NCBI RefSeq assembly: GCF_008087625.1
Contig: NZ_CP042997.1
Span: 3,348,001 to 3,412,000, forward strand
Source: Aquisphaera giovannonii
Lineage (GTDB): Bacteria > Planctomycetota > Planctomycetia > Isosphaerales > Isosphaeraceae
Direction: 5' to 3'
DNA: 64,000 bases
The notes beneath the pieces are model-generated. The model searched no databases. It worked only from the letters and a program-made list of their open reading frames with translations, and was not told where the DNA came from. A program made the translations under genes and the position numbers. How positions within the stretch are numbered: position 1 is the stretch's first letter; the number at the start of each line of letters is the position of its first letter. Below are positions 1 through 64,000 of this stretch, piece after piece.

Positions 1-2
1 AC

Positions 3-914
3 ATCCCGCGCATCTACTCCGACTGGGAAGAGCTGATCTCGGACCATGAGATCGACGCCGTCCTGATCGGCGCCTGGCCCTACCTGCATTGCCCGGTGAC
101 GCTCGCGGCGCTGGATGCCGGCAAGCACGTGCTGACCCAGGCCCGGATGGCGATGAACGCCCGAGAGTCCCAGCGGATGCTCGATAAGGCCAAGGAGCAT
201 CCCAGCCTGACGGCCATGATCGTCCCCACCCCCTTCGGACTCTCGGGCGAATCGCACCTGCGTTCGTTGATCGCCGATGGTTTCCTCGGCGACCTGCGTG
301 AGCTCCGCGTCGACAGCTTCAGCGGCGACCTTGCGGCCCCCGAATCGCCGATGACCTGGCGCCAGATGACTCGCTATTCGGGGTTCAACATGCTGACGCT
401 CGGCGTCGTCTATGAGGCCGTCCTGCGATGGGCCCCGCCGGCCGATCGAGTGATGGCGTACGCCTCCAAGCAGGTGGAGCGGAGGCTCGACCCGGAGCTG
501 GGCAAAGTGGCGAGAGTGGGCACCCCCGACAGCATCCAGGTCCTGACGACCCAGGAGGGCGGGTCCGTCGGGGTCTATCGCCTGAGCGGCCTGACGCGAC
601 ACGAGCGGAAGATGACCGTCACGCTGGTGGGCAGCGACGGCACGCTGGTCTACGATCTCCTCCGCGACGAGATCCGAGGCGCCCGCTCGACCGAGCATGA
701 ACTGCGGCCCTTGCCCATCCCGCCGGATATCCGCGGCCGCTGGCGCGTCGAGGAGGACTTCGTGGCGGCCATCCGCGGCGAGCGTCCCGTGACGCACACG
801 GACTTCGCCACGGGTGCTCGATACATGCAATTCACCGAGGCCGTCGCCCGCAGCTCCCGCCACCAGGTCCCCGTCCGGCTTCCTCTCCAGGAGTTTTCCA
901 ACCCCAGCCTGTAG
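3..914 (+). CDS. Gfo/Idh/MocA-family oxidoreductase, 5' truncated
   Basis: The open frame runs in from the left edge and stops at 912-914. The visible part contains the end of the Rossmann domain: DAVLIGAWPYLH followed by ALDAGKHVLTQ matches the family's 'P..LH...AL.AGKHV..EKP' region, where the sugar-dehydrogenase EKP lysine is here TQA. That substitution suggests this member may not be a typical dehydrogenase. The remainder is the alpha/beta C-terminal domain ending in a conserved 'DFATGARYMQFTEAV' stretch. The family acts in the cytoplasm or, in planctomycetes, is often secreted; the N-terminus needed to decide is outside the window. It reads toward the tRNA-Gln gene 119 bp downstream. The family is confident; the substrate is unknown. 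Confidence 0.85.
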   Translation: MPRIYSDWEELISDHEIDAVLIGAWPYLHCPVTLAALDAGKHVLTQARMAMNARESQRMLDKAKEHPSLTAMIVPTPFGLSGESHLRSLIADGFLGDLRELRVDSFSGDLAAPESPMTWRQMTRYSGFNMLTLGVVYEAVLRWAPPADRVMAYASKQVERRLDPELGKVARVGTPDSIQVLTTQEGGSVGVYRLSGLTRHERKMTVTLVGSDGTLVYDLLRDEIRGARSTEHELRPLPIPPDIRGRWRVEEDFVAAIRGERPVTHTDFATGARYMQFTEAVARSSRHQVPVRLPLQEFSNPSL

Positions 915-1033
915 CCATCTCATCCCAACTCGAACCGCCGAGGCCGGTACCGCTGATCCTGATCGACCTTGAAAGCAACGGCCGAAGGTCGTACCATGAT
1001 CCGGGTGGCCGCGATTGGCCAACGACCTATCCT

Positions 1034-1104
1034 TGGGGATTGGTGTAACGGTAGCACGACTGACTCTGGATCAGTTAGTCTAGGTTCGAATCCTAGATCC
1101 CCAG
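1034..1104 (+). tRNA. tRNA-Gln (anticodon CTG)
   Basis: A complete cloverleaf can be folded. The acceptor stem TGGGGAT pairs with ATCCCCA and is followed by discriminator G. The anticodon arm is ACTGA-CTCTGGA-TCAGT with CTG at the anticodon, and the T arm is CTAGG-TTCGAAT-CCTAG. A 5' U1-A72 pair is typical of bacterial tRNA-Gln. CCA is not encoded. Bases from 1054 onward are shared with the right end of the mobile element, so the 3' two-thirds of the functional tRNA was supplied by the integrated element. Confidence 0.96.
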
Positions 1105-1106
1105 CT
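1054..1106 (+). repeat. attL: 53-bp direct repeat within tRNA-Gln
   Basis: The sequence from GCACGACTGACTC to CCCCAGCT recurs at 16054-16106 with a single difference (C1087 against G16087). The repeat covers the anticodon arm, T arm and 3' acceptor strand, the usual attachment segment for tyrosine integrases that target tRNA genes. The integrase gene ends 82 bp to the right. Confidence 0.93.
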
Positions 1107-1111
1107 TGGCT

Positions 1112-1138
1112 AAAAACCCTGCGAAAGCGGGGTTTTTT
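1112..1138 (+). terminator. Rho-independent terminator after tRNA-Gln
   Basis: AAAAACCC (1112-1119) pairs with GGGTTTTT (1130-1137) around a short GCGAAAGC-type loop, followed by T residues. The mirrored A-tract makes it usable from both sides, so it may also end the leftward integrase transcript. It lies inside the element, which therefore brought a replacement terminator for the tRNA. Confidence 0.85.
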
Positions 1139-1187
1139 GTTGCGCCGCAAGGATTTGCGTCGTACGCTACAAACCCCGATTAATGAC

Positions 1188-2552
1188 TCACGACGACTTC
1201 CGTTGCACTCGCTTGCCTCTGGTCGGTGCAACGGATGGTGCAACGGACGGGGCTGCCGGTGCAACGGACGGGGCTGCCGGTGCAACGGACGGCATGGCTT
1301 CGATTGCTGCCCGCATGTCGGCAACGCGAACGTCCGTGTAGATGTTGCTGGTGAGCTTCGGGTCGGAATGCCTCATGAGGCGCTGGGCAACCGTCAGGGG
1401 GACGCCGGAGGCCGCCAGGAGCGTCCCGAACGTCGTCCGCAGCGAATGCAGGTCCACGCGCCGGCCCCGGTCGTCTTCCAGGGGGATGCCGGCCCGCTTG
1501 CGATCGGCATGGAAACGCCTGATCAGGTCCGCGGGGATGTTGAAGACGGCATCGGCCGGCCGCCTGCCATCCACGCGACGACGAAGCATCGCGATCAGGT
1601 CGGCTCGCAGGGGCAGGATGGCCCCTTGCTTGTTCTTCGTCGTCCCGGCCCGGAGCGACATGCCGGGACTCTCGCCGTCAAGGTCCAGGTCGGCAACCCT
1701 CAAGAGCCGGGCCTCGTTGACGCGCAGGCCGGTCCCCGCGAGGAAGAGATACAGGTCGGCCCGATCCGCCCCGGTCATACGCTCGGCCGGTCGCCCGCCC
1801 TCCACCTTGCCGGCCGACTTTAGGGGCCGCCTCGCCGGCGCCTGCTGGGCGGCTGCCATCAGCTTCCCAAGCTCATCAGGAGTCAGGGCCCGCCGAGGCC
1901 GCCGCGGGTCGGCCTTCTCGCTCGCCTTGGGCAGCCTAGCGAACGGATTGCCGGCCAGCCGCCCAGCCGTGGCGAGCCAGGAGCAGAAGCCGGAGGCCGC
2001 CACACGGTAGGCATTCCGGGATCGGGCGGAGCGTTTCTTGAGGGCCTCGCCGGCTAGCCAAAGCTCCAGCCGATCCCGCTTCAGGTCGGCAAGGGCGGAC
2101 CATCCCAGGGCGTCCCGCAGGCGCTCCAGGTATCCCCTCGTGTTCGTCCGGTGCATCGCGTTGCCGGTCAGCGTCGAAACGTAATCGTCGATGTGCTGGT
2201 CGATGCCGACCCTCCGGGCGGTGTCGGCTCGCCGGTCTTCTTCCGGCGTGACAACCTCGGCGCGTATCCGGTCGGCCCGCTTCTCCAGGTTGGCGAGGAA
2301 GTGCTCGGCCGCGGATTTGTCCTGGCACTTGGTCGGCACAACCTTCACCGTGCCGTCATGGTCCCGATACTTGGCGAAGTAGGTCGATGACTCCTGCCGG
2401 ATGGCCTGCCGTCCGTCCGGAAGCGTCACGACGGGGGCCATGGCCCGCTTGCCCTTGCCGTCCCATCGCGCGACCAGCCGGCCGCCTTGCGTGGAGATCT
2501 TCGCGCCCGCCGGAACGGGCCTCGTGGTCGTCTTCCGGAACACTGATCCCAT
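1188..2552 (-). CDS. int: Tyrosine recombinase / site-specific integrase
   Basis: This 454-residue protein catalyses integration and, with a directionality factor, excision at the tRNA-Gln site. The C-terminal catalytic domain has the full set of residues: Arg277 in GTGLRVNEARLL, Lys near TTKNKQG (306-308), His369/Arg372 in LHSLRTTFG, His395 in MRHSDP and the nucleophile Tyr405 in NIYTD. Residues ~118-205 form the core-binding (SAM-like) domain and the N-terminal ~100 residues an arm-binding-like region. The last 34 residues after the catalytic core are a repetitive PSVAPAA tail, encoded over a 21-bp DNA repeat that looks like integrase binding sites. Orientation and position beside attL fit an element integrase. 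The start ATG at 2552 gives the expected length. Confidence 0.95.
   Translation of the reverse strand: MGSVFRKTTTRPVPAGAKISTQGGRLVARWDGKGKRAMAPVVTLPDGRQAIRQESSTYFAKYRDHDGTVKVVPTKCQDKSAAEHFLANLEKRADRIRAEVVTPEEDRRADTARRVGIDQHIDDYVSTLTGNAMHRTNTRGYLERLRDALGWSALADLKRDRLELWLAGEALKKRSARSRNAYRVAASGFCSWLATAGRLAGNPFARLPKASEKADPRRPRRALTPDELGKLMAAAQQAPARRPLKSAGKVEGGRPAERMTGADRADLYLFLAGTGLRVNEARLLRVADLDLDGESPGMSLRAGTTKNKQGAILPLRADLIAMLRRRVDGRRPADAVFNIPADLIRRFHADRKRAGIPLEDDRGRRVDLHSLRTTFGTLLAASGVPLTVAQRLMRHSDPKLTSNIYTDVRVADMRAAIEAMPSVAPAAPSVAPAAPSVAPSVAPTRGKRVQRKSS
1199..1289. repeat. GTGCAAC repeat cluster near attL (putative integrase arm sites)
   Basis: GGTGCAACGGA occurs at 1225-1235, 1237-1247, 1258-1268 and 1279-1289 (steps of 12, 21 and 21 bp), with an inverted copy at 1199-1208. 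Further copies lie at 2655-2664 and, at the other end, 15983-15991 and 15995-16002. The cluster is inside the 3' end of int. Tandem sites near both att ends are what arm-type integrase sites look like; the assignment is inference. Confidence 0.65.
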
Positions 2553-2782
2553 TGCGTCCTCCGATCGCGGGGCAGGGGATGCCAGCCACCCAATGCGGCG
2601 GGCCGGCCATCATCCTACGCCATGCATGGGATTCGAACAAGATCAGTGCGTCTAGGTGCAACGAACAGGCGCGGGGCGATCGATAGGGGAAAGAGAAGGG
2701 GCCGGGCTAGCGGGGGAGATCCCCACCAACCCGGCCCGGCGAAATTCGAGGGAGGCAGCCGCCCAAGGAGGGGCGGAGCCTA

Positions 2783-3178
2783 TCAACCGTTGATCGAGAG
2801 AGTCAGCCGGTGACTGATGCCGTTGTCCGCGGCCGTGTAAAAGGTGAATTCCGCCCAGCCGAGTTCCCGCGAAGCGTCCATGCTCCCGAACAGAACGTCG
2901 TCCCGACTCTCCAGGAACCGCAAGAGGTCGTTGCGAAGACTCCGATTCAGGTCTAGGTTTTCGCGGGGCCACCCCATCCCGTAATGCGAGCGGAGGCATT
3001 CCCCGTAGTTGCGCGAGATCAGGGATATCTCCTCCGGGGTCAGCAGGGCGGCAAGCTCCTCGATCGAGCGCGGGGGCCGCCCCTCCTCTTGGGTGGCTGC
3101 CGCCGCGGGCTTCGTATAGGCGGGCTTGGTCTGACGCTTCCGGGTTGCCTTGCTCTTGCTGGTCGTCATCGTGGCCAT
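2783..3178 (-). CDS. Hypothetical element protein with basic N-terminus
   Basis: A 131-residue protein I do not recognise. The first ~30 residues are Lys/Arg/Thr-rich and low in complexity (TSKSKATRKRQTK), likely disordered or nucleic-acid binding. An alpha-helical acidic segment follows (SIEELAALLTPEEISLISRNYG), then a C-terminal part with alternating polar and aromatic residues (WAEFTFYTA). No signal peptide or membrane segment. One copy of the dispersed AGCCRCCCA repeat falls inside the coding sequence (3090-3098). It lies upstream of int on the same strand, separated by 230 bp containing two more repeats (2584, 2757). It may be a regulator or a cargo protein. Confidence 0.6.
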   Translation of the reverse strand: MATMTTSKSKATRKRQTKPAYTKPAAAATQEEGRPPRSIEELAALLTPEEISLISRNYGECLRSHYGMGWPRENLDLNRSLRNDLLRFLESRDDVLFGSMDASRELGWAEFTFYTAADNGISHRLTLSING

Positions 3179-3409
3179 GATGCTTCCCCGTCGCCGGGCT
3201 CCATTCGGTTGCGGTCGCAGGAGTCGGACTTGAGCGAACCGAGGGTCACACTACAGGGTTTTAGTCATCTGGTCAACCGGATTACTGAAAGATTCCTCAG
3301 AATCGGCTTTCGGTCGGCTAGAATACATGGTGATGGGACAGGCGTAGGTCGCCGGCCCTAGCCCCAACGTCGGGACGGGATGACCAACCCCCTCGGAGCG
3401 AATTCGACC

Positions 3410-3610
3410 ATGGCACGCCCCAAGAGCAGCCGGAACGATGTGCAGGTCAAGATAGACGCCAACGTGGCGCAGACGGCGAAGATCGTGGCCGCCTACCGTG
3501 ACACAACGGTTGCCGAACTGGTCAGCGAAATACTTCGCCCGATCCTTGAGCAGATGGAGCAAGAGGAAATCGCTAGGCGAGCCGCCGGGACAGCCGCCCA
3601 AGGCGAGTAG
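3410..3610 (+). CDS. Small ribbon-helix-helix-like protein
   Basis: A 66-residue protein beginning MARPKSSRNDVQVKID. The pattern of a short beta strand (VQVKIDANV) followed by two helices (AQTAKIVAAYRD, TVAELVSEILRPILEQ) is that of CopG/Arc-type ribbon-helix-helix DNA-binding proteins. I chose ATG 3410 because GGAG lies 11 bp upstream; an in-frame ATG at 3380 would add ten residues without a better site. It is one of only two genes on the plus strand within the element and points toward the HEPN cassette, convergent with it. A local repressor role is plausible but not shown. Confidence 0.6.
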   Translation: MARPKSSRNDVQVKIDANVAQTAKIVAAYRDTTVAELVSEILRPILEQMEQEEIARRAAGTAAQGE

Positions 3611-3682
3611 CCCAGAGGGATGCCGAGCCGGCCGTTGCTGCCGTACGCGCTGTTGGGCCTTCGGGCGAAGAGTTGCCACGGC

Positions 3683-4126
3683 TCAAACGACGTGCAGCCT
3701 AAGTATGTTGCGGGCGTAATTCTTCATCGCATCAATGGTTGCCGATTTTACAAGTCTATTCATTAACAAGTCATCGAATGCCTCGATAACTTTCCTGGCT
3801 TCTAAGCAGGCGATTTCGGCCTCGCTCAAAGTTTCTGTTGCACTGTCGCCCATGCGGTAGTCGGCGCGTAACCTTCTACTGTGAAGCTGACCCAAAACCC
3901 TCTCCGCGTCCCGAAGGCCATCATCCTTCGAAGACGCCAGGCATTTTCTTAGAGTGCAATGCGCCGCGCCTCCCTCCCCCACGCGAATACCGATTTCGTC
4001 GAGAGTTTTCGTCCCAACATTGAAGGCAGCATAGTATGCACGGCCAATTGTGCTCCTGAATGACGAAGGCGACGCATGATTATTCTTTAAGATGAGGGCG
4101 AGATCGAGGAACTGCCTCGGATCCAC
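3683..4126 (-). CDS. HEPN-domain protein (UPF0332-like), third gene of cargo cassette
   Basis: A 147-residue all-helical protein. RSTIGRAYYAAFN near residues 24-36 matches the 'AYYA.F' hallmark of HEPN domains, and LHSRRLRADYRMGD near 81-94 matches the 'R..ADY' segment of UPF0332-type members; the helix with EARKVIEAFDDL follows. HEPN proteins commonly act as RNases or as partners in toxin-antitoxin, abortive infection and other defence systems. The classical R-x4-6-H ribonuclease motif is not at its usual place; the only candidate is RNILRLH at the extreme C-terminus, so activity is uncertain. The start is GTG 4126 with GGAGG six bases upstream. The gene follows its neighbour by 11 bp and is clearly lower in GC than the element backbone. 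Confidence 0.75.
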   Translation of the reverse strand: MDPRQFLDLALILKNNHASPSSFRSTIGRAYYAAFNVGTKTLDEIGIRVGEGGAAHCTLRKCLASSKDDGLRDAERVLGQLHSRRLRADYRMGDSATETLSEAEIACLEARKVIEAFDDLLMNRLVKSATIDAMKNYARNILRLHVV

Positions 4127-4137
4127 AACAGCCTCCG

Positions 4138-4608
4138 TCAGACGGCATGATATACAACCGCAATATGGTCAAGCTTTTCTTGTTCAATGATTTTTCGCAG
4201 GTGTCCCGAAAGTGCTAGCCCATTTTCTAAGAGCGATTCAGGAGTGCCGATAGCCTTGATGTGGATTGCAAGGTACCCATCCTCGGGCCCCGACTCCTGG
4301 ACAACCTCGTATTCGGGCATTCCGACAAGGTGGAAGTAAGATGGAATGACAGCTTGAACCTTAATGACATCGGCAATGATGTTCATTTTTTCGCAAAATG
4401 CGAATGCTGCTCCTGTCAATCCAGATATGGCGGAACGCGCGATGGGACATGTTGCTATCTCCGACGCCTTCAGGCAAGTTTGTATTGCCTGGGGAAGAAA
4501 GTCTTGAGGAACATACGCGCGGGGACTCATCATTGCTTCAAAGAGAAGAGTCCGCCACGACCCCCCTGACTTGACGGCACGCGCGCTGAAGGCGGAAGCC
4601 AAACTCAT
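4138..4608 (-). CDS. Unknown protein, middle gene of cargo cassette
   Basis: A 156-residue protein with no family I recognise. Its N-terminal half is Ala/Ser-rich and helical with several Cys (TCLKASEIATCPIARSAIS). The C-terminal half looks like a small alpha/beta domain (DGYLAIHIKAIGTPESLLENG, then DHIAVVYHAV). No signal peptide or membrane helix is evident. ATG 4608 follows AGGTGAT directly and lies immediately after the TGA of the DUF6941 gene; GTG 4614 would overlap that stop. Either way the two genes are translationally coupled. Low GC and rare-codon-rich composition are shared with both neighbours, so the three genes probably moved together. Confidence 0.65.
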   Translation of the reverse strand: MSLASAFSARAVKSGGSWRTLLFEAMMSPRAYVPQDFLPQAIQTCLKASEIATCPIARSAISGLTGAAFAFCEKMNIIADVIKVQAVIPSYFHLVGMPEYEVVQESGPEDGYLAIHIKAIGTPESLLENGLALSGHLRKIIEQEKLDHIAVVYHAV

Positions 4609-4610
4609 TA

Positions 4611-5054
4611 TCACCTCGGCTGGTTAGAGTTGAGGCCGCCCGCAACCGAATCGACACTTTCGATTTTTATCGGCAATCGGGCTGCCTCTTCGTCGTTTAT
4701 CCGCACGATTAGCCAGTGAATGCCCCAGGCTTGGAATAGGCAATTCTGGATCAGAACTATCAATCCTCCGGCCGCCGGAAGATTCGGATCGCGCGGGGAG
4801 CCGGCCGTTAGGCTTCCGCTAGTCCGGGCGTAGTCTAAAGATTTGCCATCCGGATCTATGATCGACACATCGAAATTAATTTGATTGTTATACTCAACTT
4901 CGTCATATTGTATTTTCCCCACAACGTAGAAGCTGGGGACCAGAATGGGCAAGGAGGCCGTAAGGAAGGCATCAAAGTCGGCCCCCATTATGTACAATTG
5001 GCCAGTAGGACCTATCTCGGCATAGGTGGCCAGCAGAAGAAACTTTACCTTCAT
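4611..5054 (-). CDS. DUF6941-family-like protein, first gene of cargo cassette
   Basis: A 147-residue protein opening MKVKFLLLATYAEIGPTGQLYIMGA, which resembles the start of DUF6941 proteins ('MKVK..L.DYA..s.dGKLnilG.fd'). It continues as a beta-rich domain with a Gly/Pro loop (GKSLDYARTSGSLTAG) and a C-terminal strand IHWLIVRINDEEAARLPI. The function of the family is unknown to me. The start is ATG 5054, preceded by GGGGGAATGC; the open frame extends much further upstream, but that part is the reverse complement of non-coding and tape-measure sequence with unlike composition. A good sigma-70-type promoter sits 46 bp upstream, making this the first gene of a DUF6941-unknown-HEPN operon. Confidence 0.7.
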   Translation of the reverse strand: MKVKFLLLATYAEIGPTGQLYIMGADFDAFLTASLPILVPSFYVVGKIQYDEVEYNNQINFDVSIIDPDGKSLDYARTSGSLTAGSPRDPNLPAAGGLIVLIQNCLFQAWGIHWLIVRINDEEAARLPIKIESVDSVAGGLNSNQPR

Positions 5055-5099
5055 GCATTCCCCCAGGCATGCCCCCAGCCTTCTACTTTGGCGCGAAGA

Positions 5100-5128
5100 A
5101 TTATAGACTCTCAGACGCTTGAGGTCAG
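5100..5128 (-). promoter_or_regulatory. Sigma-70-type promoter of the three-gene cargo cassette
   Basis: Read on the minus strand: CTGACC (-35, 5123-5128), a 17-bp spacer, then a perfect TATAAT (-10, 5100-5105). Transcription would start near 5093, giving a leader of about 40 nt before ATG 5054. Its presence shows that the cassette is expressed independently of the phage-type genes upstream. Confidence 0.6.
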
Positions 5129-5380
5129 CCGGATTTCCAAGAGTTGGCCTAGATAGGCGTAAAGCAAACTCAATTCTGGTATTTTGAGGCGAAAATGGGC
5201 CGTCGAATGCACAAGCCTCCAAGCCCACCGCAGGCCATGCTTCCCTTTGCCATTCGAAGTTCGGATCGAGGCCAGAAGGCCAGACGCCCCCTCCCGGTCT
5301 CCATATAACGTACCCAATGCGCCGACCGCCTTCCAGCCGCCGCAGGCCCGCAGTGCTCCGCAGGCCCGCAGGCTCGCCGG
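5129..5380. other. Non-coding junction between cargo cassette and tape-measure gene
   Basis: No supportable gene. Near the tape-measure stop, CGCAGGCCCGCAG occurs twice (about 5339-5351 and 5357-5369). GC content drops from the tape-measure side toward the cassette side, so this is the likely insertion boundary of the cassette. Confidence 0.4.
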
Positions 5381-6964
5381 CTAGACCATGGCGTCCAGGG
5401 TGATCAGGTCGGCCGGCTGGGAGAGGTTCGCGGCCAGCTTTTGCACGGCCTGCGCCAGCTTGTTCACGCCGCTGGCGGTCGCGTTCGTGTTCTTGGCGAT
5501 CTGATCCTGCGTCTTGCCGGAGGGGTCGCCGAACTTCGACCGCAGGGTGATCGAGGCCGCCTCGGCGGAGCCGGCCAGTGCCGCCGCGGAGAAGGCTTTC
5601 CCCTCGCGGGGGGCCTTCGCCGCCTTGTCCGCCTTCTCTTTGCCGCCCGCGATCCCAAGTTTTGAGAAATCGACTCCCGCGGGCCTGGCGAGATCCTTGC
5701 GAAGCGCGTCGATCTTGGCCCGCGCGTCGTCGAAAGCCTTGTTCACGGCATTGGATGCGTCGGGCGCGAGCGACATTTTCTCGAATTCCTTCCGCTGGGC
5801 ATCGGCCGTGGCCTTGAAGGAATCCGCCCATCGCTTCATCTCGGGATCGCCCATGCCGCCGAGGCGACGGCCGGCGTTGGGGTCCGCGAACGCGCCCAGA
5901 TTCTTCCCGTCGAAGACGCGCGAGAAATCGCCCATCGCCATCGAGATCAGGGGCTTGAGGGTCGATAGCCGGTCGATGATCTCGCCCACGCCTTCGGTGA
6001 TCGAGGCCTGCGCCAGCTTCCAGTCACGCGCGATGGTCTGGAATGCGTCCGCCACGCCGCCGGCCGTCCTTTGCAGCCACCCCATGGACTCGGCCGCCTG
6101 CCCCGCGCCGCCCACGGTCCCAGCCGCCCAATCGAGGGCCGCCGCCTTGTTCCCCTGCCACGCGAGGTTCAACGCCTCGATGGCCACGTTGATTTCACCC
6201 AGGCCCTTGCCGACGATGGGCAGCAACGTCTCGCCGATCGAGGCCGCGAGGTTGCCGACCCTCCCCGTGGCCTCCCGGCTGGCGTTGGCGAAGCCATCGG
6301 CCGTCTTGGCTAGGTCGCCCTGCGCGTCGGATAGCCCCTTCATGATGATCGCGGCCCGCGCGGCAACCTTCGCTTGGTTGGATAGCTCCTGGCCGCTCTT
6401 GACCAGCCCCATGGCGAGGGCTTGGGCCTTCACCATGTCCTCGTTCATCAGAATGCCGAGATCCTTGAGCGGCTCGCTCTCGCCGGACAGGCCCGACCGG
6501 AGCTTGCCGAACGCCTGATCGAACGGCAGGTTGAAAAAGGAGCTAGCATCGGCCGAGAGCTTGACGAACTGGCTGGCGAGGTCGGCCGCATCGCCCTGGC
6601 TGAAGCCGGCCCCCTTGAACAGCCCACCCAATCGACCGGACGCATCGAGAAACTCACTCTTCGACACGCCGAACGCCTCGGCCATCTTGTTCGAGTCGGC
6701 GATGATCTTCGCGGACGCGCCTCCAAAGATGGCCTGCGTCTTGTTCATATTCTCATTCAAATCGCTCGCGGCAGCGATCATCTTGCCGAAGCCGATGGCC
6801 GAGGCCGCGCCGAACGCCGCCGTGAAGGCCCCGGCGACGAGCGTGCCGGTCCCGGTGGCACTCTTCTCGAAGCTCTGGAGCGACCGCTGGGCGGAGGCGA
6901 GGCCGGATTTGAATTTCTCCGTGCTGGCGGTCATGGCGATCGAGATCTTTCCAACTAAGGCCAT
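5381..6964 (-). CDS. Phage tail tape-measure protein (short)
   Basis: A 527-residue protein. Residues ~1-45 (MALVGKISIAMTAS..KFKSGLASAQRSL) and the following glycine/alanine-rich hydrophobic stretch lead into the canonical tape-measure core: LNENMNKTQAIFGGAS, AEAFGVSKSEFLDASGRLG, then LRSGLSGESEPLKDLGILM. These are diagnostic of TMPs, which set tail length and thread through the tail tube. ATG 6964 has AAGGAA eight bases upstream, so the 27-residue extension from an earlier ATG was not used. The C-terminal ~130 residues are Lys/Ala-rich helices. The length is short for a siphophage; no tail-tube, chaperone or baseplate genes are adjacent, which is unusual. Confidence 0.85.
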   Translation of the reverse strand: MALVGKISIAMTASTEKFKSGLASAQRSLQSFEKSATGTGTLVAGAFTAAFGAASAIGFGKMIAAASDLNENMNKTQAIFGGASAKIIADSNKMAEAFGVSKSEFLDASGRLGGLFKGAGFSQGDAADLASQFVKLSADASSFFNLPFDQAFGKLRSGLSGESEPLKDLGILMNEDMVKAQALAMGLVKSGQELSNQAKVAARAAIIMKGLSDAQGDLAKTADGFANASREATGRVGNLAASIGETLLPIVGKGLGEINVAIEALNLAWQGNKAAALDWAAGTVGGAGQAAESMGWLQRTAGGVADAFQTIARDWKLAQASITEGVGEIIDRLSTLKPLISMAMGDFSRVFDGKNLGAFADPNAGRRLGGMGDPEMKRWADSFKATADAQRKEFEKMSLAPDASNAVNKAFDDARAKIDALRKDLARPAGVDFSKLGIAGGKEKADKAAKAPREGKAFSAAALAGSAEAASITLRSKFGDPSGKTQDQIAKNTNATASGVNKLAQAVQKLAANLSQPADLITLDAMV

Positions 6965-7035
6965 CGCTGATTTCCTTGATATGTTCGAGTGCAAATGAAC
7001 GAGGCTTTGTTTCATCCCCCGGCAGACGGAAGGCC

Positions 7036-7074
7036 AGCCACCCAAGGGCAGGGCTGCCCCTCGATTGGGCGGCT
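7036..7074. repeat. Paired AGCCRCCCA hairpin repeats, intergenic
   Basis: AGCCACCCA (7036-7044) faces TGGGCGGCT (7066-7074) between the tape-measure gene and the gene at 7090, with an inner GGGCAG/CTGCCC stem. The whole stretch can fold as one long hairpin. It is one of 19 sites in the element: 1846, 1957, 2584, 2757, 3090, 3592, 7036, 7066, 7706, 7724, 8888, 9347, 9358, 10098, 11439, 13687, 14092, 14832 and 15360 (start of the 9-mer on either strand; 7706 and 11439 differ by one base). Confidence 0.75.
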
Positions 7075-7089
7075 GGCGTTGGCCGGCGG

Positions 7090-7659
7090 TCAGGCATAGG
7101 TCGGGAAGATGTCGCCGGCGCGGGCCCGCGAGCTACGCAGGGCCGACAGATATCGCTCTCCCGCCTGCGTGAGCCGCGCCCCGGTGGCCAGCTTCACGAA
7201 GCCGCTCTTCAGTTCCTGGCACGCCCGCTCCTCGGGGAGGTCGAGCGCCACCCCTTTCCCGAAATGCGTGCTATTGAACATCAGGTGATCGCCGGTGACC
7301 GTCACCTTAATGCGAGGCTGGCCGTTGAACGGATCGGGAGGTGGCGTCGGCTTGACCGGGGGCCTCCTATCGGGAAGCGGCTCGGTCAACTGCGACGGGT
7401 CCACGATCTCGGCTGCGCCGTCCCTATGGAGATCGAGGGCCCGGAACTGGCTCGCGATGCCCTCCTGTCCGGCTACCAGGATGTGCCGATGGGCAACCAC
7501 GCCGTCGCGGAGCGCCTTGATTCTGATCGTGTACACAGCCCGCCCGGCCTCCGCCCACTGTTCGGCCAGCGTTTCGGGCACGGTCACAAGCTCGCCGGCC
7601 TCGCGAAGCTCGCCGTTGTGGATGAGGGCCTTGGTCAGTTTTACGGTCTCGATCGCCAT
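7090..7659 (-). CDS. Hypothetical phage-type protein between capsid and tape measure
   Basis: A 189-residue protein of unknown function. It opens METVKLTK-like (MAIETVKLTKALIHNGELRE) with a beta-rich first domain (VTVPETLAEQWAEAGRAV) resembling short phage head-completion or accessory proteins. A proline-rich linker (DRRPPVKPTPPPDPF) separates a second beta-rich domain with TVTGDHLMFNSTHFGKG. No membrane segment. Its place between major capsid and tape measure is where head-tail connector genes normally lie, so a structural role is likely; that is inference from position only. Hairpin repeats occupy the gaps on both sides. Confidence 0.6.
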   Translation of the reverse strand: MAIETVKLTKALIHNGELREAGELVTVPETLAEQWAEAGRAVYTIRIKALRDGVVAHRHILVAGQEGIASQFRALDLHRDGAAEIVDPSQLTEPLPDRRPPVKPTPPPDPFNGQPRIKVTVTGDHLMFNSTHFGKGVALDLPEERACQELKSGFVKLATGARLTQAGERYLSALRSSRARAGDIFPTYA

Positions 7660-7705
7660 GTGAAAACTCTCCGATGCTTCGGTTGGGAGGGAAGGCGGGG
7701 GAGGC

Positions 7706-7732
7706 GGCCGCCCAATGCGGGGCTGGGCGGCT
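7706..7732. repeat. Paired AGCCRCCCA-family hairpin repeat, intergenic
   Basis: CCGCCCA at 7708-7714 pairs with TGGGCGG at 7724-7730 around ATGCGGGGC. It lies in the 91-bp gap between the capsid stop and the next gene. The left member is a one-base variant (GGCCGCCCA). No T-tract follows, so it is not a classical intrinsic terminator. Confidence 0.65.
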
Positions 7733-7750
7733 GCCGGTCGGGGCTGGGGC

Positions 7751-8827
7751 TCAGGAAGTCACGATGTCGGTCGCCGCGCAGAACGCCGCGGGCTGGCGAA
7801 CCAGGATGTCCACGTCCTGAAAGAGGTTCACGCGCACGACTCCGAGTGTCGAAGCCTTGTACGGGTCAACCAATACGTCCGCAACGCTGAAAAGCTGGAT
7901 TACCAGGTTCGACCAGTCTGCGTATACGATCGAACCGAGATTTGTCCCGGTGCCCTTTGTCGTGTTGTCCGGCATGTTGCCAGTTGACCAGGCTGGCTTG
8001 CCCAAGACGCGATCCGCATCAGACCAGAGCCAGGCCCCGGAGCCCGCGGACGAACCATCGATCGAACGCATCTTCGATCTCGTCGCAACGCTGGCCACCC
8101 AGCCGAGCGAGGCCGAAGCCGCGGCATCTCCGTTCGCGGCGGCGACCGCCTTCTCCATGGCGACGAGAGTTGCGCGGGTCGGCACTCCGCCGTTCGTGCC
8201 AAGGGCCACGCTGCCAATGCCCGAAGTCTGAAGAATGCCCGTCGGCTGGCCGCTCGATCCGCTGCCATTGAGGGCCGCCCGATCGATCTCGACGGCCGCC
8301 CCGGTGATCAGGTCGTCAATCACCATCCGTTCGACCGCCGGGCCGCCTTGAGACAGCATGCGGGTCGTGATATCGACGTACGCGGCCACGGTCCGGGGGC
8401 TAGCCACTACGGCCGCAGTCGTCGGATTGGTCGAACTGCCCGGGGCCGCAGCCTCATTCACCCAAGAGGTTTGAGCCGCGGTCAATTTGCGGGGCAGCTG
8501 GACTTGCCCGTAATTCGTCGTCTCGCCCGATCGGAGGTCGCCGAGGAACGCGCCGGCCAGGCCGCAGACCAGCTTAGGCCGCAGGATGTCCGCGGTCCCG
8601 GCCAGATACTTATAGATCGCCCCGGAACCGGCCGTCGTGTCGAGCGCTCGCTCTTCAAATGAGCCGCCCAGCAACGCCGGGATCGGCACCAGGAATCCCT
8701 GGGGGGAGATGCCGAGAGATCGAGCAAGAGCCTGGCTGGCCTCGCCCTCAAATCCCCCGGGATTGATCCTCTTGCCGTCCACACACCGCTTGATCGCACT
8801 GAATAGGGAATACTGATGATTGGACAT
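7751..8827 (-). CDS. Major capsid protein, HK97 fold
   Basis: A 358-residue protein with the N-terminal arm and body typical of HK97-family capsids. Features include LGISPQGFLVPIPALL, the loop region WVNEAAAPGSS, then ISTRMLSQGGPAVERMVIDDLI as the long spine-helix region, AALNGSGSSGQPTGILQTSGI (the conserved 'L.G.G...P.GIL' motif), and a C-terminal VYADWSNLVIQLFSVADVLVDPY and NLFQDVDILVRQPAAF. I see no long scaffold (delta) domain and no adjacent prohead protease. ATG 8827 is preceded by AGGAATCGCG; a 20-residue upstream extension was rejected. It forms the head shell in the cytoplasm of induced cells, if the element is still active. Confidence 0.88.
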   Translation of the reverse strand: MSNHQYSLFSAIKRCVDGKRINPGGFEGEASQALARSLGISPQGFLVPIPALLGGSFEERALDTTAGSGAIYKYLAGTADILRPKLVCGLAGAFLGDLRSGETTNYGQVQLPRKLTAAQTSWVNEAAAPGSSTNPTTAAVVASPRTVAAYVDITTRMLSQGGPAVERMVIDDLITGAAVEIDRAALNGSGSSGQPTGILQTSGIGSVALGTNGGVPTRATLVAMEKAVAAANGDAAASASLGWVASVATRSKMRSIDGSSAGSGAWLWSDADRVLGKPAWSTGNMPDNTTKGTGTNLGSIVYADWSNLVIQLFSVADVLVDPYKASTLGVVRVNLFQDVDILVRQPAAFCAATDIVTS

Positions 8828-8897
8828 CGCGATTCCTATGGAAAGGAAGGGAAACGAAGGTTGATTGACAGGGATGCCGCGCGACATTGGGCGGCTG

Positions 8898-9305
8898 TCA
8901 GATCCCGGCCTCGGAAATCTCGATCAGGAGGAGCAAAGCCTCGCGGCTCGGCAAATGTCCCGCCCTACGCTGGCGGTTGATCAGATCCCGGGCCGCCACG
9001 GCCACGGCCCGGACGTCGGCCGCGTTGTCACGGGATTCGCAGAGCCGTTCAAGGCAGCCCCGGATGAGCCGGACACTGGCATCCTTCAGCGGGGCGGATA
9101 GGTCGATCTTGCCGATGTCCACGCGATCGGCCTGCCGGTCTTCGGCGGTTGGCTCCGGCGCCATGGCGGGGGCGGACTTGCCCTGCTGGGAGGCCGTGCG
9201 GGCGAGCCCTTCACGGATCATCCGGTCTGTATCCACGCCGCGATGGCCACGGCCGCCGAGATCCGCGAATTCCGGCTCTCCGGCCGTCGTCTTCGTCGTC
9301 TTCAT
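8898..9305 (-). CDS. Hypothetical element protein upstream of the capsid gene
   Basis: A 135-residue protein. The N-terminal half is polar and probably disordered (MKTTKTTAGEPEF..RGHRG). The C-terminal half is helical: LSAPLKDASVRLIRGCLERLCESRDNAADVRAVAVAARDLI then REALLLLIEISEAGI. ATG 9305 has AGGA eight bases upstream, preferred to a start 88 codons earlier that runs through the palindromic repeat at 9347. The helical architecture and position just before the capsid gene would fit a small terminase-like or scaffold-like protein, but I see no diagnostic motif. Confidence 0.6.
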   Translation of the reverse strand: MKTTKTTAGEPEFADLGGRGHRGVDTDRMIREGLARTASQQGKSAPAMAPEPTAEDRQADRVDIGKIDLSAPLKDASVRLIRGCLERLCESRDNAADVRAVAVAARDLINRQRRAGHLPSREALLLLIEISEAGI

Positions 9306-9346
9306 CGTCGTTCCTTTCCGGCTCCATCGCCGGGTTCGTGCTTTCC

Positions 9347-9366
9347 AGCCACCCAATTGGGCGGCT
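9347..9366. repeat. Near-perfect palindrome formed by two AGCCRCCCA repeats
   Basis: AGCCACCCAA and TTGGGCGGCT meet head to head; with flanking bases the symmetry extends over 24 bp with one mismatch (A/G). It lies 42 bp upstream of the start of the gene at 8898-9305. The geometry resembles a dimeric-protein operator or a tight RNA hairpin. Confidence 0.65.
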
Positions 9367-9376
9367 GGCGGGTCGT

Positions 9377-9604
9377 CTACTTGGACAGCCGCGAGGCAAT
9401 TCGCCGGGCGATCTCCCGCGCTAGCCGGCCGACGAGCGAGGCCATGACTCTGATTTCGAGTCTCACGAGGCCGAGACCGCTCATTCGCTGGCCGCAGCTT
9501 GCGTTTCCGGGCCGCAGATCGCATGGCGATGGCATGTAAGCTCCGGGCTGGCATGGGATTGCGTCGCATTCGATGATGTACATGCCAGATTCAGACGTTT
9601 TCAT
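9377..9604 (-). CDS. Possible small protein of about 75 residues
   Basis: An open frame from ATG 9604 (MKTSESGMYIIECDAIP) to a basic C-terminal helix MASLVGRLAREIARRIASRLSK. No clear ribosome-binding site precedes the ATG. The basic amphipathic end could also be a 22-residue peptide from the internal ATG. The evidence is weak: it is the only reading that fills the 427-bp stretch 9306-9732, which otherwise holds the palindrome at 9347 and nothing else I can identify. Confidence 0.25.
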   Translation of the reverse strand: MKTSESGMYIIECDAIPCQPGAYMPSPCDLRPGNASCGQRMSGLGLVRLEIRVMASLVGRLAREIARRIASRLSK

Positions 9605-9732
9605 CAACGAATGCTTAAGTTCTATTCGGCAAGAAACGCGCAAGACTGCGGGTCGGTAAACAGGTCCGGCCGCGCAGCAAACGGAGCCGCCCTACCCATC
9701 CATGAACTCCGATGGGTCGAGTCGGCCGGGGT

Positions 9733-9957
9733 TCACGCCACGCGTCCCTGTGTGGCCGCCTCGATGGCGCGGGCTACGTCCGAGAAACGAATTACCGGCC
9801 GACAGCCCGGGAGCTTGCGGACAGAGACTTGGCGCAATTGGATCAGGGCCTTGATGGCCTTCGTCGGCACGCCGTAGCGTCGGCTCGCCTCGTTGATCGA
9901 CCCGTGCGGATCATCGGCCGGGATCGCTGCGGCTAGCTTGCAGGATGCAGTGCTCAT
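9733..9957 (-). CDS. Small helix-turn-helix protein (excisionase/HTH_17-like)
   Basis: A 74-residue protein. INEASRRYGVPTKAIKALIQL is a helix-turn-helix of the MerR/excisionase type, followed by a wing-like RKLPGCRPVIRFSDVARAI. Proteins of this size in integrated elements act as recombination directionality factors or transcription regulators. It heads the minus-strand run leading to the capsid gene and is preceded by a promoter-like sequence, which suits a regulator of the morphogenesis block or an excisionase. The element encodes a second, larger protein of this class at 15292-15624. Confidence 0.65.
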   Translation of the reverse strand: MSTASCKLAAAIPADDPHGSINEASRRYGVPTKAIKALIQLRQVSVRKLPGCRPVIRFSDVARAIEAATQGRVA

Positions 9958-9993
9958 GGTTTTCTGGCTCGCATGGATCTGGGATGCATACCC

Positions 9994-10022
9994 TCTATAG
10001 TCAATTAGCTACATGATGCGAA
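9994..10022 (-). promoter_or_regulatory. Promoter-like sequence upstream of the small HTH gene
   Basis: On the minus strand: TTCGCA (10017-10022), 17-bp spacer, TATAGA (9994-9999), 37 bp before the ATG at 9957. The region 9985-10060 is the most AT-rich in this part of the element. Each hexamer matches four of six consensus positions. Confidence 0.4.
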
Positions 10023-10189
10023 GTTAGGATATGAAATCGTGGAATCATTCGCGTTTTTTCGAGTTTTGCCCAAGATTGACGCCAGCCGCCGCATGCCAGC
10101 CGCCCAATGAGTGGGGTGGTGTCTCCGGCCAACCGGGCGATATGATCGAGCGGGGATGACCCATCTCCCTGAAGTCGAGAGGAGGCAGG

Positions 10190-10576
10190 ATGCCTGAAGT
10201 TCTCGCGAAGGCCGCCGTCATGCTCGGCGTGGCCGCCGGCGCGATCTTCATCGCCGGCTCTTTCATGTGCGAGTCTGAACCTGTCAGGGGCCCCACTGGC
10301 GGGCCCGGCTTGCGTGACGAGTTCGAGCTTGAGTCGCTCAAGGCGGCCGCGAAACCGCTGGTTGAACGCCTCTACCAAATTCGGCGAAGCGAGGGCTACT
10401 TCCCGGCCTCGCTGGCATACCTCGGTTTGAAGAGGCCGCAGAGCCGATTCGGCCGCTGGCGGTATCACGTCCACGACGGAGGGCAAGCGTTTGCACTCAC
10501 CAACGGCGACTACATGAAGAACGGATTTGTGCTCTGCTGGTCCAGCGAGCATGGCGATTGGTGGGTTGACCGATAG
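10190..10576 (+). CDS. Small membrane-anchored protein, opposite strand to the element operons
   Basis: A 128-residue protein with one N-terminal hydrophobic segment (AKAAVMLGVAAGAIFIAGSF, residues ~6-25) and a soluble remainder containing SEGYFPASLAYLGLKRPQSR and ending GFVLCWSSEHGDWWVDR. The segment could be an uncleaved anchor; no proper lipobox is present. A strong GAGGAGG lies seven bases before ATG 10190. It is one of only two plus-strand genes in the element, so it is transcribed separately, perhaps in the integrated state like lysogenic-conversion or superinfection-exclusion genes. That role is a guess from orientation and topology. Confidence 0.65.
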   Translation: MPEVLAKAAVMLGVAAGAIFIAGSFMCESEPVRGPTGGPGLRDEFELESLKAAAKPLVERLYQIRRSEGYFPASLAYLGLKRPQSRFGRWRYHVHDGGQAFALTNGDYMKNGFVLCWSSEHGDWWVDR

Positions 10577-10707
10577 TTTGGGCCGGCTCAATCGACATCG
10601 CCAGGAAGGCACCTAGAACGTCGCAGGGGTGGCGTCCGGCCGGGGACGATAGATCCCTCGATCATCCGGCCGGGGGCGCCATGGCGGGCCGCCTGGAAGT
10701 TCCCCGG

Positions 10708-11004
10708 CTAGGCGATGGGGCCGGCCCCAAGGCAGCCGAGGCAAACGCGGTTCCGGCCCGGGTCGCCGCCGCAGATCACGCAAGGGCCCGGCAACCTGGC
10801 CGGCCTCTTTGCGGCGGGCGTGATCGGCTCGAAAATCGGCCGCCGGCCTCGCTTGGCCTTCGGCTGGGGGATGTCGGCCGCCTGGCGTACCCGGGGCCGA
10901 GGCGGCTCTAGGGGGGCTAGGCCCTCGCTCGCCCGGCACCACGGCCGGTTGCCCTCGATCAGAACCAGGACTTCCCGCCCGTCGTCGCCAATCCGGCAGC
11001 CCAT
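10708..11004 (-). CDS. Small protein with a C-terminal zinc-ribbon-like Cys cluster
   Basis: A 98-residue protein. The N-terminus is MGCRIGDDGREVLVLIEGNR, the middle is Pro/Arg/Lys-rich and likely disordered (PKAKRGRRPIFEP), and the C-terminus has CVICGG..CLGC, two CxxC-type pairs that could bind zinc. ATG 11004 has GGAG eight bases upstream. It follows another two-Cys-pair protein by 56 bp on the same strand. Both sit between the replication module and the structural genes, where phages often keep small regulators. No family recognised. Confidence 0.6.
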   Translation of the reverse strand: MGCRIGDDGREVLVLIEGNRPWCRASEGLAPLEPPRPRVRQAADIPQPKAKRGRRPIFEPITPAAKRPARLPGPCVICGGDPGRNRVCLGCLGAGPIA

Positions 11005-11060
11005 AGAAGCATCTCCGTCGATGGTGGAACGTACGATACAAGGCTCCGCCGGTCGCCATG

Positions 11061-11357
11061 CTAGCCCGCGATACCTAGCCGGCGCTTCCGCATGGCCAAC
11101 CTCCGCGATCTCGCGAACGGGACGGCCGAGGCAGCCATGCGGCGGCAGTCGTCGCAGATGATGACCGAGATAGGCCCCTCGCCGGGTTCGCCCTGGACCA
11201 GCCAAAGCGATACGGGCGGGAACGCCTCGCAGGAGTTGCAAACAAACTCGGCCCCATGGGGCTGGTCGGCCGCCTCGGGCCTCGCGGGGGCAGCCGGCCG
11301 GAAGGATCGCTCGCGGGCCGATGGGAAGCCCCTTCGCGGGGCGGCTGAGGTGGCCAT
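11061..11357 (-). CDS. Small Cys-pair protein
   Basis: A 98-residue protein with an Arg/Pro/Ala-rich N-terminal third, then FVCNSCEAFPPVSLWLVQGEP and VIICDDCRRMAASA. The CNSC and CDDC pairs, about 30 residues apart, are a likely zinc-binding site. A short basic tail ends the protein (MRKRRLGIAG). ATG 11357 is preceded by GGAGATTTCACC. It could bind nucleic acid or protein; no family identified. Confidence 0.6.
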   Translation of the reverse strand: MATSAAPRRGFPSARERSFRPAAPARPEAADQPHGAEFVCNSCEAFPPVSLWLVQGEPGEGPISVIICDDCRRMAASAVPFARSRRLAMRKRRLGIAG

Positions 11358-11459
11358 GGTGAAATCTCCGGGATAGAGGCGCGGAGAGCACAGAGGGGAC
11401 GCCGGGGGCTTTCGCGGGCAAGGCGGCGGGGCGGGGACAGCTACCCAAGGCAGGGCAGG

Positions 11460-11915
11460 CTAGGCCCGTCGCTCGATGCGGCCGGGTCGCTTCGGCCACG
11501 GACTGGATACGCCTAGGTCGGCCGGGCGGAACGCCGTCACGCGGATACCCAGGCCGGGCCGCCAAGACACGCTGTCGATGGAGGTCGCGAAGCCGAGGGC
11601 TTGGAGCCGGGTCAGGATTTCCACATCGCGCGGCCAGAGCGAACAGGCATGCCCCACGATCGCCAGGGGCTCGCCGTCGCGGCCGTAGACTTCCATTTGA
11701 TCCTGACCGAACAGGTTCTCATCGAGGCCGCCAGGTGCGATCATCGCGGCCAGGTCGCGGATATCGTCCCGATCGGCCGCGCTCGACAGGCGGAGGAACC
11801 GCGAGACGTTGCGCGGAGTGGGCTGATACTCGCGAAGCCGGAATTGGGACAGGAAGGCCGCCTTCCGGGCTCGGGGCGAGGTCGCGTTTCTCGGTCGCGT
11901 GGCTGCGGTGGCCAT
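11460..11915 (-). CDS. Hypothetical protein next to the origin-like repeat
   Basis: A 151-residue protein of unknown function. The N-terminus is basic (MATAATRPRNATSPRARKAAF), and the body is mixed alpha/beta with DLAAMIAPGGLDENLFGQDQMEVYGRDGEPLAIVGHA. The start ATG 11915 was chosen over one eight codons upstream because it begins the common MAT-type N-terminus seen in the neighbouring small genes. It is the first gene after the origin-like repeat, reading away from it on the minus strand. A replication accessory role is possible but unsupported by any motif. Confidence 0.55.
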   Translation of the reverse strand: MATAATRPRNATSPRARKAAFLSQFRLREYQPTPRNVSRFLRLSSAADRDDIRDLAAMIAPGGLDENLFGQDQMEVYGRDGEPLAIVGHACSLWPRDVEILTRLQALGFATSIDSVSWRPGLGIRVTAFRPADLGVSSPWPKRPGRIERRA

Positions 11916-11976
11916 GGGGCTGGGGCTCCAGTGAAGCATGAAGGAGAGGGGCCGCGGACTAGCTCTCGGGGCGGGA

Positions 11977-12111
11977 AGTGAGAGTTAGAGAGTTATTGAG
12001 AGTTATTCCCAACCCCCCCCGGACGTATTCATATCCATTATGATATGATTATGGGAAATTTCCCGCGCGGGGGAGTTAGAGATAACTCTCAATAACTCTC
12101 TAACTCTCACT
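11977..12111. other. Origin-like structure: perfect 30-bp inverted repeat built of GAGAGTTA iterons
   Basis: The arms 11977-12006 and 12082-12111 are exact reverse complements. Each arm contains three copies of GAGAGTTA or its near variants, and a further partial GAGTTAGAG abuts the right arm. The 75-bp spacer is AT-rich for this genome, contains CATATC/GATATG inverted copies and the 12-bp palindrome GGGAAATTTCCC, and ends in a GC block. It lies immediately downstream of the primase-helicase gene. Iterons plus an AT-rich unwinding segment beside a primase-helicase match the arrangement of P4-type and PICI origins. The assignment is inference. Confidence 0.7.
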
Positions 12112-12129
12112 CGGGAGGGTCGGCCGCTG

Positions 12130-14949
12130 TCAATGTGGGCTATCTGGGGCGAGTTTGGCGACAGCCCAAATGGTCGCCTTGCGGAATTCGCCGTCTTCGA
12201 CCAGCTTCCGACCATCCACGACGACGTTGCAGTGCTTGGCCAGATATCTCCCGATGGTGCGGGGGTTGAGCGGTGTCTTCCCGCCGCAAAGCTCCGCGAG
12301 GATTTCCCGCATCCCGCCGTTGGAGAGGCTCTCCTCGATCGCCTTCGCGACGGTCATCCTTCGGCCGCACTCTTCCCATGCGTCGAGGAGCCGCCCGAGG
12401 CTGAGCCGTTCCGGGCGCTTCTCGGCCGTCTCAAGCATGGTCGTAATCGGGTCGTTTTCGGTGGCGAAATGGACCGCCCCGCGGATGTGGGCGTCCCATT
12501 CCCCGAACGATCCCAGCGGTGCCCACCCTCCGCCGGGGCGATCGGCTCGGGCGTGGGCTCGAAGGATCGTCAGGGCGTCCCGCAAGAGCGCGGGCCGGTT
12601 CGCCAGGGCATGGGCCCGGAGATCCTTGATCCTGATGTCCTCGCGGCAGAACGGCCGTTCCTCGTTGGTGACCAGCCGGGCGATTGCCCACCGGCGATAG
12701 GCATCGGCCGTGGGGCTGACGTTGTTCCCCGTCAGGACGCAGACCGGCCGGAATGGGGCGGATGCGGTCCGGCTCTGGCCTAGGATGCGGTCGGAAATCT
12801 CGGCCGCCGTCATCGCGGAATCAAGCGGGGCGCACCCGTAGGTTGACCCGTTTTCCACGTTGTCGAAATGGACAGCCGCGCACCCGGAAAGGGCGATGGA
12901 GAAAAGAAGCTTCCGCATCTCGGCCGGGTCGTCAGTGTACGTGCTCGCCTGGAGGTTCTTCCCCATGGCGATGATCCCGGCCGTATCGACCAAAAGCCCC
13001 TTGCCCGCGCCGGCATTGTTCCCGGAGAAGACGAACCCCGGGACCGGCCCCTTGATCGCGGGCCGCTGAATCATTGTCAGGAGCATGGCCAGCCAGACCG
13101 CCCCGTCGATATCCGGCTCGGCGAACGGGAATTGGCTGACGAGGTCGAGGATCGCCCCGGCGGCTTCCATGGCATCGTCCCGGGTCGGCTTCTCCGGGCC
13201 CGGAACGAGCTGGCAAGTCGCGTGATAGACGTACTCTGTTTCCGGGTCATACCCGGGGCCTTCGACCACGGAGCCGTCCCGACGCACGTATGGGGCATAG
13301 GTGATGCCAGCTAGCCGCCGCATCCCTGGCCACGATCCGAGGGCCGGAATTGCCGACGACAGGAACCGCGGCGGGGCCTCATCGACCGGGTAGGGTTCCT
13401 CATCCTTGGCCTTCCGCATCCGGTAGAAGGTGGCGTTCCGCGAAAGCAGGCTCGAGACGATCGGCTCTTCAACGCGGATCGCCTTGGCCAGCCGCCCCGC
13501 GCTATACGGGTCGTCGTCCGCCCGGATCGTCTCGGCGGCGCTGACGAGAGGCACTCTCACGAGAACATCGCCCCGGGCGAAAATCTCGGGGTCGGCCGCC
13601 AGGGCTCCCACGGCAGCCCCAAGAATCAGGTGATGCTCGACGGTAATTTCGATTGCAGGTCGCGGGTCATCCTCGCTCGCCGCGGCTGGGCGGCTGCCTC
13701 GCTCGCCGGGGGAGGGGCGCGGGGAGGTATCGCCCGGCAGGGGCCTGGCGTCGAGGAGGTATCCGACCGGGCCGGGCCGAGCGATGGCGTCTTCGATTTT
13801 GTGCAATAGCTCGCGCTCGGTCCAAGGCGGGATGCATCGGCCGTTCCATTGCTGGAGGAGTCGCAATGCTGGCTCTGTGGCGAGGCCGAAGCCTTTAACC
13901 AAGGCGCAGGCCGCGTCGAAGGTCTGCCGATGGCCGCCGCTGCCCGAGATGGCGGGCTCCATCTTGTCGAGATAGGCCGCCGCCCGGATCGTCACGTCCG
14001 CGCCGCGAAGGGCGGGGCCGGGCGATGGCTTTCCGGGGCTCGCCGCGGGCTCCGTGCGGCTCGCCTTGGCCTCCGCGGTGGCGGGATGGCCAGCCACCCA
14101 CGCGGGCAGCGTCACGGCCTTCAAGGGCCGCTCGGGGCTGTCGATCGTGGCGGTTCGCCATGGCCGCTTGAGAGTGTCGGAGCCCTTGGCCTTGATGGTT
14201 CCGACGCAGCACATAACGCGGGCGGGATTCCGGGTCGCCGTATCCACCACGACGGCATCGGTCGAATAGGTCCGGGCGAACCAATCGAGGGCCGCGCCGA
14301 CATGCTTCGTTCCCTCGGTCGGGTCGAGGTCTTCAATCCGGACCAAGATCCAGGCCCCGTTCCCGGACGATCCGTAATGGGCCGCCTCGGCAATCTCCGG
14401 GTTCTCCGCCAGGATCTTATCCCGGAGCGACAGGGCCGCCGCATGCTCGGGTTCGGTCGCGGAGATGTCGGCCGGCCGAACGGGGTCCAGGTCGAGATAG
14501 AGCCATCGCACGGCGGCAACATCGGCATCGGCCGAGGTTGACCGTTGCTTGGCCACGCGGTTGCAGGTCCGCGAGAGGAGATCATCCCGGATCGGGTTGA
14601 CCGTCACGTAAGCCGAGACACCTTGCAGCCGCCCGAGGTCGGCCACGGCCGCATCCGCATCGTCAAACCAGCCGGCTAGCGTCGTTGAGTATCTGTCGTC
14701 GGGCCCGATGAATCCGGTCCGGGTAAATCGGGCCTTGAAGATCCGGATTTCGAGGCAACTGCCGGGCTCCAAGAGGTAGCCGAGGAACCGGCGGGTTTGC
14801 TCGGGATCGGGGACGGCCGGCCGCGCCGGGCTGGGTGGCTGGACCGAAGGAAGATTGACGGGCCCGGCAGCATCGCCGGAAAGGCCATCGTGGGCTAGTG
14901 CGGGCGATGAGGGAAACATATCCGCCCGCTCATATTGTAGTGTCTGCAT
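12130..14949 (-). CDS. Primase-helicase replication protein
   Basis: A 939-residue two-module protein. The N-terminal module has archaeo-eukaryotic-primase-like signatures: WLYLDLDPVRPADI (acidic DxD), HYGSSGNGAWILVRI, and VVVDTATRNPARVMCCVGT. A low-complexity linker around residues 300-420 contains SPRPSPGERGSRP. The C-terminal module is an SF3/D5-like helicase with a Walker A variant in FSGNNAGAGKGLLVDTAG, Walker B in CAAVHFDNVENG, and the sensor region CVLTGNNVSPTADAYRR. It would prime and unwind DNA at the adjacent iteron structure so that the element replicates itself after excision. ATG 14949 and ATG 14919 are both possible starts; neither has a strong binding site. Three dispersed repeats lie inside the gene. 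Confidence 0.85.
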   Translation of the reverse strand: MQTLQYERADMFPSSPALAHDGLSGDAAGPVNLPSVQPPSPARPAVPDPEQTRRFLGYLLEPGSCLEIRIFKARFTRTGFIGPDDRYSTTLAGWFDDADAAVADLGRLQGVSAYVTVNPIRDDLLSRTCNRVAKQRSTSADADVAAVRWLYLDLDPVRPADISATEPEHAAALSLRDKILAENPEIAEAAHYGSSGNGAWILVRIEDLDPTEGTKHVGAALDWFARTYSTDAVVVDTATRNPARVMCCVGTIKAKGSDTLKRPWRTATIDSPERPLKAVTLPAWVAGHPATAEAKASRTEPAASPGKPSPGPALRGADVTIRAAAYLDKMEPAISGSGGHRQTFDAACALVKGFGLATEPALRLLQQWNGRCIPPWTERELLHKIEDAIARPGPVGYLLDARPLPGDTSPRPSPGERGSRPAAASEDDPRPAIEITVEHHLILGAAVGALAADPEIFARGDVLVRVPLVSAAETIRADDDPYSAGRLAKAIRVEEPIVSSLLSRNATFYRMRKAKDEEPYPVDEAPPRFLSSAIPALGSWPGMRRLAGITYAPYVRRDGSVVEGPGYDPETEYVYHATCQLVPGPEKPTRDDAMEAAGAILDLVSQFPFAEPDIDGAVWLAMLLTMIQRPAIKGPVPGFVFSGNNAGAGKGLLVDTAGIIAMGKNLQASTYTDDPAEMRKLLFSIALSGCAAVHFDNVENGSTYGCAPLDSAMTAAEISDRILGQSRTASAPFRPVCVLTGNNVSPTADAYRRWAIARLVTNEERPFCREDIRIKDLRAHALANRPALLRDALTILRAHARADRPGGGWAPLGSFGEWDAHIRGAVHFATENDPITTMLETAEKRPERLSLGRLLDAWEECGRRMTVAKAIEESLSNGGMREILAELCGGKTPLNPRTIGRYLAKHCNVVVDGRKLVEDGEFRKATIWAVAKLAPDSPH

Positions 14950-15048
14950 ACCTAGTCGTCTGTTCTCGGTTTGCCTGTTCGTCGGCCCCGCGGCGTTCCC
15001 CCGTCCCCCGCGCGGCCGTCTTTCGGTTCTTTATAAATGCCCGATTTA

Positions 15049-15237
15049 TCAGCCCGGGAGAGGCGCAATCCTTCCCGTCATGAGCATGCGAAATACCTCC
15101 GAGCGGGAGACCCCGCGTTCGGCCGCGATCTCATCGGCCCTTCGCGCTTGCTCGGGCTTGATCGCCGCGCTGACAACGATGTGGGGCTCCTGGGTCCGGG
15201 GCTTGAATCCGCTGTTTTTCCTCGTGTCGCCGCTCAT
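15049..15237 (-). CDS. Small ribbon-helix-helix-type protein
   Basis: A 62-residue protein. HIVVSAAIKPEQARRADEIAAERGVSRSEVFRMLMTG is a beta strand plus two helices typical of CopG/Arc-like DNA-binding proteins, including the 'G.SRSE..R.l' second helix. It lies between the AlpA-like gene and the primase gene on the same strand and could control replication or copy number, as CopG-type proteins do on plasmids. Confidence 0.65.
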   Translation of the reverse strand: MSGDTRKNSGFKPRTQEPHIVVSAAIKPEQARRADEIAAERGVSRSEVFRMLMTGRIAPLPG

Positions 15238-15291
15238 AGGAAACCTCGTCTGCGTGGTGGAAAGCGATTCATCTGGTTCATCGGGCGAGGC

Positions 15292-15624
15292 TCAGAACCC
15301 CGCGGCGGCAAGCTCTCGCTCCGCACCCTCGTGCGCCTTCCGTGGCCGCCGCCCTCGTTTGGGCGGCTGTCCCGTCGTCCCGGCGGATGCCTGCGGCGTG
15401 GTCGCCCGGCTCGGCCGGTCGCGGTTTCTCGGGCAGCCTGCGGCGATCCACTGGTCGATGGCCTCGCGGCTCCACCGAACAGTCCGCCACCCGATACGGA
15501 GCGGGGCGGGCAACATCCCGGCATCGGCCAGGCGCCAGACTTGACGGGTCGAGATGCTTAGGCGTGCCGCGAGATCCTTGACGGTGAGTACGTCCGGCCT
15601 GGGTGCCAATTCAGCCGTCGCCAT
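15292..15624 (-). CDS. AlpA/excisionase-like helix-turn-helix regulator
   Basis: A 110-residue protein. LTVKDLAARLSISTRQVWRL is a MerR-type helix-turn-helix, followed by the wing LPAPLRIGWRTVRWSREAIDQWI, the standard layout of HTH_17/AlpA proteins. The C-terminal ~45 residues are basic and probably disordered. AlpA of P4-type elements activates integrase expression and excision; position next to attR, at the head of the replication operon, supports that kind of role. GGGGGAGG precedes ATG 15624 and a small inverted repeat lies 30 bp upstream. Confidence 0.8.
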   Translation of the reverse strand: MATAELAPRPDVLTVKDLAARLSISTRQVWRLADAGMLPAPLRIGWRTVRWSREAIDQWIAAGCPRNRDRPSRATTPQASAGTTGQPPKRGRRPRKAHEGAERELAAAGF

Positions 15625-15653
15625 GGTGCCTCCCCCAAATGCAGGCGGGATGA

Positions 15654-15676
15654 ATCAGGATTGACTAATCCTTGAT
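15654..15676. promoter_or_regulatory. Inverted repeat upstream of the AlpA-like gene (possible operator)
   Basis: AGGATT and AATCCT face each other around GACT, with imperfect ATC/GAT extensions on either side. It sits 30 bp before the AlpA-like start codon. The rest of 15625-16053 contains no gene I can support, only this repeat, a copy of ATGCATGGGAT also found at 2622-2632, and the GTGCAAC pair at 15983. Confidence 0.4.
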
Positions 15677-15982
15677 CGCGACCATCGCGGGGATGGCCGC
15701 AACCCAATCCGTGTCCCGTTGTCCAGTGCAGTCTCAGCCTGGCACGTCGTGGCCTCTACCTAGACTAGGCGCGCCTCCCGGCGACATGGATTTTCTCTTA
15801 TGGGAAGAAGAGGCGGGCTGGACGGCTCGAATTGCCGTCCGTCAAGGCAGTTAGGAAAATCGATGAATTTGCTCAATGGCGCGGCGCTGCCTGGGCGGCG
15901 TCGCTCAGGCGCGGGCCCGGCGAGAGGGATTTCCCCCCGTCCCGCAATGCATGGGATGGACTCGGGGGCATGCGCTTCGCCC

Positions 15983-16002
15983 GGTGCAACGCACAGTGCA
16001 AC
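15983..16002. repeat. GTGCAAC pair near attR (putative integrase arm sites)
   Basis: GGTGCAACG (15983-15991) and AGTGCAAC (15995-16002) are spaced 12 bp apart, the same step as the first two copies near attL. An ATGCATGGGAT motif precedes the GTGCAAC site by about 35 bp here and also at 2622. Confidence 0.55.
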
Positions 16003-16053
16003 AAAAAAAACACGATGATCCAAAGCCAATCCGAGAAACGCCTTACGCGCATC

Positions 16054-16106
16054 GCACGACTGACTCTGGATCAGTTAGTCTAGGTTGGAATCCTAGATCC
16101 CCAGCT
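16054..16106 (+). repeat. attR: displaced 3' end of tRNA-Gln
   Basis: Identical to 1054-1106 except G at 16087, which changes the T-loop TTCGA to TTGGA. The 5' half of a tRNA is absent, so this copy is not a functional gene. Confidence 0.93.
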
Positions 16107-16110
16107 ACGC

Positions 16111-16145
16111 AAGCCCTGTCTCAACAATGAGTTGTGACGGGGCTT
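16111..16145 (+). terminator. Original host terminator of tRNA-Gln
   Basis: AAGCCCTGTC (16111-16120) pairs with GACGGGGCTT (16136-16145), with an inner CAAC/GTTG stem and a short loop, followed by a pyrimidine-rich tract. It directly follows attR and is not similar to the terminator at 1112-1138, as expected if the element separated the tRNA from its own terminator. Confidence 0.7.
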
Positions 16146-16305
16146 CTTCGTTTCCGAGGATGGTGTCCTCGACTTCTCCGCAATCGGGCGGTTGTGTCCG
16201 TCTTCCTGCCGGCGAGGGTGGAGTTCTGGATCGGTGCCCGACCGGGATCGCCGGGCGTCGCTCTTGTAGGGCGCGTGCCGAGACGAGCATGTACCTCGGC
16301 CCATC

Positions 16306-17040
16306 TCACACCGTGGCCTGGATCAGGAGCACCGCCCCGATCGCCAGAAGGCCGATGTGGACCCAGAACACGAACCGATCCGCGTCCATCCGCCGGTTGA
16401 GCACGCGGCCCAGGAAGGTCGCCGCCAGGACCGCCGGCAGCGACGTGAGGTAGTAGACGGTCACGGCGGGGACCCACAGCCCGATCGCCCAGTATCCGAC
16501 CATCCCGAGCAGGCTGGCGGGCAGGAAGTAGCCCTGCAAGGTGGCCCGGAACTGCTGCGGCGACCACCGCCGCAGCGCCCCGTAGGCCACCAGCGGCGGC
16601 CCGTTCATGCCGTAGGCGCCCCCCAGGACCCCCGCCCCGAAGCCGAAGAGCCACGCCAGGCGGTCATCCTCCAGCACCAGTCGGCCGCGACCGACCAGGC
16701 GTGACGCCGCGAAGCCGATGATGACGACGGACAGGATCGCCTTGACGACCGGCTCGGCGACCGTGGTCAACACGATGAGGCCGATCGGGATGCCCGGCAG
16801 GGTGGAGAGGACCAACCGCCCGGCGCCGCCGGCATGGACCTCCCGCCAGTCCCGCAGGAGGATGAGCCCGGCGACCGTGACCGAGACCAGGACGGCCAGC
16901 GGGGCGGCGACGCCGACCGGGATGAACAGGGCGAGCAGGGGCACGGCGACGAGCGCCTCCCCGAACCCGAACGCCGACCGGATGAGGGTCGCGAGGAAGA
17001 GGACAGCCAGCACCGGGAGCGTCGTCTCATCCGCCTTCAT
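16306..17040 (-). CDS. TauE/SafE-family sulfite-exporter-type permease
   Basis: A 244-residue integral membrane protein with about seven to eight hydrophobic helices, e.g. LPVLAVLFLATLIRSAFGFGEALVAVPLLALF at the N-terminus and VVKAILSVVIIGFAASRLV in the middle. The two repeat hallmarks of the family are visible: 'GFGEALVAVPLL' and 'GFGAGVLGGAYGMNGPPLVAY'. Members export sulfite, sulfonates or other small anions. ATG 17040 is preceded by GGGAGCATC. It is a host gene just outside attR, convergent with the tRNA terminator. Substrate unknown. Confidence 0.85.
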   Translation of the reverse strand: MKADETTLPVLAVLFLATLIRSAFGFGEALVAVPLLALFIPVGVAAPLAVLVSVTVAGLILLRDWREVHAGGAGRLVLSTLPGIPIGLIVLTTVAEPVVKAILSVVIIGFAASRLVGRGRLVLEDDRLAWLFGFGAGVLGGAYGMNGPPLVAYGALRRWSPQQFRATLQGYFLPASLLGMVGYWAIGLWVPAVTVYYLTSLPAVLAATFLGRVLNRRMDADRFVFWVHIGLLAIGAVLLIQATV

Positions 17041-17478
17041 GATGCTCCCGCCGGCGTGGCGATCCGGGCGCGTCCTCTCATCCCGACCAACCTCCGAGGC
17101 CGAATGCCCGATTCGGCCTCACTCTCGACTCGAGGGCCCTGGGCGGGCGCCCGCCCGGCGTTGCGGGGGTGGGCCCGGCACCGACCAGGTTTGCTTCGGA
17201 ATGGGATCATACCCGAGGTGCCATGGGGGCCGCTGTATCGCCCTCGCGCGCATTTCCCTTGGAGTTGCTCAACGGTCACAGCGCCGCAGAAGGCGTGCTC
17301 GCGCGAGCCCGCCCGGGGAGGTATGTCGGTGGGCGCATGGACATCCACTGGGGGGCAATAGGTGGATTCTGACGGGTAAGACGGGGAAAACCCGAGCAGC
17401 CAGCGAGATCGCCCATGATCGTCGTCGCGGACTTGCCGAAATCACTCAAGTAGGGGAGACCAATCGCCCGGAGGCCGC
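17041..17478. other. Intergenic region between divergent permease and exonuclease genes
   Basis: 438 bp holding the divergent upstream regions of both genes. No convincing ORF, RNA or clear promoter hexamers were found. The exonuclease binding site GGAGGCCGC ends it. Confidence 0.4.
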
Positions 17479-18246
17479 ATGCTCAAGAACATCACCCTCG
17501 ATCGCCCCCTGGCCGTGCTCGACCTGGAGACGACGGGAACCGACACGAAGATCGACCGCATCGTCGAGGTGAGCGTCCTGAAGATCCTGCCGGGCGGCGA
17601 GTGCGACCACCGGACCCGGCGGGTGAACCCCGGCGTCCCGATCCCGCCCGAGGCCACCGCCGTCCACGGCATCACCGACGACGACGTGGCCGACTGCCCG
17701 ACCTTCCGGGCCATCGCCCCCGGGCTGGCGAGGTTCCTCGACGGCTGCGACCTCGGCGGGTTCAACATCCTGAAGTACGACCTGCGGCTCCTGGCGGCCG
17801 AGTACAACCGGGCCGGGCTGGACTTCCCGGTCGCCGGCCGGAAGGTGATCGACGCCTGCCACATCTTCCACAAGAGGGAACCCCGCGACCTGACGGCGGC
17901 CTACAGGTTCTACTGCGGCCTGGAGCACGAAGGAGCCCACGGCGCGGCGGCGGACGTGCTGGCGACGCTGGCCATCCTCGACGCGCAGGTCGCCCGGTAC
18001 GACGACCTGCCCACCACGATCGACGGCCTGCACGCCCACTGCAGCGACCCCACGGCCCTCGACATGAGCGGCATGTTCGGCAAGGACGAGGACGGGGTGA
18101 TCGTCTTCGTGAAGGGCAAGTACAAGGGGCGGACGCTCGAGCAGGTGGCCGGCGACAAGCCCGACTACCTCGACTGGATGCTCAAGGCCGACTTCTTCGA
18201 CGACACGAAGGCCATCGCCTCCCAGGCGCTGCGGCGGGCGGGCTGA
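17479..18246 (+). CDS. DnaQ-like 3'-5' exonuclease
   Basis: A 255-residue protein of the DEDDh exonuclease superfamily. Exo I is AVLDLETTGTD (Asp and Glu), Exo II GFNILKYDLRLL, and Exo III HGAAADVLATLAI with the catalytic His and Asp. The exonuclease domain spans ~1-175. The C-terminal ~75 residues contain VIVFVKGKYKGRTLEQVAGDKPDYLDWML, a small domain also found at the end of ExoX-like exonucleases. It probably acts in DNA repair or nucleic-acid turnover in the cytoplasm. GGAGG lies five bases before the ATG. No operon partner. Confidence 0.88.
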   Translation: MLKNITLDRPLAVLDLETTGTDTKIDRIVEVSVLKILPGGECDHRTRRVNPGVPIPPEATAVHGITDDDVADCPTFRAIAPGLARFLDGCDLGGFNILKYDLRLLAAEYNRAGLDFPVAGRKVIDACHIFHKREPRDLTAAYRFYCGLEHEGAHGAAADVLATLAILDAQVARYDDLPTTIDGLHAHCSDPTALDMSGMFGKDEDGVIVFVKGKYKGRTLEQVAGDKPDYLDWMLKADFFDDTKAIASQALRRAG

Positions 18247-18321
18247 GGGGTCGGGTGAGGTACCTCGCAATCGATCGAGGGCAGGTCGTTCATGGGCCCG
18301 TTGGTTCCCGGTTCGATGGAA

Positions 18322-18342
18322 AGCCCCGCGAGAGGCGGGGCT
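18322..18342 (+). terminator. Hairpin terminator after the exonuclease gene
   Basis: AGCCCCGC pairs with GCGGGGCT around GAGAG. A pyrimidine-rich tract follows rather than a clean T run. It lies between convergent genes and could serve both. Confidence 0.5.
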
Positions 18343-18429
18343 CCTTCCCTCGCCGATCCGAGCTGCCGACCATGTGACCGACAGGCGGAGAGGAGTGCGA
18401 TGACCCGGCGGTCGGCTCACCGGTCTGCC

Positions 18430-20964
18430 TCAATGGGCGGACGTATCGTACAGGCTCCGGATTCGAAGAGCTGCCTGGAATGCCTCCTTGCTCATCGGCC
18501 TCGCGGGCGTGACCTCGATCGTCACCGGCCGATCCGACATGACGTGGACGAAGTTGTCGGAGAGGCGAGCGTCCACGCCGTCGAACTCCAGCCAGGTCCA
18601 CAAGGCCGGATGAGCGGCATGGAGGGTGACCCGGAAGTGGCCATCGTGCTCGGCGACCTTGGACGAGAGCCGCGGATCGAGAAGCTCCAAGTCGCGCGGG
18701 TAGGTGAGGGTGACCAGATTCTCGGATACGGTCAGCGCATCCACGTCGAGCTTCAGCCAGACCAGGAGATCCTGCGGGGCATGGGTTTGCAGCAGGTCAC
18801 GCAGGGAGACGGACTGCGATAGCCGGGAGGCCCGGGCGGGGATGTCCACGCGGGAGGAGCCGGATGCGAGGGGCTTCCCGACGAGGTCGGTCACGGTCCA
18901 TGTGAGCTGGCCCCGGCAGTCGCTCATCCGGTCGCTCGTGACGTGGATGTCCACCTTGCCGGCCTTCGGATCCTCGACGCCGGAGACCAGGACCGGGGCG
19001 TAGAATCGCCGGGCCAGGTAGTGCAGGGCCTTCCAGCGGCCGAAGTAGTCGACCGAGGACCACGACGTGCACGGCCAGGTGTCGTTGTACTGCCAGTAGA
19101 CGCAGCCCATCGACTTCGGCATCTCGCGCCGCCAGCCCTCGGCGCCGTACTTGATGCCGTAGGCCTGGGTGATCTGGCTGAGCCAAAGGGTGCTCTCGAA
19201 GTCCTTCGGGTCGCGGAAGTACTTCTTCACGATCACCATGATCTTGTCCGTGCCGACCGTCCCATCCTCGGCCACATTCATGTACATGCGATTGGAACGC
19301 ATGTGATACTTCATCGCCGGCGAGTAGACCGAGTCGCGGTCCGACGGCGCCGTGAACGCCTCCACGGTGCTCGGCACGGGGAAGGACTGGAAGCCGAACT
19401 CGCTGACGAAGCCGTGGATGTTGCGGTAGGCCTCGAACGGCTTGCCCCCGTGCCAGACTTCCCAGAAGTGGACGTCGCCGCAGTCCGGGGAGCCGGTGAC
19501 GTAATCGGTCTGCGGGGCCAGCTCGCGGACCTGCTCGCCGAGCAGGTCTCGGAAGAGCTTGTAGTAGTCCCCCTCGCTCATCTTCTCCTTCGTCCACTCG
19601 GCCTTGCCGCGGAAGAACATGATCTCGTTGTTCCCGCACCAGAGGGCGATGGACGGGTGATGTCGCAGCCGGCGCAGGTTGTCCCGGGCCTCCTGCCGGA
19701 CGTTCTCCAGGAAGGCGGGGTCGAACGACGGGTACGTCGTGCAGCCGAACTTGAAGTCCATCCAGACGCAGATGCCCATCTCGTCGCAGGCGTCGAACAG
19801 GTCGTCGTCCTCGTAGTAGCCCCCGCCCCAGAAGCGCAGGCAGTTCATGTTCGCCGCGACGGCGTCGGCCGCGTAGCGGCGGAGCACCTCCCTCGTCGGC
19901 CTCGTGGCGAAGCTGTCCGGGGGGATCCAGTTGGCCCCCTTGGCGAAGAAGGGCACGCCGTTGACCACCAGGTGCATCGTCTCCTTCTCGGACTGCTCCA
20001 CCGCACGGAGCGTCCGCAGCCCGATGCGCCGGCCGGATGCGTCGAGGACCCGGCCGGCGGCGTCGAGGAGCTCGACCCGCACGTCATAGAGCGGCTGGGC
20101 GCCCATGCCGGCCGGCCACCAGAGCTTCGGGTCCGCCACGTCGAGGCCCACCTTCGCCTTACCCTCCCGGACGGGCGCCGAGGACGACGCCACGTCCTGC
20201 GAGCCGAGCCGCACGGTCACCTTGGCGGCCGCCCCGGGCGGAGGGGCAGGGGAGGTCGCGGCGGTGACCGTCAGGGCGACCTTGCCGGGCTGCGAATGGT
20301 CCTGGAGGATGGCCACGTCGTCCAGGCGGGCCGCATCGAACGAGACGAGCCCGATCGGGCGCCAGATGCCGCAGGTGATCAGCGTCGGGCCCCAGTCCCA
20401 GCCGAAGTTGCAGGGCTCCTTGCGGACGTAGGCCGAGCCGGGGTAGGCCCAGGTGGGGAGCTTGCGGAGGGCCTCCTTCTCGCGGATCGACGGGAGCACG
20501 GAGTCGAACCGGATCTCGATCTGGTTGGCTCCGGGCTTCAGCTTGCTCTTCACGTCGAATTCGTACGTGCGAAACATGTTGTCCGCCCGGGCGACCTCGG
20601 CGCCGTTCAGCTTGATGGTGGCCAGCGTATCCAGGCCCTCGCAGCGGAGCAGGACATGCTGGCGGTTTAGCAGGTCCGCCGGGACGTCGAACGACCGGCC
20701 GTAGATCCAGCTCGCCTCGCCCACCCACTGAACGGCCCGCTCGTTGTTCCGATAGAACGGGTCGGGGATCTGGCCGGCGGCCAGGAGGTCGGTGTGGATG
20801 ACGCCGGGGACCCGGGCCGGGATGGGGTCGCGGCTCCCCTCCTGGACCACCTGCCAGGCCCCGCCGAGGTCGAGCCGCGACGGCCCCCCCGCCCGGGCCT
20901 GGGCGACGCTCAGGAGGACCGCTCCCATCAGGATGGCCGAGGCCCACCGCGCCGGGGATTTCAT
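18430..20964 (-). CDS. Secreted GH2 beta-mannosidase
   Basis: An 844-residue enzyme that removes terminal beta-linked mannose. The N-terminus MKSPARWASAILMGAVLLSVAQARA is a signal peptide; the open frame extends 66 codons upstream, but that part lacks sense as protein. The GH2 sugar-binding (~30-190), immunoglobulin-like (~190-290) and TIM-barrel domains follow. RKEPCNFGWDWGPTLITCGIWRP is typical of beta-mannosidases. Glu447 in WCGNNE fits the acid/base and Glu522 in VSEFGFQS the nucleophile. It reads divergently from the transporter/kinase/GH92 genes, 116 bp downstream of the GH125 gene and probably co-transcribed with it. It would release the Man-beta-1,4-GlcNAc core of N-glycans or act on beta-mannan. 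Confidence 0.92.
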   Translation of the reverse strand: MKSPARWASAILMGAVLLSVAQARAGGPSRLDLGGAWQVVQEGSRDPIPARVPGVIHTDLLAAGQIPDPFYRNNERAVQWVGEASWIYGRSFDVPADLLNRQHVLLRCEGLDTLATIKLNGAEVARADNMFRTYEFDVKSKLKPGANQIEIRFDSVLPSIREKEALRKLPTWAYPGSAYVRKEPCNFGWDWGPTLITCGIWRPIGLVSFDAARLDDVAILQDHSQPGKVALTVTAATSPAPPPGAAAKVTVRLGSQDVASSSAPVREGKAKVGLDVADPKLWWPAGMGAQPLYDVRVELLDAAGRVLDASGRRIGLRTLRAVEQSEKETMHLVVNGVPFFAKGANWIPPDSFATRPTREVLRRYAADAVAANMNCLRFWGGGYYEDDDLFDACDEMGICVWMDFKFGCTTYPSFDPAFLENVRQEARDNLRRLRHHPSIALWCGNNEIMFFRGKAEWTKEKMSEGDYYKLFRDLLGEQVRELAPQTDYVTGSPDCGDVHFWEVWHGGKPFEAYRNIHGFVSEFGFQSFPVPSTVEAFTAPSDRDSVYSPAMKYHMRSNRMYMNVAEDGTVGTDKIMVIVKKYFRDPKDFESTLWLSQITQAYGIKYGAEGWRREMPKSMGCVYWQYNDTWPCTSWSSVDYFGRWKALHYLARRFYAPVLVSGVEDPKAGKVDIHVTSDRMSDCRGQLTWTVTDLVGKPLASGSSRVDIPARASRLSQSVSLRDLLQTHAPQDLLVWLKLDVDALTVSENLVTLTYPRDLELLDPRLSSKVAEHDGHFRVTLHAAHPALWTWLEFDGVDARLSDNFVHVMSDRPVTIEVTPARPMSKEAFQAALRIRSLYDTSAH

Positions 20965-21080
20965 GAGAAGGCTCTCGCACGAGGTGAAGAACTTCGGGAT
21001 GTCGCCACGACTTCGTCGTTCCGGCGGGCCGGGCTTGACGGCATGGGTACCGCTGGCCCGGCGACGCGCCCTGGCCGGGA

Positions 21081-22505
21081 TCATCCGCGGAGCAATTGCG
21101 GGTAGCGGTCGTGGATCGTCAGGATCAGCTCGCCGAACAGCGTGTTGGCCCAGGCGAACCACGATCGGGTGAACTTCTTCGCGTCGTCCTTGTGGAAGGA
21201 CTCGTGCATGAACCCGGTCCCGGCGTGGGTCTGCTTCAAGGTGGTCAGGCAGCGCGCGACCTCGGGCTCGGACCGGCTGGTCAGGGCCCTCGTGATGATT
21301 CCGAGCGGCCAGATCATGTCCATGCCCGAGTGCGGGCCGCCCAGCCCCTCGGCGGCCTTGCCGCGGAAGTAATAGGGGTTGTCGTCGCTGAGCACCCAGG
21401 CGCGGGTCCGCAGGTAGGTGGGATCATCGGCCGCGACGCAGCCGAGGTAGGGCAGCGAGAGGAGGCTCGGGACGTTGGCGTCGTCCATGAAGAGCTGGTT
21501 GCCGAAGCCGTCGACCTCGTACGCGTAGACGTCCCCTTCCTTGCGATGGTCCAGGGCGTGCGTCCGGATGGCCTCGCGGACCTGCTCGGCCAGCTCGTGG
21601 CATTCCTGTGCGAACGACTTGTCCGGCAGCTCGGTCTCGAAGATCTCGCGGAGCTGCCCGAGCGAGGTCACCGCGAACAGGTTCGAGGGGACCAGGAACG
21701 GGAAGATGCAGGCGTCGTCCGACGGGCGGAAGCCGGAGTGGATCAGGCCGCAGGGGCGGCTCGGGTTGCCGTATCCCTGCTGGGGGAGCGAGTCGGTCGG
21801 GTTCGCCGTCTCGCGCTGGAACGAGTAAGGCCCGCGGCCCTTCAGCCGCTGCTGCTCGCGGAAGGTCTTCACGATCGCCGCGGCCGCCTTGCGCCAGTCG
21901 GCGCCGAAGGGCGAGGCATCGCCGGTTGTCTTCCAGTAGCCGTGAGCGAGCCGCACGGGATAGCAGAGCGAGTCGATCTCCCACTTCCGCTCGTGGAGAT
22001 CGGGGCGCATCTTCGTGTGGTCCTTGGCCCAGTGGCTGCCCGTCGGCCCTTCGTTGAAGGCGTTGGCGTACGGGTCGATGTTGATGCAGCGGGCCTGGCG
22101 GTTGATGACGCCCGCCAGCAGGGCCTTCAGCGCCTTGTCGTCCCTGGCCAGGGGCAGGTACGGCCAGACCTGCGCGGTGGAGTCGCGCAGCCACATGGCG
22201 TCGATGTCGCCGGTGATCACGAAGGTGTCCGGCTTGCCGTCCTTCTGGCCGGTCCGGACCGTCGTGTCGAGCGTGTTCGGGAAGCAGTTCTCGAACAGCC
22301 AGGCCAGCTCCGGGTCGGAGATCGCCTTCCTGACCTCCGCGATCTTCGCCTCGACGGCCTCGCTCGTGAACTTCCGCTCGGCGACGGGCGGCCTGCGGCT
22401 CCGCAGGGGCTCGTCCTGATCCGCCAGGGCGGACGACAGGAGGGTGCAGGGGAGGGGGGTCGTCGCGGCCGCGGCCAGGCGGAGGACGGATCGTCGGTTG
22501 CGCAT
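21081..22505 (-). CDS. GH125 exo-alpha-1,6-mannosidase
   Basis: A 474-residue enzyme that removes alpha-1,6-linked mannose. MRNRRSVLRLAAAATTP is a twin-arginine-like export signal. The GH125 core shows GDIDAMWLRDSTAQVWPYLP, NAFNEGPTGSHWAKDHTKM, WEIDSLCYPVRLAHGYW, SGFRPSDDACIFPFLVPSN, and the C-terminal GGPHSGMDMIWPLGI with FMHESFHKDD. These match the family closely over its normal length. I used ATG 22505; the longer frame upstream runs through the intergenic control region. With the GH2 and GH92 genes it forms a full mannose-trimming set. Confidence 0.92.
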   Translation of the reverse strand: MRNRRSVLRLAAAATTPLPCTLLSSALADQDEPLRSRRPPVAERKFTSEAVEAKIAEVRKAISDPELAWLFENCFPNTLDTTVRTGQKDGKPDTFVITGDIDAMWLRDSTAQVWPYLPLARDDKALKALLAGVINRQARCINIDPYANAFNEGPTGSHWAKDHTKMRPDLHERKWEIDSLCYPVRLAHGYWKTTGDASPFGADWRKAAAAIVKTFREQQRLKGRGPYSFQRETANPTDSLPQQGYGNPSRPCGLIHSGFRPSDDACIFPFLVPSNLFAVTSLGQLREIFETELPDKSFAQECHELAEQVREAIRTHALDHRKEGDVYAYEVDGFGNQLFMDDANVPSLLSLPYLGCVAADDPTYLRTRAWVLSDDNPYYFRGKAAEGLGGPHSGMDMIWPLGIITRALTSRSEPEVARCLTTLKQTHAGTGFMHESFHKDDAKKFTRSWFAWANTLFGELILTIHDRYPQLLRG

Positions 22506-22682
22506 GCGGGGCTCGCAGGAGAGGGATTCCGATGGGCTTCGATCCCCGTTACGACGGGCGATCTCGGGACCAGGCCATCGGGCACGGGATCCCCTATACA
22601 CGAACCCGGGGGCGTCGTCCACGGTGCGGACGCCGGGGCCGAGGGGGCCTGCCGATCCCCTCCGGGGGCCGCGGCCACCCCC

Positions 22683-22712
22683 TTGATCCGTCCGTCCGGC
22701 TGCCACCATAAT
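22683..22712 (+). promoter_or_regulatory. Promoter candidate for the transporter/kinase/GH92 operon
   Basis: TTGATC (22683-22688), 18-bp spacer, CATAAT (22707-22712). Further downstream, the AT-rich stretch around 22789-22809 contains AAACTTTGTTT (22791-22801), an imperfect palindrome that could bind a sugar-responsive repressor. The rest of the 445-bp divergent region 22506-22950 shows no gene. Confidence 0.4.
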
Positions 22713-22950
22713 GATGCCTGGGTCGCCGCGGACCGCGGCGAAAACACGGACGCGCACGCCGTGTCGCGCGTGTCGATTCAGCAGATGAATAAACTTTGTT
22801 TAAACTTCCGTGGGGATTGAGTCGCTCCTCGCGTCGTCGCATGCGCACGCCGAGCGGGTCGGGCACGGGGCCGGGGCGGCGCGGACGTCGCCGGGCGGCC
22901 GCGGCGCTCAGTCCAGCGGGATCGTCAAACAGCCTCCGAGAGGTCGGCCG

Positions 22951-24123
22951 ATGCTATTGAAGACCCTGCCCATCTTCCTGGCGTTCTTCCTGATGGGCCT
23001 GGCCGACGCCATGGGCCCGAACGCCGAGAAGATGAAGACGGCCTACGACCTGAGCAACTGGCAATCCACGCTGGTGTCGTTCTCGGTCTTCATCGCGTTC
23101 GCCGTCTTCAGCGTCCCCGGCGGCGTCCTGGCGGCCCGCATCGGCAAGAAGAAACTCCTGCTGCTCGGGCTGGGCCTCAACGCCGTCGCGCTGGTGCTGC
23201 CGTCGGTCATGGTGCCCCCGTTCGCCGTCGTGCTCGGCTGCATCTTCCTGCTGGGCGTGGGGACGACGTTCCTCCAGGTGGCCGGCAATCCGATCATGCG
23301 GGACGTGAGCCCGGAGGGGGCGTACAGCCGGAACCTCGCCCTGGCCCAGGGGATCAAGGGGCTCGGCAGCGCGGCCTCGACGTACATCGTCCTGGCCATC
23401 AGCTCGCTCGCCGTCTTCAAGAGCATGGATTGGCGGGGCGCCTTCCCGGTCTTCTGCATCCTGATGACGCTCGCCTTCGTGGCCGTGCTCTTCCTGCGGG
23501 TCCACGAGGCGAAGGTGGACGAGCCGCCGAGCATCGGCTCGAGCCTGTCGCTGCTGGGCGAGCCGGCGTTCCTCCTGGCGGTCGTCGGCATCTTCCTGTA
23601 CGTCGGGGCCGAGGCGTCCATGGGGCGGTTCCTCCAGCCGACCCTGCGGGATTTCGGCATGGACGGGGACTCCGCGGCGTTCTGGGGGCCGACCGTCTTC
23701 TTCCTGTCCCTGACCGTGGGCCGGCTGCTGGGGAGTGCCATCCTGACGGTGATGTCCCCCCGGACGTGCTTCCGGCTCTCCGCCCTGCTCGGCCTGCTGG
23801 GGGCCGCCGCGCTGATGAGCGGCTCCAAGCCGCTGTCGCTGGCCGGGGTGCTGGCGGCGGGCCTGGGGTTCGCCAACATCTGGCCGATGCTCTTCTCGAT
23901 CACGGTGGAGGAGAAGCCGGACCGGGCCAACGAGCTGAGCGGCCTGATGTGCATGGCCATCTCCGGCGGGGCCATCGTGCCGCTGGTCATGGGCGGCCTG
24001 AAGGACCTGAACCTCGGGGCGATGGCCTACGTCGTCCCGGCCGCCTGCTTCGCGTACCTGCTGGCGTTGTCGCTGCGGGGCGGCAAGCCCGCGCCGGCGC
24101 CGGAGCCCGCCCGGGCGGCATGA
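22951..24123 (+). CDS. MFS sugar transporter (FucP/GluP-like)
   Basis: A 390-residue major facilitator with about twelve hydrophobic helices. The start LPIFLAFFLMGLADAMGPNAEKM and FLQVAGNPIMRDVSPEG, with conserved Asn-Pro after 'QVAG', match the fucose/glucose/galactose:proton symporter branch. ATG 22951 has GAGAGG upstream and places helix 1 at the N-terminus; the 47-codon upstream extension is rejected. It sits at the head of an operon with a ROK kinase (16-bp gap) and GH92 mannosidase, so it most likely imports mannose released by the exported mannosidases. Substrate assignment is from context. Confidence 0.85.
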   Translation: MLLKTLPIFLAFFLMGLADAMGPNAEKMKTAYDLSNWQSTLVSFSVFIAFAVFSVPGGVLAARIGKKKLLLLGLGLNAVALVLPSVMVPPFAVVLGCIFLLGVGTTFLQVAGNPIMRDVSPEGAYSRNLALAQGIKGLGSAASTYIVLAISSLAVFKSMDWRGAFPVFCILMTLAFVAVLFLRVHEAKVDEPPSIGSSLSLLGEPAFLLAVVGIFLYVGAEASMGRFLQPTLRDFGMDGDSAAFWGPTVFFLSLTVGRLLGSAILTVMSPRTCFRLSALLGLLGAAALMSGSKPLSLAGVLAAGLGFANIWPMLFSITVEEKPDRANELSGLMCMAISGGAIVPLVMGGLKDLNLGAMAYVVPAACFAYLLALSLRGGKPAPAPEPARAA

Positions 24124-24139
24124 GCCCACGGAGACGAAC

Positions 24140-25264
24140 ATGAGCCTCGCCAACGATCCTCGCGTCGTCATGACCCTCGACGCGGGCGGGACCAACTTCC
24201 GCTTCTGCGGCATGCGCGGCCTGCAGCCGGTCACGGAGGTCGTCGCGCTGCCGTCCAACGGCGACCACCTGGACCGGTGCCTGTCCAACATCGTCGAGGG
24301 CTTCTCGAGGACCCGGGAGCTCTGCCCGGAGCCGCCCGCGGCGATCAGCTTCGCCTTCCCCGGGCCGGCCGACTACCCGGCCGGGATCATCGGCGACCTG
24401 TTCAACCTGCCCGCCTTCCGGGGCGGCGTGGCCCTCGGGCCGATGCTCGAGGACCGGTTCCAGATCCCGGCGTTCATCAACAACGACGGCGACCTGTTCG
24501 TCTACGGCGAGGCGATCGCCGGGTTCCTGCCGTACGTCAACGGCCTGCTGGAGCAGGCGGGCAGCCACAAGCGCTACCGCAACCTGTTCGGCGTGACGCT
24601 CGGCACGGGCTTCGGCGGGGGGATCGTCCGCGACGGCGAGCTGTTCGTCGGCGACAACTCCATGGCCGGCGAGGTCTGGCTGCTCCGGAACAAGGTGGAG
24701 CCCAGCCTGAACGCCGAGGAGGGGGTCAGCATCCGCGCCGTGCGGCGGGTGTTCGCCGAGAAGTCCGGCATCCCGTTCGAGCGGGCCCCCGAGCCGAAGG
24801 ACATCTTCGAGATCGGCACGGGCAACGCCCCGGGCGACCGCGCCGCGGCGGTCGAGGCGTTCCGGCGGATGGGCGAAGTGGTCGGCGACGCGATGGCCAA
24901 TGCGTTGACGCTGACGGACAGCCTCGCGGTCATCGGCGGCGGCCTCTCGGGGGCCTGGCCGCTCTTCCTGCCTTCGGTCGTGGACGAGCTCAACGGCTCC
25001 TTCACCGGCCACGACGGCCGCCACTACAGCCGGCTGGCCTCGAAGGTGTTCAACCTCGAGGACCGGGACCAGCGGGAGACGTTCCTGAAGGGGGACGCCC
25101 GCGTGATCACGGTGCCGGGCGGGACCCGGACGCTCCGGTACGACCCGCTCCCGCGGATCGGCATCGGCATGTCCCGCCTCGGGACCAGCGAGGCCGTCGC
25201 CGTCGGCGCGTGCGCCTTCGCCCTGCGGAAGCTCGACCAGCGACGCGGACCCGCGTCCGTTTGA
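24140..25264 (+). CDS. ROK-family sugar kinase (probable mannokinase)
   Basis: A 374-residue cytoplasmic kinase. MTLDAGGTNFRFCGM is the phosphate-binding motif, ISFAFPGPADYP and INNDGDLFVYGEA (catalytic Asp in NND) form the sugar site, and GVTLGTGFGGGIVRDGEL follows. The usual ROK zinc motif (GHM..., CxCGxxGCxE) is absent; the equivalent stretch is NSMAGEVWLLRNKVEP with no cysteine, so this is a zinc-free subgroup member. GGAGACGAAC precedes the ATG. Context with a sugar importer and mannosidases points to phosphorylation of mannose. Confidence 0.85.
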   Translation: MSLANDPRVVMTLDAGGTNFRFCGMRGLQPVTEVVALPSNGDHLDRCLSNIVEGFSRTRELCPEPPAAISFAFPGPADYPAGIIGDLFNLPAFRGGVALGPMLEDRFQIPAFINNDGDLFVYGEAIAGFLPYVNGLLEQAGSHKRYRNLFGVTLGTGFGGGIVRDGELFVGDNSMAGEVWLLRNKVEPSLNAEEGVSIRAVRRVFAEKSGIPFERAPEPKDIFEIGTGNAPGDRAAAVEAFRRMGEVVGDAMANALTLTDSLAVIGGGLSGAWPLFLPSVVDELNGSFTGHDGRHYSRLASKVFNLEDRDQRETFLKGDARVITVPGGTRTLRYDPLPRIGIGMSRLGTSEAVAVGACAFALRKLDQRRGPASV

Positions 25265-25334
25265 CGCCGGGCCCCGTGTCCATGGAAAATACCTCCGAAG
25301 CGATCCAACTGTTTGCTGTCCCAAGGAACCGACC

Positions 25335-27599
25335 ATGAAACGCCCCCCCAAGAAATCCGGCGGCCTCGCCGCCTTCGCCCTGGGCCTGTTCGCGACGGCC
25401 TGCCTGGGCGCCGGCCCGGCCGATCACGTCAAGCCGCTGATCGGCACCGACGGCCACGGGCACGTCTTCCCCGGCGCGACGCTCCCGTTCGGCATGATGC
25501 AGCTCTCCCCCGACACCCGGGACGAGACCTGGGACGGCTGCTCCGGGTATCACTACTCCGACGGCAGCATCCTCGGCTTCTCCCACAACCACCTCAGCGG
25601 CACCGGCTGCGGCGACCTGGGCAACATCCTGCTCATGCCGACGGTCGGGCCGCTGAAGCTGTCGGCCGGCAAGCCCGGCGACGGCTATCGCTCGTCGTTC
25701 TCGCACGACCAGGAGGAGGCCCGCCCGGGCTACTACCGGGTGATGCTGGCCGACCCCAAGGTCAACGTCGAGCTGACCTCGACCGTGCGGGCCGGCCTGC
25801 ACCGGTACACCTTCCCGCAGTCCGATGACGCCCACGTCGTCCTCGACCTCTGGCACGGGATCAGCAACCGGCCGACCGACTCCCAGGTGACGATCGCCGA
25901 CGACCGCACGCTGACCGGCTTCCGCCGCAGCGACGGCTGGGGCGGCGACAAGGTCTTCTACTTCGTCGTCGAGTTCTCCCGCCCGTTCGACGGCGCCGGC
26001 GTGGCCACCGACCACAAGCCCGCCGAGGGCAAGGAGGCGAAGGGCCGGAACGTGCAGGCGCACGTCGACTTCAAGACGAAGGCCGGCGAGGTCATCCAGG
26101 CCCGCGTGGCGCTCTCGACCGTGAGCGTCGAGGGGGCCCGCAAGAACCTCAAGGCCGAGCTGCCCGGCTGGGACTTCGACGCCACCGCCGCGGCGGCCTT
26201 CGCCGCCTGGGACAAGGCGCTCTCGCCTCTCCAGGTGGAGTCCAAGGACGAGAACTTCAAGCAGACCTTCTACTCGTCGGTCTACCACACGATGGTGGCC
26301 CCCACGGTCCTGAACGACGTGGACGGCCAGGTCCGCGGCCCGGACGGGAAGGTCCACACGGTCCAGGGCTTCAACTACTACACCGAGCTCTCGTTCTGGG
26401 ACACCTTCCGCGCCGAGCACCCGCTGCTGACGCTCACCCAGCCGAACCGCGTCAACGACTTCGTGAAGACCTGCCTGGCGCACTTCCGGTTCGCGAGCCC
26501 CGACAACCGCTACCTCCCGGTCTGGGCCAACGGCGGCAAGGAGACGGACTGCATGATCGGGAACCACTCGATCCCGGTCATCGTCGACGCCTACCTCAAG
26601 GGCTTCCGCGACTGGGACGTCGGCGAGGCCCTGAACGCGATGGTGGACACCACCAACATGAACCGTCAGTTCCTGGACTCGTACCGGGACGTCGGCTACG
26701 TCGTCCAGAAGCGGGACGAGCAGAGCGCCGCCAAGACGCTGGAGTACTGCTACGACGACATCTGCATCGCCCGGCTGGCCCGCGCGATGGGGAAGACGGA
26801 CATCGCCCAGGCCTACGAGAAGCGGGCGAAGAACTGGCAGAACGTCTTCGACACCGAGACGGGCTTCATGCGGAGCCGCAATGACAAGGGCGAGTGGGTC
26901 CTCCCCTTCGACCCCAAGCGGATCGACATGAATTGCTACACCGAGGCCAACGCCTGGCACTACGAGTTCTTCGTCCCGCACGACGTCCCGGGCCTGATCG
27001 CCAAGCTCGGCGGCGACGCCAACTTCGTCACCAAGCTGGACGGGATGTTCGACCCCTCGCAGAAGATCCCCAACTCGCTCCAGGACATCACCGGCGTGAT
27101 CGGCATGTACGCCCACGGCAACGAGCCCTGCCACCACGTCGCCTACCTGTACAACTACGCCGGCGAGGCGTGGAAGACGCAGGCCCTGGTGCGGAAGGTG
27201 GCGGACTCGCTCTACAACAACACCCCGTCGGGCATCTGCGGCAACGACGACTGCGGCCAGACCTCGGCCTGGTACGTCTTCACCGCGATGGGCTTCTACC
27301 CGGTGGACCCGGCCGACGGCGTGTACGTCATCGGCAGCCCGCTGGCCGACTCGGCCACGGTCACGCTCGACCCCGCCTACTACAAGGGGGGCAAGTTCAC
27401 GGTCGTGGCGAAGGACAACTCGCCCCAGAACGTGTACATCCAGTCCGCGACGCTCAACGGGCGGCCGCATACGAAGAGCTACATCACCCACGACCAGATC
27501 GTGGCCGGCGGCACGCTGGAGCTCCAGATGGGGCCAAGCCCCAACAAGGCGTGGGGCGCCGCGACCGCGGATCGGCCGGGCACTGCCGCACGGCCCTGA
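25335..27599 (+). CDS. Secreted GH92 alpha-mannosidase
   Basis: A 754-residue enzyme. MKRPPKKSGGLAAFALGLFATACLG is a signal peptide whose LFATAC could also be read as a lipobox, so it may be a lipoprotein. The GH92 N-terminal beta-sandwich shows VKPLIGTDGHGHVFPGATLP, FGMMQLSPDTR, and GFSHNHLSGTGCGDLGN. The C-terminal (alpha/alpha)6 domain shows ELSFWDTFRAEHPLL, NGGKETDCMIGNHS, ANAWHYEFFVPHDV and GNDDCGQTSAWYVF. GH92 enzymes are calcium-dependent exo-alpha-mannosidases acting mostly on alpha-1,2 or 1,3 linkages of N-glycans and yeast mannan. AAGGAACCGACC precedes ATG 25335. It completes the mannose-glycan locus. Confidence 0.93.
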   Translation: MKRPPKKSGGLAAFALGLFATACLGAGPADHVKPLIGTDGHGHVFPGATLPFGMMQLSPDTRDETWDGCSGYHYSDGSILGFSHNHLSGTGCGDLGNILLMPTVGPLKLSAGKPGDGYRSSFSHDQEEARPGYYRVMLADPKVNVELTSTVRAGLHRYTFPQSDDAHVVLDLWHGISNRPTDSQVTIADDRTLTGFRRSDGWGGDKVFYFVVEFSRPFDGAGVATDHKPAEGKEAKGRNVQAHVDFKTKAGEVIQARVALSTVSVEGARKNLKAELPGWDFDATAAAAFAAWDKALSPLQVESKDENFKQTFYSSVYHTMVAPTVLNDVDGQVRGPDGKVHTVQGFNYYTELSFWDTFRAEHPLLTLTQPNRVNDFVKTCLAHFRFASPDNRYLPVWANGGKETDCMIGNHSIPVIVDAYLKGFRDWDVGEALNAMVDTTNMNRQFLDSYRDVGYVVQKRDEQSAAKTLEYCYDDICIARLARAMGKTDIAQAYEKRAKNWQNVFDTETGFMRSRNDKGEWVLPFDPKRIDMNCYTEANAWHYEFFVPHDVPGLIAKLGGDANFVTKLDGMFDPSQKIPNSLQDITGVIGMYAHGNEPCHHVAYLYNYAGEAWKTQALVRKVADSLYNNTPSGICGNDDCGQTSAWYVFTAMGFYPVDPADGVYVIGSPLADSATVTLDPAYYKGGKFTVVAKDNSPQNVYIQSATLNGRPHTKSYITHDQIVAGGTLELQMGPSPNKAWGAATADRPGTAARP

Positions 27600-27635
27600 C
27601 CTACGTGCGGGAATCCCCTCGCATTCCTGATTAGA

Positions 27636-27666
27636 CTGATGGGCCGGCGCCGTGCCGGCCCGTCAG
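27636..27666 (+). terminator. Strong hairpin after the GH92 gene
   Basis: CTGATGGGCCGGC pairs with GCCGGCCCGTCAG (13 bp, one G-U) around GCCGT. There is no T-tract, so termination activity is uncertain, but its position 37 bp after the stop fits an operon end. Confidence 0.5.
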
Positions 27667-27762
27667 GCTTCGAAGCCCGGACTGCCGCGGCGGGCCCCGA
27701 CGAGCCCGGCTGACGGTCCGCCGTGCGTATCGCGACTCCGGAAGGCGAGGAGGGATGCCCAG

Positions 27763-28308
27763 ATGGTCCAGGTGTTGTTGCTCGTCTCGGCCGCCGGGGC
27801 CCTGGGAGGGTTGCTCAACGCCCTGCTCGGCGGCAGCGGCTTCATCCTGCCGAGGCTGACGCAGGTCTCCGGGTCGAACGTCGTGGTCCCGGGATTCCTC
27901 GGGAACGTCCTCACCGGGGCGGTGGCGGCCGTGATCTCGTTCGGCCTCTATGGGCCGTTCTCCGGCGTGGCGGTCGTGACCACGCCGGCGGTCGCCGCGA
28001 TCCCGACCATGCCCGTGCAGTTGACGCTGGCCGCCCTCGCCGGCGCGGCGCTCGTGGGGTTCTCGGGGAGCCGATGGCTCACGGCCGAGTCCGACCGCCG
28101 GTTCAACCACGCGACGGCCGTGGCCACGTCCCAGCTCGCGGAGAACCTGGCGAAGGCCGGCCAGCCGCAACTGGAATCGGTGGCCGTGCCGACGGACCAG
28201 CCCACCGTGACCCCCTCGCAGATACGCTCCCTCTCCGCCTCGCTCCGCACGAAGTCCCCGCTGGAAGCGTACGAGGAGGCCGGGAAGCTCGCGCAGTCGC
28301 AGAACTAG
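27763..28308 (+). CDS. Small membrane protein of unknown function
   Basis: A 181-residue protein. The N-terminal ~110 residues contain three or four hydrophobic segments rich in small residues (VLLLVSAAGALGGLLNALLGG, VLTGAVAAVISFGLYGPFSG, LTLAALAGAALVGFSGSRWL). The C-terminal ~70 residues are polar and probably cytoplasmic (SQIRSLSASLRTKSPLEAYEEAG). ATG 27763 has AGGAGGGATGCCCAG upstream and starts at the first hydrophobic segment, preferred over a start 37 codons earlier. I recognise no function. It is a monocistronic gene after the mannose locus. Confidence 0.7.
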   Translation: MVQVLLLVSAAGALGGLLNALLGGSGFILPRLTQVSGSNVVVPGFLGNVLTGAVAAVISFGLYGPFSGVAVVTTPAVAAIPTMPVQLTLAALAGAALVGFSGSRWLTAESDRRFNHATAVATSQLAENLAKAGQPQLESVAVPTDQPTVTPSQIRSLSASLRTKSPLEAYEEAGKLAQSQN

Positions 28309-28677
28309 CCTCGCGAGCCGCGAGCCCGGCCGCAACCGCCTTCGGACGCCCGGGCGAGCGGGCCGCACCGCCCGGGCGGGGCCGTTCCATCGGCGTCCCG
28401 GGGACCCGTGCGGGCGGTCGCCTCCCGCCGAGCGACCTAGTCAAGATCGCGGCGGGTCAGTACATTTCTAACAGACGGACGGGCGCCCCCCGACCAGGAA
28501 TGGCCCACCATCACGCAAACACGATCGTCCCCGGGATTCGGCCTCGCGATGCCCGTCGAGCCGCCGAGGAAGGCGGACATCGACCGCGATCCGCGTCGCC
28601 ATGGCCGGCGGGCGGGACGCGGCCGATCTGACTGACCAAACGGAACGGAAACAGCCCGCAGAGAGACGCCAACGACC
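28309..28677. other. Intergenic region upstream of efp
   Basis: 369 bp. It contains the self-complementary CGCCCGGGCG twice (28347-28356 and 28369-28378), which can form a hairpin behind the membrane-protein gene, and an AT-richer patch around 28435-28475 (AGTACATTTCTAAC) that may hold the efp promoter. No gene is supported. Confidence 0.4.
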
Positions 28678-29241
28678 ATGCTGCTGAAAGCGACCGACAT
28701 CCGCCGGGGAATGGTGATCACGATGGACGGGGTGAACTTCGTCGTCGTCGATTTCGCCCACCACACGCCGGGCAACCTCCGGGCGATGGTCCAGACCAAG
28801 CTCCGGAACATGAACAACGGGGCCCTCATCGACAAGCGCCTCCGCTCGGTGGACCAGATCGAGGTGCCCTACGTCGAGACGAAGGAGTTCGAGTACCTGT
28901 ACTCCGCCGGCGATGAGCACGTCTTCATGGAAGCGGAGACCTACGACCAGCTCCACTTCGACAAGGACATCATCGGGACGGCCATGCAGTTCCTGCTGCC
29001 GAACACCAAGGTGATGGTCAAGTACATCAACGACAAGGCGGTCTCGATCGAGATCCCGGACTCCGTCGAGCTGACCGTCACCGACACGCCCCCCGCGCTG
29101 GCCGGGGCGACGGCGACGAACCAGTACAAGGAGGCGACGCTCGAGACCGGCCTGAAGGTCCAGGTCCCTCCTTTCATCAAGCCGGGCGAGAAGATCCGGA
29201 TCGACACCCGGACGTCCGAGTACCTGGAACGCGTCAAGTGA
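28678..29241 (+). CDS. efp: Elongation factor P
   Basis: A 187-residue protein of normal EF-P length with all three domains: KOW-like N-terminal domain (MLLKATDIRRGMVITMDG), OB domain I (YSAGDEHVFMEAETYDQ) and the C-terminal OB domain with the signature KVQVPPFIKPGEKIRIDTRTSEY. EF-P relieves ribosome stalling at polyproline stretches. The loop that enters the peptidyl-transferase centre is TPGNLRAM here; aligned to the usual KPGKGQAF, the modified Lys/Arg position is Asn33. That makes lysylation or rhamnosylation at this site impossible. The rest of the protein is normal and no second efp is in the window. Confidence 0.95.
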   Translation: MLLKATDIRRGMVITMDGVNFVVVDFAHHTPGNLRAMVQTKLRNMNNGALIDKRLRSVDQIEVPYVETKEFEYLYSAGDEHVFMEAETYDQLHFDKDIIGTAMQFLLPNTKVMVKYINDKAVSIEIPDSVELTVTDTPPALAGATATNQYKEATLETGLKVQVPPFIKPGEKIRIDTRTSEYLERVK

Positions 29242-29263
29242 CGCCCGATCGAGGGGCCGATCC

Positions 29264-30412
29264 GTGGACGACCTGAGCCGGCTCCTGGGCGACCTGGTGA
29301 GCATCCCCAGCGTCAACCCCATGGGCCGGGCGCTCGACGGGCCGGGGGTGCTGGAGGCCCAGCTCACCGGCTACCTGGAGGGCTGGTTCCGGGCCCGATC
29401 CATCCCCTGCCGGCGAGTCCCGATCGCCGCCGGGAGGGACAACCTGATCGCCCGCTTCGAAGCCCCACGCTCGGCGCGGACCCTGCTCTTCGACGTGCAC
29501 CAGGACACCGTCCCGACCGACGGGATGACCATCGACCCCTTCGACCCGAGGGTCGAGGGGGGCCGGCTCTACGGCCGGGGCGCCTGCGACATCAAGGGCG
29601 GCATGGCGGCGATGCTGACCGCCTTCGCGCGGCTCTGCCGCGAACGCCCACCCGGCGCGGCGTCGGTCATCCTGGCCTGCACGGTGGACGAGGAGTTCAC
29701 CCACATCGGCTCGACCCACCTGGCCGCCTCCGGGCACGGGGCGGACCTCGCGGTGGTGGCCGAGCCGACGCGGCTGGACCTCGTCCATTGCCACAAGGGG
29801 GCCGTGCGATGGAAGGTCCGGACGACCGGCGTGGCCTGCCACAGCTCGTCGCCCGGGCTCGGCGACAACGCCATCTATCGGATGGCCGAGGTGATCCGGC
29901 TCCTGGCCGGCCATGCGGCCGAGCTGTCCCGGGGGCCGTCCGACCCGATCCTGGGACCGCCCACGCTCTCCGTCGGCCGGATCGAGGGCGGGGTGAGCGT
30001 CAACGTGGTCCCGGACCGCTGCGCGATCGAGATCGACCGCCGGCTCATCCCGGGCGAGGCCCCGGCGGGGGCCATCGAGCAGGTCCGCCGGCTGCTCCGG
30101 CCGCTGTCCGGCCCGGGCGGGGACGTGCTCTTCGACGACCCATGGGTCACCATGCCGGCGCTCGTGCCGAACCTTGGCGACTGGGCAGGGCCGCTCGGCG
30201 ACGCCGTCGCCGCCGCGACGGGCCGCCGGCCGGAGCTGCTCGGCGTGCCCTACGGCACCGACGCCGGCCCCCTGGGGGAGCGCGGCCTGCCGTGCGTGGT
30301 GTTCGGCCCCGGGGACATCGCCCAGGCCCACACGAAGGACGAGTGGATCGAACTCGAGCAGGTCCGCCTCGCGGCCGAGGCCTACTACCGCATCGCGTGC
30401 GACCTCGGCTGA
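29264..30412 (+). CDS. M20-family metallo-deacylase (ArgE/DapE-like)
   Basis: A 382-residue zinc hydrolase. LLFDVHQDTVPTDG carries the metal-binding His and the catalytic Asp, RGACDIKGGMAAML the bridging Asp, and CTVDEEFTHIGS the general-base Glu-Glu pair. The lid/dimerisation domain lies at ~175-285 and the C-terminal VVFGPGDIAQAHTKDEWIE holds the last metal His. This is the layout of acetylornithine deacetylase and succinyl-diaminopimelate desuccinylase; the exact substrate cannot be told from sequence. The start is GTG 29264, 22 bp after efp, so they may be co-transcribed. Confidence 0.88.
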   Translation: MDDLSRLLGDLVSIPSVNPMGRALDGPGVLEAQLTGYLEGWFRARSIPCRRVPIAAGRDNLIARFEAPRSARTLLFDVHQDTVPTDGMTIDPFDPRVEGGRLYGRGACDIKGGMAAMLTAFARLCRERPPGAASVILACTVDEEFTHIGSTHLAASGHGADLAVVAEPTRLDLVHCHKGAVRWKVRTTGVACHSSSPGLGDNAIYRMAEVIRLLAGHAAELSRGPSDPILGPPTLSVGRIEGGVSVNVVPDRCAIEIDRRLIPGEAPAGAIEQVRRLLRPLSGPGGDVLFDDPWVTMPALVPNLGDWAGPLGDAVAAATGRRPELLGVPYGTDAGPLGERGLPCVVFGPGDIAQAHTKDEWIELEQVRLAAEAYYRIACDLG

Positions 30413-30452
30413 GGCCGGGCCGGGCGTCGCGGGTCCGACCCGGCGCGCGGAA

Positions 30453-30494
30453 TCGCCCCGCGATCCCCTCCCGGGAAGGAGAGGAGCGGGGCGA
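30453..30494. terminator. Bidirectional hairpin between convergent genes
   Basis: TCGCCCCGC (30453-30461) pairs with GCGGGGCGA (30486-30494), with a partial inner CTCCC/GGGAAGGAG stem. It lies between the stop codons of the M20 gene and the convergent small gene. Confidence 0.55.
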
Positions 30495-30536
30495 CCCCTC
30501 GAGAGCACGCGAACCTGATAGGGAGAAGCGGTCGGC

Positions 30537-30878
30537 TCAGAAGACGTCGAGCGTGAAGTGGTGCCCCTCGTAGAACTTCTTCTTGTTCCACTCGTGCCAG
30601 CCGTGGGGGTGGCGGAAGATGCCCAGGACCCGGTAGCCACCGTAGAAATTCCGGTAGTAAGGGCCCTGGATCTGAGGAACAATGCGCTGCTCGCGGGGGT
30701 ATTTGTACCAGCCGTCGTAGAGGCCCTGGTACTCGAACCCGTTGCCGGGGACCTGGGGCGGCACGTAGGGCCAGTGCAGGTAATCCGTCCAGTCCTGGGC
30801 CTTGGCCGAATTCATACCGCCCAGGCCCAGCAGCGCCACGGCAAGGGTGAGCGCCTTGATCCAAGAGCCTCGAGACAC
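30537..30878 (-). CDS. Small secreted aromatic-rich protein
   Basis: A 113-residue protein with a cleavable signal peptide (MSRGSWIKALTLAVALLGLGGMNSAKAQ). The mature ~85 residues are rich in Tyr, Trp, His and Pro, e.g. DWTDYLHWPYVPPQVPGN and GWYKYPREQRIVPQ, with no cysteines. No known domain. Similar short secreted Tyr/Trp-rich proteins are common in planctomycetes, where they may belong to the cell envelope; that is a general impression, not a match I can show. Confidence 0.7.
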   Translation of the reverse strand: MSRGSWIKALTLAVALLGLGGMNSAKAQDWTDYLHWPYVPPQVPGNGFEYQGLYDGWYKYPREQRIVPQIQGPYYRNFYGGYRVLGIFRHPHGWHEWNKKKFYEGHHFTLDVF

Positions 30879-30986
30879 GTTCCACCTCCATGTAGGGAAG
30901 CCGTTCCCAAAACATGGCTAACATGACACACGGACGGGCGGGGCGCGGGGAAATCGGGCCCTTTTTCTCCGGCCGAGGGGCGGGTT

Positions 30987-32210
30987 ATGCATGACGGATC
31001 GACTGGCGCGCGGGGGCGGGCGGGACGCCCTCGGCGGATGCTGACGGCCCTCGCGATTCGGCTGGCGGGGGCGTCGCTCTGCCTCCTCGCCATCCCGGCG
31101 ACGAGCGGGGCGCTCGACCTCCCGGCTCCCACCGCTGCGGCTCCCGACCAGGCTCGCCTCGAGGCGATCGTCCGCAAGCTGGCCTCCCCCGAGATGGAGG
31201 GCCGACGCGGGGCGGGGGCGGAGCGGACGGCGGCCTACCTCGTGGATCAGTTCAAGGACCTCAAGCTCGAGCCCCTCTTCGACGGCCGCTTCACCCAGCC
31301 GATCCCCGGCAAGACGCCCGGGGCGATCCAGGGGACGAACCTCGGCGCCATGATCCGCGGCTCCGACCCCCGGCTGCGTGACGAATGGGTCATCGTCTCG
31401 GCCCACTACGATCACCTGGGGGTCCGCCGGGGAGTCCTCTATCCCGGGGCCGACGACAACGCCTCGGGCGTGGCGATGATGCTCGAGGTGGCTCGCGGGT
31501 TCGCGACGGGAGCCACTCCCCCGCGGCGGAGCGTCGCCTTCGTCAGCTTCGACCTGGAGGAAATCGGCCTCTTCGGCTCGCGATACTTCGTGGCCCATCC
31601 GCCCATGCCGCTCGATCGGGTCAGCCTGTTCATCACGGCGGACATGATCGGCCGGGCCATGATGGGCGTCTGCAAGGACCAGGTCTTCGTCCTGGGGACC
31701 GAGCACGCCCCGGGCCTGCGGGCGTGGCTGGACGAATCGGCCCGCGGGCGCCCCGTCCGCGTGGGGCTGCTCGGCTCCGACGTCCTGGTCCTCAATCGCA
31801 GCGACTACGGGCCGTTCCGGACGCGGCAGGTCCCCTATCTCTTCTTCAGCACCGGGGAGAATCCCTGCTATCACTCGCCGGAGGACCGCGCGGAGACCAT
31901 CGATTACCCGAAGCTGACGGCGATCTCCGCCGTCATCGGCGGGGTCGCGGCGAGCGCCTCGGGGGCGGAGGAGACGCCCCGATGGAGCCCCACGCCGGAC
32001 AACCCGTTCGACGAGGCCCGGACGGTCCGCGACGTGCTGAGGACGCTCCTCGATCACGAGCAGGCGTTGAAGCTGAACGGCGCGGCGACGTTCCTGATGA
32101 GGAAGGCGCTCGGCGACGCGGAGGGGATCCTCGGGCGCGGGGCGATGACGCCGGCCGAGCGTTCCGACCTGATCCAGGTGACGCGGCTGATCCTCGCCAT
32201 GATCCAGTGA
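30987..32210 (+). CDS. Secreted M28-family zinc aminopeptidase
   Basis: A 407-residue protein with a signal peptide within the first ~45 residues (LTALAIRLAGASLCLLAIPATSGA). M28 metal ligands are visible: His in IVSAHYDHLGV, bridging Asp in YPGADDNASGV, the catalytic Glu pair in SFDLEEIGLFGS, Asp in FITADMIGR and His in PCYHSPED. It would cleave N-terminal amino acids from peptides in the periplasm. ATG 30987 has GAGGGGCGGG upstream; ATG 31038 starts closer to the hydrophobic core and is the alternative. The ~95 residues after the last ligand are helical. Confidence 0.87.
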   Translation: MHDGSTGARGRAGRPRRMLTALAIRLAGASLCLLAIPATSGALDLPAPTAAAPDQARLEAIVRKLASPEMEGRRGAGAERTAAYLVDQFKDLKLEPLFDGRFTQPIPGKTPGAIQGTNLGAMIRGSDPRLRDEWVIVSAHYDHLGVRRGVLYPGADDNASGVAMMLEVARGFATGATPPRRSVAFVSFDLEEIGLFGSRYFVAHPPMPLDRVSLFITADMIGRAMMGVCKDQVFVLGTEHAPGLRAWLDESARGRPVRVGLLGSDVLVLNRSDYGPFRTRQVPYLFFSTGENPCYHSPEDRAETIDYPKLTAISAVIGGVAASASGAEETPRWSPTPDNPFDEARTVRDVLRTLLDHEQALKLNGAATFLMRKALGDAEGILGRGAMTPAERSDLIQVTRLILAMIQ

Positions 32211-32238
32211 GGCCATGAGGCGGCCGGGCCGGTGATGC

Positions 32239-34248
32239 CTACTCCGTCCCGCCCGGGATGAGGAGCCGGACCGGTGCGCCGGGGCGGGGGATGCCGCCCG
32301 GCCGCGGCGCGGGGGGCGGGACGTTGCGAGGGTCGAAGCCGGGCACGGGAGGATCGACGAAGCCGCGGGCCCGGCCGGGCCGCGGCAGGCCCGGCCCCGC
32401 GTCGATCAGCCCGGCGGGGATCTCGTCCAGGAGGTGGGGCATGCGGAGATCGAGCGTATCCTCGCCCTCCGCCTGGGCCTCGAGTTCCTTCGACGGGGCG
32501 GCGTCCACCCGCTCCGCGAGATAGCGGGCCCAGGCCTCACCGCCCGAATCTTCCAGGTCGGTCACGACGGGGCCGGCCGGGGTCTCCTCGACGCGGCGGA
32601 CGCGCCCCGCGGCCGCGGCCAGATAATCGACCACCGACTTCGCCCGAGCCTTCTCCCCCCGGGCGAGCAGGACCTGCGCACGCAGCGCCAGCAGGAGGAG
32701 GCGATTGGCCGGGGACTTGGCGCGGGCCTCGATGGCATCGAGGTCGGCCTCCGCGGCCGCGTGATCGCCGCGGAGGTAGTCGAAGAACAGGCGCAGCTCG
32801 TCCGTCGGTTCCTCGGACGGCACGTCGCCCGGCGGGTCGCTGGCGGCCCCGGGCGGTCGATCCAGCAGCCCGCGGCCGATCTTCGCCAGCCGTCGGAGGC
32901 GGGAGTGCGCCGCGTTCTGCTCGGCGATCTCGCCGGGGACGGGCAGCAGGGTGGGCCGCGATTGCGCCGGGCCGGGCCTGGCGGGCCTCGAGGCCAGGGC
33001 GGAGCGGAGGATCGATCCCGCCGCGGCCGTCAGCGAGGCCATCCATTCCGAGCGGGACGACTCGTCCGGGGCGAGGAGCGTGACGTCCTCGCTGATGAGG
33101 TCGCAGAGCAGGGGGAGCGCGGAGTCGTCGCCCGTCTGGAGGCGAACGGCGACGACCTGCCCGTCGGGATGCAGGGCCGGGGCGCCCAGCCGGCGATCCA
33201 CGTCGACGGGGTGGAACTTCTTGAATACCTTCCCCCCGCGCAGCTCGCCGAAGACCAGCGAGGAGACCTGGCCCGGGGAGTCGGCGGTGAAGACGACCTG
33301 CTCCTGCGAGCGATCCATGCTGGCCTCCAGGACGCCCGGGTAGGGCGCGCCGAGCGGCAGCAGCGTCGCGGACGCCCGGGATTCCAGGGAAACCTGGAGC
33401 ATGACGAGGCCGCTGCCGCGGATGGCGAACTGCCGCCCCGGGATCAGGATGGACTGACCGTCCGAGGACCAGGCCGGGGCGCCGCAGGGCTCCGCCACGT
33501 CGATGACGGGGCTGCCGGCCGCCAGGTCGCGGCCGAGTAGCTGGAGGGACCTGGACTGCACCCGCTTCTCGGCGGAGGTCAGGTAGGCCAGCCGCGACCC
33601 GTCGGGCGACCATGCGGGGCATCCCGCCGCGGGGATCGTCCTGACCACCCTCCCCTGTTCCGGGAGCAGGATCGCCACGCCTCGCGAGGGCGCGGGCAGG
33701 GGCACGGCCAGGTGCTGACCGTCGGGGCTCCAGGCGAGGCGAATCTCGGCGATCGAGCCGGGAGACAGCCCGGCGGGGTCCAGCCCGGGGATGGTCGCGA
33801 CGACTCGCTTGCGATCCAGGGCCTCGCGGATGATGATCTCTAGGTTGGCCGCCCGCGGCCGGCCCGCGAGGTGGGGGCCGCCCGCCAGGGGCACGACCAG
33901 CCGCCCGTAGCAGAGCGAATGCCCGTCGCCCCCCCACGTCGGCGCGGTGAGGGGATCCGTCGAATCCTCGATGAGGACGGAGGCGCCCGTCGCCTTCTCG
34001 GTCGCCCAGATCCGGAAGCGTCGGGCCGCGGCGCCCGGCCTCGAGCCCGGCTCTCGCGGCGTGCCGGAACCATCCGCCCCGTCCATGCCCGGGATCAGCC
34101 AGCCGGGACGGAGCGGCGTCACGCCCCCGGCGGCCGTCGTGTACGCCAGCCACTGGCCGTCCGGGGACCAGGCCGGGGGGGAATGGAGGCAGGTCGCGGC
34201 CAGTGAAGTCGCCACCAACCTCATGACGCCGACGAGTAGGGCCTGCAT
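32239..34248 (-). CDS. Secreted TolB-like beta-propeller protein
   Basis: A 669-residue protein starting MQALLVGVMRLVATSLAATCLHS, a signal peptide. Several WD40-like/TolB repeats (PD40) are spread over ~25-400: PPAWSPDGQWLAYTT, PTWGGDGHSLCYG, LAWSPDGQHLAVP, PAWSPDGSRLAYL, PAWSSDGQSILIPG. The rest is helical with Ala/Arg-rich TPR-like stretches (RLLLLALRAQVLLARGEKARAKS) and a Pro/Gly-rich tail. I placed the start at 34248 because the 101-codon extension upstream has no protein-like character. Probably a periplasmic protein-protein interaction scaffold; no enzymatic motif. Confidence 0.75.
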   Translation of the reverse strand: MQALLVGVMRLVATSLAATCLHSPPAWSPDGQWLAYTTAAGGVTPLRPGWLIPGMDGADGSGTPREPGSRPGAAARRFRIWATEKATGASVLIEDSTDPLTAPTWGGDGHSLCYGRLVVPLAGGPHLAGRPRAANLEIIIREALDRKRVVATIPGLDPAGLSPGSIAEIRLAWSPDGQHLAVPLPAPSRGVAILLPEQGRVVRTIPAAGCPAWSPDGSRLAYLTSAEKRVQSRSLQLLGRDLAAGSPVIDVAEPCGAPAWSSDGQSILIPGRQFAIRGSGLVMLQVSLESRASATLLPLGAPYPGVLEASMDRSQEQVVFTADSPGQVSSLVFGELRGGKVFKKFHPVDVDRRLGAPALHPDGQVVAVRLQTGDDSALPLLCDLISEDVTLLAPDESSRSEWMASLTAAAGSILRSALASRPARPGPAQSRPTLLPVPGEIAEQNAAHSRLRRLAKIGRGLLDRPPGAASDPPGDVPSEEPTDELRLFFDYLRGDHAAAEADLDAIEARAKSPANRLLLLALRAQVLLARGEKARAKSVVDYLAAAAGRVRRVEETPAGPVVTDLEDSGGEAWARYLAERVDAAPSKELEAQAEGEDTLDLRMPHLLDEIPAGLIDAGPGLPRPGRARGFVDPPVPGFDPRNVPPPAPRPGGIPRPGAPVRLLIPGGTE

Positions 34249-34595
34249 CAGCTGATCGTCCCCGGGTTGAGCGTTGGATCCTAACCCGTAGTATAGCGCG
34301 GGGCGGGGGACGTGCCTACCGCGGCGCCGCGCCGTTTCCGGGACGATCATAATCGCTACCACCCGCGTGAGATTCCCCCCCGGCCGGGTTGACGCCGACG
34401 CCACGCGGGTTAGGGTGACTTGAGGTGTGCGCACCTTGCTGTCGGGCCGAAGCGGTTCCCAGCAAGGCACTTGAATCGAGGCAACGGGTTGAGTTAACCT
34501 GGAGTGAGCGGGATCCACGCCCTCCGTCCCTGCGCCCACGAGGCACTCCACGCGGCGGCGTCCACCATCTCGCTCACCGGAAACCGGGAGACTCC
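34249..34595. other. Divergent intergenic region before the FabZ/ACP/KS cluster
   Basis: 347 bp. A possible rightward promoter TTGACG (34388-34393), 16-bp spacer, TAGGGT precedes the cluster by about 180 bp; it is only a fair match. Nothing else recognisable. Confidence 0.35.
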
Positions 34596-35126
34596 ATGCG
34601 TTTCGTGCTGATCGATCGAATCGTGGACGTGCAACGGGGCAAATCCCTGGTCGCCGTGAAGAACCTGTCGCTGGCCGAGGAATACCTCAGCGATCACTTC
34701 CCGGGTTTCCCCGTGATGCCGGGCGTCCTGATGCTGGAGGCGCTGACCCAGGCGGGGGCCTGGCTCGTCCGGGACATGGAGGACTTCCAGCACAGCATCA
34801 TCCTCCTGAAGCAGGCCAAGACCATCAAGTACGGCAGCTTCGTGGAGCCGGGCCGCCAGCTCGAGCTGCGCGTCTCGCTGGAATCTCACACCGAATCCGA
34901 GGCGTCGTTCAAGGGCGCCGGCGTGATCGACGGGCAGACCATGGTGAATGGCCGCTTCACCTTGACCCGCTACAACTTGCGGGACAGGAACCCGAGCCTT
35001 CACCGGACCGACGCGACGATCGTGGAGGGGCTCCGCGACCTCTACCAGACCCTCCGCAAGGGATCGGTCGGCGCCCGGGCGATCACCCGCTCCCCCGAGG
35101 CCCAGGCGGTCAACGCCGGCCATTGA
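34596..35126 (+). CDS. FabZ-like 3-hydroxyacyl-ACP dehydratase (first of two)
   Basis: A 176-residue hotdog-fold protein. SDHFPGFPVMPGVLMLEALTQ carries the catalytic His and Glu of FabZ-type dehydratases, which remove water from 3-hydroxyacyl-ACP. The hotdog core occupies ~10-130; the ~45-residue C-terminal extension (VEGLRDLYQTLRKGSVGARA) is longer than in housekeeping FabZ. ATG 34596 is preceded by GGGAG; the upstream 57 codons are rejected. It opens a cluster with an ACP, a second dehydratase and two ketosynthase-type proteins, suggesting a dedicated acyl-chain pathway rather than bulk fatty-acid synthesis. Confidence 0.85.
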   Translation: MRFVLIDRIVDVQRGKSLVAVKNLSLAEEYLSDHFPGFPVMPGVLMLEALTQAGAWLVRDMEDFQHSIILLKQAKTIKYGSFVEPGRQLELRVSLESHTESEASFKGAGVIDGQTMVNGRFTLTRYNLRDRNPSLHRTDATIVEGLRDLYQTLRKGSVGARAITRSPEAQAVNAGH

Positions 35127-35494
35127 CGCCGCAGAGGGGGCGCACGACGCGCCCCCGCCACTCCGAACCCAGGGAAGGTCCCGCCCGATCGAGGGGAGCC
35201 GGGGGCGAGCTACAGGGTCGTCGCCCCCTTGTCAACCCTCCCGCCCTTGAATCCCCCCTTATGATGTTGCAAGGTTCCGCATTTTGCATCAAGATACGCC
35301 CCGACCGGTCGGCCCGAGTCAGAAGGGCCAGGCATCCGGTGTCCGGGGCCACCGAATCGCCTGCCGACGACTCACCCTTTGAAGTTCAACGCTCGATTTC
35401 GCCGACGATTAAGTGAGCCGACTTGATCTTCGGTGCCCCCGCCGGTCGGTCTGGATTGGGGTTGAGCGGCAATCCCTTTTATCCTGAGGATGAC
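35127..35494. other. Intergenic region between dehydratase and ACP genes
   Basis: 368 bp with an AT-rich patch at about 35258-35300 where TTGCA occurs twice (GTTGCAAGG and TTTTGCATC). It probably holds a promoter for the ACP gene, but no clear hexamer pair stands out. No gene is supported. Confidence 0.35.
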
Positions 35495-35881
35495 ATGCCC
35501 ACATACGATGAGATCTTCGAGAAAGTCCAAACGACCTTGGTGGATGCACTGGGCGTCGACGAGGACGACGTGACGCAGCAGGCGACCCTCCAGGGCGACC
35601 TGGGCGCCGAATCGATCGACTTTCTCGATATCGTGTTCCGGCTCGAGCGGAACTTCGGGATCAAGATCCCCCGGGGCGAGCTGTTCCCGGAGAACCTGGT
35701 CCAGGATCCGGAGTGGGTCGCCGACGGCAAGCTGACTTCGAAGGGGCTCGACGAGCTCAAGTCGAAGCTCCCGTTCGCCGACCTGAGCAAGTTCGCCGCC
35801 AACCCGGACGTCGAGAACCTCGGCGACCTGTACACGGTCGACATGCTCGTCCAGTACGTCCAGAGCAAGCTGGCGGCCTGA
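35495..35881 (+). CDS. Acyl carrier protein, long form
   Basis: A 128-residue acidic protein. LGAESIDFLDIVFRLERNFGI is the carrier helix, with the Ser of 'ESIDFLD' as the phosphopantetheine attachment site in place of the usual DSL. Typical ACPs have about 80 residues; here an insertion of ~35 residues (LVQDPEWVADGKLTSKGLDE and following) separates helices II and III, ending in VDMLVQYVQSKLAA. GAGGATGAC precedes ATG 35495. It should carry the growing acyl chain for the flanking dehydratases and ketosynthases. Confidence 0.88.
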   Translation: MPTYDEIFEKVQTTLVDALGVDEDDVTQQATLQGDLGAESIDFLDIVFRLERNFGIKIPRGELFPENLVQDPEWVADGKLTSKGLDELKSKLPFADLSKFAANPDVENLGDLYTVDMLVQYVQSKLAA

Positions 35882-36064
35882 CACGGGCCGGGAGGCGTCC
35901 GCCGCACGAGCGATCCGGCCGCCGGACCCGACGCGGTCCGGCCCCGGCGTCGCGGCGGGCGGTTCGCGGCGCCCGCATTCCGCGGCGCCCCGAGCGGGCC
36001 GCATCCGCCCCGCTCGTCGTGTCCATGGCTGCCGATTCCTCTCTCGTGGTGGGTATCCCGGGCG

Positions 36065-36607
36065 ATGCGCTGGATCTGGATCGATAAGTTCGTCGAGTTC
36101 CGCAGCGGGGAGTTCGCCCGCGCGGTCAAGAACCTGACGTTGGCCGAGGAGCACCTCCACGACCACTTCCCCGGCTACCCGGTCATGCCGGCCTCCCTCA
36201 TCATCGAGGGGCTGGCGCAGACCGGCGGCATCCTGGTCGGCGAGGCCGGCGGATTCGCCGAGAAGGTCGTCCTGGCCAAGATCTCGCGGGCCGAATTCCA
36301 CGGCGTGGCCTGTGCCGGCGACCAGCTGCTCTACGAAGTCTCGGTCAAGGGGATCCGCCCCGACGGCGCGATCGTGGATGCCAAGGCGTTCCTCAACGGC
36401 GAGCTCCTGGCCGACGCCGAGATCGTCTTCGCCCACCTGGACAACACCCGGGCGAACCAGATCTTCGGCCCCAAGAATTTCGTCTTCACGCAGCAGCTGC
36501 TGGGCGTGCTGGACCTCGCCCGGGCGCAGGAGAAGTCCCGCGAGGCCGACGCCTCCGCGGAGCCCGGCGAGGCCGGCAACGGCCAGCCGGTGGGCAAGCA
36601 GCCCTGA
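36065..36607 (+). CDS. FabZ-like 3-hydroxyacyl-ACP dehydratase (second of two)
   Basis: A 180-residue hotdog protein, a diverged paralogue of the one at 34596. HDHFPGYPVMPASLIIEGLAQ has the catalytic His and Glu. The start MRWIWIDKFVEFRSGEFARAVKNL parallels MRFVLIDRIVDVQRGKSLVAVKNL in its paralogue. The C-terminal ~50 residues are polar and disordered (EKSREADASAEPGEAGNG). The two may form a heteromer, as split dehydratase pairs do in some specialised lipid pathways; that is inference. Confidence 0.85.
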   Translation: MRWIWIDKFVEFRSGEFARAVKNLTLAEEHLHDHFPGYPVMPASLIIEGLAQTGGILVGEAGGFAEKVVLAKISRAEFHGVACAGDQLLYEVSVKGIRPDGAIVDAKAFLNGELLADAEIVFAHLDNTRANQIFGPKNFVFTQQLLGVLDLARAQEKSREADASAEPGEAGNGQPVGKQP

Positions 36608-36799
36608 CCGCCGGGAGTGACGCGCGGGGCGATCCGGGGGAGAGGGCGGGAGAGGGACGGCCCGGGAAATCTTGCGGATGCCGGCGACTTTGCTCCCCGA
36701 TCCGATTCCCGGAGGGCATAATGGTGGGGTGACCGGATTGGCACCCCGCCGTCGTGGCGAGTGGAATAGCCCGGTCGAGCGGAGATCGACGAGACTTTC

Positions 36800-38128
36800 A
36801 TGCTAGGTTCCGAACGTCGCGTGGTCATCACTGGGCTCGGCCTGATCACCCCGCTGGGTGATTCGCCCGACCACATATGGGCGTCCATCGAGGCGGGCAA
36901 GGGGGCGGTCGGGCCGCTCGAGGCCTTCCCCGTCGAGGGGCTGCCCAGCCGGAACGCCGCCGAGATTCGGCACTTCGACTTCCTCAAGACCCCGGCCCTG
37001 GCCAAGGCGCGATTCTTCAAGGAACTCCGCAAGAGCCGGAAGTACATGGCCCGCGACATCCAGCTCTGCGTCGCGGCGGCCCAGCTCGCCATGGTGGACG
37101 CCAAGCTGGATCAGGGGGGCGTGGATCCGACCCGGATCGGGATCGACCTGGGCGCCGGCCTGATCTCCACGGAGCTCGACGAGCTGGCGCCGGCGATCGC
37201 CCACGCCACCACGCCCTCCGGGGGGTTCGACTACGGGGCCTGGGGCCGCGAGTCGATCGGGATCATCGAGCCCTACTGGCTGCTCAAGTACCTGCCCAAC
37301 ATGCTCGCCTGCCACATCAGCATCCTCATGGATTGCCAGGGGCCGAGCAACACGATCACCGAGGCGGACGCCTCGGCGAACCTCGCCATCGCCGAGGCCG
37401 CCCGGATCATCGCCCGCGGCAAGGCCGACGTGATGGTCACCGGGGCCGCCGACAGCAAGATCCACCCCCTCAGCTTCATCCGGATGTCGATGCAGAACAC
37501 CCTGTCCCGCTGGGAAGGCGAGCCGGCCGGGGCCTGCCGCCCCTTCGACTCCCACCGGGAGGGGACGGTCCCGGGAGAGGGCGCGGGGATCGTGATCCTG
37601 GAGGAGTACGAGCACGCCGTCGCCCGCGGGGCGACGATCCACGGCGAGGTGCTCGGCGGCGGGTCCGGGTGCGACGCCATGCCCTCCGGCGGCCTCGATC
37701 CGGAGGGGAACGGGACCGCCGTGGCGATCCGCGCCGCCATCCGCGACGCCCGACTCACGCCGAAGGACATCGGCCACATCAACGCCCACGGCATCGGCTC
37801 GAAGGTCGGCGACCTCGCCGAGGCCAGGGCCTTCCATCGGGTGTTCGGCGACGACCTGCCGCCGGTGACCTCCCTCAAGGGGCACGTCGGCACGATGGCT
37901 TCGGGCTGCGGCTCCGTGGAGCTCGCCGTCAGCCTGGCCGGCCTGTCCCGCGGCCTGATCCCCCCCACCCTGAACTGCGACGACCCCGACGCGGCCTGCG
38001 GGCTCGACATCGTCCGCTCGGGGCCGCGGCCGACCTCGAACCGCATCTTCGTGAACACCAACATCACCGCGAACGGCCAGGCGGCCGCCCTGGTCATCCG
38101 GGGCATCCCGCGCGAGTCCGGGGCGTAG
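36800..38128 (+). CDS. Ketosynthase-fold protein lacking the catalytic Cys (chain-length-factor-like)
   Basis: A 442-residue thiolase-fold protein of FabF type. The nucleophile position is changed: GPSNTITEADASAN aligns to FabF GPSISIATACTSGV, placing Asp190 (GAC at 37367-37369) where Cys should be. The first catalytic His is kept (NAHGIGSKVGD), but the second is lost: LKGHVGTMASGCGS aligns to TKSMTGHLLGAAG with Thr at the His position. It therefore cannot condense by the standard route. Such partners (KSbeta/CLF) pair with an active KS and shape chain length. The intact KS follows 91 bp downstream. Confidence 0.85.
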   Translation: MLGSERRVVITGLGLITPLGDSPDHIWASIEAGKGAVGPLEAFPVEGLPSRNAAEIRHFDFLKTPALAKARFFKELRKSRKYMARDIQLCVAAAQLAMVDAKLDQGGVDPTRIGIDLGAGLISTELDELAPAIAHATTPSGGFDYGAWGRESIGIIEPYWLLKYLPNMLACHISILMDCQGPSNTITEADASANLAIAEAARIIARGKADVMVTGAADSKIHPLSFIRMSMQNTLSRWEGEPAGACRPFDSHREGTVPGEGAGIVILEEYEHAVARGATIHGEVLGGGSGCDAMPSGGLDPEGNGTAVAIRAAIRDARLTPKDIGHINAHGIGSKVGDLAEARAFHRVFGDDLPPVTSLKGHVGTMASGCGSVELAVSLAGLSRGLIPPTLNCDDPDAACGLDIVRSGPRPTSNRIFVNTNITANGQAAALVIRGIPRESGA

Positions 38129-38219
38129 GCCGCATCGGCCGAGGCCCCGGGAGGGGGCCGGCCTTCCCTTGGATCCCGATTCCGGCGGGCGCAAGCCCGG
38201 CATCGCGAGGAAGATTTTC

Positions 38220-39518
38220 ATGCGTCGCGTCGTCGTCACAGGCATGGGCATGGTCACCCCCGTCGGCCGCGACATGGAATCGACCTGGTCCGCGCTCCTG
38301 GAAGGGAAGAGCGGCGTCGGCCCCATCACCCACTTCGACGCGAGCACCTTCGCCACGCGGATCGCCGCCGAGGTGAAGGACTTCTCCCTGGCCTCCTACC
38401 GCCCGGACGGGGACCGCTGGAACAACCACTCCCGGAACACGAAATTCGCGATCGCCGCGGCCCAGATGGCGCTCGACGATTCGGGCATCCTCGGCGGCTC
38501 CCCGGCGCTCGACCACGACCGCTTCGGCGTGTACCTGGGCGCCGGCGAGGGGCAGCAGGACTTCCCCCGCTTCGTCCGGCTCGTCAACAAGGCGACCCAC
38601 GCCGAGGCCAAGGGCATGAAGGTCCACACCTCGGACTTCACCCGCCTGGGCCTCCACGAGCTCCACCCCCTGGCCGAGGCCGAGCAGGAGCCCGGCACGC
38701 CGGCCGCGCACCTGGCCAACCTCTTCGGGGCGCGCGGCGTGAACTCCAACTGCCTGACGGCCTGCGCGGCGAGCTCCCAGGCGCTGGGCGAGGCCTTCGA
38801 GATGATCCGGGCCGACTGCGCCGACGTGATCCTCTCGGGCGGCACCCACAGCATGATCCACCCGTTCGGCCTGACGGGCTTCATCCTGCTGACCGCCCTG
38901 TCCACCCGGAACGACGAGCCGACCCGCGCCAGCCGCCCGTTCGACCGCGATCGGGACGGCTTCATCCTCGGCGAGGGCGCCGGCATGCTCGTCCTGGAGG
39001 AGCTCGAGCACGCCAGGGCCCGGGGCGCCCGGATCTACGGCGAGGTCGTCGGCTACGGCTCCACGGCCGACGCCTTCCGGATCACGGACAGCCACGAGGA
39101 CGGCCGGGGCGCCATCGCCTGCCTCCGCGAGGCGCTGGACGTCGCCGGGCTCACGCCCGAGGACATCGATTACATCAACGCCCACGGCACCAGCACATCC
39201 GTCAACGACCGGATCGAGACGCTGGCGATCAAGAAGGTCTTCGGCGACCAGGCGTACAAGGTCCCGATCTCGAGCACCAAGAGCATGATGGGCCACCTGA
39301 TCGCCGCGGCGGGCAGCGTGGAGGCGATCGTCTGCCTGCTCACGATCCGGGACGGCATCCTGCCGCCGACCATGAATCTCGACCACCCGGACAGCGACTG
39401 CGACCTCGACTACATCCCCCACGAGGCGAGGCGCAAGCATGTGGACGTCGCCCTCTCGAACAGCTTCGGGTTCGGCGGCCAGAACATCACGCTCATCCTC
39501 CGACGCTTCCACGACTGA
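38220..39518 (+). CDS. Beta-ketoacyl-ACP synthase II-type, intact
   Basis: A 432-residue condensing enzyme that extends acyl-ACP with malonyl-ACP. It has Cys182 in LTACAASS, His in INAHGTSTSVND and the Lys/His of SSTKSMMGHLIAAAGSVEA, so the full Cys-His-His set. The start is ATG 38220 with GAGGAAG upstream; the longer frame adds 17 codons without need. It shows the usual FabF ends (RRVVVTGMGMVTPVG; SNSFGFGGQNITLIL). It lies directly after the Cys-less homologue, the standard KSalpha/KSbeta order reversed. Confidence 0.92.
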   Translation: MRRVVVTGMGMVTPVGRDMESTWSALLEGKSGVGPITHFDASTFATRIAAEVKDFSLASYRPDGDRWNNHSRNTKFAIAAAQMALDDSGILGGSPALDHDRFGVYLGAGEGQQDFPRFVRLVNKATHAEAKGMKVHTSDFTRLGLHELHPLAEAEQEPGTPAAHLANLFGARGVNSNCLTACAASSQALGEAFEMIRADCADVILSGGTHSMIHPFGLTGFILLTALSTRNDEPTRASRPFDRDRDGFILGEGAGMLVLEELEHARARGARIYGEVVGYGSTADAFRITDSHEDGRGAIACLREALDVAGLTPEDIDYINAHGTSTSVNDRIETLAIKKVFGDQAYKVPISSTKSMMGHLIAAAGSVEAIVCLLTIRDGILPPTMNLDHPDSDCDLDYIPHEARRKHVDVALSNSFGFGGQNITLILRRFHD

Positions 39519-39632
39519 TCGACAACGACGAGCTCCCGGCATCCCGGGCATGCCGCGACCCCGCGAGGGGCCGCCGCGACGCCCGGCCCCGGCGGTCCCC
39601 GCGACCCTGACGGTTCGACCAGGAGTCTTCCC

Positions 39633-40733
39633 GTGACAGCCCTCTCGACCACGCTCAACATCCTCGCATGGGGCGGCCTGATCGTCTTCGCGGCCCTGCT
39701 GGCGTTCGTCGTCTTCGCGACCCTGAAATACGGGCCGATCATCCAGCGGATCTTCGAGGTGCGTCCGGTCTTCCTGCCGCTCCACGTCCGGCCGGAGGAC
39801 GAGGGGGAGCCGGTCTCGTTCGAGGCCGAGGGCGGCGTCGCGCTCTCCGGCTCGTACCTGCGGCGGCGGACCGAGGCCCGCGCGGGGGTCCTCGTCTTCT
39901 GCCACGAGTACCTCAGCGACCGCTGGAGTTACCTGCCGTACGCCGACCACCTGCGGGATCGCGGATTCGACGTGTTCACGTTCGACTTCCGCAACCACGG
40001 CACGAGCCACAGGGACCCGGGGTACTCCCCCCTCCAGTGGACCACCACCTTCGAGGTCGCGGACCTGCGGGCGGCCCTCCGCCACCTCAGGTCCCGCGAG
40101 GACCACGATCGGGCGGGGTTCGGACTGGTCGGGGTGAGCCGGGGGGGGACCACGGCGCTCGTCGTGGGGGCCGAGCAGCCGGACGTCTGGGGCGTGATCA
40201 CCGACGGCGCGTTCCCCATCCGGGGCACGATGACCGCGTACATCCTGCGCTGGGCGGAAATCTACATCAACAGCAAGATCCTCCTGAGGCTCTTCCCGCT
40301 CTGGCTGTACAAGCTCGTCGGCTACATCAGCCGACGCCAGTCCGAGCGCAAGCTGCGTTGCCGGTTCCCGGACGTCGAGTCGGCCGCCCGCCGGCTGGCG
40401 CCCCGCCCCTGGCTGGCGATCCACGGCGAGAAGGACACGTACATAGGGCCGGACATCGCGCGGAACCTGTTCAACAGGGCGGGGCAGCCCAAGGAGCTCT
40501 GGATCGTCCCCGGCGCGAAGCACAATCGCTGCCGCGAGGCCAATCCGGGGGCCTACGCCGCCCGCCAGGTCGACTTCCTGTCCCGCAAGGCCCCCCGGCC
40601 GCTCGTCGATCCCCCGGCGGCCGACGTCGATCCGGCCCCGCATGCCGAGCCGACCGACGTCCCCGTCCACTCGGATCGGACCCTCACCGGGTCGCGGCTC
40701 CTCCCCGGCATCGTGGCCCAGGTCACGGGCTGA
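39633..40733 (+). CDS. Membrane-anchored alpha/beta hydrolase
   Basis: A 366-residue protein with an N-terminal transmembrane helix (LNILAWGGLIVFAALLAFVVFATL) and an alpha/beta-hydrolase domain. The nucleophile elbow is GVSRGG, the acid Asp is in IHGEKDTYIG, and the His in GAKHNRC. VFCHEYLSDRWSYLPYADHL is the strand-3/oxyanion region. The C-terminal ~50 residues are Pro-rich and polar. Start GTG 39633 has AGGAG nine bases upstream. Placed between the KS pair and the GH3-type gene, it could act as a thioesterase or lipase on the cluster's product. Confidence 0.82.
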   Translation: MTALSTTLNILAWGGLIVFAALLAFVVFATLKYGPIIQRIFEVRPVFLPLHVRPEDEGEPVSFEAEGGVALSGSYLRRRTEARAGVLVFCHEYLSDRWSYLPYADHLRDRGFDVFTFDFRNHGTSHRDPGYSPLQWTTTFEVADLRAALRHLRSREDHDRAGFGLVGVSRGGTTALVVGAEQPDVWGVITDGAFPIRGTMTAYILRWAEIYINSKILLRLFPLWLYKLVGYISRRQSERKLRCRFPDVESAARRLAPRPWLAIHGEKDTYIGPDIARNLFNRAGQPKELWIVPGAKHNRCREANPGAYAARQVDFLSRKAPRPLVDPPAADVDPAPHAEPTDVPVHSDRTLTGSRLLPGIVAQVTG

Positions 40734-40758
40734 AACCCTTCGGGCACGCGCACTCCCC

Positions 40759-42453
40759 ATGATCGCCACCATCAAGCGGATCATCGGCCGCCCGCTGACC
40801 TCCCGCGCCCGCGGGCTGGCCCGGACGTTCCACGACCTGACCGCCCGCGCCGGCGACGCCCAGCGCGAGCTGCTGCGGGGCTTCATCGCCCGGAACGCGG
40901 ACAGCCAGTTCGGCCGCGACCACGGATTCGGCGAGATCCGGACCGCGGAGGATTTGCGCCGACGGGTACCGATCGGCGGGTACGACTACCTCGAGCCGTA
41001 CATCGACCGCGTCCGCCAGGGCGACACGCGGGCCCTCTTCGGCGCCGACACCCGCGTCCTCATGTTCGCCATGACGTCGGGCACGACGAACCGGCCCAAG
41101 ACGATCCCCGTCACCGAGCAGTCGCTCCGGGACTACCGCGACGGCTGGACGATCTGGGGCGTCCAGGCGTTCGACGCCCACGCGGAGATGATCAGCCGGG
41201 GCCTGAAGCCGATCCTCCAGATCGCGAGCGACTGGCGCGAGTCGTTCACCCAGGGGGGCATCCCCTGCGGGGCCATAACCGGCCTGACCGCCTCGATGCA
41301 GTCCCCCATCGTCCGGAACGTCTACTGCATGCCCGCGTCCGGCTCGCGGATCAAGGACATCGAGGCCAAGTATTACGTCGCCCTGCGATTCTCGATCTAT
41401 CGAGACCTGGGCACGATCATCGCGGCCAACCCCGCGACGATCCTCGCCATCGTCCGCCTCGGCGATCGCGAGAAGGAGACCCTGATCCGAGACCTGTACG
41501 ACGGCACCATCGCCCCCAAGTGGGCGATCCCGCCCGAGGTCCGTCGCGCCCTCCGCTTCCGCGCGCGGATCCCCCACCGCCGCGCCGCCAGGCGGCTCGA
41601 GGAGATCGTCCGTAGGACGGGGCGACTCCTGCCGCGGGATTACTGGCCGGATCTCCAGTTCCTCTCGAACTGGATGGGCGGCACGATGAAGGCCTATCTC
41701 CGGGGCTACCCCGAGTATTTCGGCGAGACGCCCGTTCGGGACGTCGGACTCATCGCGTCCGAGGGCCGCATGACCATCCCGGTGGAGGACGGCACGCCCG
41801 CCGGGATCCTGGATGTCCGGCACCACTACTTCGAGTTCATCCCCGAGGAGCAGGCCGGATCGGCCGCGCCGGAGACGGTCGAGGCGGTGGACCTGGTCCC
41901 CGGCCGGAACTACTTCATCCTCCTCACGACGGCGGGCGGGCTCTACCGCTACAACATCCACGACCTGGTCCGCTGCGTCGGCTTCCACAACCGCTCGCCG
42001 ATCCTGGAGTTCCTGAACAAGGGCGCGCACTTCTCCAGCCTGACCGGCGAGAAGCTGTCCGAGCACCAGGTCATCGCGGCCGTGCAGGCCGCGCAGCAGG
42101 CGCTCGGCATCCGCCTGCGGTCCTATCTCCTGCTGCCGAGCTGGGGCGAGCCGCCCTCCTACTCGCTCCTGGTCGAGGGTTCCGACCTCGAGGGCGGGGA
42201 CCGCGACGGGCGGCTCGCGGCGGAGGTGGAATCGAGGCTCCGTTCCCTGAACATCGAGTACGCCGCGAAGCGGGATTCCCTCAGACTCGGCCCAGTCCGC
42301 ACCATCCTCGTGCCGGACGGCTCGTGGGCCGATTTCCAGCGCCGGCGGCTGGCGCGGAGCGGCGGGACCGTCGAACAATACAAGCAGCCCCATCTCATCC
42401 CCGACCTGGGGGCCCTCGCCCTCTTCGGCGTCGAGGCCCCCGTCGCAACCTAG
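40759..42453 (+). CDS. GH3-type adenylate-forming acyl-acid synthetase
   Basis: A 564-residue protein of the GH3 family (named after the plant auxin-responsive gene), part of the adenylate-forming superfamily. Motif 1 is FAMTSGTTNRPKTIPVT (ATP-binding P-loop), motif 2 VGLIASEGRMTIP, motif 3 LYRYNIHDLVRCVGF. Plant members join amino acids to carboxylic-acid hormones through an acyl-AMP; bacterial members are poorly known. It starts at ATG 40759, 25 bp after the hydrolase, so the two are probably co-transcribed. Context suggests activation or amidation of an acid made by the KS/ACP cluster. Confidence 0.85.
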   Translation: MIATIKRIIGRPLTSRARGLARTFHDLTARAGDAQRELLRGFIARNADSQFGRDHGFGEIRTAEDLRRRVPIGGYDYLEPYIDRVRQGDTRALFGADTRVLMFAMTSGTTNRPKTIPVTEQSLRDYRDGWTIWGVQAFDAHAEMISRGLKPILQIASDWRESFTQGGIPCGAITGLTASMQSPIVRNVYCMPASGSRIKDIEAKYYVALRFSIYRDLGTIIAANPATILAIVRLGDREKETLIRDLYDGTIAPKWAIPPEVRRALRFRARIPHRRAARRLEEIVRRTGRLLPRDYWPDLQFLSNWMGGTMKAYLRGYPEYFGETPVRDVGLIASEGRMTIPVEDGTPAGILDVRHHYFEFIPEEQAGSAAPETVEAVDLVPGRNYFILLTTAGGLYRYNIHDLVRCVGFHNRSPILEFLNKGAHFSSLTGEKLSEHQVIAAVQAAQQALGIRLRSYLLLPSWGEPPSYSLLVEGSDLEGGDRDGRLAAEVESRLRSLNIEYAAKRDSLRLGPVRTILVPDGSWADFQRRRLARSGGTVEQYKQPHLIPDLGALALFGVEAPVAT

Positions 42454-42683
42454 GCCCGGCGGGGGACCTGCGGGACGGCGGCGCGAGGGCCGCCCGGCGA
42501 GCTCGCATTGCCGCCCCGCCCCGATTGTGGTAAGCGACGTGTCGACGCCGGCGGTCCGTCGCCCACGAGGCCCGGCCCGCCGCCGGAAATTCGGCGAGGC
42601 GGAGGCCCGGCTCAGCCCGGTCCGCGCGCGTCCCGGAGCTGTAGAGGCCCCCGGAGATCCCCGTCGAGGGGGAGCGTTTGAGC

Positions 42684-44165
42684 ATGAGTACTGCGATGGA
42701 TCGCGTCTCCCGGCCCGCCGCCTCAAGGCGGCTCTCGCAACTTGCCGCCGCCCTCGCCCTGGCGTGGCTCCAGGCCGGCTGCGCGACCTGGGACGCCCTC
42801 GGCTGGAAGCGTCCGTCGCTGGGGTGGCGCCAGGCCGGCCCGGCCTTCGAGCCGGCGCAAGACTCGTACGCGGCCGCCGCCACGGCCTCCCTGGGGAGGC
42901 AGGCCCCGGACGCCCTGGCGAGTCGCGAGCGGCGGCCCTCGCCGGCGTCCGCCTCCCCGAAGCCGGTCCAGGAATCCGCCCACGTCGACTCGCCGCCCGT
43001 CGAGGAGCAGGCCCCGCCCGAGGAGGGCCCCTCGCTCGACGGCCCCGTGGCCAGCCGTCGCGGATCGCGGGCCGAGCGATCGGGGAAGATGGATTCGGGC
43101 GTCAAGGTCACGCTGGGGCGGCCCGAAGGCCTGCCGACCCTGCGGGACGGCGAGCCCGCGATGGCGTCCGCCTCGCAGACCACCTGGTCGCGGTCGGGCT
43201 CGGGCAGGCCCCCCGCGGAGGGAGCGCCGGACGAGGTCCGCAAGGCCCCGCCATCGGCGCGGGACGAGGAGCCCGCCCTGCTCGCCGACGCCGCGTCCCC
43301 GAGGCGGCCTTCCGCGCCCGCCGCGGCCCGGGCGTCCCGGCGAGCCTCGACGCGTCCCCAGGCCCCGGCGGAAACCGCCGGCGACCCGGATGACCGCCCG
43401 GCCGCTCGCCCCGCTTCGCAGGACTCGCCGAAGCCCGAGGGCCTCCGCGACGTCCTGGACGCCGCCAAGGGCCGCCTGGACTCGATGGACACGTACCAGG
43501 TCAGCCTGACCCGCGAAGAGCTCGTGAACGGCCAGGTCCAGAGCGAGAAGGACGTCGTGCTGAGCATCCGCAGGAAGCCCGCGGCCGCGCGACTCGTCTG
43601 GGTCGCGGGCCCCAGCAAGGGCCGCGAGGTGATCTATTCGAAGTCGCTCAACGACCGCATGATGTACGTCAACCTGAACAACGGCTTGCCGCTGTCCCGG
43701 ATGAGCATCCCGGTGGACAGCCCCCTGGCGCTCCGCAACAGCCGGCATCCCATCAGCGAGGCCGGCTTCGACACCATCTTCGCCAAGCTCTTCCCCTACC
43801 GGGACGCCGCCAACGCCGCGACGGCCCGGGACGGCAGGCTCGTGCTGAAGGGCATCCAGACGCCCGAAGGCTACGGCGCCCCCTGCGACCTGCTGGAGCG
43901 GACGACCCCCGCCGGCGAGGTCTGGCGCGTCTATCTCGATCGCAAGACGCACATGCCCGCCGTGGTGCTCGCGCAGAAGGCGGGCAGCGGGGAGCTCATC
44001 GAGAAGTACACGTATCGGGACCTCAAGGAGAATCCGACCGAGCTCGCCGCGGCCGAGGCCTTCGACCCCGATAAGCGCTGGGGTGAATCGAAGGGCTTCC
44101 TCTCCCGCCTGGCCGGCGGCGGCTCCGGGAACGCCGACAAAACGGGATCGTCGACCCGGCGGTGA
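42684..44165 (+). CDS. DUF1571-domain lipoprotein
   Basis: A 493-residue protein with a lipoprotein signal: LAAALALAWLQAGCATW, Cys after LQAG. A long Pro/Ala/Ser/Arg-rich region without predicted fold (~60-250) precedes a C-terminal DUF1571-like domain (~255-470) with LRDVLDAAKGRLDSMDTYQVSL, VVLSIRRKPAAARLVWV, and WRVYLDRKTHMPAVVLAQ. This domain resembles LolA/LolB-type lipoprotein carriers in its 'yq..l.r.e...g.....e.v.l..R.kP' pattern. GGGGGAGCG precedes ATG 42684. Likely outer-envelope located; role unknown. Confidence 0.8.
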   Translation: MSTAMDRVSRPAASRRLSQLAAALALAWLQAGCATWDALGWKRPSLGWRQAGPAFEPAQDSYAAAATASLGRQAPDALASRERRPSPASASPKPVQESAHVDSPPVEEQAPPEEGPSLDGPVASRRGSRAERSGKMDSGVKVTLGRPEGLPTLRDGEPAMASASQTTWSRSGSGRPPAEGAPDEVRKAPPSARDEEPALLADAASPRRPSAPAAARASRRASTRPQAPAETAGDPDDRPAARPASQDSPKPEGLRDVLDAAKGRLDSMDTYQVSLTREELVNGQVQSEKDVVLSIRRKPAAARLVWVAGPSKGREVIYSKSLNDRMMYVNLNNGLPLSRMSIPVDSPLALRNSRHPISEAGFDTIFAKLFPYRDAANAATARDGRLVLKGIQTPEGYGAPCDLLERTTPAGEVWRVYLDRKTHMPAVVLAQKAGSGELIEKYTYRDLKENPTELAAAEAFDPDKRWGESKGFLSRLAGGGSGNADKTGSSTRR

Positions 44166-44445
44166 CTGCCAAACTGGCGATGCCCGCGCCCGACGGGCTT
44201 GAAATCGGGCCCTCGACTCCGGCACAATCGATCCCTAGGGCCAGGCCCCGCAGCGTCTTAGGTATCTCTCGCTCCCGCCAGGATCGATTCGGCCCGGCGG
44301 TTGCATGTGTTCCCGGTCGTGAGCCCGGATCCGCGACGAGGAACGGGCTCGTCCGCAGCACCCAGGAGAAGGTCACGGGCGCGGGCGTCGCGAAGAAACA
44401 CCGCCCGCCGACGATCCAACCTCCAGGCCAGTGAGTGTGGTTCCC

Positions 44446-44832
44446 ATGGTTTCGGGGCAGCCCTACTCGATCCTCATCACCGACGACGACCCCGCGGCCC
44501 GCGAAACGTTGCGCGACGTCTTCGAGCCGGAGGGCTATCGAACGTTCCTGGCGGAGAGCGGCGAGGAAGCGATCGACATCGTCAAGGATCACCAGGTCCA
44601 CCTCGCCCTCATGGACATGCACCTGCCCCGACTCTCCGGGCTGGAGACCATCGCCATCGTCCGTCAGATGAAAGGGATCATCCCGGCCATCCTCCTCTCG
44701 GCGGACCGCGACGACAATCTGCTCCGCCGCGCCCTGTCGGAGAACGCCTTCTGCGTCCTGGCCAAGCCGGTGAGCAAGAGCGTCGTGATCTACGTCGTGA
44801 GCAAGGCGATCCAGAAGTACTACTCCAATTGA
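44446..44832 (+). CDS. Stand-alone response-regulator receiver domain
   Basis: A 128-residue CheY-like protein. SILITDDDPAARETLRDVF gives the acidic pair, LALMDMHLPRLSG the phosphoacceptor Asp, AILLSADRDD the Thr/Ser position (Ser here) and LAKPVSKSV the conserved Lys. There is no output domain, so it acts through protein contact or phosphorelay. ATG 44446 is preferred; GTG 44431 would add five residues. The NicO-type gene downstream overlaps its stop (TTGA). Confidence 0.88.
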   Translation: MVSGQPYSILITDDDPAARETLRDVFEPEGYRTFLAESGEEAIDIVKDHQVHLALMDMHLPRLSGLETIAIVRQMKGIIPAILLSADRDDNLLRRALSENAFCVLAKPVSKSVVIYVVSKAIQKYYSN

Positions 44833-46256
44833 AACGCCGGACGCCCGACAAAACGGCCCCGCGAGGGCCGGCCCGGGCCGGCCGCCGGGCGGGCCGACGC
44901 TCCCTCCTGCTGGGCCTGCTGTGGCTCCTCGTCACCCCGGAAGTCGCCAGTCCCCATGACATCCCGAACGAGCGCATCGATCGGTCGATCCAGGCCACGG
45001 TGCGGCCCGGCCGGCTCGAGATCGACTACGAGGTCAGCCTCACCGAGCTGACGCTCACCCAGGACCTGCGCCGGCTGATCGGCTCCCTGCCCGGCGGCGA
45101 GCGGGAGGAGTGGCTGAAGCGTTACGGCGAGGTGACGGGCCCGCTGAACGCGAAGGGCTTCATCGTCGAGTGTGCGGGCTCGGAGCTGAGCCTGTCCTTC
45201 GTCCGCTACCGCCTCGTGGTCGAGGAGCATCCGCGATACACGTTCCACCTCGAGGCCGACCTGCCGAGTGACGGCCCGCTCGCGGTCCAGGACACCAATT
45301 ACGCCTCCAGCGAGGGCACGAGCCGCCTGGCGATCCGGGGAGGCGACGGCGTGCGCATCGAGGGGGATGCCCTGGCCCCGGACGTCGAGGACATCCCGAT
45401 CCGGCCCGTCTGGCAGCTCGATGATGAACAGGAGCGTCGGACGAGGCGCGTCGCCGTGACCGTCCGCTTCCCGGAGGCGAGCTCCCCCGCCGCCGGGGCA
45501 GCGTCCGCACCGGCCGTGCCGTCGGAGCATCCCACGCCGGCACCGGCGTCCGCGGCCGGGCCGCCCCGCACCGGCGGGCAGCGGCTGAGCAGCCTGCTGG
45601 ACGAGGCTGCCTCCGCGTCCTGGCTGGGCCTGCTGGCGGCGGCCGCCGCGCTCGGCGCCGTGCACGCGATCCAGCCGGGCCACGGCAAGACGCTGGTCTC
45701 CGCCGTGGCACTCGGCCCGGGGTCGTCGTGGATCCGTCCGGCCCTGCTCGCGGTCGTCACCACGGCCGCCCACACCGGCAGCGTGCTCCTGATCGCCGCG
45801 GGCCTCTGGTGGACCGGCGCGTCGCAGGTCGCCGGGCTGCACGAGGTCCTCGCCCAGGTCGCCGGCTTCGCGATCGCCGCAGCGGGCTTCTACCGCCTGG
45901 GGCGTCAGCTCGGGGGCCGCCCGGGGCACGATCATGGCGAGCCCGTCGCCGCGTCCCCGAAGCCGTCGCTCGTCGGCCTCATCGGCCTGGGCCTGGCCGG
46001 CGGACTCGTGCCGTGCTGGGATGCGGTCGGCCTCCTGGTCCTCGCCGCGGCCATCGGGCGGCTTGGAACCGGGATCGTCCTGGTCCTCGCCTTCGGCTCG
46101 GGGATGGCGGCGGTGCTCGTGACCGTCGGCCTGGTCGCCGCCCGGCTCCGATCCGCCATCGTCGAGTCGCCCCGGGCCCGACGCTGGGAGGGTGCCCTGG
46201 CGACGGCGAGCGGCCTGATCCTGGCCGGGATCGGGCTATTCCTCTTCCTCGGATAG
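44829..46256 (+). CDS. NicO/RcnA-type nickel/cobalt permease with exported N-terminal domain
   Basis: A 475-residue membrane protein. After a signal-like segment (SLLLGLLWLLVTPEVASPHD), about 220 residues form an exported beta-rich domain (RLEIDYEVSLTELTLTQDL). The permease part has six or so helices with the family motifs VHAIQPGHGKTLVSA and TTAAHTGSVLLIAAGL, and a His-containing loop (GRPGHDHGEP). NicO proteins move Ni2+ or Co2+ across the inner membrane. The start used is TTG 44829, overlapping the receiver-domain stop; no ATG is available in a sensible place. Confidence 0.75.
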   Translation: MKRRTPDKTAPRGPARAGRRAGRRSLLLGLLWLLVTPEVASPHDIPNERIDRSIQATVRPGRLEIDYEVSLTELTLTQDLRRLIGSLPGGEREEWLKRYGEVTGPLNAKGFIVECAGSELSLSFVRYRLVVEEHPRYTFHLEADLPSDGPLAVQDTNYASSEGTSRLAIRGGDGVRIEGDALAPDVEDIPIRPVWQLDDEQERRTRRVAVTVRFPEASSPAAGAASAPAVPSEHPTPAPASAAGPPRTGGQRLSSLLDEAASASWLGLLAAAAALGAVHAIQPGHGKTLVSAVALGPGSSWIRPALLAVVTTAAHTGSVLLIAAGLWWTGASQVAGLHEVLAQVAGFAIAAAGFYRLGRQLGGRPGHDHGEPVAASPKPSLVGLIGLGLAGGLVPCWDAVGLLVLAAAIGRLGTGIVLVLAFGSGMAAVLVTVGLVAARLRSAIVESPRARRWEGALATASGLILAGIGLFLFLG

Positions 46257-46306
46257 CCGATGATAGGGTAGCGGGCTTCGTCCGCCCGCCCCCAGGAGGA
46301 CCACGC

Positions 46307-47542
46307 TTGTCGTCACCGAGCACTCGGACATCCGGCCCCGCCGACCCCGCCCGTCCGGGCCTTCGCATCCGCAGGATCACCCTGCTCCGCCTCGCCGTGC
46401 CCCTGAAGAGGGAGATCAAGCACGCCTCGCACGCCCGTTCGGTCAGCGAGAACCTGGTCGTCCGGGTCGAGCTGGCCGGGGGGATCGTCGGGCACGGCGA
46501 GGGGGTGCCGCGGGATTACGTGACGGGCGAGACGATCGAGTCCACCTTCGCGTCGCTCGCCCCGCACGACTGGGCGAGGATCGTCGGCTCGCCCGCCGAC
46601 TTCGCGGAGGCCGTCCGCGTCATCGGCTCGATCCGCCTGCCCGAGAACGAGGCCGACCCGCGGGGCATGGCCGGCAACGCGGCCCGCTGCGCGCTCGAGA
46701 TCGCGCTCCTGGATGCGTACGGCCGCGCATTCGGAGAGCCCCTGGGGAAGGCGGTGGAGCTCGCGGGATTCTCCGGGTTGCGACGCTTCGCGGCCGTCAG
46801 GGACGTCCGCTACGGCGCGGCGATCACGGCCGAGTCGTTCCGCAAGGAGATCCGCTCGGCGGTCAAGTTCCGCATCTACGGCTTCCGCGACGTCAAGGCC
46901 AAGGTCGGCGTGGAGGGCCAGGACGACGCCCGGCGGCTCGGCTGGATCCGTCGCATCCTGGGCCGGCGCGTGGAGCTCCGCATCGATGCCAACGAGGCGT
47001 GGCGGGCGGGCGAGCTGATCGAGCGGACCGATCCCCTGCGACGGTTCTCGATCGCGGCCCTCGAGCAGCCGGTGCCGCATGCCGAGGTGGACGCCCTGGC
47101 GACGCTCCGCCCGCGGATCGGCATGCCCGTGATGCTGGACGAATCCCTGTGCGGCTACCCGGACGCCGAGCGGGCGGTGCGGGACGGGACGGCGGACATC
47201 CTGAACGTCCGACTGTCGAAATGCGGCGGGATCCTGCCGTCGCTGCGGATCATCGCCCTGGCACACCGGACGGGCCTGGACTTGCAGCTGGGCTGCCACC
47301 CCGGCGAGACGGCGATCCTCTCGGCGGCCGGGCGGCACGTCGCCGGCCGGGTGGAAGGCATCCGCTGGGTCGAAGGCTCATACGACCGTCACATCCTCCG
47401 GGAGAACGTCGCCCGCGAGGACATCACCTTCGGCTACGGGGGCCGGGCGACGCCGCTCGCCGGGCCCGGCCTGGGGATCACCATCGATCCCGGGGCCGTG
47501 GACGCCATGGCCACGGAGAGGCGCGAGCTCGACTATGATTGA
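46307..47542 (+). CDS. Enolase-superfamily enzyme (dipeptide epimerase/OSBS-like)
   Basis: A 411-residue enzyme with the capping domain (~15-130) and TIM barrel of the MR/MLE group. Catalytic and metal residues: Lys-x-Lys in FRDVKAKVGVE, Asp in LRIDANEAW, Glu in AALEQPVPH, Asp in VMLDESLCG and Lys in VRLSKCGG. This pattern is shared by muconate lactonising enzyme, o-succinylbenzoate synthase and dipeptide epimerases. Start TTG 46307 follows a perfect AGGAGG by seven bases; the long frame upstream overlaps the NicO gene and is rejected. It overlaps the next gene by 8 bp. Confidence 0.85.
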   Translation: MSSPSTRTSGPADPARPGLRIRRITLLRLAVPLKREIKHASHARSVSENLVVRVELAGGIVGHGEGVPRDYVTGETIESTFASLAPHDWARIVGSPADFAEAVRVIGSIRLPENEADPRGMAGNAARCALEIALLDAYGRAFGEPLGKAVELAGFSGLRRFAAVRDVRYGAAITAESFRKEIRSAVKFRIYGFRDVKAKVGVEGQDDARRLGWIRRILGRRVELRIDANEAWRAGELIERTDPLRRFSIAALEQPVPHAEVDALATLRPRIGMPVMLDESLCGYPDAERAVRDGTADILNVRLSKCGGILPSLRIIALAHRTGLDLQLGCHPGETAILSAAGRHVAGRVEGIRWVEGSYDRHILRENVAREDITFGYGGRATPLAGPGLGITIDPGAVDAMATERRELDYD

Positions 47543-48413
47543 TGGAGCCACGATCGAGGGCCGGGCTTCGGGGATGACGCACCGGTCGTTCACCGCGTCC
47601 GATGGCTACGAGGTCCACGTCGGCTGCTGGCCGGCCGCGCAACCGGCGCGCGGGCACGTCGTGATCCTGCACGGGGTGCAGAGCCACTCGGGCTGGTACG
47701 GCTCGCTCGGCAGGGCCCTCTCCGCCGCCGGCTACCAGGCGAGCTTCCCGGACCGCCGCGGCTCCGGGCCCAACTCCCAGGACAGGGGGCATGCCCCGTC
47801 GGCCGGGCGGCTCGTCGCCGACCTCGCGGAGTGGGTGCGGATCATCCGGTCCGAGGGCCCCGGGCTCCCCGTGACGATGGGCGGCATCAGCTGGGGCGGG
47901 AAGCTCGCCCTCATCCTGACCGCCCGCCATCCCGAGCTCGTGGACGGCCTGGCGCTCATCTGCCCGGGGCTGCTGCCGCGGATCGGCGTGTCGTTCGGCG
48001 AGAAGGCCCGCATCGCCCTCGCCCTGTTCACCGACCGGAGGAAGACGTTCCCGATCCCCCTGTCCGACCCCGCGCTCTTCACGGGCAACCCCGAGGCGCA
48101 GGCCTACATCGCGGCCGATCCGCTCGGCCTCCGGGAGGGCACGGCGGGGCTGATGGCCACCAGCTTCTTCATCGATCGCATGGTGTCCCGGGCGCCGGGC
48201 AAGGTCCGCCAGCCCTCGCTCCTGATGATCGCCGGCCGGGACCGGATCGTGGACAATGCCCGCACGCTCCGCTACTTCGACCGCCTGGCGACCTCGGACC
48301 GCACGGTCATCGAGTATCCCGAGGCCCATCACACGCTGGAGTTCGAGCCGGACCCGTCACGCTACGCCGGCGACCTGATCGCGTGGATCCGCGGCCACGT
48401 CGAGCGGGCCTGA
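47535..48413 (+). CDS. Alpha/beta hydrolase (monoacylglycerol-lipase-like)
   Basis: A 292-residue hydrolase without signal peptide. HVVILHGVQSHSGWYGSLG is the oxyanion region, GGISWGGKLAL the Ser nucleophile elbow, IAGRDRIVDNARTL the Asp, and PEAHHTLEFE the His. The cap region at ~150-215 is short. Homology is to lysophospholipases/monoacylglycerol lipases. Its start overlaps the enolase-superfamily gene by 8 bp, so the two are translationally coupled and may share a substrate pathway. Confidence 0.85.
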   Translation: MIDGATIEGRASGMTHRSFTASDGYEVHVGCWPAAQPARGHVVILHGVQSHSGWYGSLGRALSAAGYQASFPDRRGSGPNSQDRGHAPSAGRLVADLAEWVRIIRSEGPGLPVTMGGISWGGKLALILTARHPELVDGLALICPGLLPRIGVSFGEKARIALALFTDRRKTFPIPLSDPALFTGNPEAQAYIAADPLGLREGTAGLMATSFFIDRMVSRAPGKVRQPSLLMIAGRDRIVDNARTLRYFDRLATSDRTVIEYPEAHHTLEFEPDPSRYAGDLIAWIRGHVERA

Positions 48414-48518
48414 ACCCAGCGCCCCACGAATGCCTACCCCGCCTACAGGCTCGCGCATTGGTCGAAGAGAGCGCCTACCTCGGTGGAAGGGCCATGCGAC
48501 CGCCCGTTGAAATGCGTC

Positions 48519-49316
48519 CTACCGCGGAGAACCGGCCGAAGTCTCGGCGCCGCCCTTCGCCTCGGCAGCCGTCTCCGTGCTCACGTCGGCGTCCTTCGTT
48601 CCCGTCGACGTCCGCCCCCGGCGCGCGGATCGGGACGTGGAGGGGCGGGTCGGCTTCTTCGTGGCGGACGACTTGGAGGTGGCCGAATGGGCCTTCTCCG
48701 TGTCGAGCTTGAGCGACAGCGAGTTGATGCAGTATCGCAGACCCGTGGACGTCGGCCCGTCCTGGAAGACGTGGCCGAGGTGGGCGCCGCAACGACGGCA
48801 GGTCACCTCCACGCGGGCCTCGGTGGGCTCGCTGTAGTCCATGGCGGTCTCGATGACCCGCGAGTTCGTCGGGCGATCGAAGCTGGGCCAGCCGGTGCCC
48901 GAGTCGAACTTGTGCGACGCCTCGAACAGCGGGGCGCCGCAGCAGACGCAGTGGAACGTGCCCTTGAAGTGGCCGGTCGCGTATTTGCCGGAGAAGGCCA
49001 TCTCGGTCGCCTTCATCCGGGTGACCATGAACTCGTCGTGGGTCAGGAGCTTCTGCCACTCCTCGTTCGTCTTGATGATGCGCTCGGGCTCGACGGCCTT
49101 CGCCGTGCCGGCCTTCGCTCCGGCCTTGGCCCCAGAGGCCGGCTTCGCGTCGTCCGGCTTGTCGGCCGCCGTCGACGCCCTGTCCTTCTCCGTGGCCGGA
49201 GGGTCGCTGGGCGCCTGGAAGGGGTCCTGGGCCAGGGTCGGCACGACGAGGACTCCGGACCAGGCAATCATGGCGCAGAGCGTCTTCCGGCCTCGGCTTC
49301 CGAGCAGCAGCCCCAT
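48519..49316 (-). CDS. msrB: Exported peptide-methionine (R)-S-oxide reductase
   Basis: A 265-residue protein. The N-terminus has a hydrophobic export segment (TLCAMIAWSGVLVVPTLAQ) and an Ala/Lys-rich linker. The MsrB domain (~90-215) shows FHCVCCGAPLFE and VTCRRCGAHLGHVF (zinc pairs), GTGWPSFDRP and RYCINSLSL with the catalytic Cys. The last ~45 residues are a low-complexity Ser/Thr/Lys/Arg tail not found in ordinary MsrB. It reduces methionine-R-sulfoxide in envelope proteins. The start ATG 49316 precedes the export signal; longer frames are rejected. Confidence 0.92.
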   Translation of the reverse strand: MGLLLGSRGRKTLCAMIAWSGVLVVPTLAQDPFQAPSDPPATEKDRASTAADKPDDAKPASGAKAGAKAGTAKAVEPERIIKTNEEWQKLLTHDEFMVTRMKATEMAFSGKYATGHFKGTFHCVCCGAPLFEASHKFDSGTGWPSFDRPTNSRVIETAMDYSEPTEARVEVTCRRCGAHLGHVFQDGPTSTGLRYCINSLSLKLDTEKAHSATSKSSATKKPTRPSTSRSARRGRTSTGTKDADVSTETAAEAKGGAETSAGSPR

Positions 49317-49393
49317 GGGATGAACCCCTGAACTCGGGTCACGAACGGTCATGAGCACGCGGAGCATCGGCGGCGGAGGCCACGGACGCAGGA

Positions 49394-50893
49394 TCAGGGC
49401 TTCGCCGGCGAGGGAGTGTCGGCGGGTTGAGGCGAGCCCTTCGGAGGCTGGAACTCGGCCTTGGTCGCGTGGAAGGCCGACTCGACGAGGCGGCCCGTCG
49501 CGACCGGCGGGAAGCCCTCGACGACGACGACATCGGCGCCCCGCCGCTCGACGACCTGGCAGGAGTCGTCCTGGCATCGCCAGAGCGCGGCCGGGATCGT
49601 CTCGGGCTGGAAGCCCTTCTTGCCCTGACGCTTCGTCTGGTAGCGGACATACGCCTCGGCGAACTCGCGGGCTTCCTCGGGACTGTCCCATGTCGAGAAC
49701 CAGACGAGCGCCAGCTTGTCTCCCGGGCCTTCGAAGATCGCGTAGCGGTCACCGTCCCAGCCGGCGGCGGCCTTCGAGCCCTGCCTCCCGAGCATGATCG
49801 CCGTCTGCAGCTCCCCCAGGACATTCCGTCCGATCTCCTTCCACGGCGGGCCCGGGTCGACCTTGCCCAGGTCGATCACCGTCGGCAGGTCCGGCTTGCC
49901 CAGGAATTTCTCCGGGTGGAGGATCTGCTCGGTGGAGGCCGGCGGATTCCTGTAGGCGTCATCGATGGCCTTCCAGCCCCCTTTATTCGCCAGCCAGGCG
50001 CAGAAAACCATGCCGCGAAGGTAGGGGAAGATCAGCGTCTCGGAGATGATCGGGGGGGCCGACTTCAGGCTCTTGCCGCCGCCCATCATCGACATGAACG
50101 GGCCCAGGAAGGTCATGGTCCGGTCCAGGTCCGCCGCCGGGAGCTTGGGGGTCCTCGTGCCGTCCCAGTCCTCCATCTGGGCCCCGATCATCGCCAGCGT
50201 CGCCTCGCCCTCGATGAGCGAGGAGACCGCCATCGCGCGGTCGTCGTCGTTCTTGGCGTCCTTGTGGAGCTTCTGGAGGTCGTAATGCTGGTCGGCCAGG
50301 GCGTGGGTCAGCTCGTGGGCGATGACCGTCTTGTTCTCGTCCTTGTCGAACCCGCCGCGCTTGCCGAAGAGGCGCTCCAGGAACGAAGGCTGGGCCTTGC
50401 GGACCTCCTCCGGCTCCTCGATCAGGTGCATGGTCTTGGTCTTGGGGTCGTAGAAGGCCGCGACCTCCTCGGAGTAGACCTGGACGATCATGGCCTTCAG
50501 GTCCGTCTCGCGCGGGATCAGGCCGAAGGCCTTCATGGCCAGCTCGTTGGTGCGGAACTCCTCGGGCGTCATGTCCTCCTCGAATTCCTTGAGGAGCATG
50601 TCCTTCATCGCCTCCCGCCTGGTCACGTCCCGCTTCACCTCGTGCTTGAACGGGATGTGCCGCAGCGCGGGCAGGATCTGCTCGAACGCGCTCTTGTAGC
50701 GGACCACGGCCTCGTTCGGCTTGCCCTCGTCGGCGAGCCTGTCCCCCTCGCCCAGTAGCTTGACGCCGCCGGCCGCGCTCGGGGTTGCGTCCTTCGCGGC
50801 CTCATCGCCCGACGCTCGGGAGGTGGTCAAGCCGATGGAGAGGATCGCGGCGAGCAGGGTTGCGGGACCGGCGAGGCGGCGGGGGGCGAGCAT
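49394..50893 (-). CDS. Secreted HExxH zinc metallopeptidase
   Basis: A 499-residue protein with a signal peptide (RRLAGPATLLAAILSIGLTTSRASG). Residues ~205-220 contain VIAHELTHALADQHYDL, a zincin HExxH motif with a following EGEATLAM that could supply the third ligand Glu. Before it, VQVYSEEVAAFYDPKTKTMHL is a typical lead-in strand of such peptidases. The C-terminal ~100 residues form a separate alpha/beta domain. ATG 50893 was used. Probably acts in the periplasm or is membrane-attached; the substrate is unknown. Confidence 0.8.
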   Translation of the reverse strand: MLAPRRLAGPATLLAAILSIGLTTSRASGDEAAKDATPSAAGGVKLLGEGDRLADEGKPNEAVVRYKSAFEQILPALRHIPFKHEVKRDVTRREAMKDMLLKEFEEDMTPEEFRTNELAMKAFGLIPRETDLKAMIVQVYSEEVAAFYDPKTKTMHLIEEPEEVRKAQPSFLERLFGKRGGFDKDENKTVIAHELTHALADQHYDLQKLHKDAKNDDDRAMAVSSLIEGEATLAMIGAQMEDWDGTRTPKLPAADLDRTMTFLGPFMSMMGGGKSLKSAPPIISETLIFPYLRGMVFCAWLANKGGWKAIDDAYRNPPASTEQILHPEKFLGKPDLPTVIDLGKVDPGPPWKEIGRNVLGELQTAIMLGRQGSKAAAGWDGDRYAIFEGPGDKLALVWFSTWDSPEEAREFAEAYVRYQTKRQGKKGFQPETIPAALWRCQDDSCQVVERRGADVVVVEGFPPVATGRLVESAFHATKAEFQPPKGSPQPADTPSPAKP

Positions 50894-50964
50894 TCGGGGG
50901 CCCTGTCCTTGGTGGGATTCGGGGCGAAGGGGTGGGGGAACGGCCACCGGGATCCTGCCCCGAG

Positions 50965-52328
50965 CTATTGTCCGCGTCGGCCGATCCGATTTCCAGGGCT
51001 AAAGTCGGGGACGTACGAGTCGGGACGGCCGCCGCGGGCCGGCCCGTTGATGCGAGGCGGCGGGGCCGGGTCGCCCAGCTTGATCGCCAGCAGTTGCCGG
51101 GCGGCCTGGATCTGGACCTCGTTCTGGTCGCGGGGCCCTTTGCGGGAGTTGAGCGAGCGGCCCAGCTCGTTCGCCAGGTAGTCCAGGATCCCCGGCTCGG
51201 GGACGCCCAGCGAGCGCAGCAACCGGGCCTTCGCCTCCCGGGACATCCGGCCCCCGGAGCGGCTCAGCACGTAGAGCGCTCGGTCGTGGAGCTCCTTGCC
51301 GTAGCGGCGACCGTAGCGGTCGCAGAGCGCGTCGATGCGGTCGCTGGTGTCCTTGTCCACGGCCTGAAGGAGCGTCCGCAGCTCGTCGCGGAACGCCCTC
51401 CGCTCGTCCTCGACCCGGTTCAGGGTATCCTCGGCGATCTGGTCGAGGGCCTTGGACTTGATGGACTTCATCTCGTCCATGGCGGCCCGCCGGCCGGCGG
51501 CCTCTTCCTTCAGGTCCTGGGCCAGCTCCTCGCGGCTGGGCGCCGGCGGCGCCGGGGGGGCAATCGCCCGCTCGGCCGAAGGATCCGCGGTCGCCCCGCC
51601 GATGCCGCGGCCGGCGGCCCCGATCTCGCCGGCCACCCCGGCGGGCCCGCCGGGCCCGGCGTCGCTGGGGACCGAGAAGCCGACGGCGAGCGGCTGTCGC
51701 GGGGCTGCCGGCTTCGGGCCCGGCGGTTGCGACGCGGGGGCCGGGTCCGCGGCCCGGGTCGGGGGGGCCGTCGGGCTCGCCGCGACGGCCGCGGGCGGCG
51801 GGGGCGGAGTCGCTGGGGCGGTTGTCGGCCGTGGGGGCGGAGTCGCCGGGGGGGCCGTCGGCGGGGGGGGGCTTGGGGACGTCGGCGACGGGGGACCGGA
51901 CGGCGGAGCCGGAGGCATGCCGCTCGCCGCGCCCCTCCACTCCGCGGCGAGGGAGCCGGCCAGCGGGCCCTGGAGTTCCCCCGTCAGGTTCAGGGGCTCC
52001 GGCGTGATCGGCTGGGAGTTCAAGGCCAGGGGCAAGTCGAACCGATCCGCCTCCGACGCCGGCCTGTCCGGCAGCAGGACCAGCCGGGCCTTCTCATTTC
52101 GCACCTCGGAGAAGCCGGCGGGGGCCGGCTGCGGCCCCCGGGAGCGGACCGAGATCCTGTGATACAGCAGCACCGCCCCGACGGGCAGGAGCACGAGGAG
52201 GGGCAACGCGAAGTACCAGGGGAGCCCCCGGCTGCGATACTGGATCACCACCACGTGGGCCTCGGGCGTCCGCTCCGCGGCGTCCTCCTCGGGCGGCTCG
52301 AACTCCGTCGCCTGGTCGCCTCGCTCGG

Positions 52329-52332
<4 letters not shown>
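50965..52332 (-). CDS. Single-pass membrane protein with proline-rich linker
   Basis: A 455-residue protein. A cytoplasmic ~35-residue head is followed by one transmembrane helix (WYFALPLLVLLPVGAVLLYH). An extracytoplasmic part follows, with a strand-rich segment (~60-115), a very Pro/Ala-rich stretch (~130-225), a helical, probably coiled-coil region (REELAQDLKEEAAGRRAAMDEM through RDELRTLLQAVDKDTS), and a Pro/Arg tail. No known domain. Its start overlaps the fumC stop by 4 bp (ATGA), so the two are co-translated, though no functional link is apparent. Confidence 0.75.
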
Positions 52333-53867
<1,535 letters not shown>

Positions 53868-54024
53868 CGTTCCCCCCTCGCTCCTGAGACTCGGCGTCGA
53901 CCCCGCCGCGGCGGCGCGCCGGCGACGGCGGCCTGGCCGTCGATCCCGAGGTCATCTGCGACGCCCACCGGACGCCGCAACTTCCGGGCCGCGGCCGTGC
54001 GGCCCGTCGCGAGCCTCGCCCGCT

Positions 54025-54858
54025 TCAACCGTGGGCCGGCAGGGGCGGGGGATTGCCCCGGGTGACGGGCACCGCCGCTTCCTCCTCCTCCGAGGCCGCC
54101 GCGGCCAGCTCCGGCTCCAGGGGCCAGTACTGCAGGTGGATCTCGGGGCCGAGGACGGTGACGAACGGGCAGGGGGGGGCCTCGGTCCAGGTCCCGCTGT
54201 TGACGTAGAAGACGCCATCGTGGACGGACTGGACGGGCAGGTGGGTGTGGCCGCAGGTGACGTAGCGGAAGCCGCGCCCGGCGGCGTATTCCGAGGCCCG
54301 CCGCGCGATGACCTGGCTGTTCCGCTGGAACCGCTTGGAGATCCGCCGGATCCATCGGGCCGTGCGATGCGGCGCCCACTTCTGGATGTAGTAGAAGAGC
54401 CCGCAGGCGACCTCCGTCAGGAGCGGATAGCCGGTGGTGATCGTGTCGAACTGGTCGCCGTGGAGGATCAGCAGCCGGACCTGGCGGTTGTCGAACACGT
54501 ACTCGTCGTGGATCTCCACGCCGACGATGTGGCCGATGATGTCCGCCGGGCCGTCGTGGTTCCCTCGCACCCAGACGACCCGCATGTCGTCGCGATCGCT
54601 GTTGCGGCGGATCACCTTCAGGCAGGCGAAATGACGCTTCGTCAGCCGCTTGAAGTTGAGGTCGTCGAAGATGTCGCCGTTGATGACGAGCTCCCGGCAG
54701 TGGTCGCAGGCCCACTCCAGGAACGCCTCGAGCAGCTTCGCCTGGCAGACCATGCTCCCCAGGTGCAGGTCGCTGATCACGATGCAATCGTAGCGGAGCT
54801 GGGCGGCCGAGCGGCCCCCAACGGCTCCCGTCGGCATCGTCGTCGGGTCGCGGTCCAT
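54025..54858 (-). CDS. Metallophosphoesterase (LpxH-like)
   Basis: A 277-residue calcineurin-like phosphoesterase. Metal-binding motifs appear in order: CIVISDLHLGS, VINGDIFDD, VWVRGNHDG, LILHGDQFD and TCGHTHLPV. The pattern and spacing resemble UDP-2,3-diacylglucosamine hydrolases, which act in lipid A synthesis, but RRNSDRDD and the long helical insert with FYYIQKWAPHRTARWI are not specific. The C-terminal ~25 residues are Glu/Ala/Pro-rich. It lies between fumC and the helicase gene with no sign of operon linkage. Confidence 0.85.
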   Translation of the reverse strand: MDRDPTTMPTGAVGGRSAAQLRYDCIVISDLHLGSMVCQAKLLEAFLEWACDHCRELVINGDIFDDLNFKRLTKRHFACLKVIRRNSDRDDMRVVWVRGNHDGPADIIGHIVGVEIHDEYVFDNRQVRLLILHGDQFDTITTGYPLLTEVACGLFYYIQKWAPHRTARWIRRISKRFQRNSQVIARRASEYAAGRGFRYVTCGHTHLPVQSVHDGVFYVNSGTWTEAPPCPFVTVLGPEIHLQYWPLEPELAAAASEEEEAAVPVTRGNPPPLPAHG

Positions 54859-54964
54859 GCGGCGGCTCCACGGGCGGGGTTGGACGCGTCATGACGGCGC
54901 GTGTCGCCCGCCTCCGGGATCATAAATCACGTTCGACCCGATGTCACGGCGCCTCGCCCAAACT

Positions 54965-57900
54965 TCACGAAGCGCCGCGGCCCTCCTCCGCCGGGGCGGG
55001 GGGCGCCCACGCGGAATAGAACGTCATGCGGGGGAAATCGCGCACGAACCCGAGCTCCGCCAGGCGCCCCTGGATGGGCGACTGGATCGCCGGGCCCCCG
55101 TTGTAGGTCTCCACCCGGAAGACCTGGCGGGAGCGGGCCAGCCCCGCGACGTGCACCAGGGCGTCGTCGATCTCCGCCCTCGACGCGCTCGCCAGCCCGG
55201 TCAGGCGCCGGCCGTGCCCCTCCACGATCAGCACCGGGCGGCCGCCGCGGAGGACCAGGTAGCTCCCCGGCTGCCGGGAGAGTCGCGCCGTGCCGCCCTC
55301 GAGCAACGGGATGTCGAGCGGCGCCCCGCTGCCGTAGAGGTTCGCCGGGTCCGATGCGGCGACGAGCACGTCCCGGCCGGACCGCCGGCCCCCCGCCAGC
55401 GAGGCCAGCTCGTCGGCCGCCTCCTCGGTCGCGTACTGGACCCCGGAGAACCCCTCGACGAAGTAGCCCCGGCGCAGCTCGCCGCGGAGCTCCGCGCGGG
55501 CGAGCTGCGGGGCGAGCTCGGACCACGGCGGCGCCCAGCGGTCCATCTCGACCATCTCCCTCGCGACCACGCCGTAGCGGTCCAGGAGGGCCTCGATCCA
55601 GGCCCTGCGGTGCCCCTCGTCGTCGGCACCCGCCTGCCCGAGCCGCGACCAGCGGCCCTCCGGCGAGGCCGCGCGAAGCCGCCGCCCGCCCCGACGGCCA
55701 ACCCCCTGGGACCGCGCCGCCTCCAGGGCCTCGACCATCGATGCGCCGCCCGATCGGAGCGGATCGAATCGATCGTTGGCGACGAGCCCGGCCCTGAGCA
55801 GCGCGTCCAGCTCCCGCCGCAGTGCCGAGGGCTCCATCCCGGTGCGCCGGGCCAGATCGACCGCGAAGCTGGCCCCGGCGGCCTCGAGTGCGTCCAGGAC
55901 ACGCATCCCGTCGCCGCCGAGCTCCTCGGTCGACGCGGCCGGCCACCGCCCGGCGAACTCGCGGGGCACGAAGGCCACGCAGACGCTGTCCGGGCCGCCG
56001 GCGGCCCTCCAGAGCCAGTCGCCCCGCGCGAGGAGCTCGTCGAGCAGGCCGGGCCGATAGCCCTGGACCCGCCTCGGGAGGATCTCCTCCTCCCAGAAGG
56101 CCGGCGGCGCCGCGAAGCCGCGGAGCCGGTCGAGCGCGGCGTCGAGGTCGCCCGCCGGATCCGCCGACCGCGGGCGATCCAGCCCCTGGCGTCCCACCAG
56201 GAAGTCCGCGAAGACCTCCGGCGCCACCGCCACGCCCTCGCGGCGACGCATCGCCACCGTCAGCCGGCGGATCTCGGCCAGGTTGCCGCCGTCGGCCCAT
56301 CGCGGCTCGGCATCCTCCGACGCGGGGGCCAGGCGGACGAGGGCCCCGGACTCGACCCAGCGCTCGAGGAGGTCCGACGCCATCCCGGGGGGGACCGGGT
56401 ATCGCCGCGTCAGCTCGGCCAGCCCCACGAGGGCGTGCGTCCGGACGAATCGCCCGACGACCGTATCCAGCGCATCCCGATCGGGCCCATCCGCGCCGAA
56501 GGCGGCCCGATAGAGGGCGACCTCCTCGGCCGGGATCCAGAGGCACGACTCGGCCGTCCCCTCCAGCTCGATCCGCGACGCCCGGCCCTGGGCCTCCAGC
56601 TCGCCGAGCCAGCGCTCCATCGGGCCGACGAGCTCGGACGGGGCGAGGTCCCCGAGGCTCGCCAGGGTCTCCGCCATCTCCTCGACCGACCGCGGCGCCT
56701 TCCCCTTGCGGCGGAGCCGGCCCTCCACGCGGCCCACGGCCTGGGGGTCGAGCAGCGTCGCCCCGGCGGGGGCCTCGAGCAGGGCGTCCAGCAGGTCCTC
56801 GTCCACGGACGCCCCGCCGGCGCGACGGTCGCCGCGACGAGGCTCGTCCCACTGGTACATGTAAAGCGGCGTGAATTCGAACAGCAGGTCCGAGGCGAAC
56901 GGCGACGCGACCTCCGCCGGCCGGATCGCGACGCGGATCGAGCCGTCCTCGATGCCCGCGAGCAGGGCCCGCAGCCTCGGCAGCTCGAGGTCGTGCTCCA
57001 GGCATTCGCGATACGTCTCCACGACGATCGGGAACTCGGGGAAGCGGCCGACGACCTGGAGCAGGTCCTTGGCGCGGAGCCGCTGGAGCCAGAGCGGCGT
57101 CCGCTTCGCCGGGTCGGGCCGGGGCATCAGGAGGGCCCGGGCGGCGTTCTGGCGGAATCGGAGGCCGAACAGGGCCGTGTCCGGCAATTCGAGGCGGATC
57201 AGCCGCTCGGCCTCGTCCGGGGTCAGGCCCCCGAGCAGGTCCAGCGGCGGCTCGTCCATCTGCGGCAGGCGGATCAGGAGCCCGTCGTCCCCGTGCAGGC
57301 AAGACGCCTGGACGTGGAAGCGCTCCCGGATCCGGGCCAGGAGCGCGATCTTGAGCCCCTGATGGACGCGACCGCCGAAGGGCGAGAGCACCGCCAGGCC
57401 CAGCTCGCCCGTCTGGTCGCGGAAGGTCTCGTACAGGACCGTCCGGTCGTCCGGCACCGCGCCGGCGACGCGTCGCTGGCGGCCGACGTAGCGGACGAGC
57501 TGCCGGGCCGCCCCGGGCTCCAGGCGGCACTCCGCCTCCAGCCACGAGGGTAAGGACGGGTCGTCGATCCGCCCCGCGATCTCGCGAGTGAGCCGGCCGA
57601 CGGCCTCCCCCAGCTCGCCCGTCCGCGGCGCCGATTCCCCCCGCCAGAACGGCATGACGGCGTCCCGGCCCTCCGCCGGCCCCACGATCACGCGCTGGGC
57701 GTCGATGGACGCGATCCTCCACAGGCTGTTCCCCAGCGCGAAGGTCTCGCCGACGCGCCGCTCGAACACGAACTCCTCGTCCAGCTCGCCGAGCCGCGGG
57801 CCTCCCTCGCCGAGGTAGACGGGGAACTGGCCCGTGTCCGGGATCGTCCCGCCTCCGACGATCGCCAGCTTCGCCGTCCCCGGCAGCGGCGCGAGGGCGT

Positions 57901-59605
57901 TGTGGATGCGGTCCCAGACGATCCGGGCGCGGAGGTCCCGGAGCGTCCCGGTCGGGAACCGGCCGGAGATCATCAGCAGCACCTGCTCCATGGCCTCGGC
58001 GGGCAGGTCGCGGAACGGGTACGCCCCGCGGACCAGGTCGAACAGCTCGGGCACCGTCCACCGGTCCATCGCCACGCAGGCGACCACCTGCTGGGCCAGC
58101 ACGTCCAGGCAGGCGCGGGGCACCCGCGAGGCCTCGATGTCGCCCGAGAGCATCGACCGCGCGAGGGCCGCCGTCTCCAGCAGGTCGGACGGCGTCTTGG
58201 CGATCAGCCGCCCCTTGCTGACGCCATGGACGACGTGCCCCGCCCGGCCCACGCGCTGGAGCCCCCGGGCCACGCTCCCCGGCGACTCCACCTGGCAGAC
58301 GAGGTCCACGTCGCCCATGTCGATGCCCAGCTCCAGCGAGGCCGTCGAGATCACGGCCTGCAGCTCGCCGGACTTCAGCTTCTCCTCCGTCGCCCGGCGC
58401 TCGTCGAGGCTGAGGCTGCCGTGATGCGGCCGGAAGGCGGCGTGCGCGTCCTCGCCCCCGGGCTCCTCCGCCTCCATCACCAGCCCGGGCTCCAGGGCTT
58501 CGTTCAATCTGGCTGTGAGCTTCTCGACCGTCCGCCGGTTGTTGGCAAACACGATCGTCGATTTATGCTCCTCCGTCAGCGCGATCAGCCGGTCCGCGAT
58601 CGCCGGCCAGACCGTCTGGGGCGGGCCGGGCGGGCCGCCGCCGTCGGCGCCCGGCCAGAGCACCTTGAGGTCCATCGTCTTCCGACGGCCGGCGTCGACG
58701 ATGGTCACCGGCCTGGGCTCGAATCGGCGCTCGCCGCCTTTCGCACCCGCCACGATCCGCTGGCCGCCGAGGTAGCGCGCGACCTCCTCGAGCGGCCGCT
58801 GGGTGGCGGAGAGCCCGATGCGGATCATGCCCCCTGCCCAGGGAGCCTTCCCGTGGGAGCCGGCTCCGTCCGGCGACCGCGCCGGCCGCGGCTCACTCGG
58901 TCGCCGGACGGAGCCGGCTCCCACGGGTGGAGTGCGCCCGTCGTTCGCCAGCGCCTCCAGCCGCTCCAGCAGGAGGGCCAGGAAGACGCCCCGCTTGTCG
59001 CCGCAGACGGCGTGGATCTCGTCGACGATGACGTGAGAGACGCCGCGGAGGACCTCCCGCGCGCGGCTGGTGAGCATCAGGTGGAGGGACTCGGGCGTCG
59101 TGATCAGGATGTCCGGCGGCTTGCGGACGATCCTCGCCCGCTCCGCCTGCGGCGTGTCCCCGCTCCGGGTCGCGACGGACAGGCGGCCGAGCGGCGAGCC
59201 CAGCCCCTCCGCGTGCTCGAGGATCCCCTCCAGCGGCCGCCCCAGGTTCCGCCGGACGTCCTCGTTGAGGGCCTTCAGCGGCGAGATGTAGAGGATCCGC
59301 ACGCCCTTCTCGCGGCGGGGCGTCCGCCAGAGCAGGTCGAGCGCCGCCAGGAACGCCGCGAGCGTCTTCCCCGACCCCGTCGGCGCGACGATCAGCGTGT
59401 TCCGCCCCGCGGCGATCTCCGGCCATCCCAATCTCTGGGGCAGGGTCGGCGTCCCGAGATTCTCCCGGAACCAGCCGGCCACCGCGGGCAGGAACCGATC
59501 GAGGGCCTCGTCGGCGCCATTTCCTTCATCAGTGCCTTCGTCCCGAAGCACCAGGCCGTCTCCTTCGCCCCCTCGATCATCCGGCTCGCGTCCGGAGATT
59601 TGCAC
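54965..59605 (-). CDS. lhr: Lhr-type large helicase-related protein
   Basis: A 1546-residue SF2 helicase. Helicase motifs: I VAPTGSGKTLAAF, Ia YISPLKALNEDV, Ib TPESLHLML, II VDEIHAVCG (DEIH), III GLSATQRPL, then domain 2 with IVFANNRRTVEKLT, STASLELGIDMGDVDLV and QRVGRAGH. The Lhr winged-helix and beta-barrel domains and a long C-terminal region follow. Lhr proteins translocate 3'-5' on single-stranded DNA and unwind RNA-DNA hybrids in repair. Start GTG 59605. Between motifs II and III a 26-codon palindromic insertion (58850-58927) adds the stretch VGAGSVRRPSEPRPARSPDG, kept in frame. Confidence 0.9.
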   Translation of the reverse strand: MQISGREPDDRGGEGDGLVLRDEGTDEGNGADEALDRFLPAVAGWFRENLGTPTLPQRLGWPEIAAGRNTLIVAPTGSGKTLAAFLAALDLLWRTPRREKGVRILYISPLKALNEDVRRNLGRPLEGILEHAEGLGSPLGRLSVATRSGDTPQAERARIVRKPPDILITTPESLHLMLTSRAREVLRGVSHVIVDEIHAVCGDKRGVFLALLLERLEALANDGRTPPVGAGSVRRPSEPRPARSPDGAGSHGKAPWAGGMIRIGLSATQRPLEEVARYLGGQRIVAGAKGGERRFEPRPVTIVDAGRRKTMDLKVLWPGADGGGPPGPPQTVWPAIADRLIALTEEHKSTIVFANNRRTVEKLTARLNEALEPGLVMEAEEPGGEDAHAAFRPHHGSLSLDERRATEEKLKSGELQAVISTASLELGIDMGDVDLVCQVESPGSVARGLQRVGRAGHVVHGVSKGRLIAKTPSDLLETAALARSMLSGDIEASRVPRACLDVLAQQVVACVAMDRWTVPELFDLVRGAYPFRDLPAEAMEQVLLMISGRFPTGTLRDLRARIVWDRIHNALAPLPGTAKLAIVGGGTIPDTGQFPVYLGEGGPRLGELDEEFVFERRVGETFALGNSLWRIASIDAQRVIVGPAEGRDAVMPFWRGESAPRTGELGEAVGRLTREIAGRIDDPSLPSWLEAECRLEPGAARQLVRYVGRQRRVAGAVPDDRTVLYETFRDQTGELGLAVLSPFGGRVHQGLKIALLARIRERFHVQASCLHGDDGLLIRLPQMDEPPLDLLGGLTPDEAERLIRLELPDTALFGLRFRQNAARALLMPRPDPAKRTPLWLQRLRAKDLLQVVGRFPEFPIVVETYRECLEHDLELPRLRALLAGIEDGSIRVAIRPAEVASPFASDLLFEFTPLYMYQWDEPRRGDRRAGGASVDEDLLDALLEAPAGATLLDPQAVGRVEGRLRRKGKAPRSVEEMAETLASLGDLAPSELVGPMERWLGELEAQGRASRIELEGTAESCLWIPAEEVALYRAAFGADGPDRDALDTVVGRFVRTHALVGLAELTRRYPVPPGMASDLLERWVESGALVRLAPASEDAEPRWADGGNLAEIRRLTVAMRRREGVAVAPEVFADFLVGRQGLDRPRSADPAGDLDAALDRLRGFAAPPAFWEEEILPRRVQGYRPGLLDELLARGDWLWRAAGGPDSVCVAFVPREFAGRWPAASTEELGGDGMRVLDALEAAGASFAVDLARRTGMEPSALRRELDALLRAGLVANDRFDPLRSGGASMVEALEAARSQGVGRRGGRRLRAASPEGRWSRLGQAGADDEGHRRAWIEALLDRYGVVAREMVEMDRWAPPWSELAPQLARAELRGELRRGYFVEGFSGVQYATEEAADELASLAGGRRSGRDVLVAASDPANLYGSGAPLDIPLLEGGTARLSRQPGSYLVLRGGRPVLIVEGHGRRLTGLASASRAEIDDALVHVAGLARSRQVFRVETYNGGPAIQSPIQGRLAELGFVRDFPRMTFYSAWAPPAPAEEGRGAS
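58850..58927. repeat. 78-bp REP-like palindrome inside lhr
   Basis: The arms 58850-58878 and 58899-58927 are perfect 29-bp reverse complements (CCCGTGGGAGCCGGCTCC... on the left) around a 20-bp GC-rich spacer. The length is exactly 26 codons, so the reading frame continues. Such a sequence would form a long hairpin in the mRNA and looks like a mobile REP/RAYT-type or MITE-like insertion. No other copy was noticed in the window. Confidence 0.85.
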
Positions 59606-59718
59606 CTTAGTACACTAACATCGCTCGTGAGGGGGCTGCCAGCCTCATCGCAGCATCGAGCTCGGGTCGTTGCATCGCGGTGGTCGGTCTCGAGCGGCAT
59701 GCAAGTGGGCCGGAAATC

Positions 59719-61062
59719 TCAAGGCAGTGCCCGCCGCCAGGCCAGCGCGGCGGCCTTCAGCCGGACGGCCGTCTGGGGCTCGACGGCGGAGAGGTCGCGG
59801 GATTCCGCCGGGTCGGAGGAGATCTCGTAGAGCTCGGCGCCGGTGCCGTCGTCGTTGACGAGGAGCTTGCGGGTGCCGTCCAGCACGGCGAGGTTCGGGG
59901 AACGGTTCTTGCCGACCGGATAGTCGAACGACGTGGGGTTGCGCCCGTACTCCCAGAAGAGCGGGCCGGTCCTCGCACGTGGCGTGTTGAGCAGGGCGGC
60001 CGAGACGTCCTCGCCATCGGGCCGGTAGCCCTCCGGCAGGGGGGCCGCGGCGATCCGGCAGAGGCTCGGGAAGAAGTCCAGGGTGGAGATCACGGTCGTC
60101 GAGTCCACGCGTCCCTCGGGGACGAGGCCGGGCGACCAGGTAATCAGGGGCACGCGGATGCCCCCTTCGTAGAGGCTGAGCTTGCTTCCCCGGAGGCCGC
60201 CGGTGCGCGTGTCGCCGAAGGGGGGCATCGGGCCGTTGTCCGACAGGAAGAGGACGATCGTCGGCCGGCCGTTGCCGCCGGCGCGGAGGAAGTCGAGGAG
60301 CCGCCCGACCTGGCGGTCGAGGTTGGCCAGCACGCCCTTCAGGCGGCTGGGCGTGTTCGCCTTGCCCTCGGCCCGGCCGCCCGGGCGGGCCTGCTGGTCG
60401 GCCTCGGTCGGCACCCAGGGCGTGTGCGGGTCGTCGAGCCAGAGGTTCACGAAGCACGGCTTGTCGCGATAGGCCTTGAGGAAGTCGATCGCCTGGTCGA
60501 CCATCCACCCCGTGCGTTCCCAGCGCTTCACCTTGTCGGCGGCCGACCAGATCCAGTCCCTCGCCGTCAGGTCGGGCGCGGGCTCCGGGCTCTCCCAGGT
60601 GCCCAGGCCGAGGTCGTACCCGTAGGCGAAGAACTTCGGCGGGTCGACGACGTCCCGGCCGCCGCCCAGGTGCCACTTGCCCACGTGCGCGGTGGCGTAG
60701 CCGGCGGCCTTCAGCGCCCGCGGCAGCGAGGGGGCCCTCTCGTCCAGGTAATCCGCCTGGCCGCAGGCGCGATTCCCGGCCATCTTCTGGAGGTAGCTGG
60801 TGATCCGCCAGCGCCCGGGATGCTGGCCCGTCAGCAGGCCGCACCGCGACGGCGAGCAGATCGGCGCCGCGACGTAGGCACGCGTGAACCGGATCCCCTC
60901 GCGGGCCATGCGGTCGAGCTGCGGCGTCTGCACGAGCCTGCCGCCGTAGCAGGAGAGGTCGGAATACCCCATGTCGTCGGCCAGGATGATCACGATGTTC
61001 GGCCGGGGCTGCGGCTCCGGTGCGGCCATCGAAAGGGCGAGGGCGAGGGCGGTGACGAGCAT
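59719..61062 (-). CDS. Secreted arylsulfatase-family sulfatase
   Basis: A 447-residue type I sulfatase. MLVTALALALSMAAPEPQ is a signal peptide. IVIILADDMGYSDLSCYGG gives the metal-binding Asp pair, PICSPSRCGLLTGQHP contains C-x-P-S-R, where Cys becomes formylglycine by a sulfatase-modifying enzyme, and HVGKWHLGG, NLWLDDPHTPW and VLFLSDNGP supply further active-site residues. Planctomycetes carry many such genes for sulfated polysaccharides. Here it is alone, without a sulfatase-modifying or glycosidase partner. ATG 61062 chosen at the signal peptide. Confidence 0.93.
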   Translation of the reverse strand: MLVTALALALSMAAPEPQPRPNIVIILADDMGYSDLSCYGGRLVQTPQLDRMAREGIRFTRAYVAAPICSPSRCGLLTGQHPGRWRITSYLQKMAGNRACGQADYLDERAPSLPRALKAAGYATAHVGKWHLGGGRDVVDPPKFFAYGYDLGLGTWESPEPAPDLTARDWIWSAADKVKRWERTGWMVDQAIDFLKAYRDKPCFVNLWLDDPHTPWVPTEADQQARPGGRAEGKANTPSRLKGVLANLDRQVGRLLDFLRAGGNGRPTIVLFLSDNGPMPPFGDTRTGGLRGSKLSLYEGGIRVPLITWSPGLVPEGRVDSTTVISTLDFFPSLCRIAAAPLPEGYRPDGEDVSAALLNTPRARTGPLFWEYGRNPTSFDYPVGKNRSPNLAVLDGTRKLLVNDDGTGAELYEISSDPAESRDLSAVEPQTAVRLKAAALAWRRALP

Positions 61063-61120
61063 GGCGGACTCCTCGGGACGTTCGCGACGCGAGATTCCCC
61101 GGATCACGGGGCCGGGGCGA

Positions 61121-62092
61121 TCAGCGCGTCTTCTCGCCGGCGTGGTCCGGCTTCGCGGGCCGCTCGCCGCGCGTCAGGAGGGTCGTCAGGTCCGCGTCGC
61201 TCCACTTGCCGGCCGCCGGATCGAAGCGGAGGTAGTGATCCCCGGCCTGGACGGTGACGAGCCCGGGACGGACCGAGAGCATCGCCTGGACGCTCGCGGG
61301 GATCTCGGCGACGTCCCATCGGTCGGCCGCGGCCCCGTAGGCATAGACGTGCCGGCCGATCTGGCAGGCGGCCACCCCGGGGGCGACCACGGGCATGACC
61401 TGGCCGGTGAAGGGTTCCCGGAGCTCGACCGTGGCCCAACGGTCGCCGGCCGGGCGGCTGGCGGCGAGCCTCCGGATGTTCGTCCCGGCGACACGCAGGA
61501 CCGTGACCCCCTCCCCGGAGATCGGCGTCGCCTTCAGGTCGGACCCGGCCGCTTCCCCTCCCTCGCCGAGCTTCGGCTTCTCGCGCCCTGGCTCGGGCAG
61601 CGGCACGAAGGTCATCGAGCGCATCTTCGAGGCGTCGAGGGACAGCGTGCCGCAATCGATCGCCAGCAGCCAGTTCATGCGCGCGATCTTCCCCCTGATC
61701 TCGCGCCCGGTCGTCGTGAAGATCGCGTCCTTCGCGGGCTCCTTCGCCTCGTCGTCCCCGTCCTTCTCCGCGTCCTTCGCGGCCGATGCGAACCGGATGA
61801 GCTTCACGAAGCTCGCCTCGACCTGGTACTGGCCGGCGGAGCCTGAGATGCCGACCGCATTCAAGTAGATCTTGCCGGCGATCTTCTCGCCGTCGGCCAT
61901 CTCGACCTGCACCGTCCTCTCGACGCCGACCGGGCCGCCGAATCCCTCGGCCAGCATGTTGCCCATCATGCCGCGGGCCCCGGGCTGGGGGCGCGCCATG
62001 CCGCCGCCCATGCCTCCCATCCCGCCGAGCTGGGCGGACGCCTGCGGCGACGCGAGGATCAGCATCAGTCCGACGAGCGAGAACCGACGCAT
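61121..62092 (-). CDS. Secreted protein of unknown function, paralogue A
   Basis: A 323-residue protein with a signal peptide (MRRFSLVGLMLILASPQASAQ) followed by a Gly/Met-rich stretch (LGGMGGMGGGMARP). The body resembles the adjacent paralogue at 62656: VEMADGEKIAGKIYLN, ASFVKLIRFAS, IFTTTGREIRGKIARMNW, and the shared KMRSMTFVPLPEPGR. A C-terminal part (~200-310) of short beta strands follows, with GDRWATVELREPF and FDPAAGKWSDADL. Both copies recall small beta-rich envelope proteins; no function recognised. ATG 62092 chosen at the signal peptide. Confidence 0.75.
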   Translation of the reverse strand: MRRFSLVGLMLILASPQASAQLGGMGGMGGGMARPQPGARGMMGNMLAEGFGGPVGVERTVQVEMADGEKIAGKIYLNAVGISGSAGQYQVEASFVKLIRFASAAKDAEKDGDDEAKEPAKDAIFTTTGREIRGKIARMNWLLAIDCGTLSLDASKMRSMTFVPLPEPGREKPKLGEGGEAAGSDLKATPISGEGVTVLRVAGTNIRRLAASRPAGDRWATVELREPFTGQVMPVVAPGVAACQIGRHVYAYGAAADRWDVAEIPASVQAMLSVRPGLVTVQAGDHYLRFDPAAGKWSDADLTTLLTRGERPAKPDHAGEKTR

Positions 62093-62655
62093 GGGGTCTA
62101 CCTCCTCGGGTGGGCGGGGAATCCTGCCTGAGACGGGCCGGACAGGGAAGGGATCGCCTCGCGCCGATCGTATCAGACGGCCCGCCACCCGGCGAGGCTC
62201 CCGTCGGCGGCCCGCCGGATTCCCGAAGGGTTCCGGACCGTGGTTTGGCGACACGGAATCGGCGGACCAGGGCGTCGGCCGCCTCGCCCGGCCGCGGGGG
62301 CGGCCCCATCGGCCCGGACTTCCTCAATCTGGACTTGATATGATCATTCGACGGTCGATCCTCGCCTGCGCGGAACTGGCCCGCCCGGTCGGAGGGACGC
62401 CCTCGAGACCGAACCCGGCCCCGGCCCCGGTCGACCCGGCCATGTCGGGCGTCATGGAGCACCACGACCGGCCCCGGTGTCGGCGGACGCCGACCGTCCC
62501 GCTCGACGGGTCGGGCCGACGGGTCGTCATTCACCACGTCGCCGTGGCCGACGAGCGCGAGGTCCTCGTCAGCCGTTCAGCCCTCGCGCCGTCATCAACG
62601 AGGAGCCCCGGACGGCCCTCGTCCGCGACGATCACGACGACGGCATCGGGGAGAT
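62093..62655. other. Long gap between the two secreted paralogues
   Basis: 563 bp with no protein-like ORF on either strand and no hairpin I would call a terminator. GC is lower around 62330-62345. It probably holds the promoter and leader of the gene at 61121-62092. Confidence 0.4.
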
Positions 62656-63648
62656 TCACGGCTTCTTCGCCGGTGGCCCGGGAGCCTTCGGGGCCGTCGT
62701 GACGAGGGCGCGGAGGTCCACGTCGCGCCACTTGCCCGCGCCGGGGTCGAAGCTCAGGACGTGGTCCCCGGCCAGGGCGATGACGATGCCGGACCGGACC
62801 TCGAGGGTCACGTTGTCGCGATTCGGGAGCGTGGCGACCTCCCAGCGGTCGAAGGCTGCGCTGTAGGCGAAGAGGTGATCGCCGACCTGGTACGCGGCCA
62901 CCCCGCCCGCGATCGCCGGGGCGAGGTCCCCCGAGAACGGCTCCTTCAGGTCCACCGTCCTCCACTCGCCGCCCCGCGGCCTGGAGGCGGCGAGGCGCGT
63001 GATGTTCGGCCCGCTGGCCGCCACGGCCGCGACCTCCGGGGCGAAGACCGGCCAGACGTTCAGCGGGGGCGGCTCGGCGACCGGGGCGGCGGCCGTCGCC
63101 CCGCCCTCGTTCAGGATCGGCTTCGCGCGGCCCGGCTCCGGCAGCGGCACGAAGGTCATGCTCCGCATCCGGGCCGGGTCGAGCGTGAAGGAGCCGTAGT
63201 CCGTGGTGAACGTCCAGCGCCCGCGCTGAACCCGCCCCTTGATCTCCTGGCCGTTCGACAGGATGACGGTCCCGGGACCGTCGGCCTGGGCCAGCCCAAC
63301 GTCTCCATCGTTCTCGGATTCGACGAATCGGATGATCTTCACGAGGGCGGGCGCGACCTGATGCTGGCCGGAGGTCGCCATGACGCTGACCGGGCCAAAA
63401 ACGATCCGGCCGGAGATCGTCTCGCCGTCGATCATCTCCACGCACACCGTCCTGGTGATGGGCTGCATGTCCGCGCCGCCAGGCTCGGCGAGGGCGATCC
63501 TCGCCGGCCGATTCGCGGCCGCTGCGGCGTCCGGCCGGGGGGGCTGGATGGCGCCCGGGACGACCATCCCGCCGAACTGGGCGAAGGCGTCGCCCGGGGC
63601 GAGGACGAGGGCGACGGCGACGGCCAGGAAGCAGTCACGACGGAACAT
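62656..63648 (-). CDS. Secreted protein of unknown function, paralogue B
   Basis: A 330-residue protein with a signal peptide (RDCFLAVAVALVLAPGDAFAQ). It shares with paralogue A the order of blocks: VCVEMIDGETISGRIVFG, LVKIIRFVES, ILSNGQEIKGRVQRGRW, then MRSMTFVPLPEPGR, and a C-terminal DHVLSFDPGAGKWRDVDL. It is a tandem duplicate transcribed toward paralogue A. Start ATG 63648 at the signal peptide. Function unknown. Confidence 0.75.
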   Translation of the reverse strand: MFRRDCFLAVAVALVLAPGDAFAQFGGMVVPGAIQPPRPDAAAAANRPARIALAEPGGADMQPITRTVCVEMIDGETISGRIVFGPVSVMATSGQHQVAPALVKIIRFVESENDGDVGLAQADGPGTVILSNGQEIKGRVQRGRWTFTTDYGSFTLDPARMRSMTFVPLPEPGRAKPILNEGGATAAAPVAEPPPLNVWPVFAPEVAAVAASGPNITRLAASRPRGGEWRTVDLKEPFSGDLAPAIAGGVAAYQVGDHLFAYSAAFDRWEVATLPNRDNVTLEVRSGIVIALAGDHVLSFDPGAGKWRDVDLRALVTTAPKAPGPPAKKP

Positions 63649-63720
63649 GGCGTGCTCCTCCGAAGGGCGATGATCGACGCGGAGCCGCGCCATCCTACCC
63701 GATCGAAGGGCGCGGACACA

Positions 63721-64000
63721 TCAGCCCCTGAGCGCCACGGCGATGATCAGGATGGCCAGGAGGCCGAGGCCCATGGCGACCAGGCAGAAGTGGAAGAGCC
63801 AGCGGAGGTCGTCCACGGACTCCTGGCGAGGCCGGGCGGCGGGCAGGGGCCGCCTGGCGGCGGCGAGCGGGGGCAGGGGGGCCTTGTGTCGCGGCGCGTT
63901 GGACGGCTCCGGGTCGCCGAGGTCTCGCAGCGAGGCGAAGCCCGACTCCGACTCGTCGGAGAGCGACAGGAGCAGCAGGTCCTCCTCCGCCAGTGCGGGC
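63721..64000 (-). CDS. Small protein with a C-terminal membrane helix, 5' part outside window
   Basis: The frame is open from the right edge to TGA at 63721-63723 (93 complete codons, last of the gene). The visible part begins EEDLLLLSLSDESESGF, continues with a Pro/Ala/Arg-rich stretch, and ends with one transmembrane helix (FHFCLVAMGLGLLAILIIAV) and a four-residue tail. This is tail-anchor-like topology. Too little is visible for a family. Confidence 0.6.
   Translation of the reverse strand, partial: PALAEEDLLLLSLSDESESGFASLRDLGDPEPSNAPRHKAPLPPLAAARRPLPAARPRQESVDDLRWLFHFCLVAMGLGLLAILIIAVALRG

What the first reader, a model, noticed from the sequence alone, without database searches (positions are those of the whole stretch)
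3683..5128. Low-GC three-gene cargo operon: DUF6941 - unknown - HEPN
Three genes with stop/start overlap or 11-bp spacing, strong ribosome sites and their own CTGACC-17-TATAAT promoter sit between the tape measure and the integrase-side genes. GC content is visibly lower than in both the element and the host. HEPN proteins are recurrent in toxin-antitoxin and anti-phage systems; accessory genes at this position of satellites are often defence modules. The combination with DUF6941 and the middle protein is not one I recognise, so it may be an undescribed system.
Basis: partly seen in the sequence, partly recalled or inferred. Interest (0 to 1): 0.78.

Follow-up and report, generated by a model that had tools for sequence, protein, structure and literature searches.

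The report
HEPN ribonuclease toxin with exchangeable partners
A small mobile DNA element in a planctomycete bacterium carries a three-gene cassette that looks like a self-poisoning immune switch: a probable RNA-cutting toxin (HEPN), a small undescribed partner protein found beside this toxin in other bacteria, plasmids and a phage, and a first gene that differs from copy to copy and may sense the trigger.

Summary
In detail: three minus-strand genes at 3683-5054 (DUF6941, an unknown protein 'X', HEPN), tightly coupled, G+C 0.515, lie in a 15.0-kb element integrated in tRNA-Gln. The reading is partly right. The trio was seen nowhere else: DUF6941 is a widespread gene of this phylum (172 of 343 genomes), not seen in an operon with HEPN outside the window. 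X-HEPN is a recurrent pair: 37 of 42 strong HEPN relatives carry X directly upstream, among them genes of several phyla, three plasmids and a Vibrio phage's defence hotspot. X stands where related HEPNs carry the MNT antitoxin; the two groups are split by a 99/94-supported branch. The HEPN lacks Rx4-6H but keeps residues of the alternative active site reported for the retron-Kva2 tRNase. The gene before X varies or is absent, or X is fused to a methyltransferase. Best explanation: a HEPN ribonuclease restrained through adaptor X, with an exchangeable sensor in first position. No function is shown. No description of X was found in the searches made. New variant of a known kind (HEPN toxin/abortive-infection modules).

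The parts
3683..4126 (-). HEPN protein (147 aa), predicted ribonuclease effector; A10, R24, R29, Y31, H56, R85, D89, Y90 invariant in the 15-row alignment
4138..4614 (-). X (158 aa from GTG; 156 aa from ATG at 4608): adaptor/antitoxin-like partner; conserved C-terminal domain about residues 60-156 (a-bb-aa-b), poorly modelled N-terminal helical extension
4611..5054 (-). DUF6941 protein (147 aa), immunoglobulin-like beta sandwich; proposed sensor/bait in the exchangeable first-gene position
5100..5128 (-). sigma-70-like promoter candidate CTGACC-17-TATAAT (not beyond chance by count)
2843..5340 (.). variable slot of the element: flanks match a second copy of the element in the same genome, content differs
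1057..1105 (+). attachment-site repeat, left, within tRNA-Gln (1034-1105)
16057..16105 (+). attachment-site repeat, right (one mismatch in the 3' pattern)
1188..2552 (-). tyrosine integrase of the carrier element

Best explanation
The cassette is a toxin-antitoxin-like abortive-infection module carried as cargo of a phage-like mobile element. The HEPN protein is a dimeric ribonuclease (probably cutting tRNA) that uses an alternative active site built from H56 and R85 with Y31/Y32. X binds it through its conserved C-terminal domain and keeps it inactive, taking the place that the MNT antitoxin has in related operons. The N-terminal extension of X couples the pair to the first gene product, here the DUF6941 beta-sandwich protein, which senses or is disturbed by an invader and so releases the HEPN. 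Shown by sequence: the gene order, the frequent X-HEPN pairing, the X/MNT exclusivity in the loci read, the conserved residues, the variable first gene. Inferred: ribonuclease activity, dimer, inhibition by X, sensing by DUF6941, anti-phage outcome.
For: X directly upstream of HEPN in 37 of 42 HEPN genes (40 loci, duplicates removed) with profile E < 1e-18 and in 2 of 28 weaker ones; 8 of those 28 have an MNT there instead. Iterated X profile against 3575 ORFs: 47 hits (40 without duplicate places), 45 directly upstream of a HEPN, the other 2 just upstream of broken HEPNs. Window X against the profile built without it: E 4.8e-6. Tree of 70 HEPNs: X- and MNT-partnered ones separate on one branch (99/94), 1 change against a shuffled mean of 7.6, 0 of 500 shuffles as low. 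HEPN profile matches the Retron-Kva2 HEPN, PDB 36ht_I, E 7.3e-5, whose H64, R122 and Y40-42 are needed for defence (preprint PMC13405049, abstract and passages). First gene of a recognised or recurrent family right before X: TIGR04255 in 3 loci, the ~220-aa family in 5 plus a sixth by eye, DUF6941 here; X as C-terminal part of an N6-methyltransferase in 2. Context: P2-type gpA-gpQ defence hotspot in a Vibrio phage, next to restriction-modification genes in 2 loci, 3 plasmids, variable slot in the window's element.
Against: DUF6941 was seen in an operon with X-HEPN only here; as a family it is common, mostly one match per genome, so it may be a bystander. Many X-HEPN loci have no recognisable third gene. 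The X profile was trained on most of the loci in which it was then counted. Of 23 HEPN rows with neither X nor MNT, 13 lie on the X side of the tree, so X is not constant there. No catalytic test; R85 as counterpart of R122 is inferred (the alignment ends after H64). No close relative of the whole operon was found, so selection on it cannot be measured. TIGR04255 occurs mostly away from HEPN (10 of 10 loci read).
Confidence: 0.5

Rival explanations
1. X-HEPN is a two-gene toxin-antitoxin pair that stabilises the element (addiction); DUF6941 is an unrelated gene captured next to it and merely co-transcribed.
For: Many X-HEPN loci lack a recognisable first gene; DUF6941 is widespread and was not found in an operon with HEPN elsewhere; several pairs are on plasmids or a phage.
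Against: DUF6941 and X overlap or are 2 bp apart and share the low G+C; other loci have a dedicated gene at the same place, and there, as here, the X domain begins further from the start of the protein (residue 49-139).
Confidence: 0.3
2. It is a diverged HEPN-MNT (type VII) toxin-antitoxin pair, X being a degenerate nucleotidyltransferase.
For: X holds the operon position that MNT has in related HEPNs.
Against: No MNT motif in X (1 of 38 X proteins matches a loose pattern); no nucleotidyltransferase appears among the listed fold matches of X, whose order is a-bb-aa-b (absence from these lists proves nothing); the HEPN has D where RX4HXY has H.
Confidence: 0.05
3. HEPN is not a nuclease but a binding protein, and the operon is a regulator of the element or of its helper phage.
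For: The canonical Rx4-6H motif is absent at its site; non-catalytic HEPNs are proposed in PMC3710099 (passages).
Against: An alternative H is invariant in all 15 aligned HEPNs, and PMC3710099 proposes and PMC13405049 supports catalysis by such a site (passages).
Confidence: 0.1

Closest known systems
Retron type IX (Retron-Kva2) HEPN effector
   Same: Sequence-profile match of the HEPN; no canonical motif; conserved Y-Y, H and R; effector held inactive in a complex and released by a phage trigger (preprint PMC13405049, abstract and passages).
   Different: No reverse transcriptase or winged-helix partner among the window proteins scanned; the partner is X.
HEPN-MNT (type VII) toxin-antitoxin pairs
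   Same: Two adjacent small genes with a HEPN-T protein second; X sits where MNT sits.
   Different: X carries no MNT motif; separate side of the HEPN tree.
HEPN-T family typified by AF0298 (PF05168; UPF0332)
   Same: D in place of the catalytic H, alternative upstream H, R kept (PMC3710099, passages; PDB 2hsb E 0.01); clustering with restriction-modification genes is noted there.
   Different: No partner of X type in the passages read.
PD-T4-1 (PADLOC PDLC04021)
   Same: Positions 306-380 of its 383-position profile match the X of L037, E 0.0012.
   Different: Only this X of those scanned matches, weakly; PMC10952713 lists PD-T4-1 under PD-(D/E)XK nucleases (one passage).
P2-like phage defence hotspot (gpA-gpQ)
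   Same: X-HEPN of Vibrio phage PQ189350 lies between portal and replication gene A.
   Different: That particular pair is untested as far as seen.

Membership tests
HEPN superfamily, HEPN-T (PF05168) | Homology to the family | tested here: met
   Two relatives pass PF05168's cut-off of 22 (29.1 and 24.9 bits), a third is just below (20.8); window HEPN matches the relatives' profile built without it (E 2.6e-24). The window protein alone has no Pfam hit.
HEPN superfamily, HEPN-T (PF05168) | Canonical Rx4-6H active-site motif | tested here: not met
   R85-x3-D89-Y90 at the motif site, in 15 of 15 aligned rows; R...H spacings elsewhere in some rows are not conserved.
HEPN with alternative active site (AF0298/AbiV/retron IX type) | Conserved upstream H plus conserved R | tested here: met
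   H56 and R85 invariant in 15 of 15 rows; the H column aligns with Kva2 H64. R85 = R122 is inferred.
HEPN-MNT type VII toxin-antitoxin | MNT partner with GSx10DxD | tested here: not met
   Motif scan of 38 X proteins: 1 loose match; an MNT partner was found by pattern in 8 other HEPN loci.
Retron type IX | Reverse transcriptase and winged-helix protein in the operon | tested here: not met
   None among the three operon proteins and the ten other window proteins scanned; the remaining ORFs of the element were not scanned.
Known or candidate systems in PADLOC-DB 2.0.0 | Profile matches to the three proteins | tested here: inconclusive
   DUF6941 and X: none; HEPN: PDC-M05B at E 0.006.
Anti-phage defence system | Protection against phage | not testable with these tools
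   Needs an experiment.
Phage satellite (PICI-like) | Integrase, AlpA, primase, att repeats, no full phage gene set | tested here: inconclusive
   Integrase, capsid, AlpA-like HTH and tRNA-Gln repeats found; the 939-aa protein at 12130-14949 has no Pfam match; terminase and portal were not searched for.

The most novel reading that the evidence does not exclude
X-HEPN is a general, undescribed immune chassis: a HEPN ribonuclease with adaptor X onto which evolution plugs different sensors (beta-sandwich baits such as DUF6941, TIGR04255 and a ~220-aa family, TPR-like repeats, DNA methyltransferases). In the window the sensor is a captured copy of a protein common in the host's phylum, that is, a decoy of a cellular target that invaders attack.
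Probability: 0.33. Interest if true: 0.8.

Novelty: new variant of a known kind. Interest (0 to 1): 0.6.

Why it matters
If true, it adds a partner family to HEPN toxins beside MNT, joins HEPN-T toxins to the alternative-site ribonuclease of type IX retrons, and offers a natural series of sensors on one effector chassis, so that what each first gene senses can be tested by swapping. It also gives DUF6941 and TIGR04255 a first testable role in some loci.

Tried and rejected
DUF6941-X-HEPN as a fixed trio: rejected. No X or HEPN within the fetched flanks (about 1.5 kb a side) of 29 DUF6941 loci. Among the HEPN places listed for 343 genomes, apart from the window, two share a contig with a listed DUF6941 match: G217:C1, 1.2 Mb apart, and G263:C92, where an MNT-HEPN pair runs divergently from DUF6941. 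Limits: the DUF6941 listing was cut, and the HEPN search scored at most 11 candidates per genome in that mode.

TIGR04255 as a usual partner in this phylum: not found. 58 of 343 genomes have it, none of the listed places near a listed HEPN; 10 of 10 loci read lack X and HEPN. The three TIGR04255-X-HEPN loci come from other phyla.

A weaker HEPN relative of the first search, L042, has no X; it is among the 28 weak rows.

Common descent of the ~220-aa first-gene family and TIGR04255: hhalign P 0.026, not claimed.

Single-protein searches with the window's X and HEPN (viral contigs, plasmids) and DUF6941 (viral contigs, plasmids, phages) found nothing; X and HEPN of the window were not run alone against phages. 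X in 343 genomes as a single query: the window itself plus three weak chance-like hits.

The low-G+C protein in the second element copy as Lit/U49 protease: no Pfam or PADLOC match to such a family.

X as a KH-type RNA binder: the order of elements fits KH type II (recalled) and the top second-look matches are mitoribosomal uS3 chains (Z 7.3, rmsd 3.1, 81 aligned), but this Z is within what unrelated folds reach; not claimed. DUF6941 matched many beta-sandwich proteins about equally.

Literature (listings only unless said): DUF6941, TIGR04255 and UPF0332 in no paper of the library; four combined searches listed no paper that I recognised as describing X-HEPN; 'HEPN domain-containing protein' with 'planctomycet' gave none. 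HEPN passages of DefensePredictor and of PMC9122126 and PMC9519451 describe no X.

Full report
What is there. The window starts in a 15.0-kb integrated element. ARAGORN finds tRNA-Gln at 1034-1105, and two patterns taken from it recur exactly 15,000 bases further, at 16057-16080 and 16083-16105, with no match in shuffles. Between these repeats lie an integrase at 1188-2552, the cassette, a tape-measure-like gene at 5381-7045, a capsid gene at 7751-8887 and an AlpA-like gene at 15292-15624. The cassette is 4611-5054 (DUF6941), 4138-4614 (X) and 3683-4126 (HEPN), all on the minus strand. Its G+C (0.515) is far below the element (0.659 over 5381-15624) and the host part of the window (0.709), also at third codon positions (0.51-0.60 against 0.76 in the capsid and 0.82 in the integrase gene). 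The sigma-70-like site is present but not beyond chance.

The slot is variable. The same genome holds a second copy of the element's capsid gene at 98% identity. In that region (L078), window 5340-9382 matches at 92% and window 2700-2843 at 86%, while the DNA between them does not match. There the second copy has a 297-aa low-G+C gene (0.495) with an HELRH motif (my reading) and a DDE transposase. HEPN and DUF6941 gave one match each in the genome. So the cassette is exchangeable cargo.

X-HEPN is the recurrent unit. In 343 genomes of the phylum, single-sequence searches gave 18 with HEPN matches at E <= 0.01 and only four with X matches, one of them the window and three weak and chance-like. 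Reading the DNA around the genuine HEPN relatives showed, in 14 of 15 loci (not in L042), a small gene directly upstream whose C-terminal part aligns with that of the window's X. A profile of X, iterated, hit 47 of 3575 ORFs from the loci held then (40 without duplicate places); 45 lie directly upstream of a HEPN and the remaining two just upstream of broken HEPN genes. The 29 DUF6941 loci, in the same ORF set, gave none. The window's X matches the profile built without it at E 4.8e-6. Among 70 HEPN genes that cover at least 85 profile positions, duplicates removed, 37 of 42 with E < 1e-18 (in 40 loci) have X; the five without are L070 (X at E 0.055), two copies in L065 (an upstream 143-aa gene that the profile does not recognise), L079, and L094, which lies at the end of its contig. 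Of the 28 weaker HEPNs 2 have X. The X profile had been trained on most of these loci, some loci are near-copies, and fragments were dropped before the count.

X takes the place of MNT. Eight of the 28 weaker HEPNs have an MNT nucleotidyltransferase directly upstream (pattern GS...[SD]D[ILYF]D, which matches 10 of 2557 ORFs). In a maximum-likelihood tree of the 70 HEPNs the 39 X-partnered and 8 MNT-partnered rows need one change, on a branch with 99/94 support, against a shuffled mean of 7.6 (0 of 500 as low). Of the 23 rows with neither, 13 lie among the X-partnered ones and 10 form a deep branch of their own; upstream of three of these ten (L133, L137, L143) is another small protein.

Where it occurs. 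Named genome loci with X by profile come from Planctomycetota, Nitrospirota, Thermodesulfobacteriota, Myxococcota, Chloroflexota, Bipolaricaulota, KSB1 and Cyanobacteriota (Planktothrix). Others are two Gloeothece plasmids and a Thermus plasmid and Vibrio phage PQ189350. In that phage the pair lies between the portal gene and replication gene A, the gpA-gpQ site that PMC9122126 (passages) describes as a hotspot of anti-phage systems. L061 is followed by a type III methyltransferase, L071 is preceded by a type IIG enzyme and a protein like PDC-M55C and HEC-05, and in L060 and L062 X is the C-terminal part of a ~900-aa methyltransferase. The HEPNs of Klebsiella phage MN013086 and of three viral contigs have upstream proteins that the X profile does not recognise; the phage's and two of the contigs' show weak TPR matches below the curated cut-offs. 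In the window's order 13 of 45 genomes have a HEPN match at E <= 1e-3, not all with X.

The first gene varies. Directly before X lie a TIGR04255 protein in L071 and L073 (E 2.1e-39, 3.8e-34) and in L086 (as annotated); a ~220-aa family with 18 invariant columns in L061, L107, L108, L110 and L112, with a sixth likely member in L162 (by eye); DUF6941 in the window. Many loci have no recognisable one. In these nine loci (three, five and the window) the X domain begins at residue 49-139 of its protein; in 18 of 24 other unfused X proteins it begins at residue 28 or before, the exceptions being L068 (two), L082, L105 (one of two), L111 and L117. L116, with a 310-aa gene of no known family before X (residue 50), is left out of both. 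Start codons are uncertain, so this is a tendency only.

DUF6941 elsewhere. 172 of 343 genomes have it, mostly once; in 29 loci read there is no X or HEPN nearby, and no neighbour recurs in more than four of them. It was not found in phage, plasmid or viral collections with the window's protein. So in the cassette it is unusual, either a captured sensor or a bystander.

Structures. DUF6941 is modelled at mean pLDDT 90 as an all-beta sandwich that resembles many immunoglobulin-like domains about equally. X is modelled at block means of 88-98 over residues 71-156 with the order a-bb-aa-b, and poorly before residue 60. No solved structure stands out (best Foldseek E 0.012; best second-look Z 7.3).

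Mechanism. The HEPN lacks the H of Rx4-6H: 15 of 15 aligned rows have R-x3-D-Y at that site. PMC3710099 (passages) notes that HEPN-T proteins with D in place of H keep another H that could serve catalysis. Our profile best matches two solved chains named only 'HEPN domain-containing protein' (9xbd, 9xbc; E 1.8e-7, 2.4e-6) and then the Retron-Kva2 HEPN (E 7.3e-5), with our H56 and Y31/Y32 on its H64 and Y41/Y42. The preprint PMC13405049 (abstract and passages) reports that H64, R122 and Y40-42 are needed for defence and that the complex leads to tRNA degradation once a phage protein triggers it. R85 as the counterpart of R122 is my inference. By analogy with MNT and with the retron, X should hold the HEPN inactive, and the first gene, or the domain fused to X, should carry the trigger. 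None of this is shown by experiment.

Assessment. I rate it a new variant of a known kind: a HEPN toxin module with a partner family for which I found no description (listings) and an exchangeable first gene.

Noticed in passing
L078:4876-5766 (-): The second copy of the element carries in the same slot a low-G+C 297-aa protein with an HELRH motif and no significant Pfam or PADLOC match, beside a DDE transposase; perhaps another defence-type cargo.
   Followed up: partly
L060:3226-5994 and L062:3310-5994: About 900-aa N6-methyltransferases with the X domain at the C-terminus, 7 bp before a HEPN gene: a possible restriction-type sensor fused to the adaptor.
   Followed up: partly
L082:4211-5405 (Vibrio phage PQ189350): X-HEPN pair, annotated as hypothetical, in the P2-type gpA-gpQ defence hotspot.
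   Followed up: partly
L133, L137, L143: A deep HEPN branch of 10 rows; three loci read have a different small upstream partner, neither X by profile nor MNT.
   Followed up: no
Genome G166 (L039, L055, L057-L059): Six HEPN copies of this family, each with its own X: a local expansion.
   Followed up: partly
window 3380-3610 (+) and 2783-3178 (-): A ribbon-helix-helix-like protein (sub-threshold Pfam) convergent with the cassette, and a 131-aa protein of unknown family, lie at the slot's edge.
   Followed up: no
L037:1126-1596 (-): This X matches positions 306-380 of the 383-position PADLOC PD-T4-1 profile (E 0.0012), a hint that the X domain occurs in that defence protein.
   Followed up: no
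L161 (G263:C92): An MNT-HEPN pair divergent from a DUF6941 gene: the only other listed closeness of DUF6941 and a HEPN, not an operon.
   Followed up: yes
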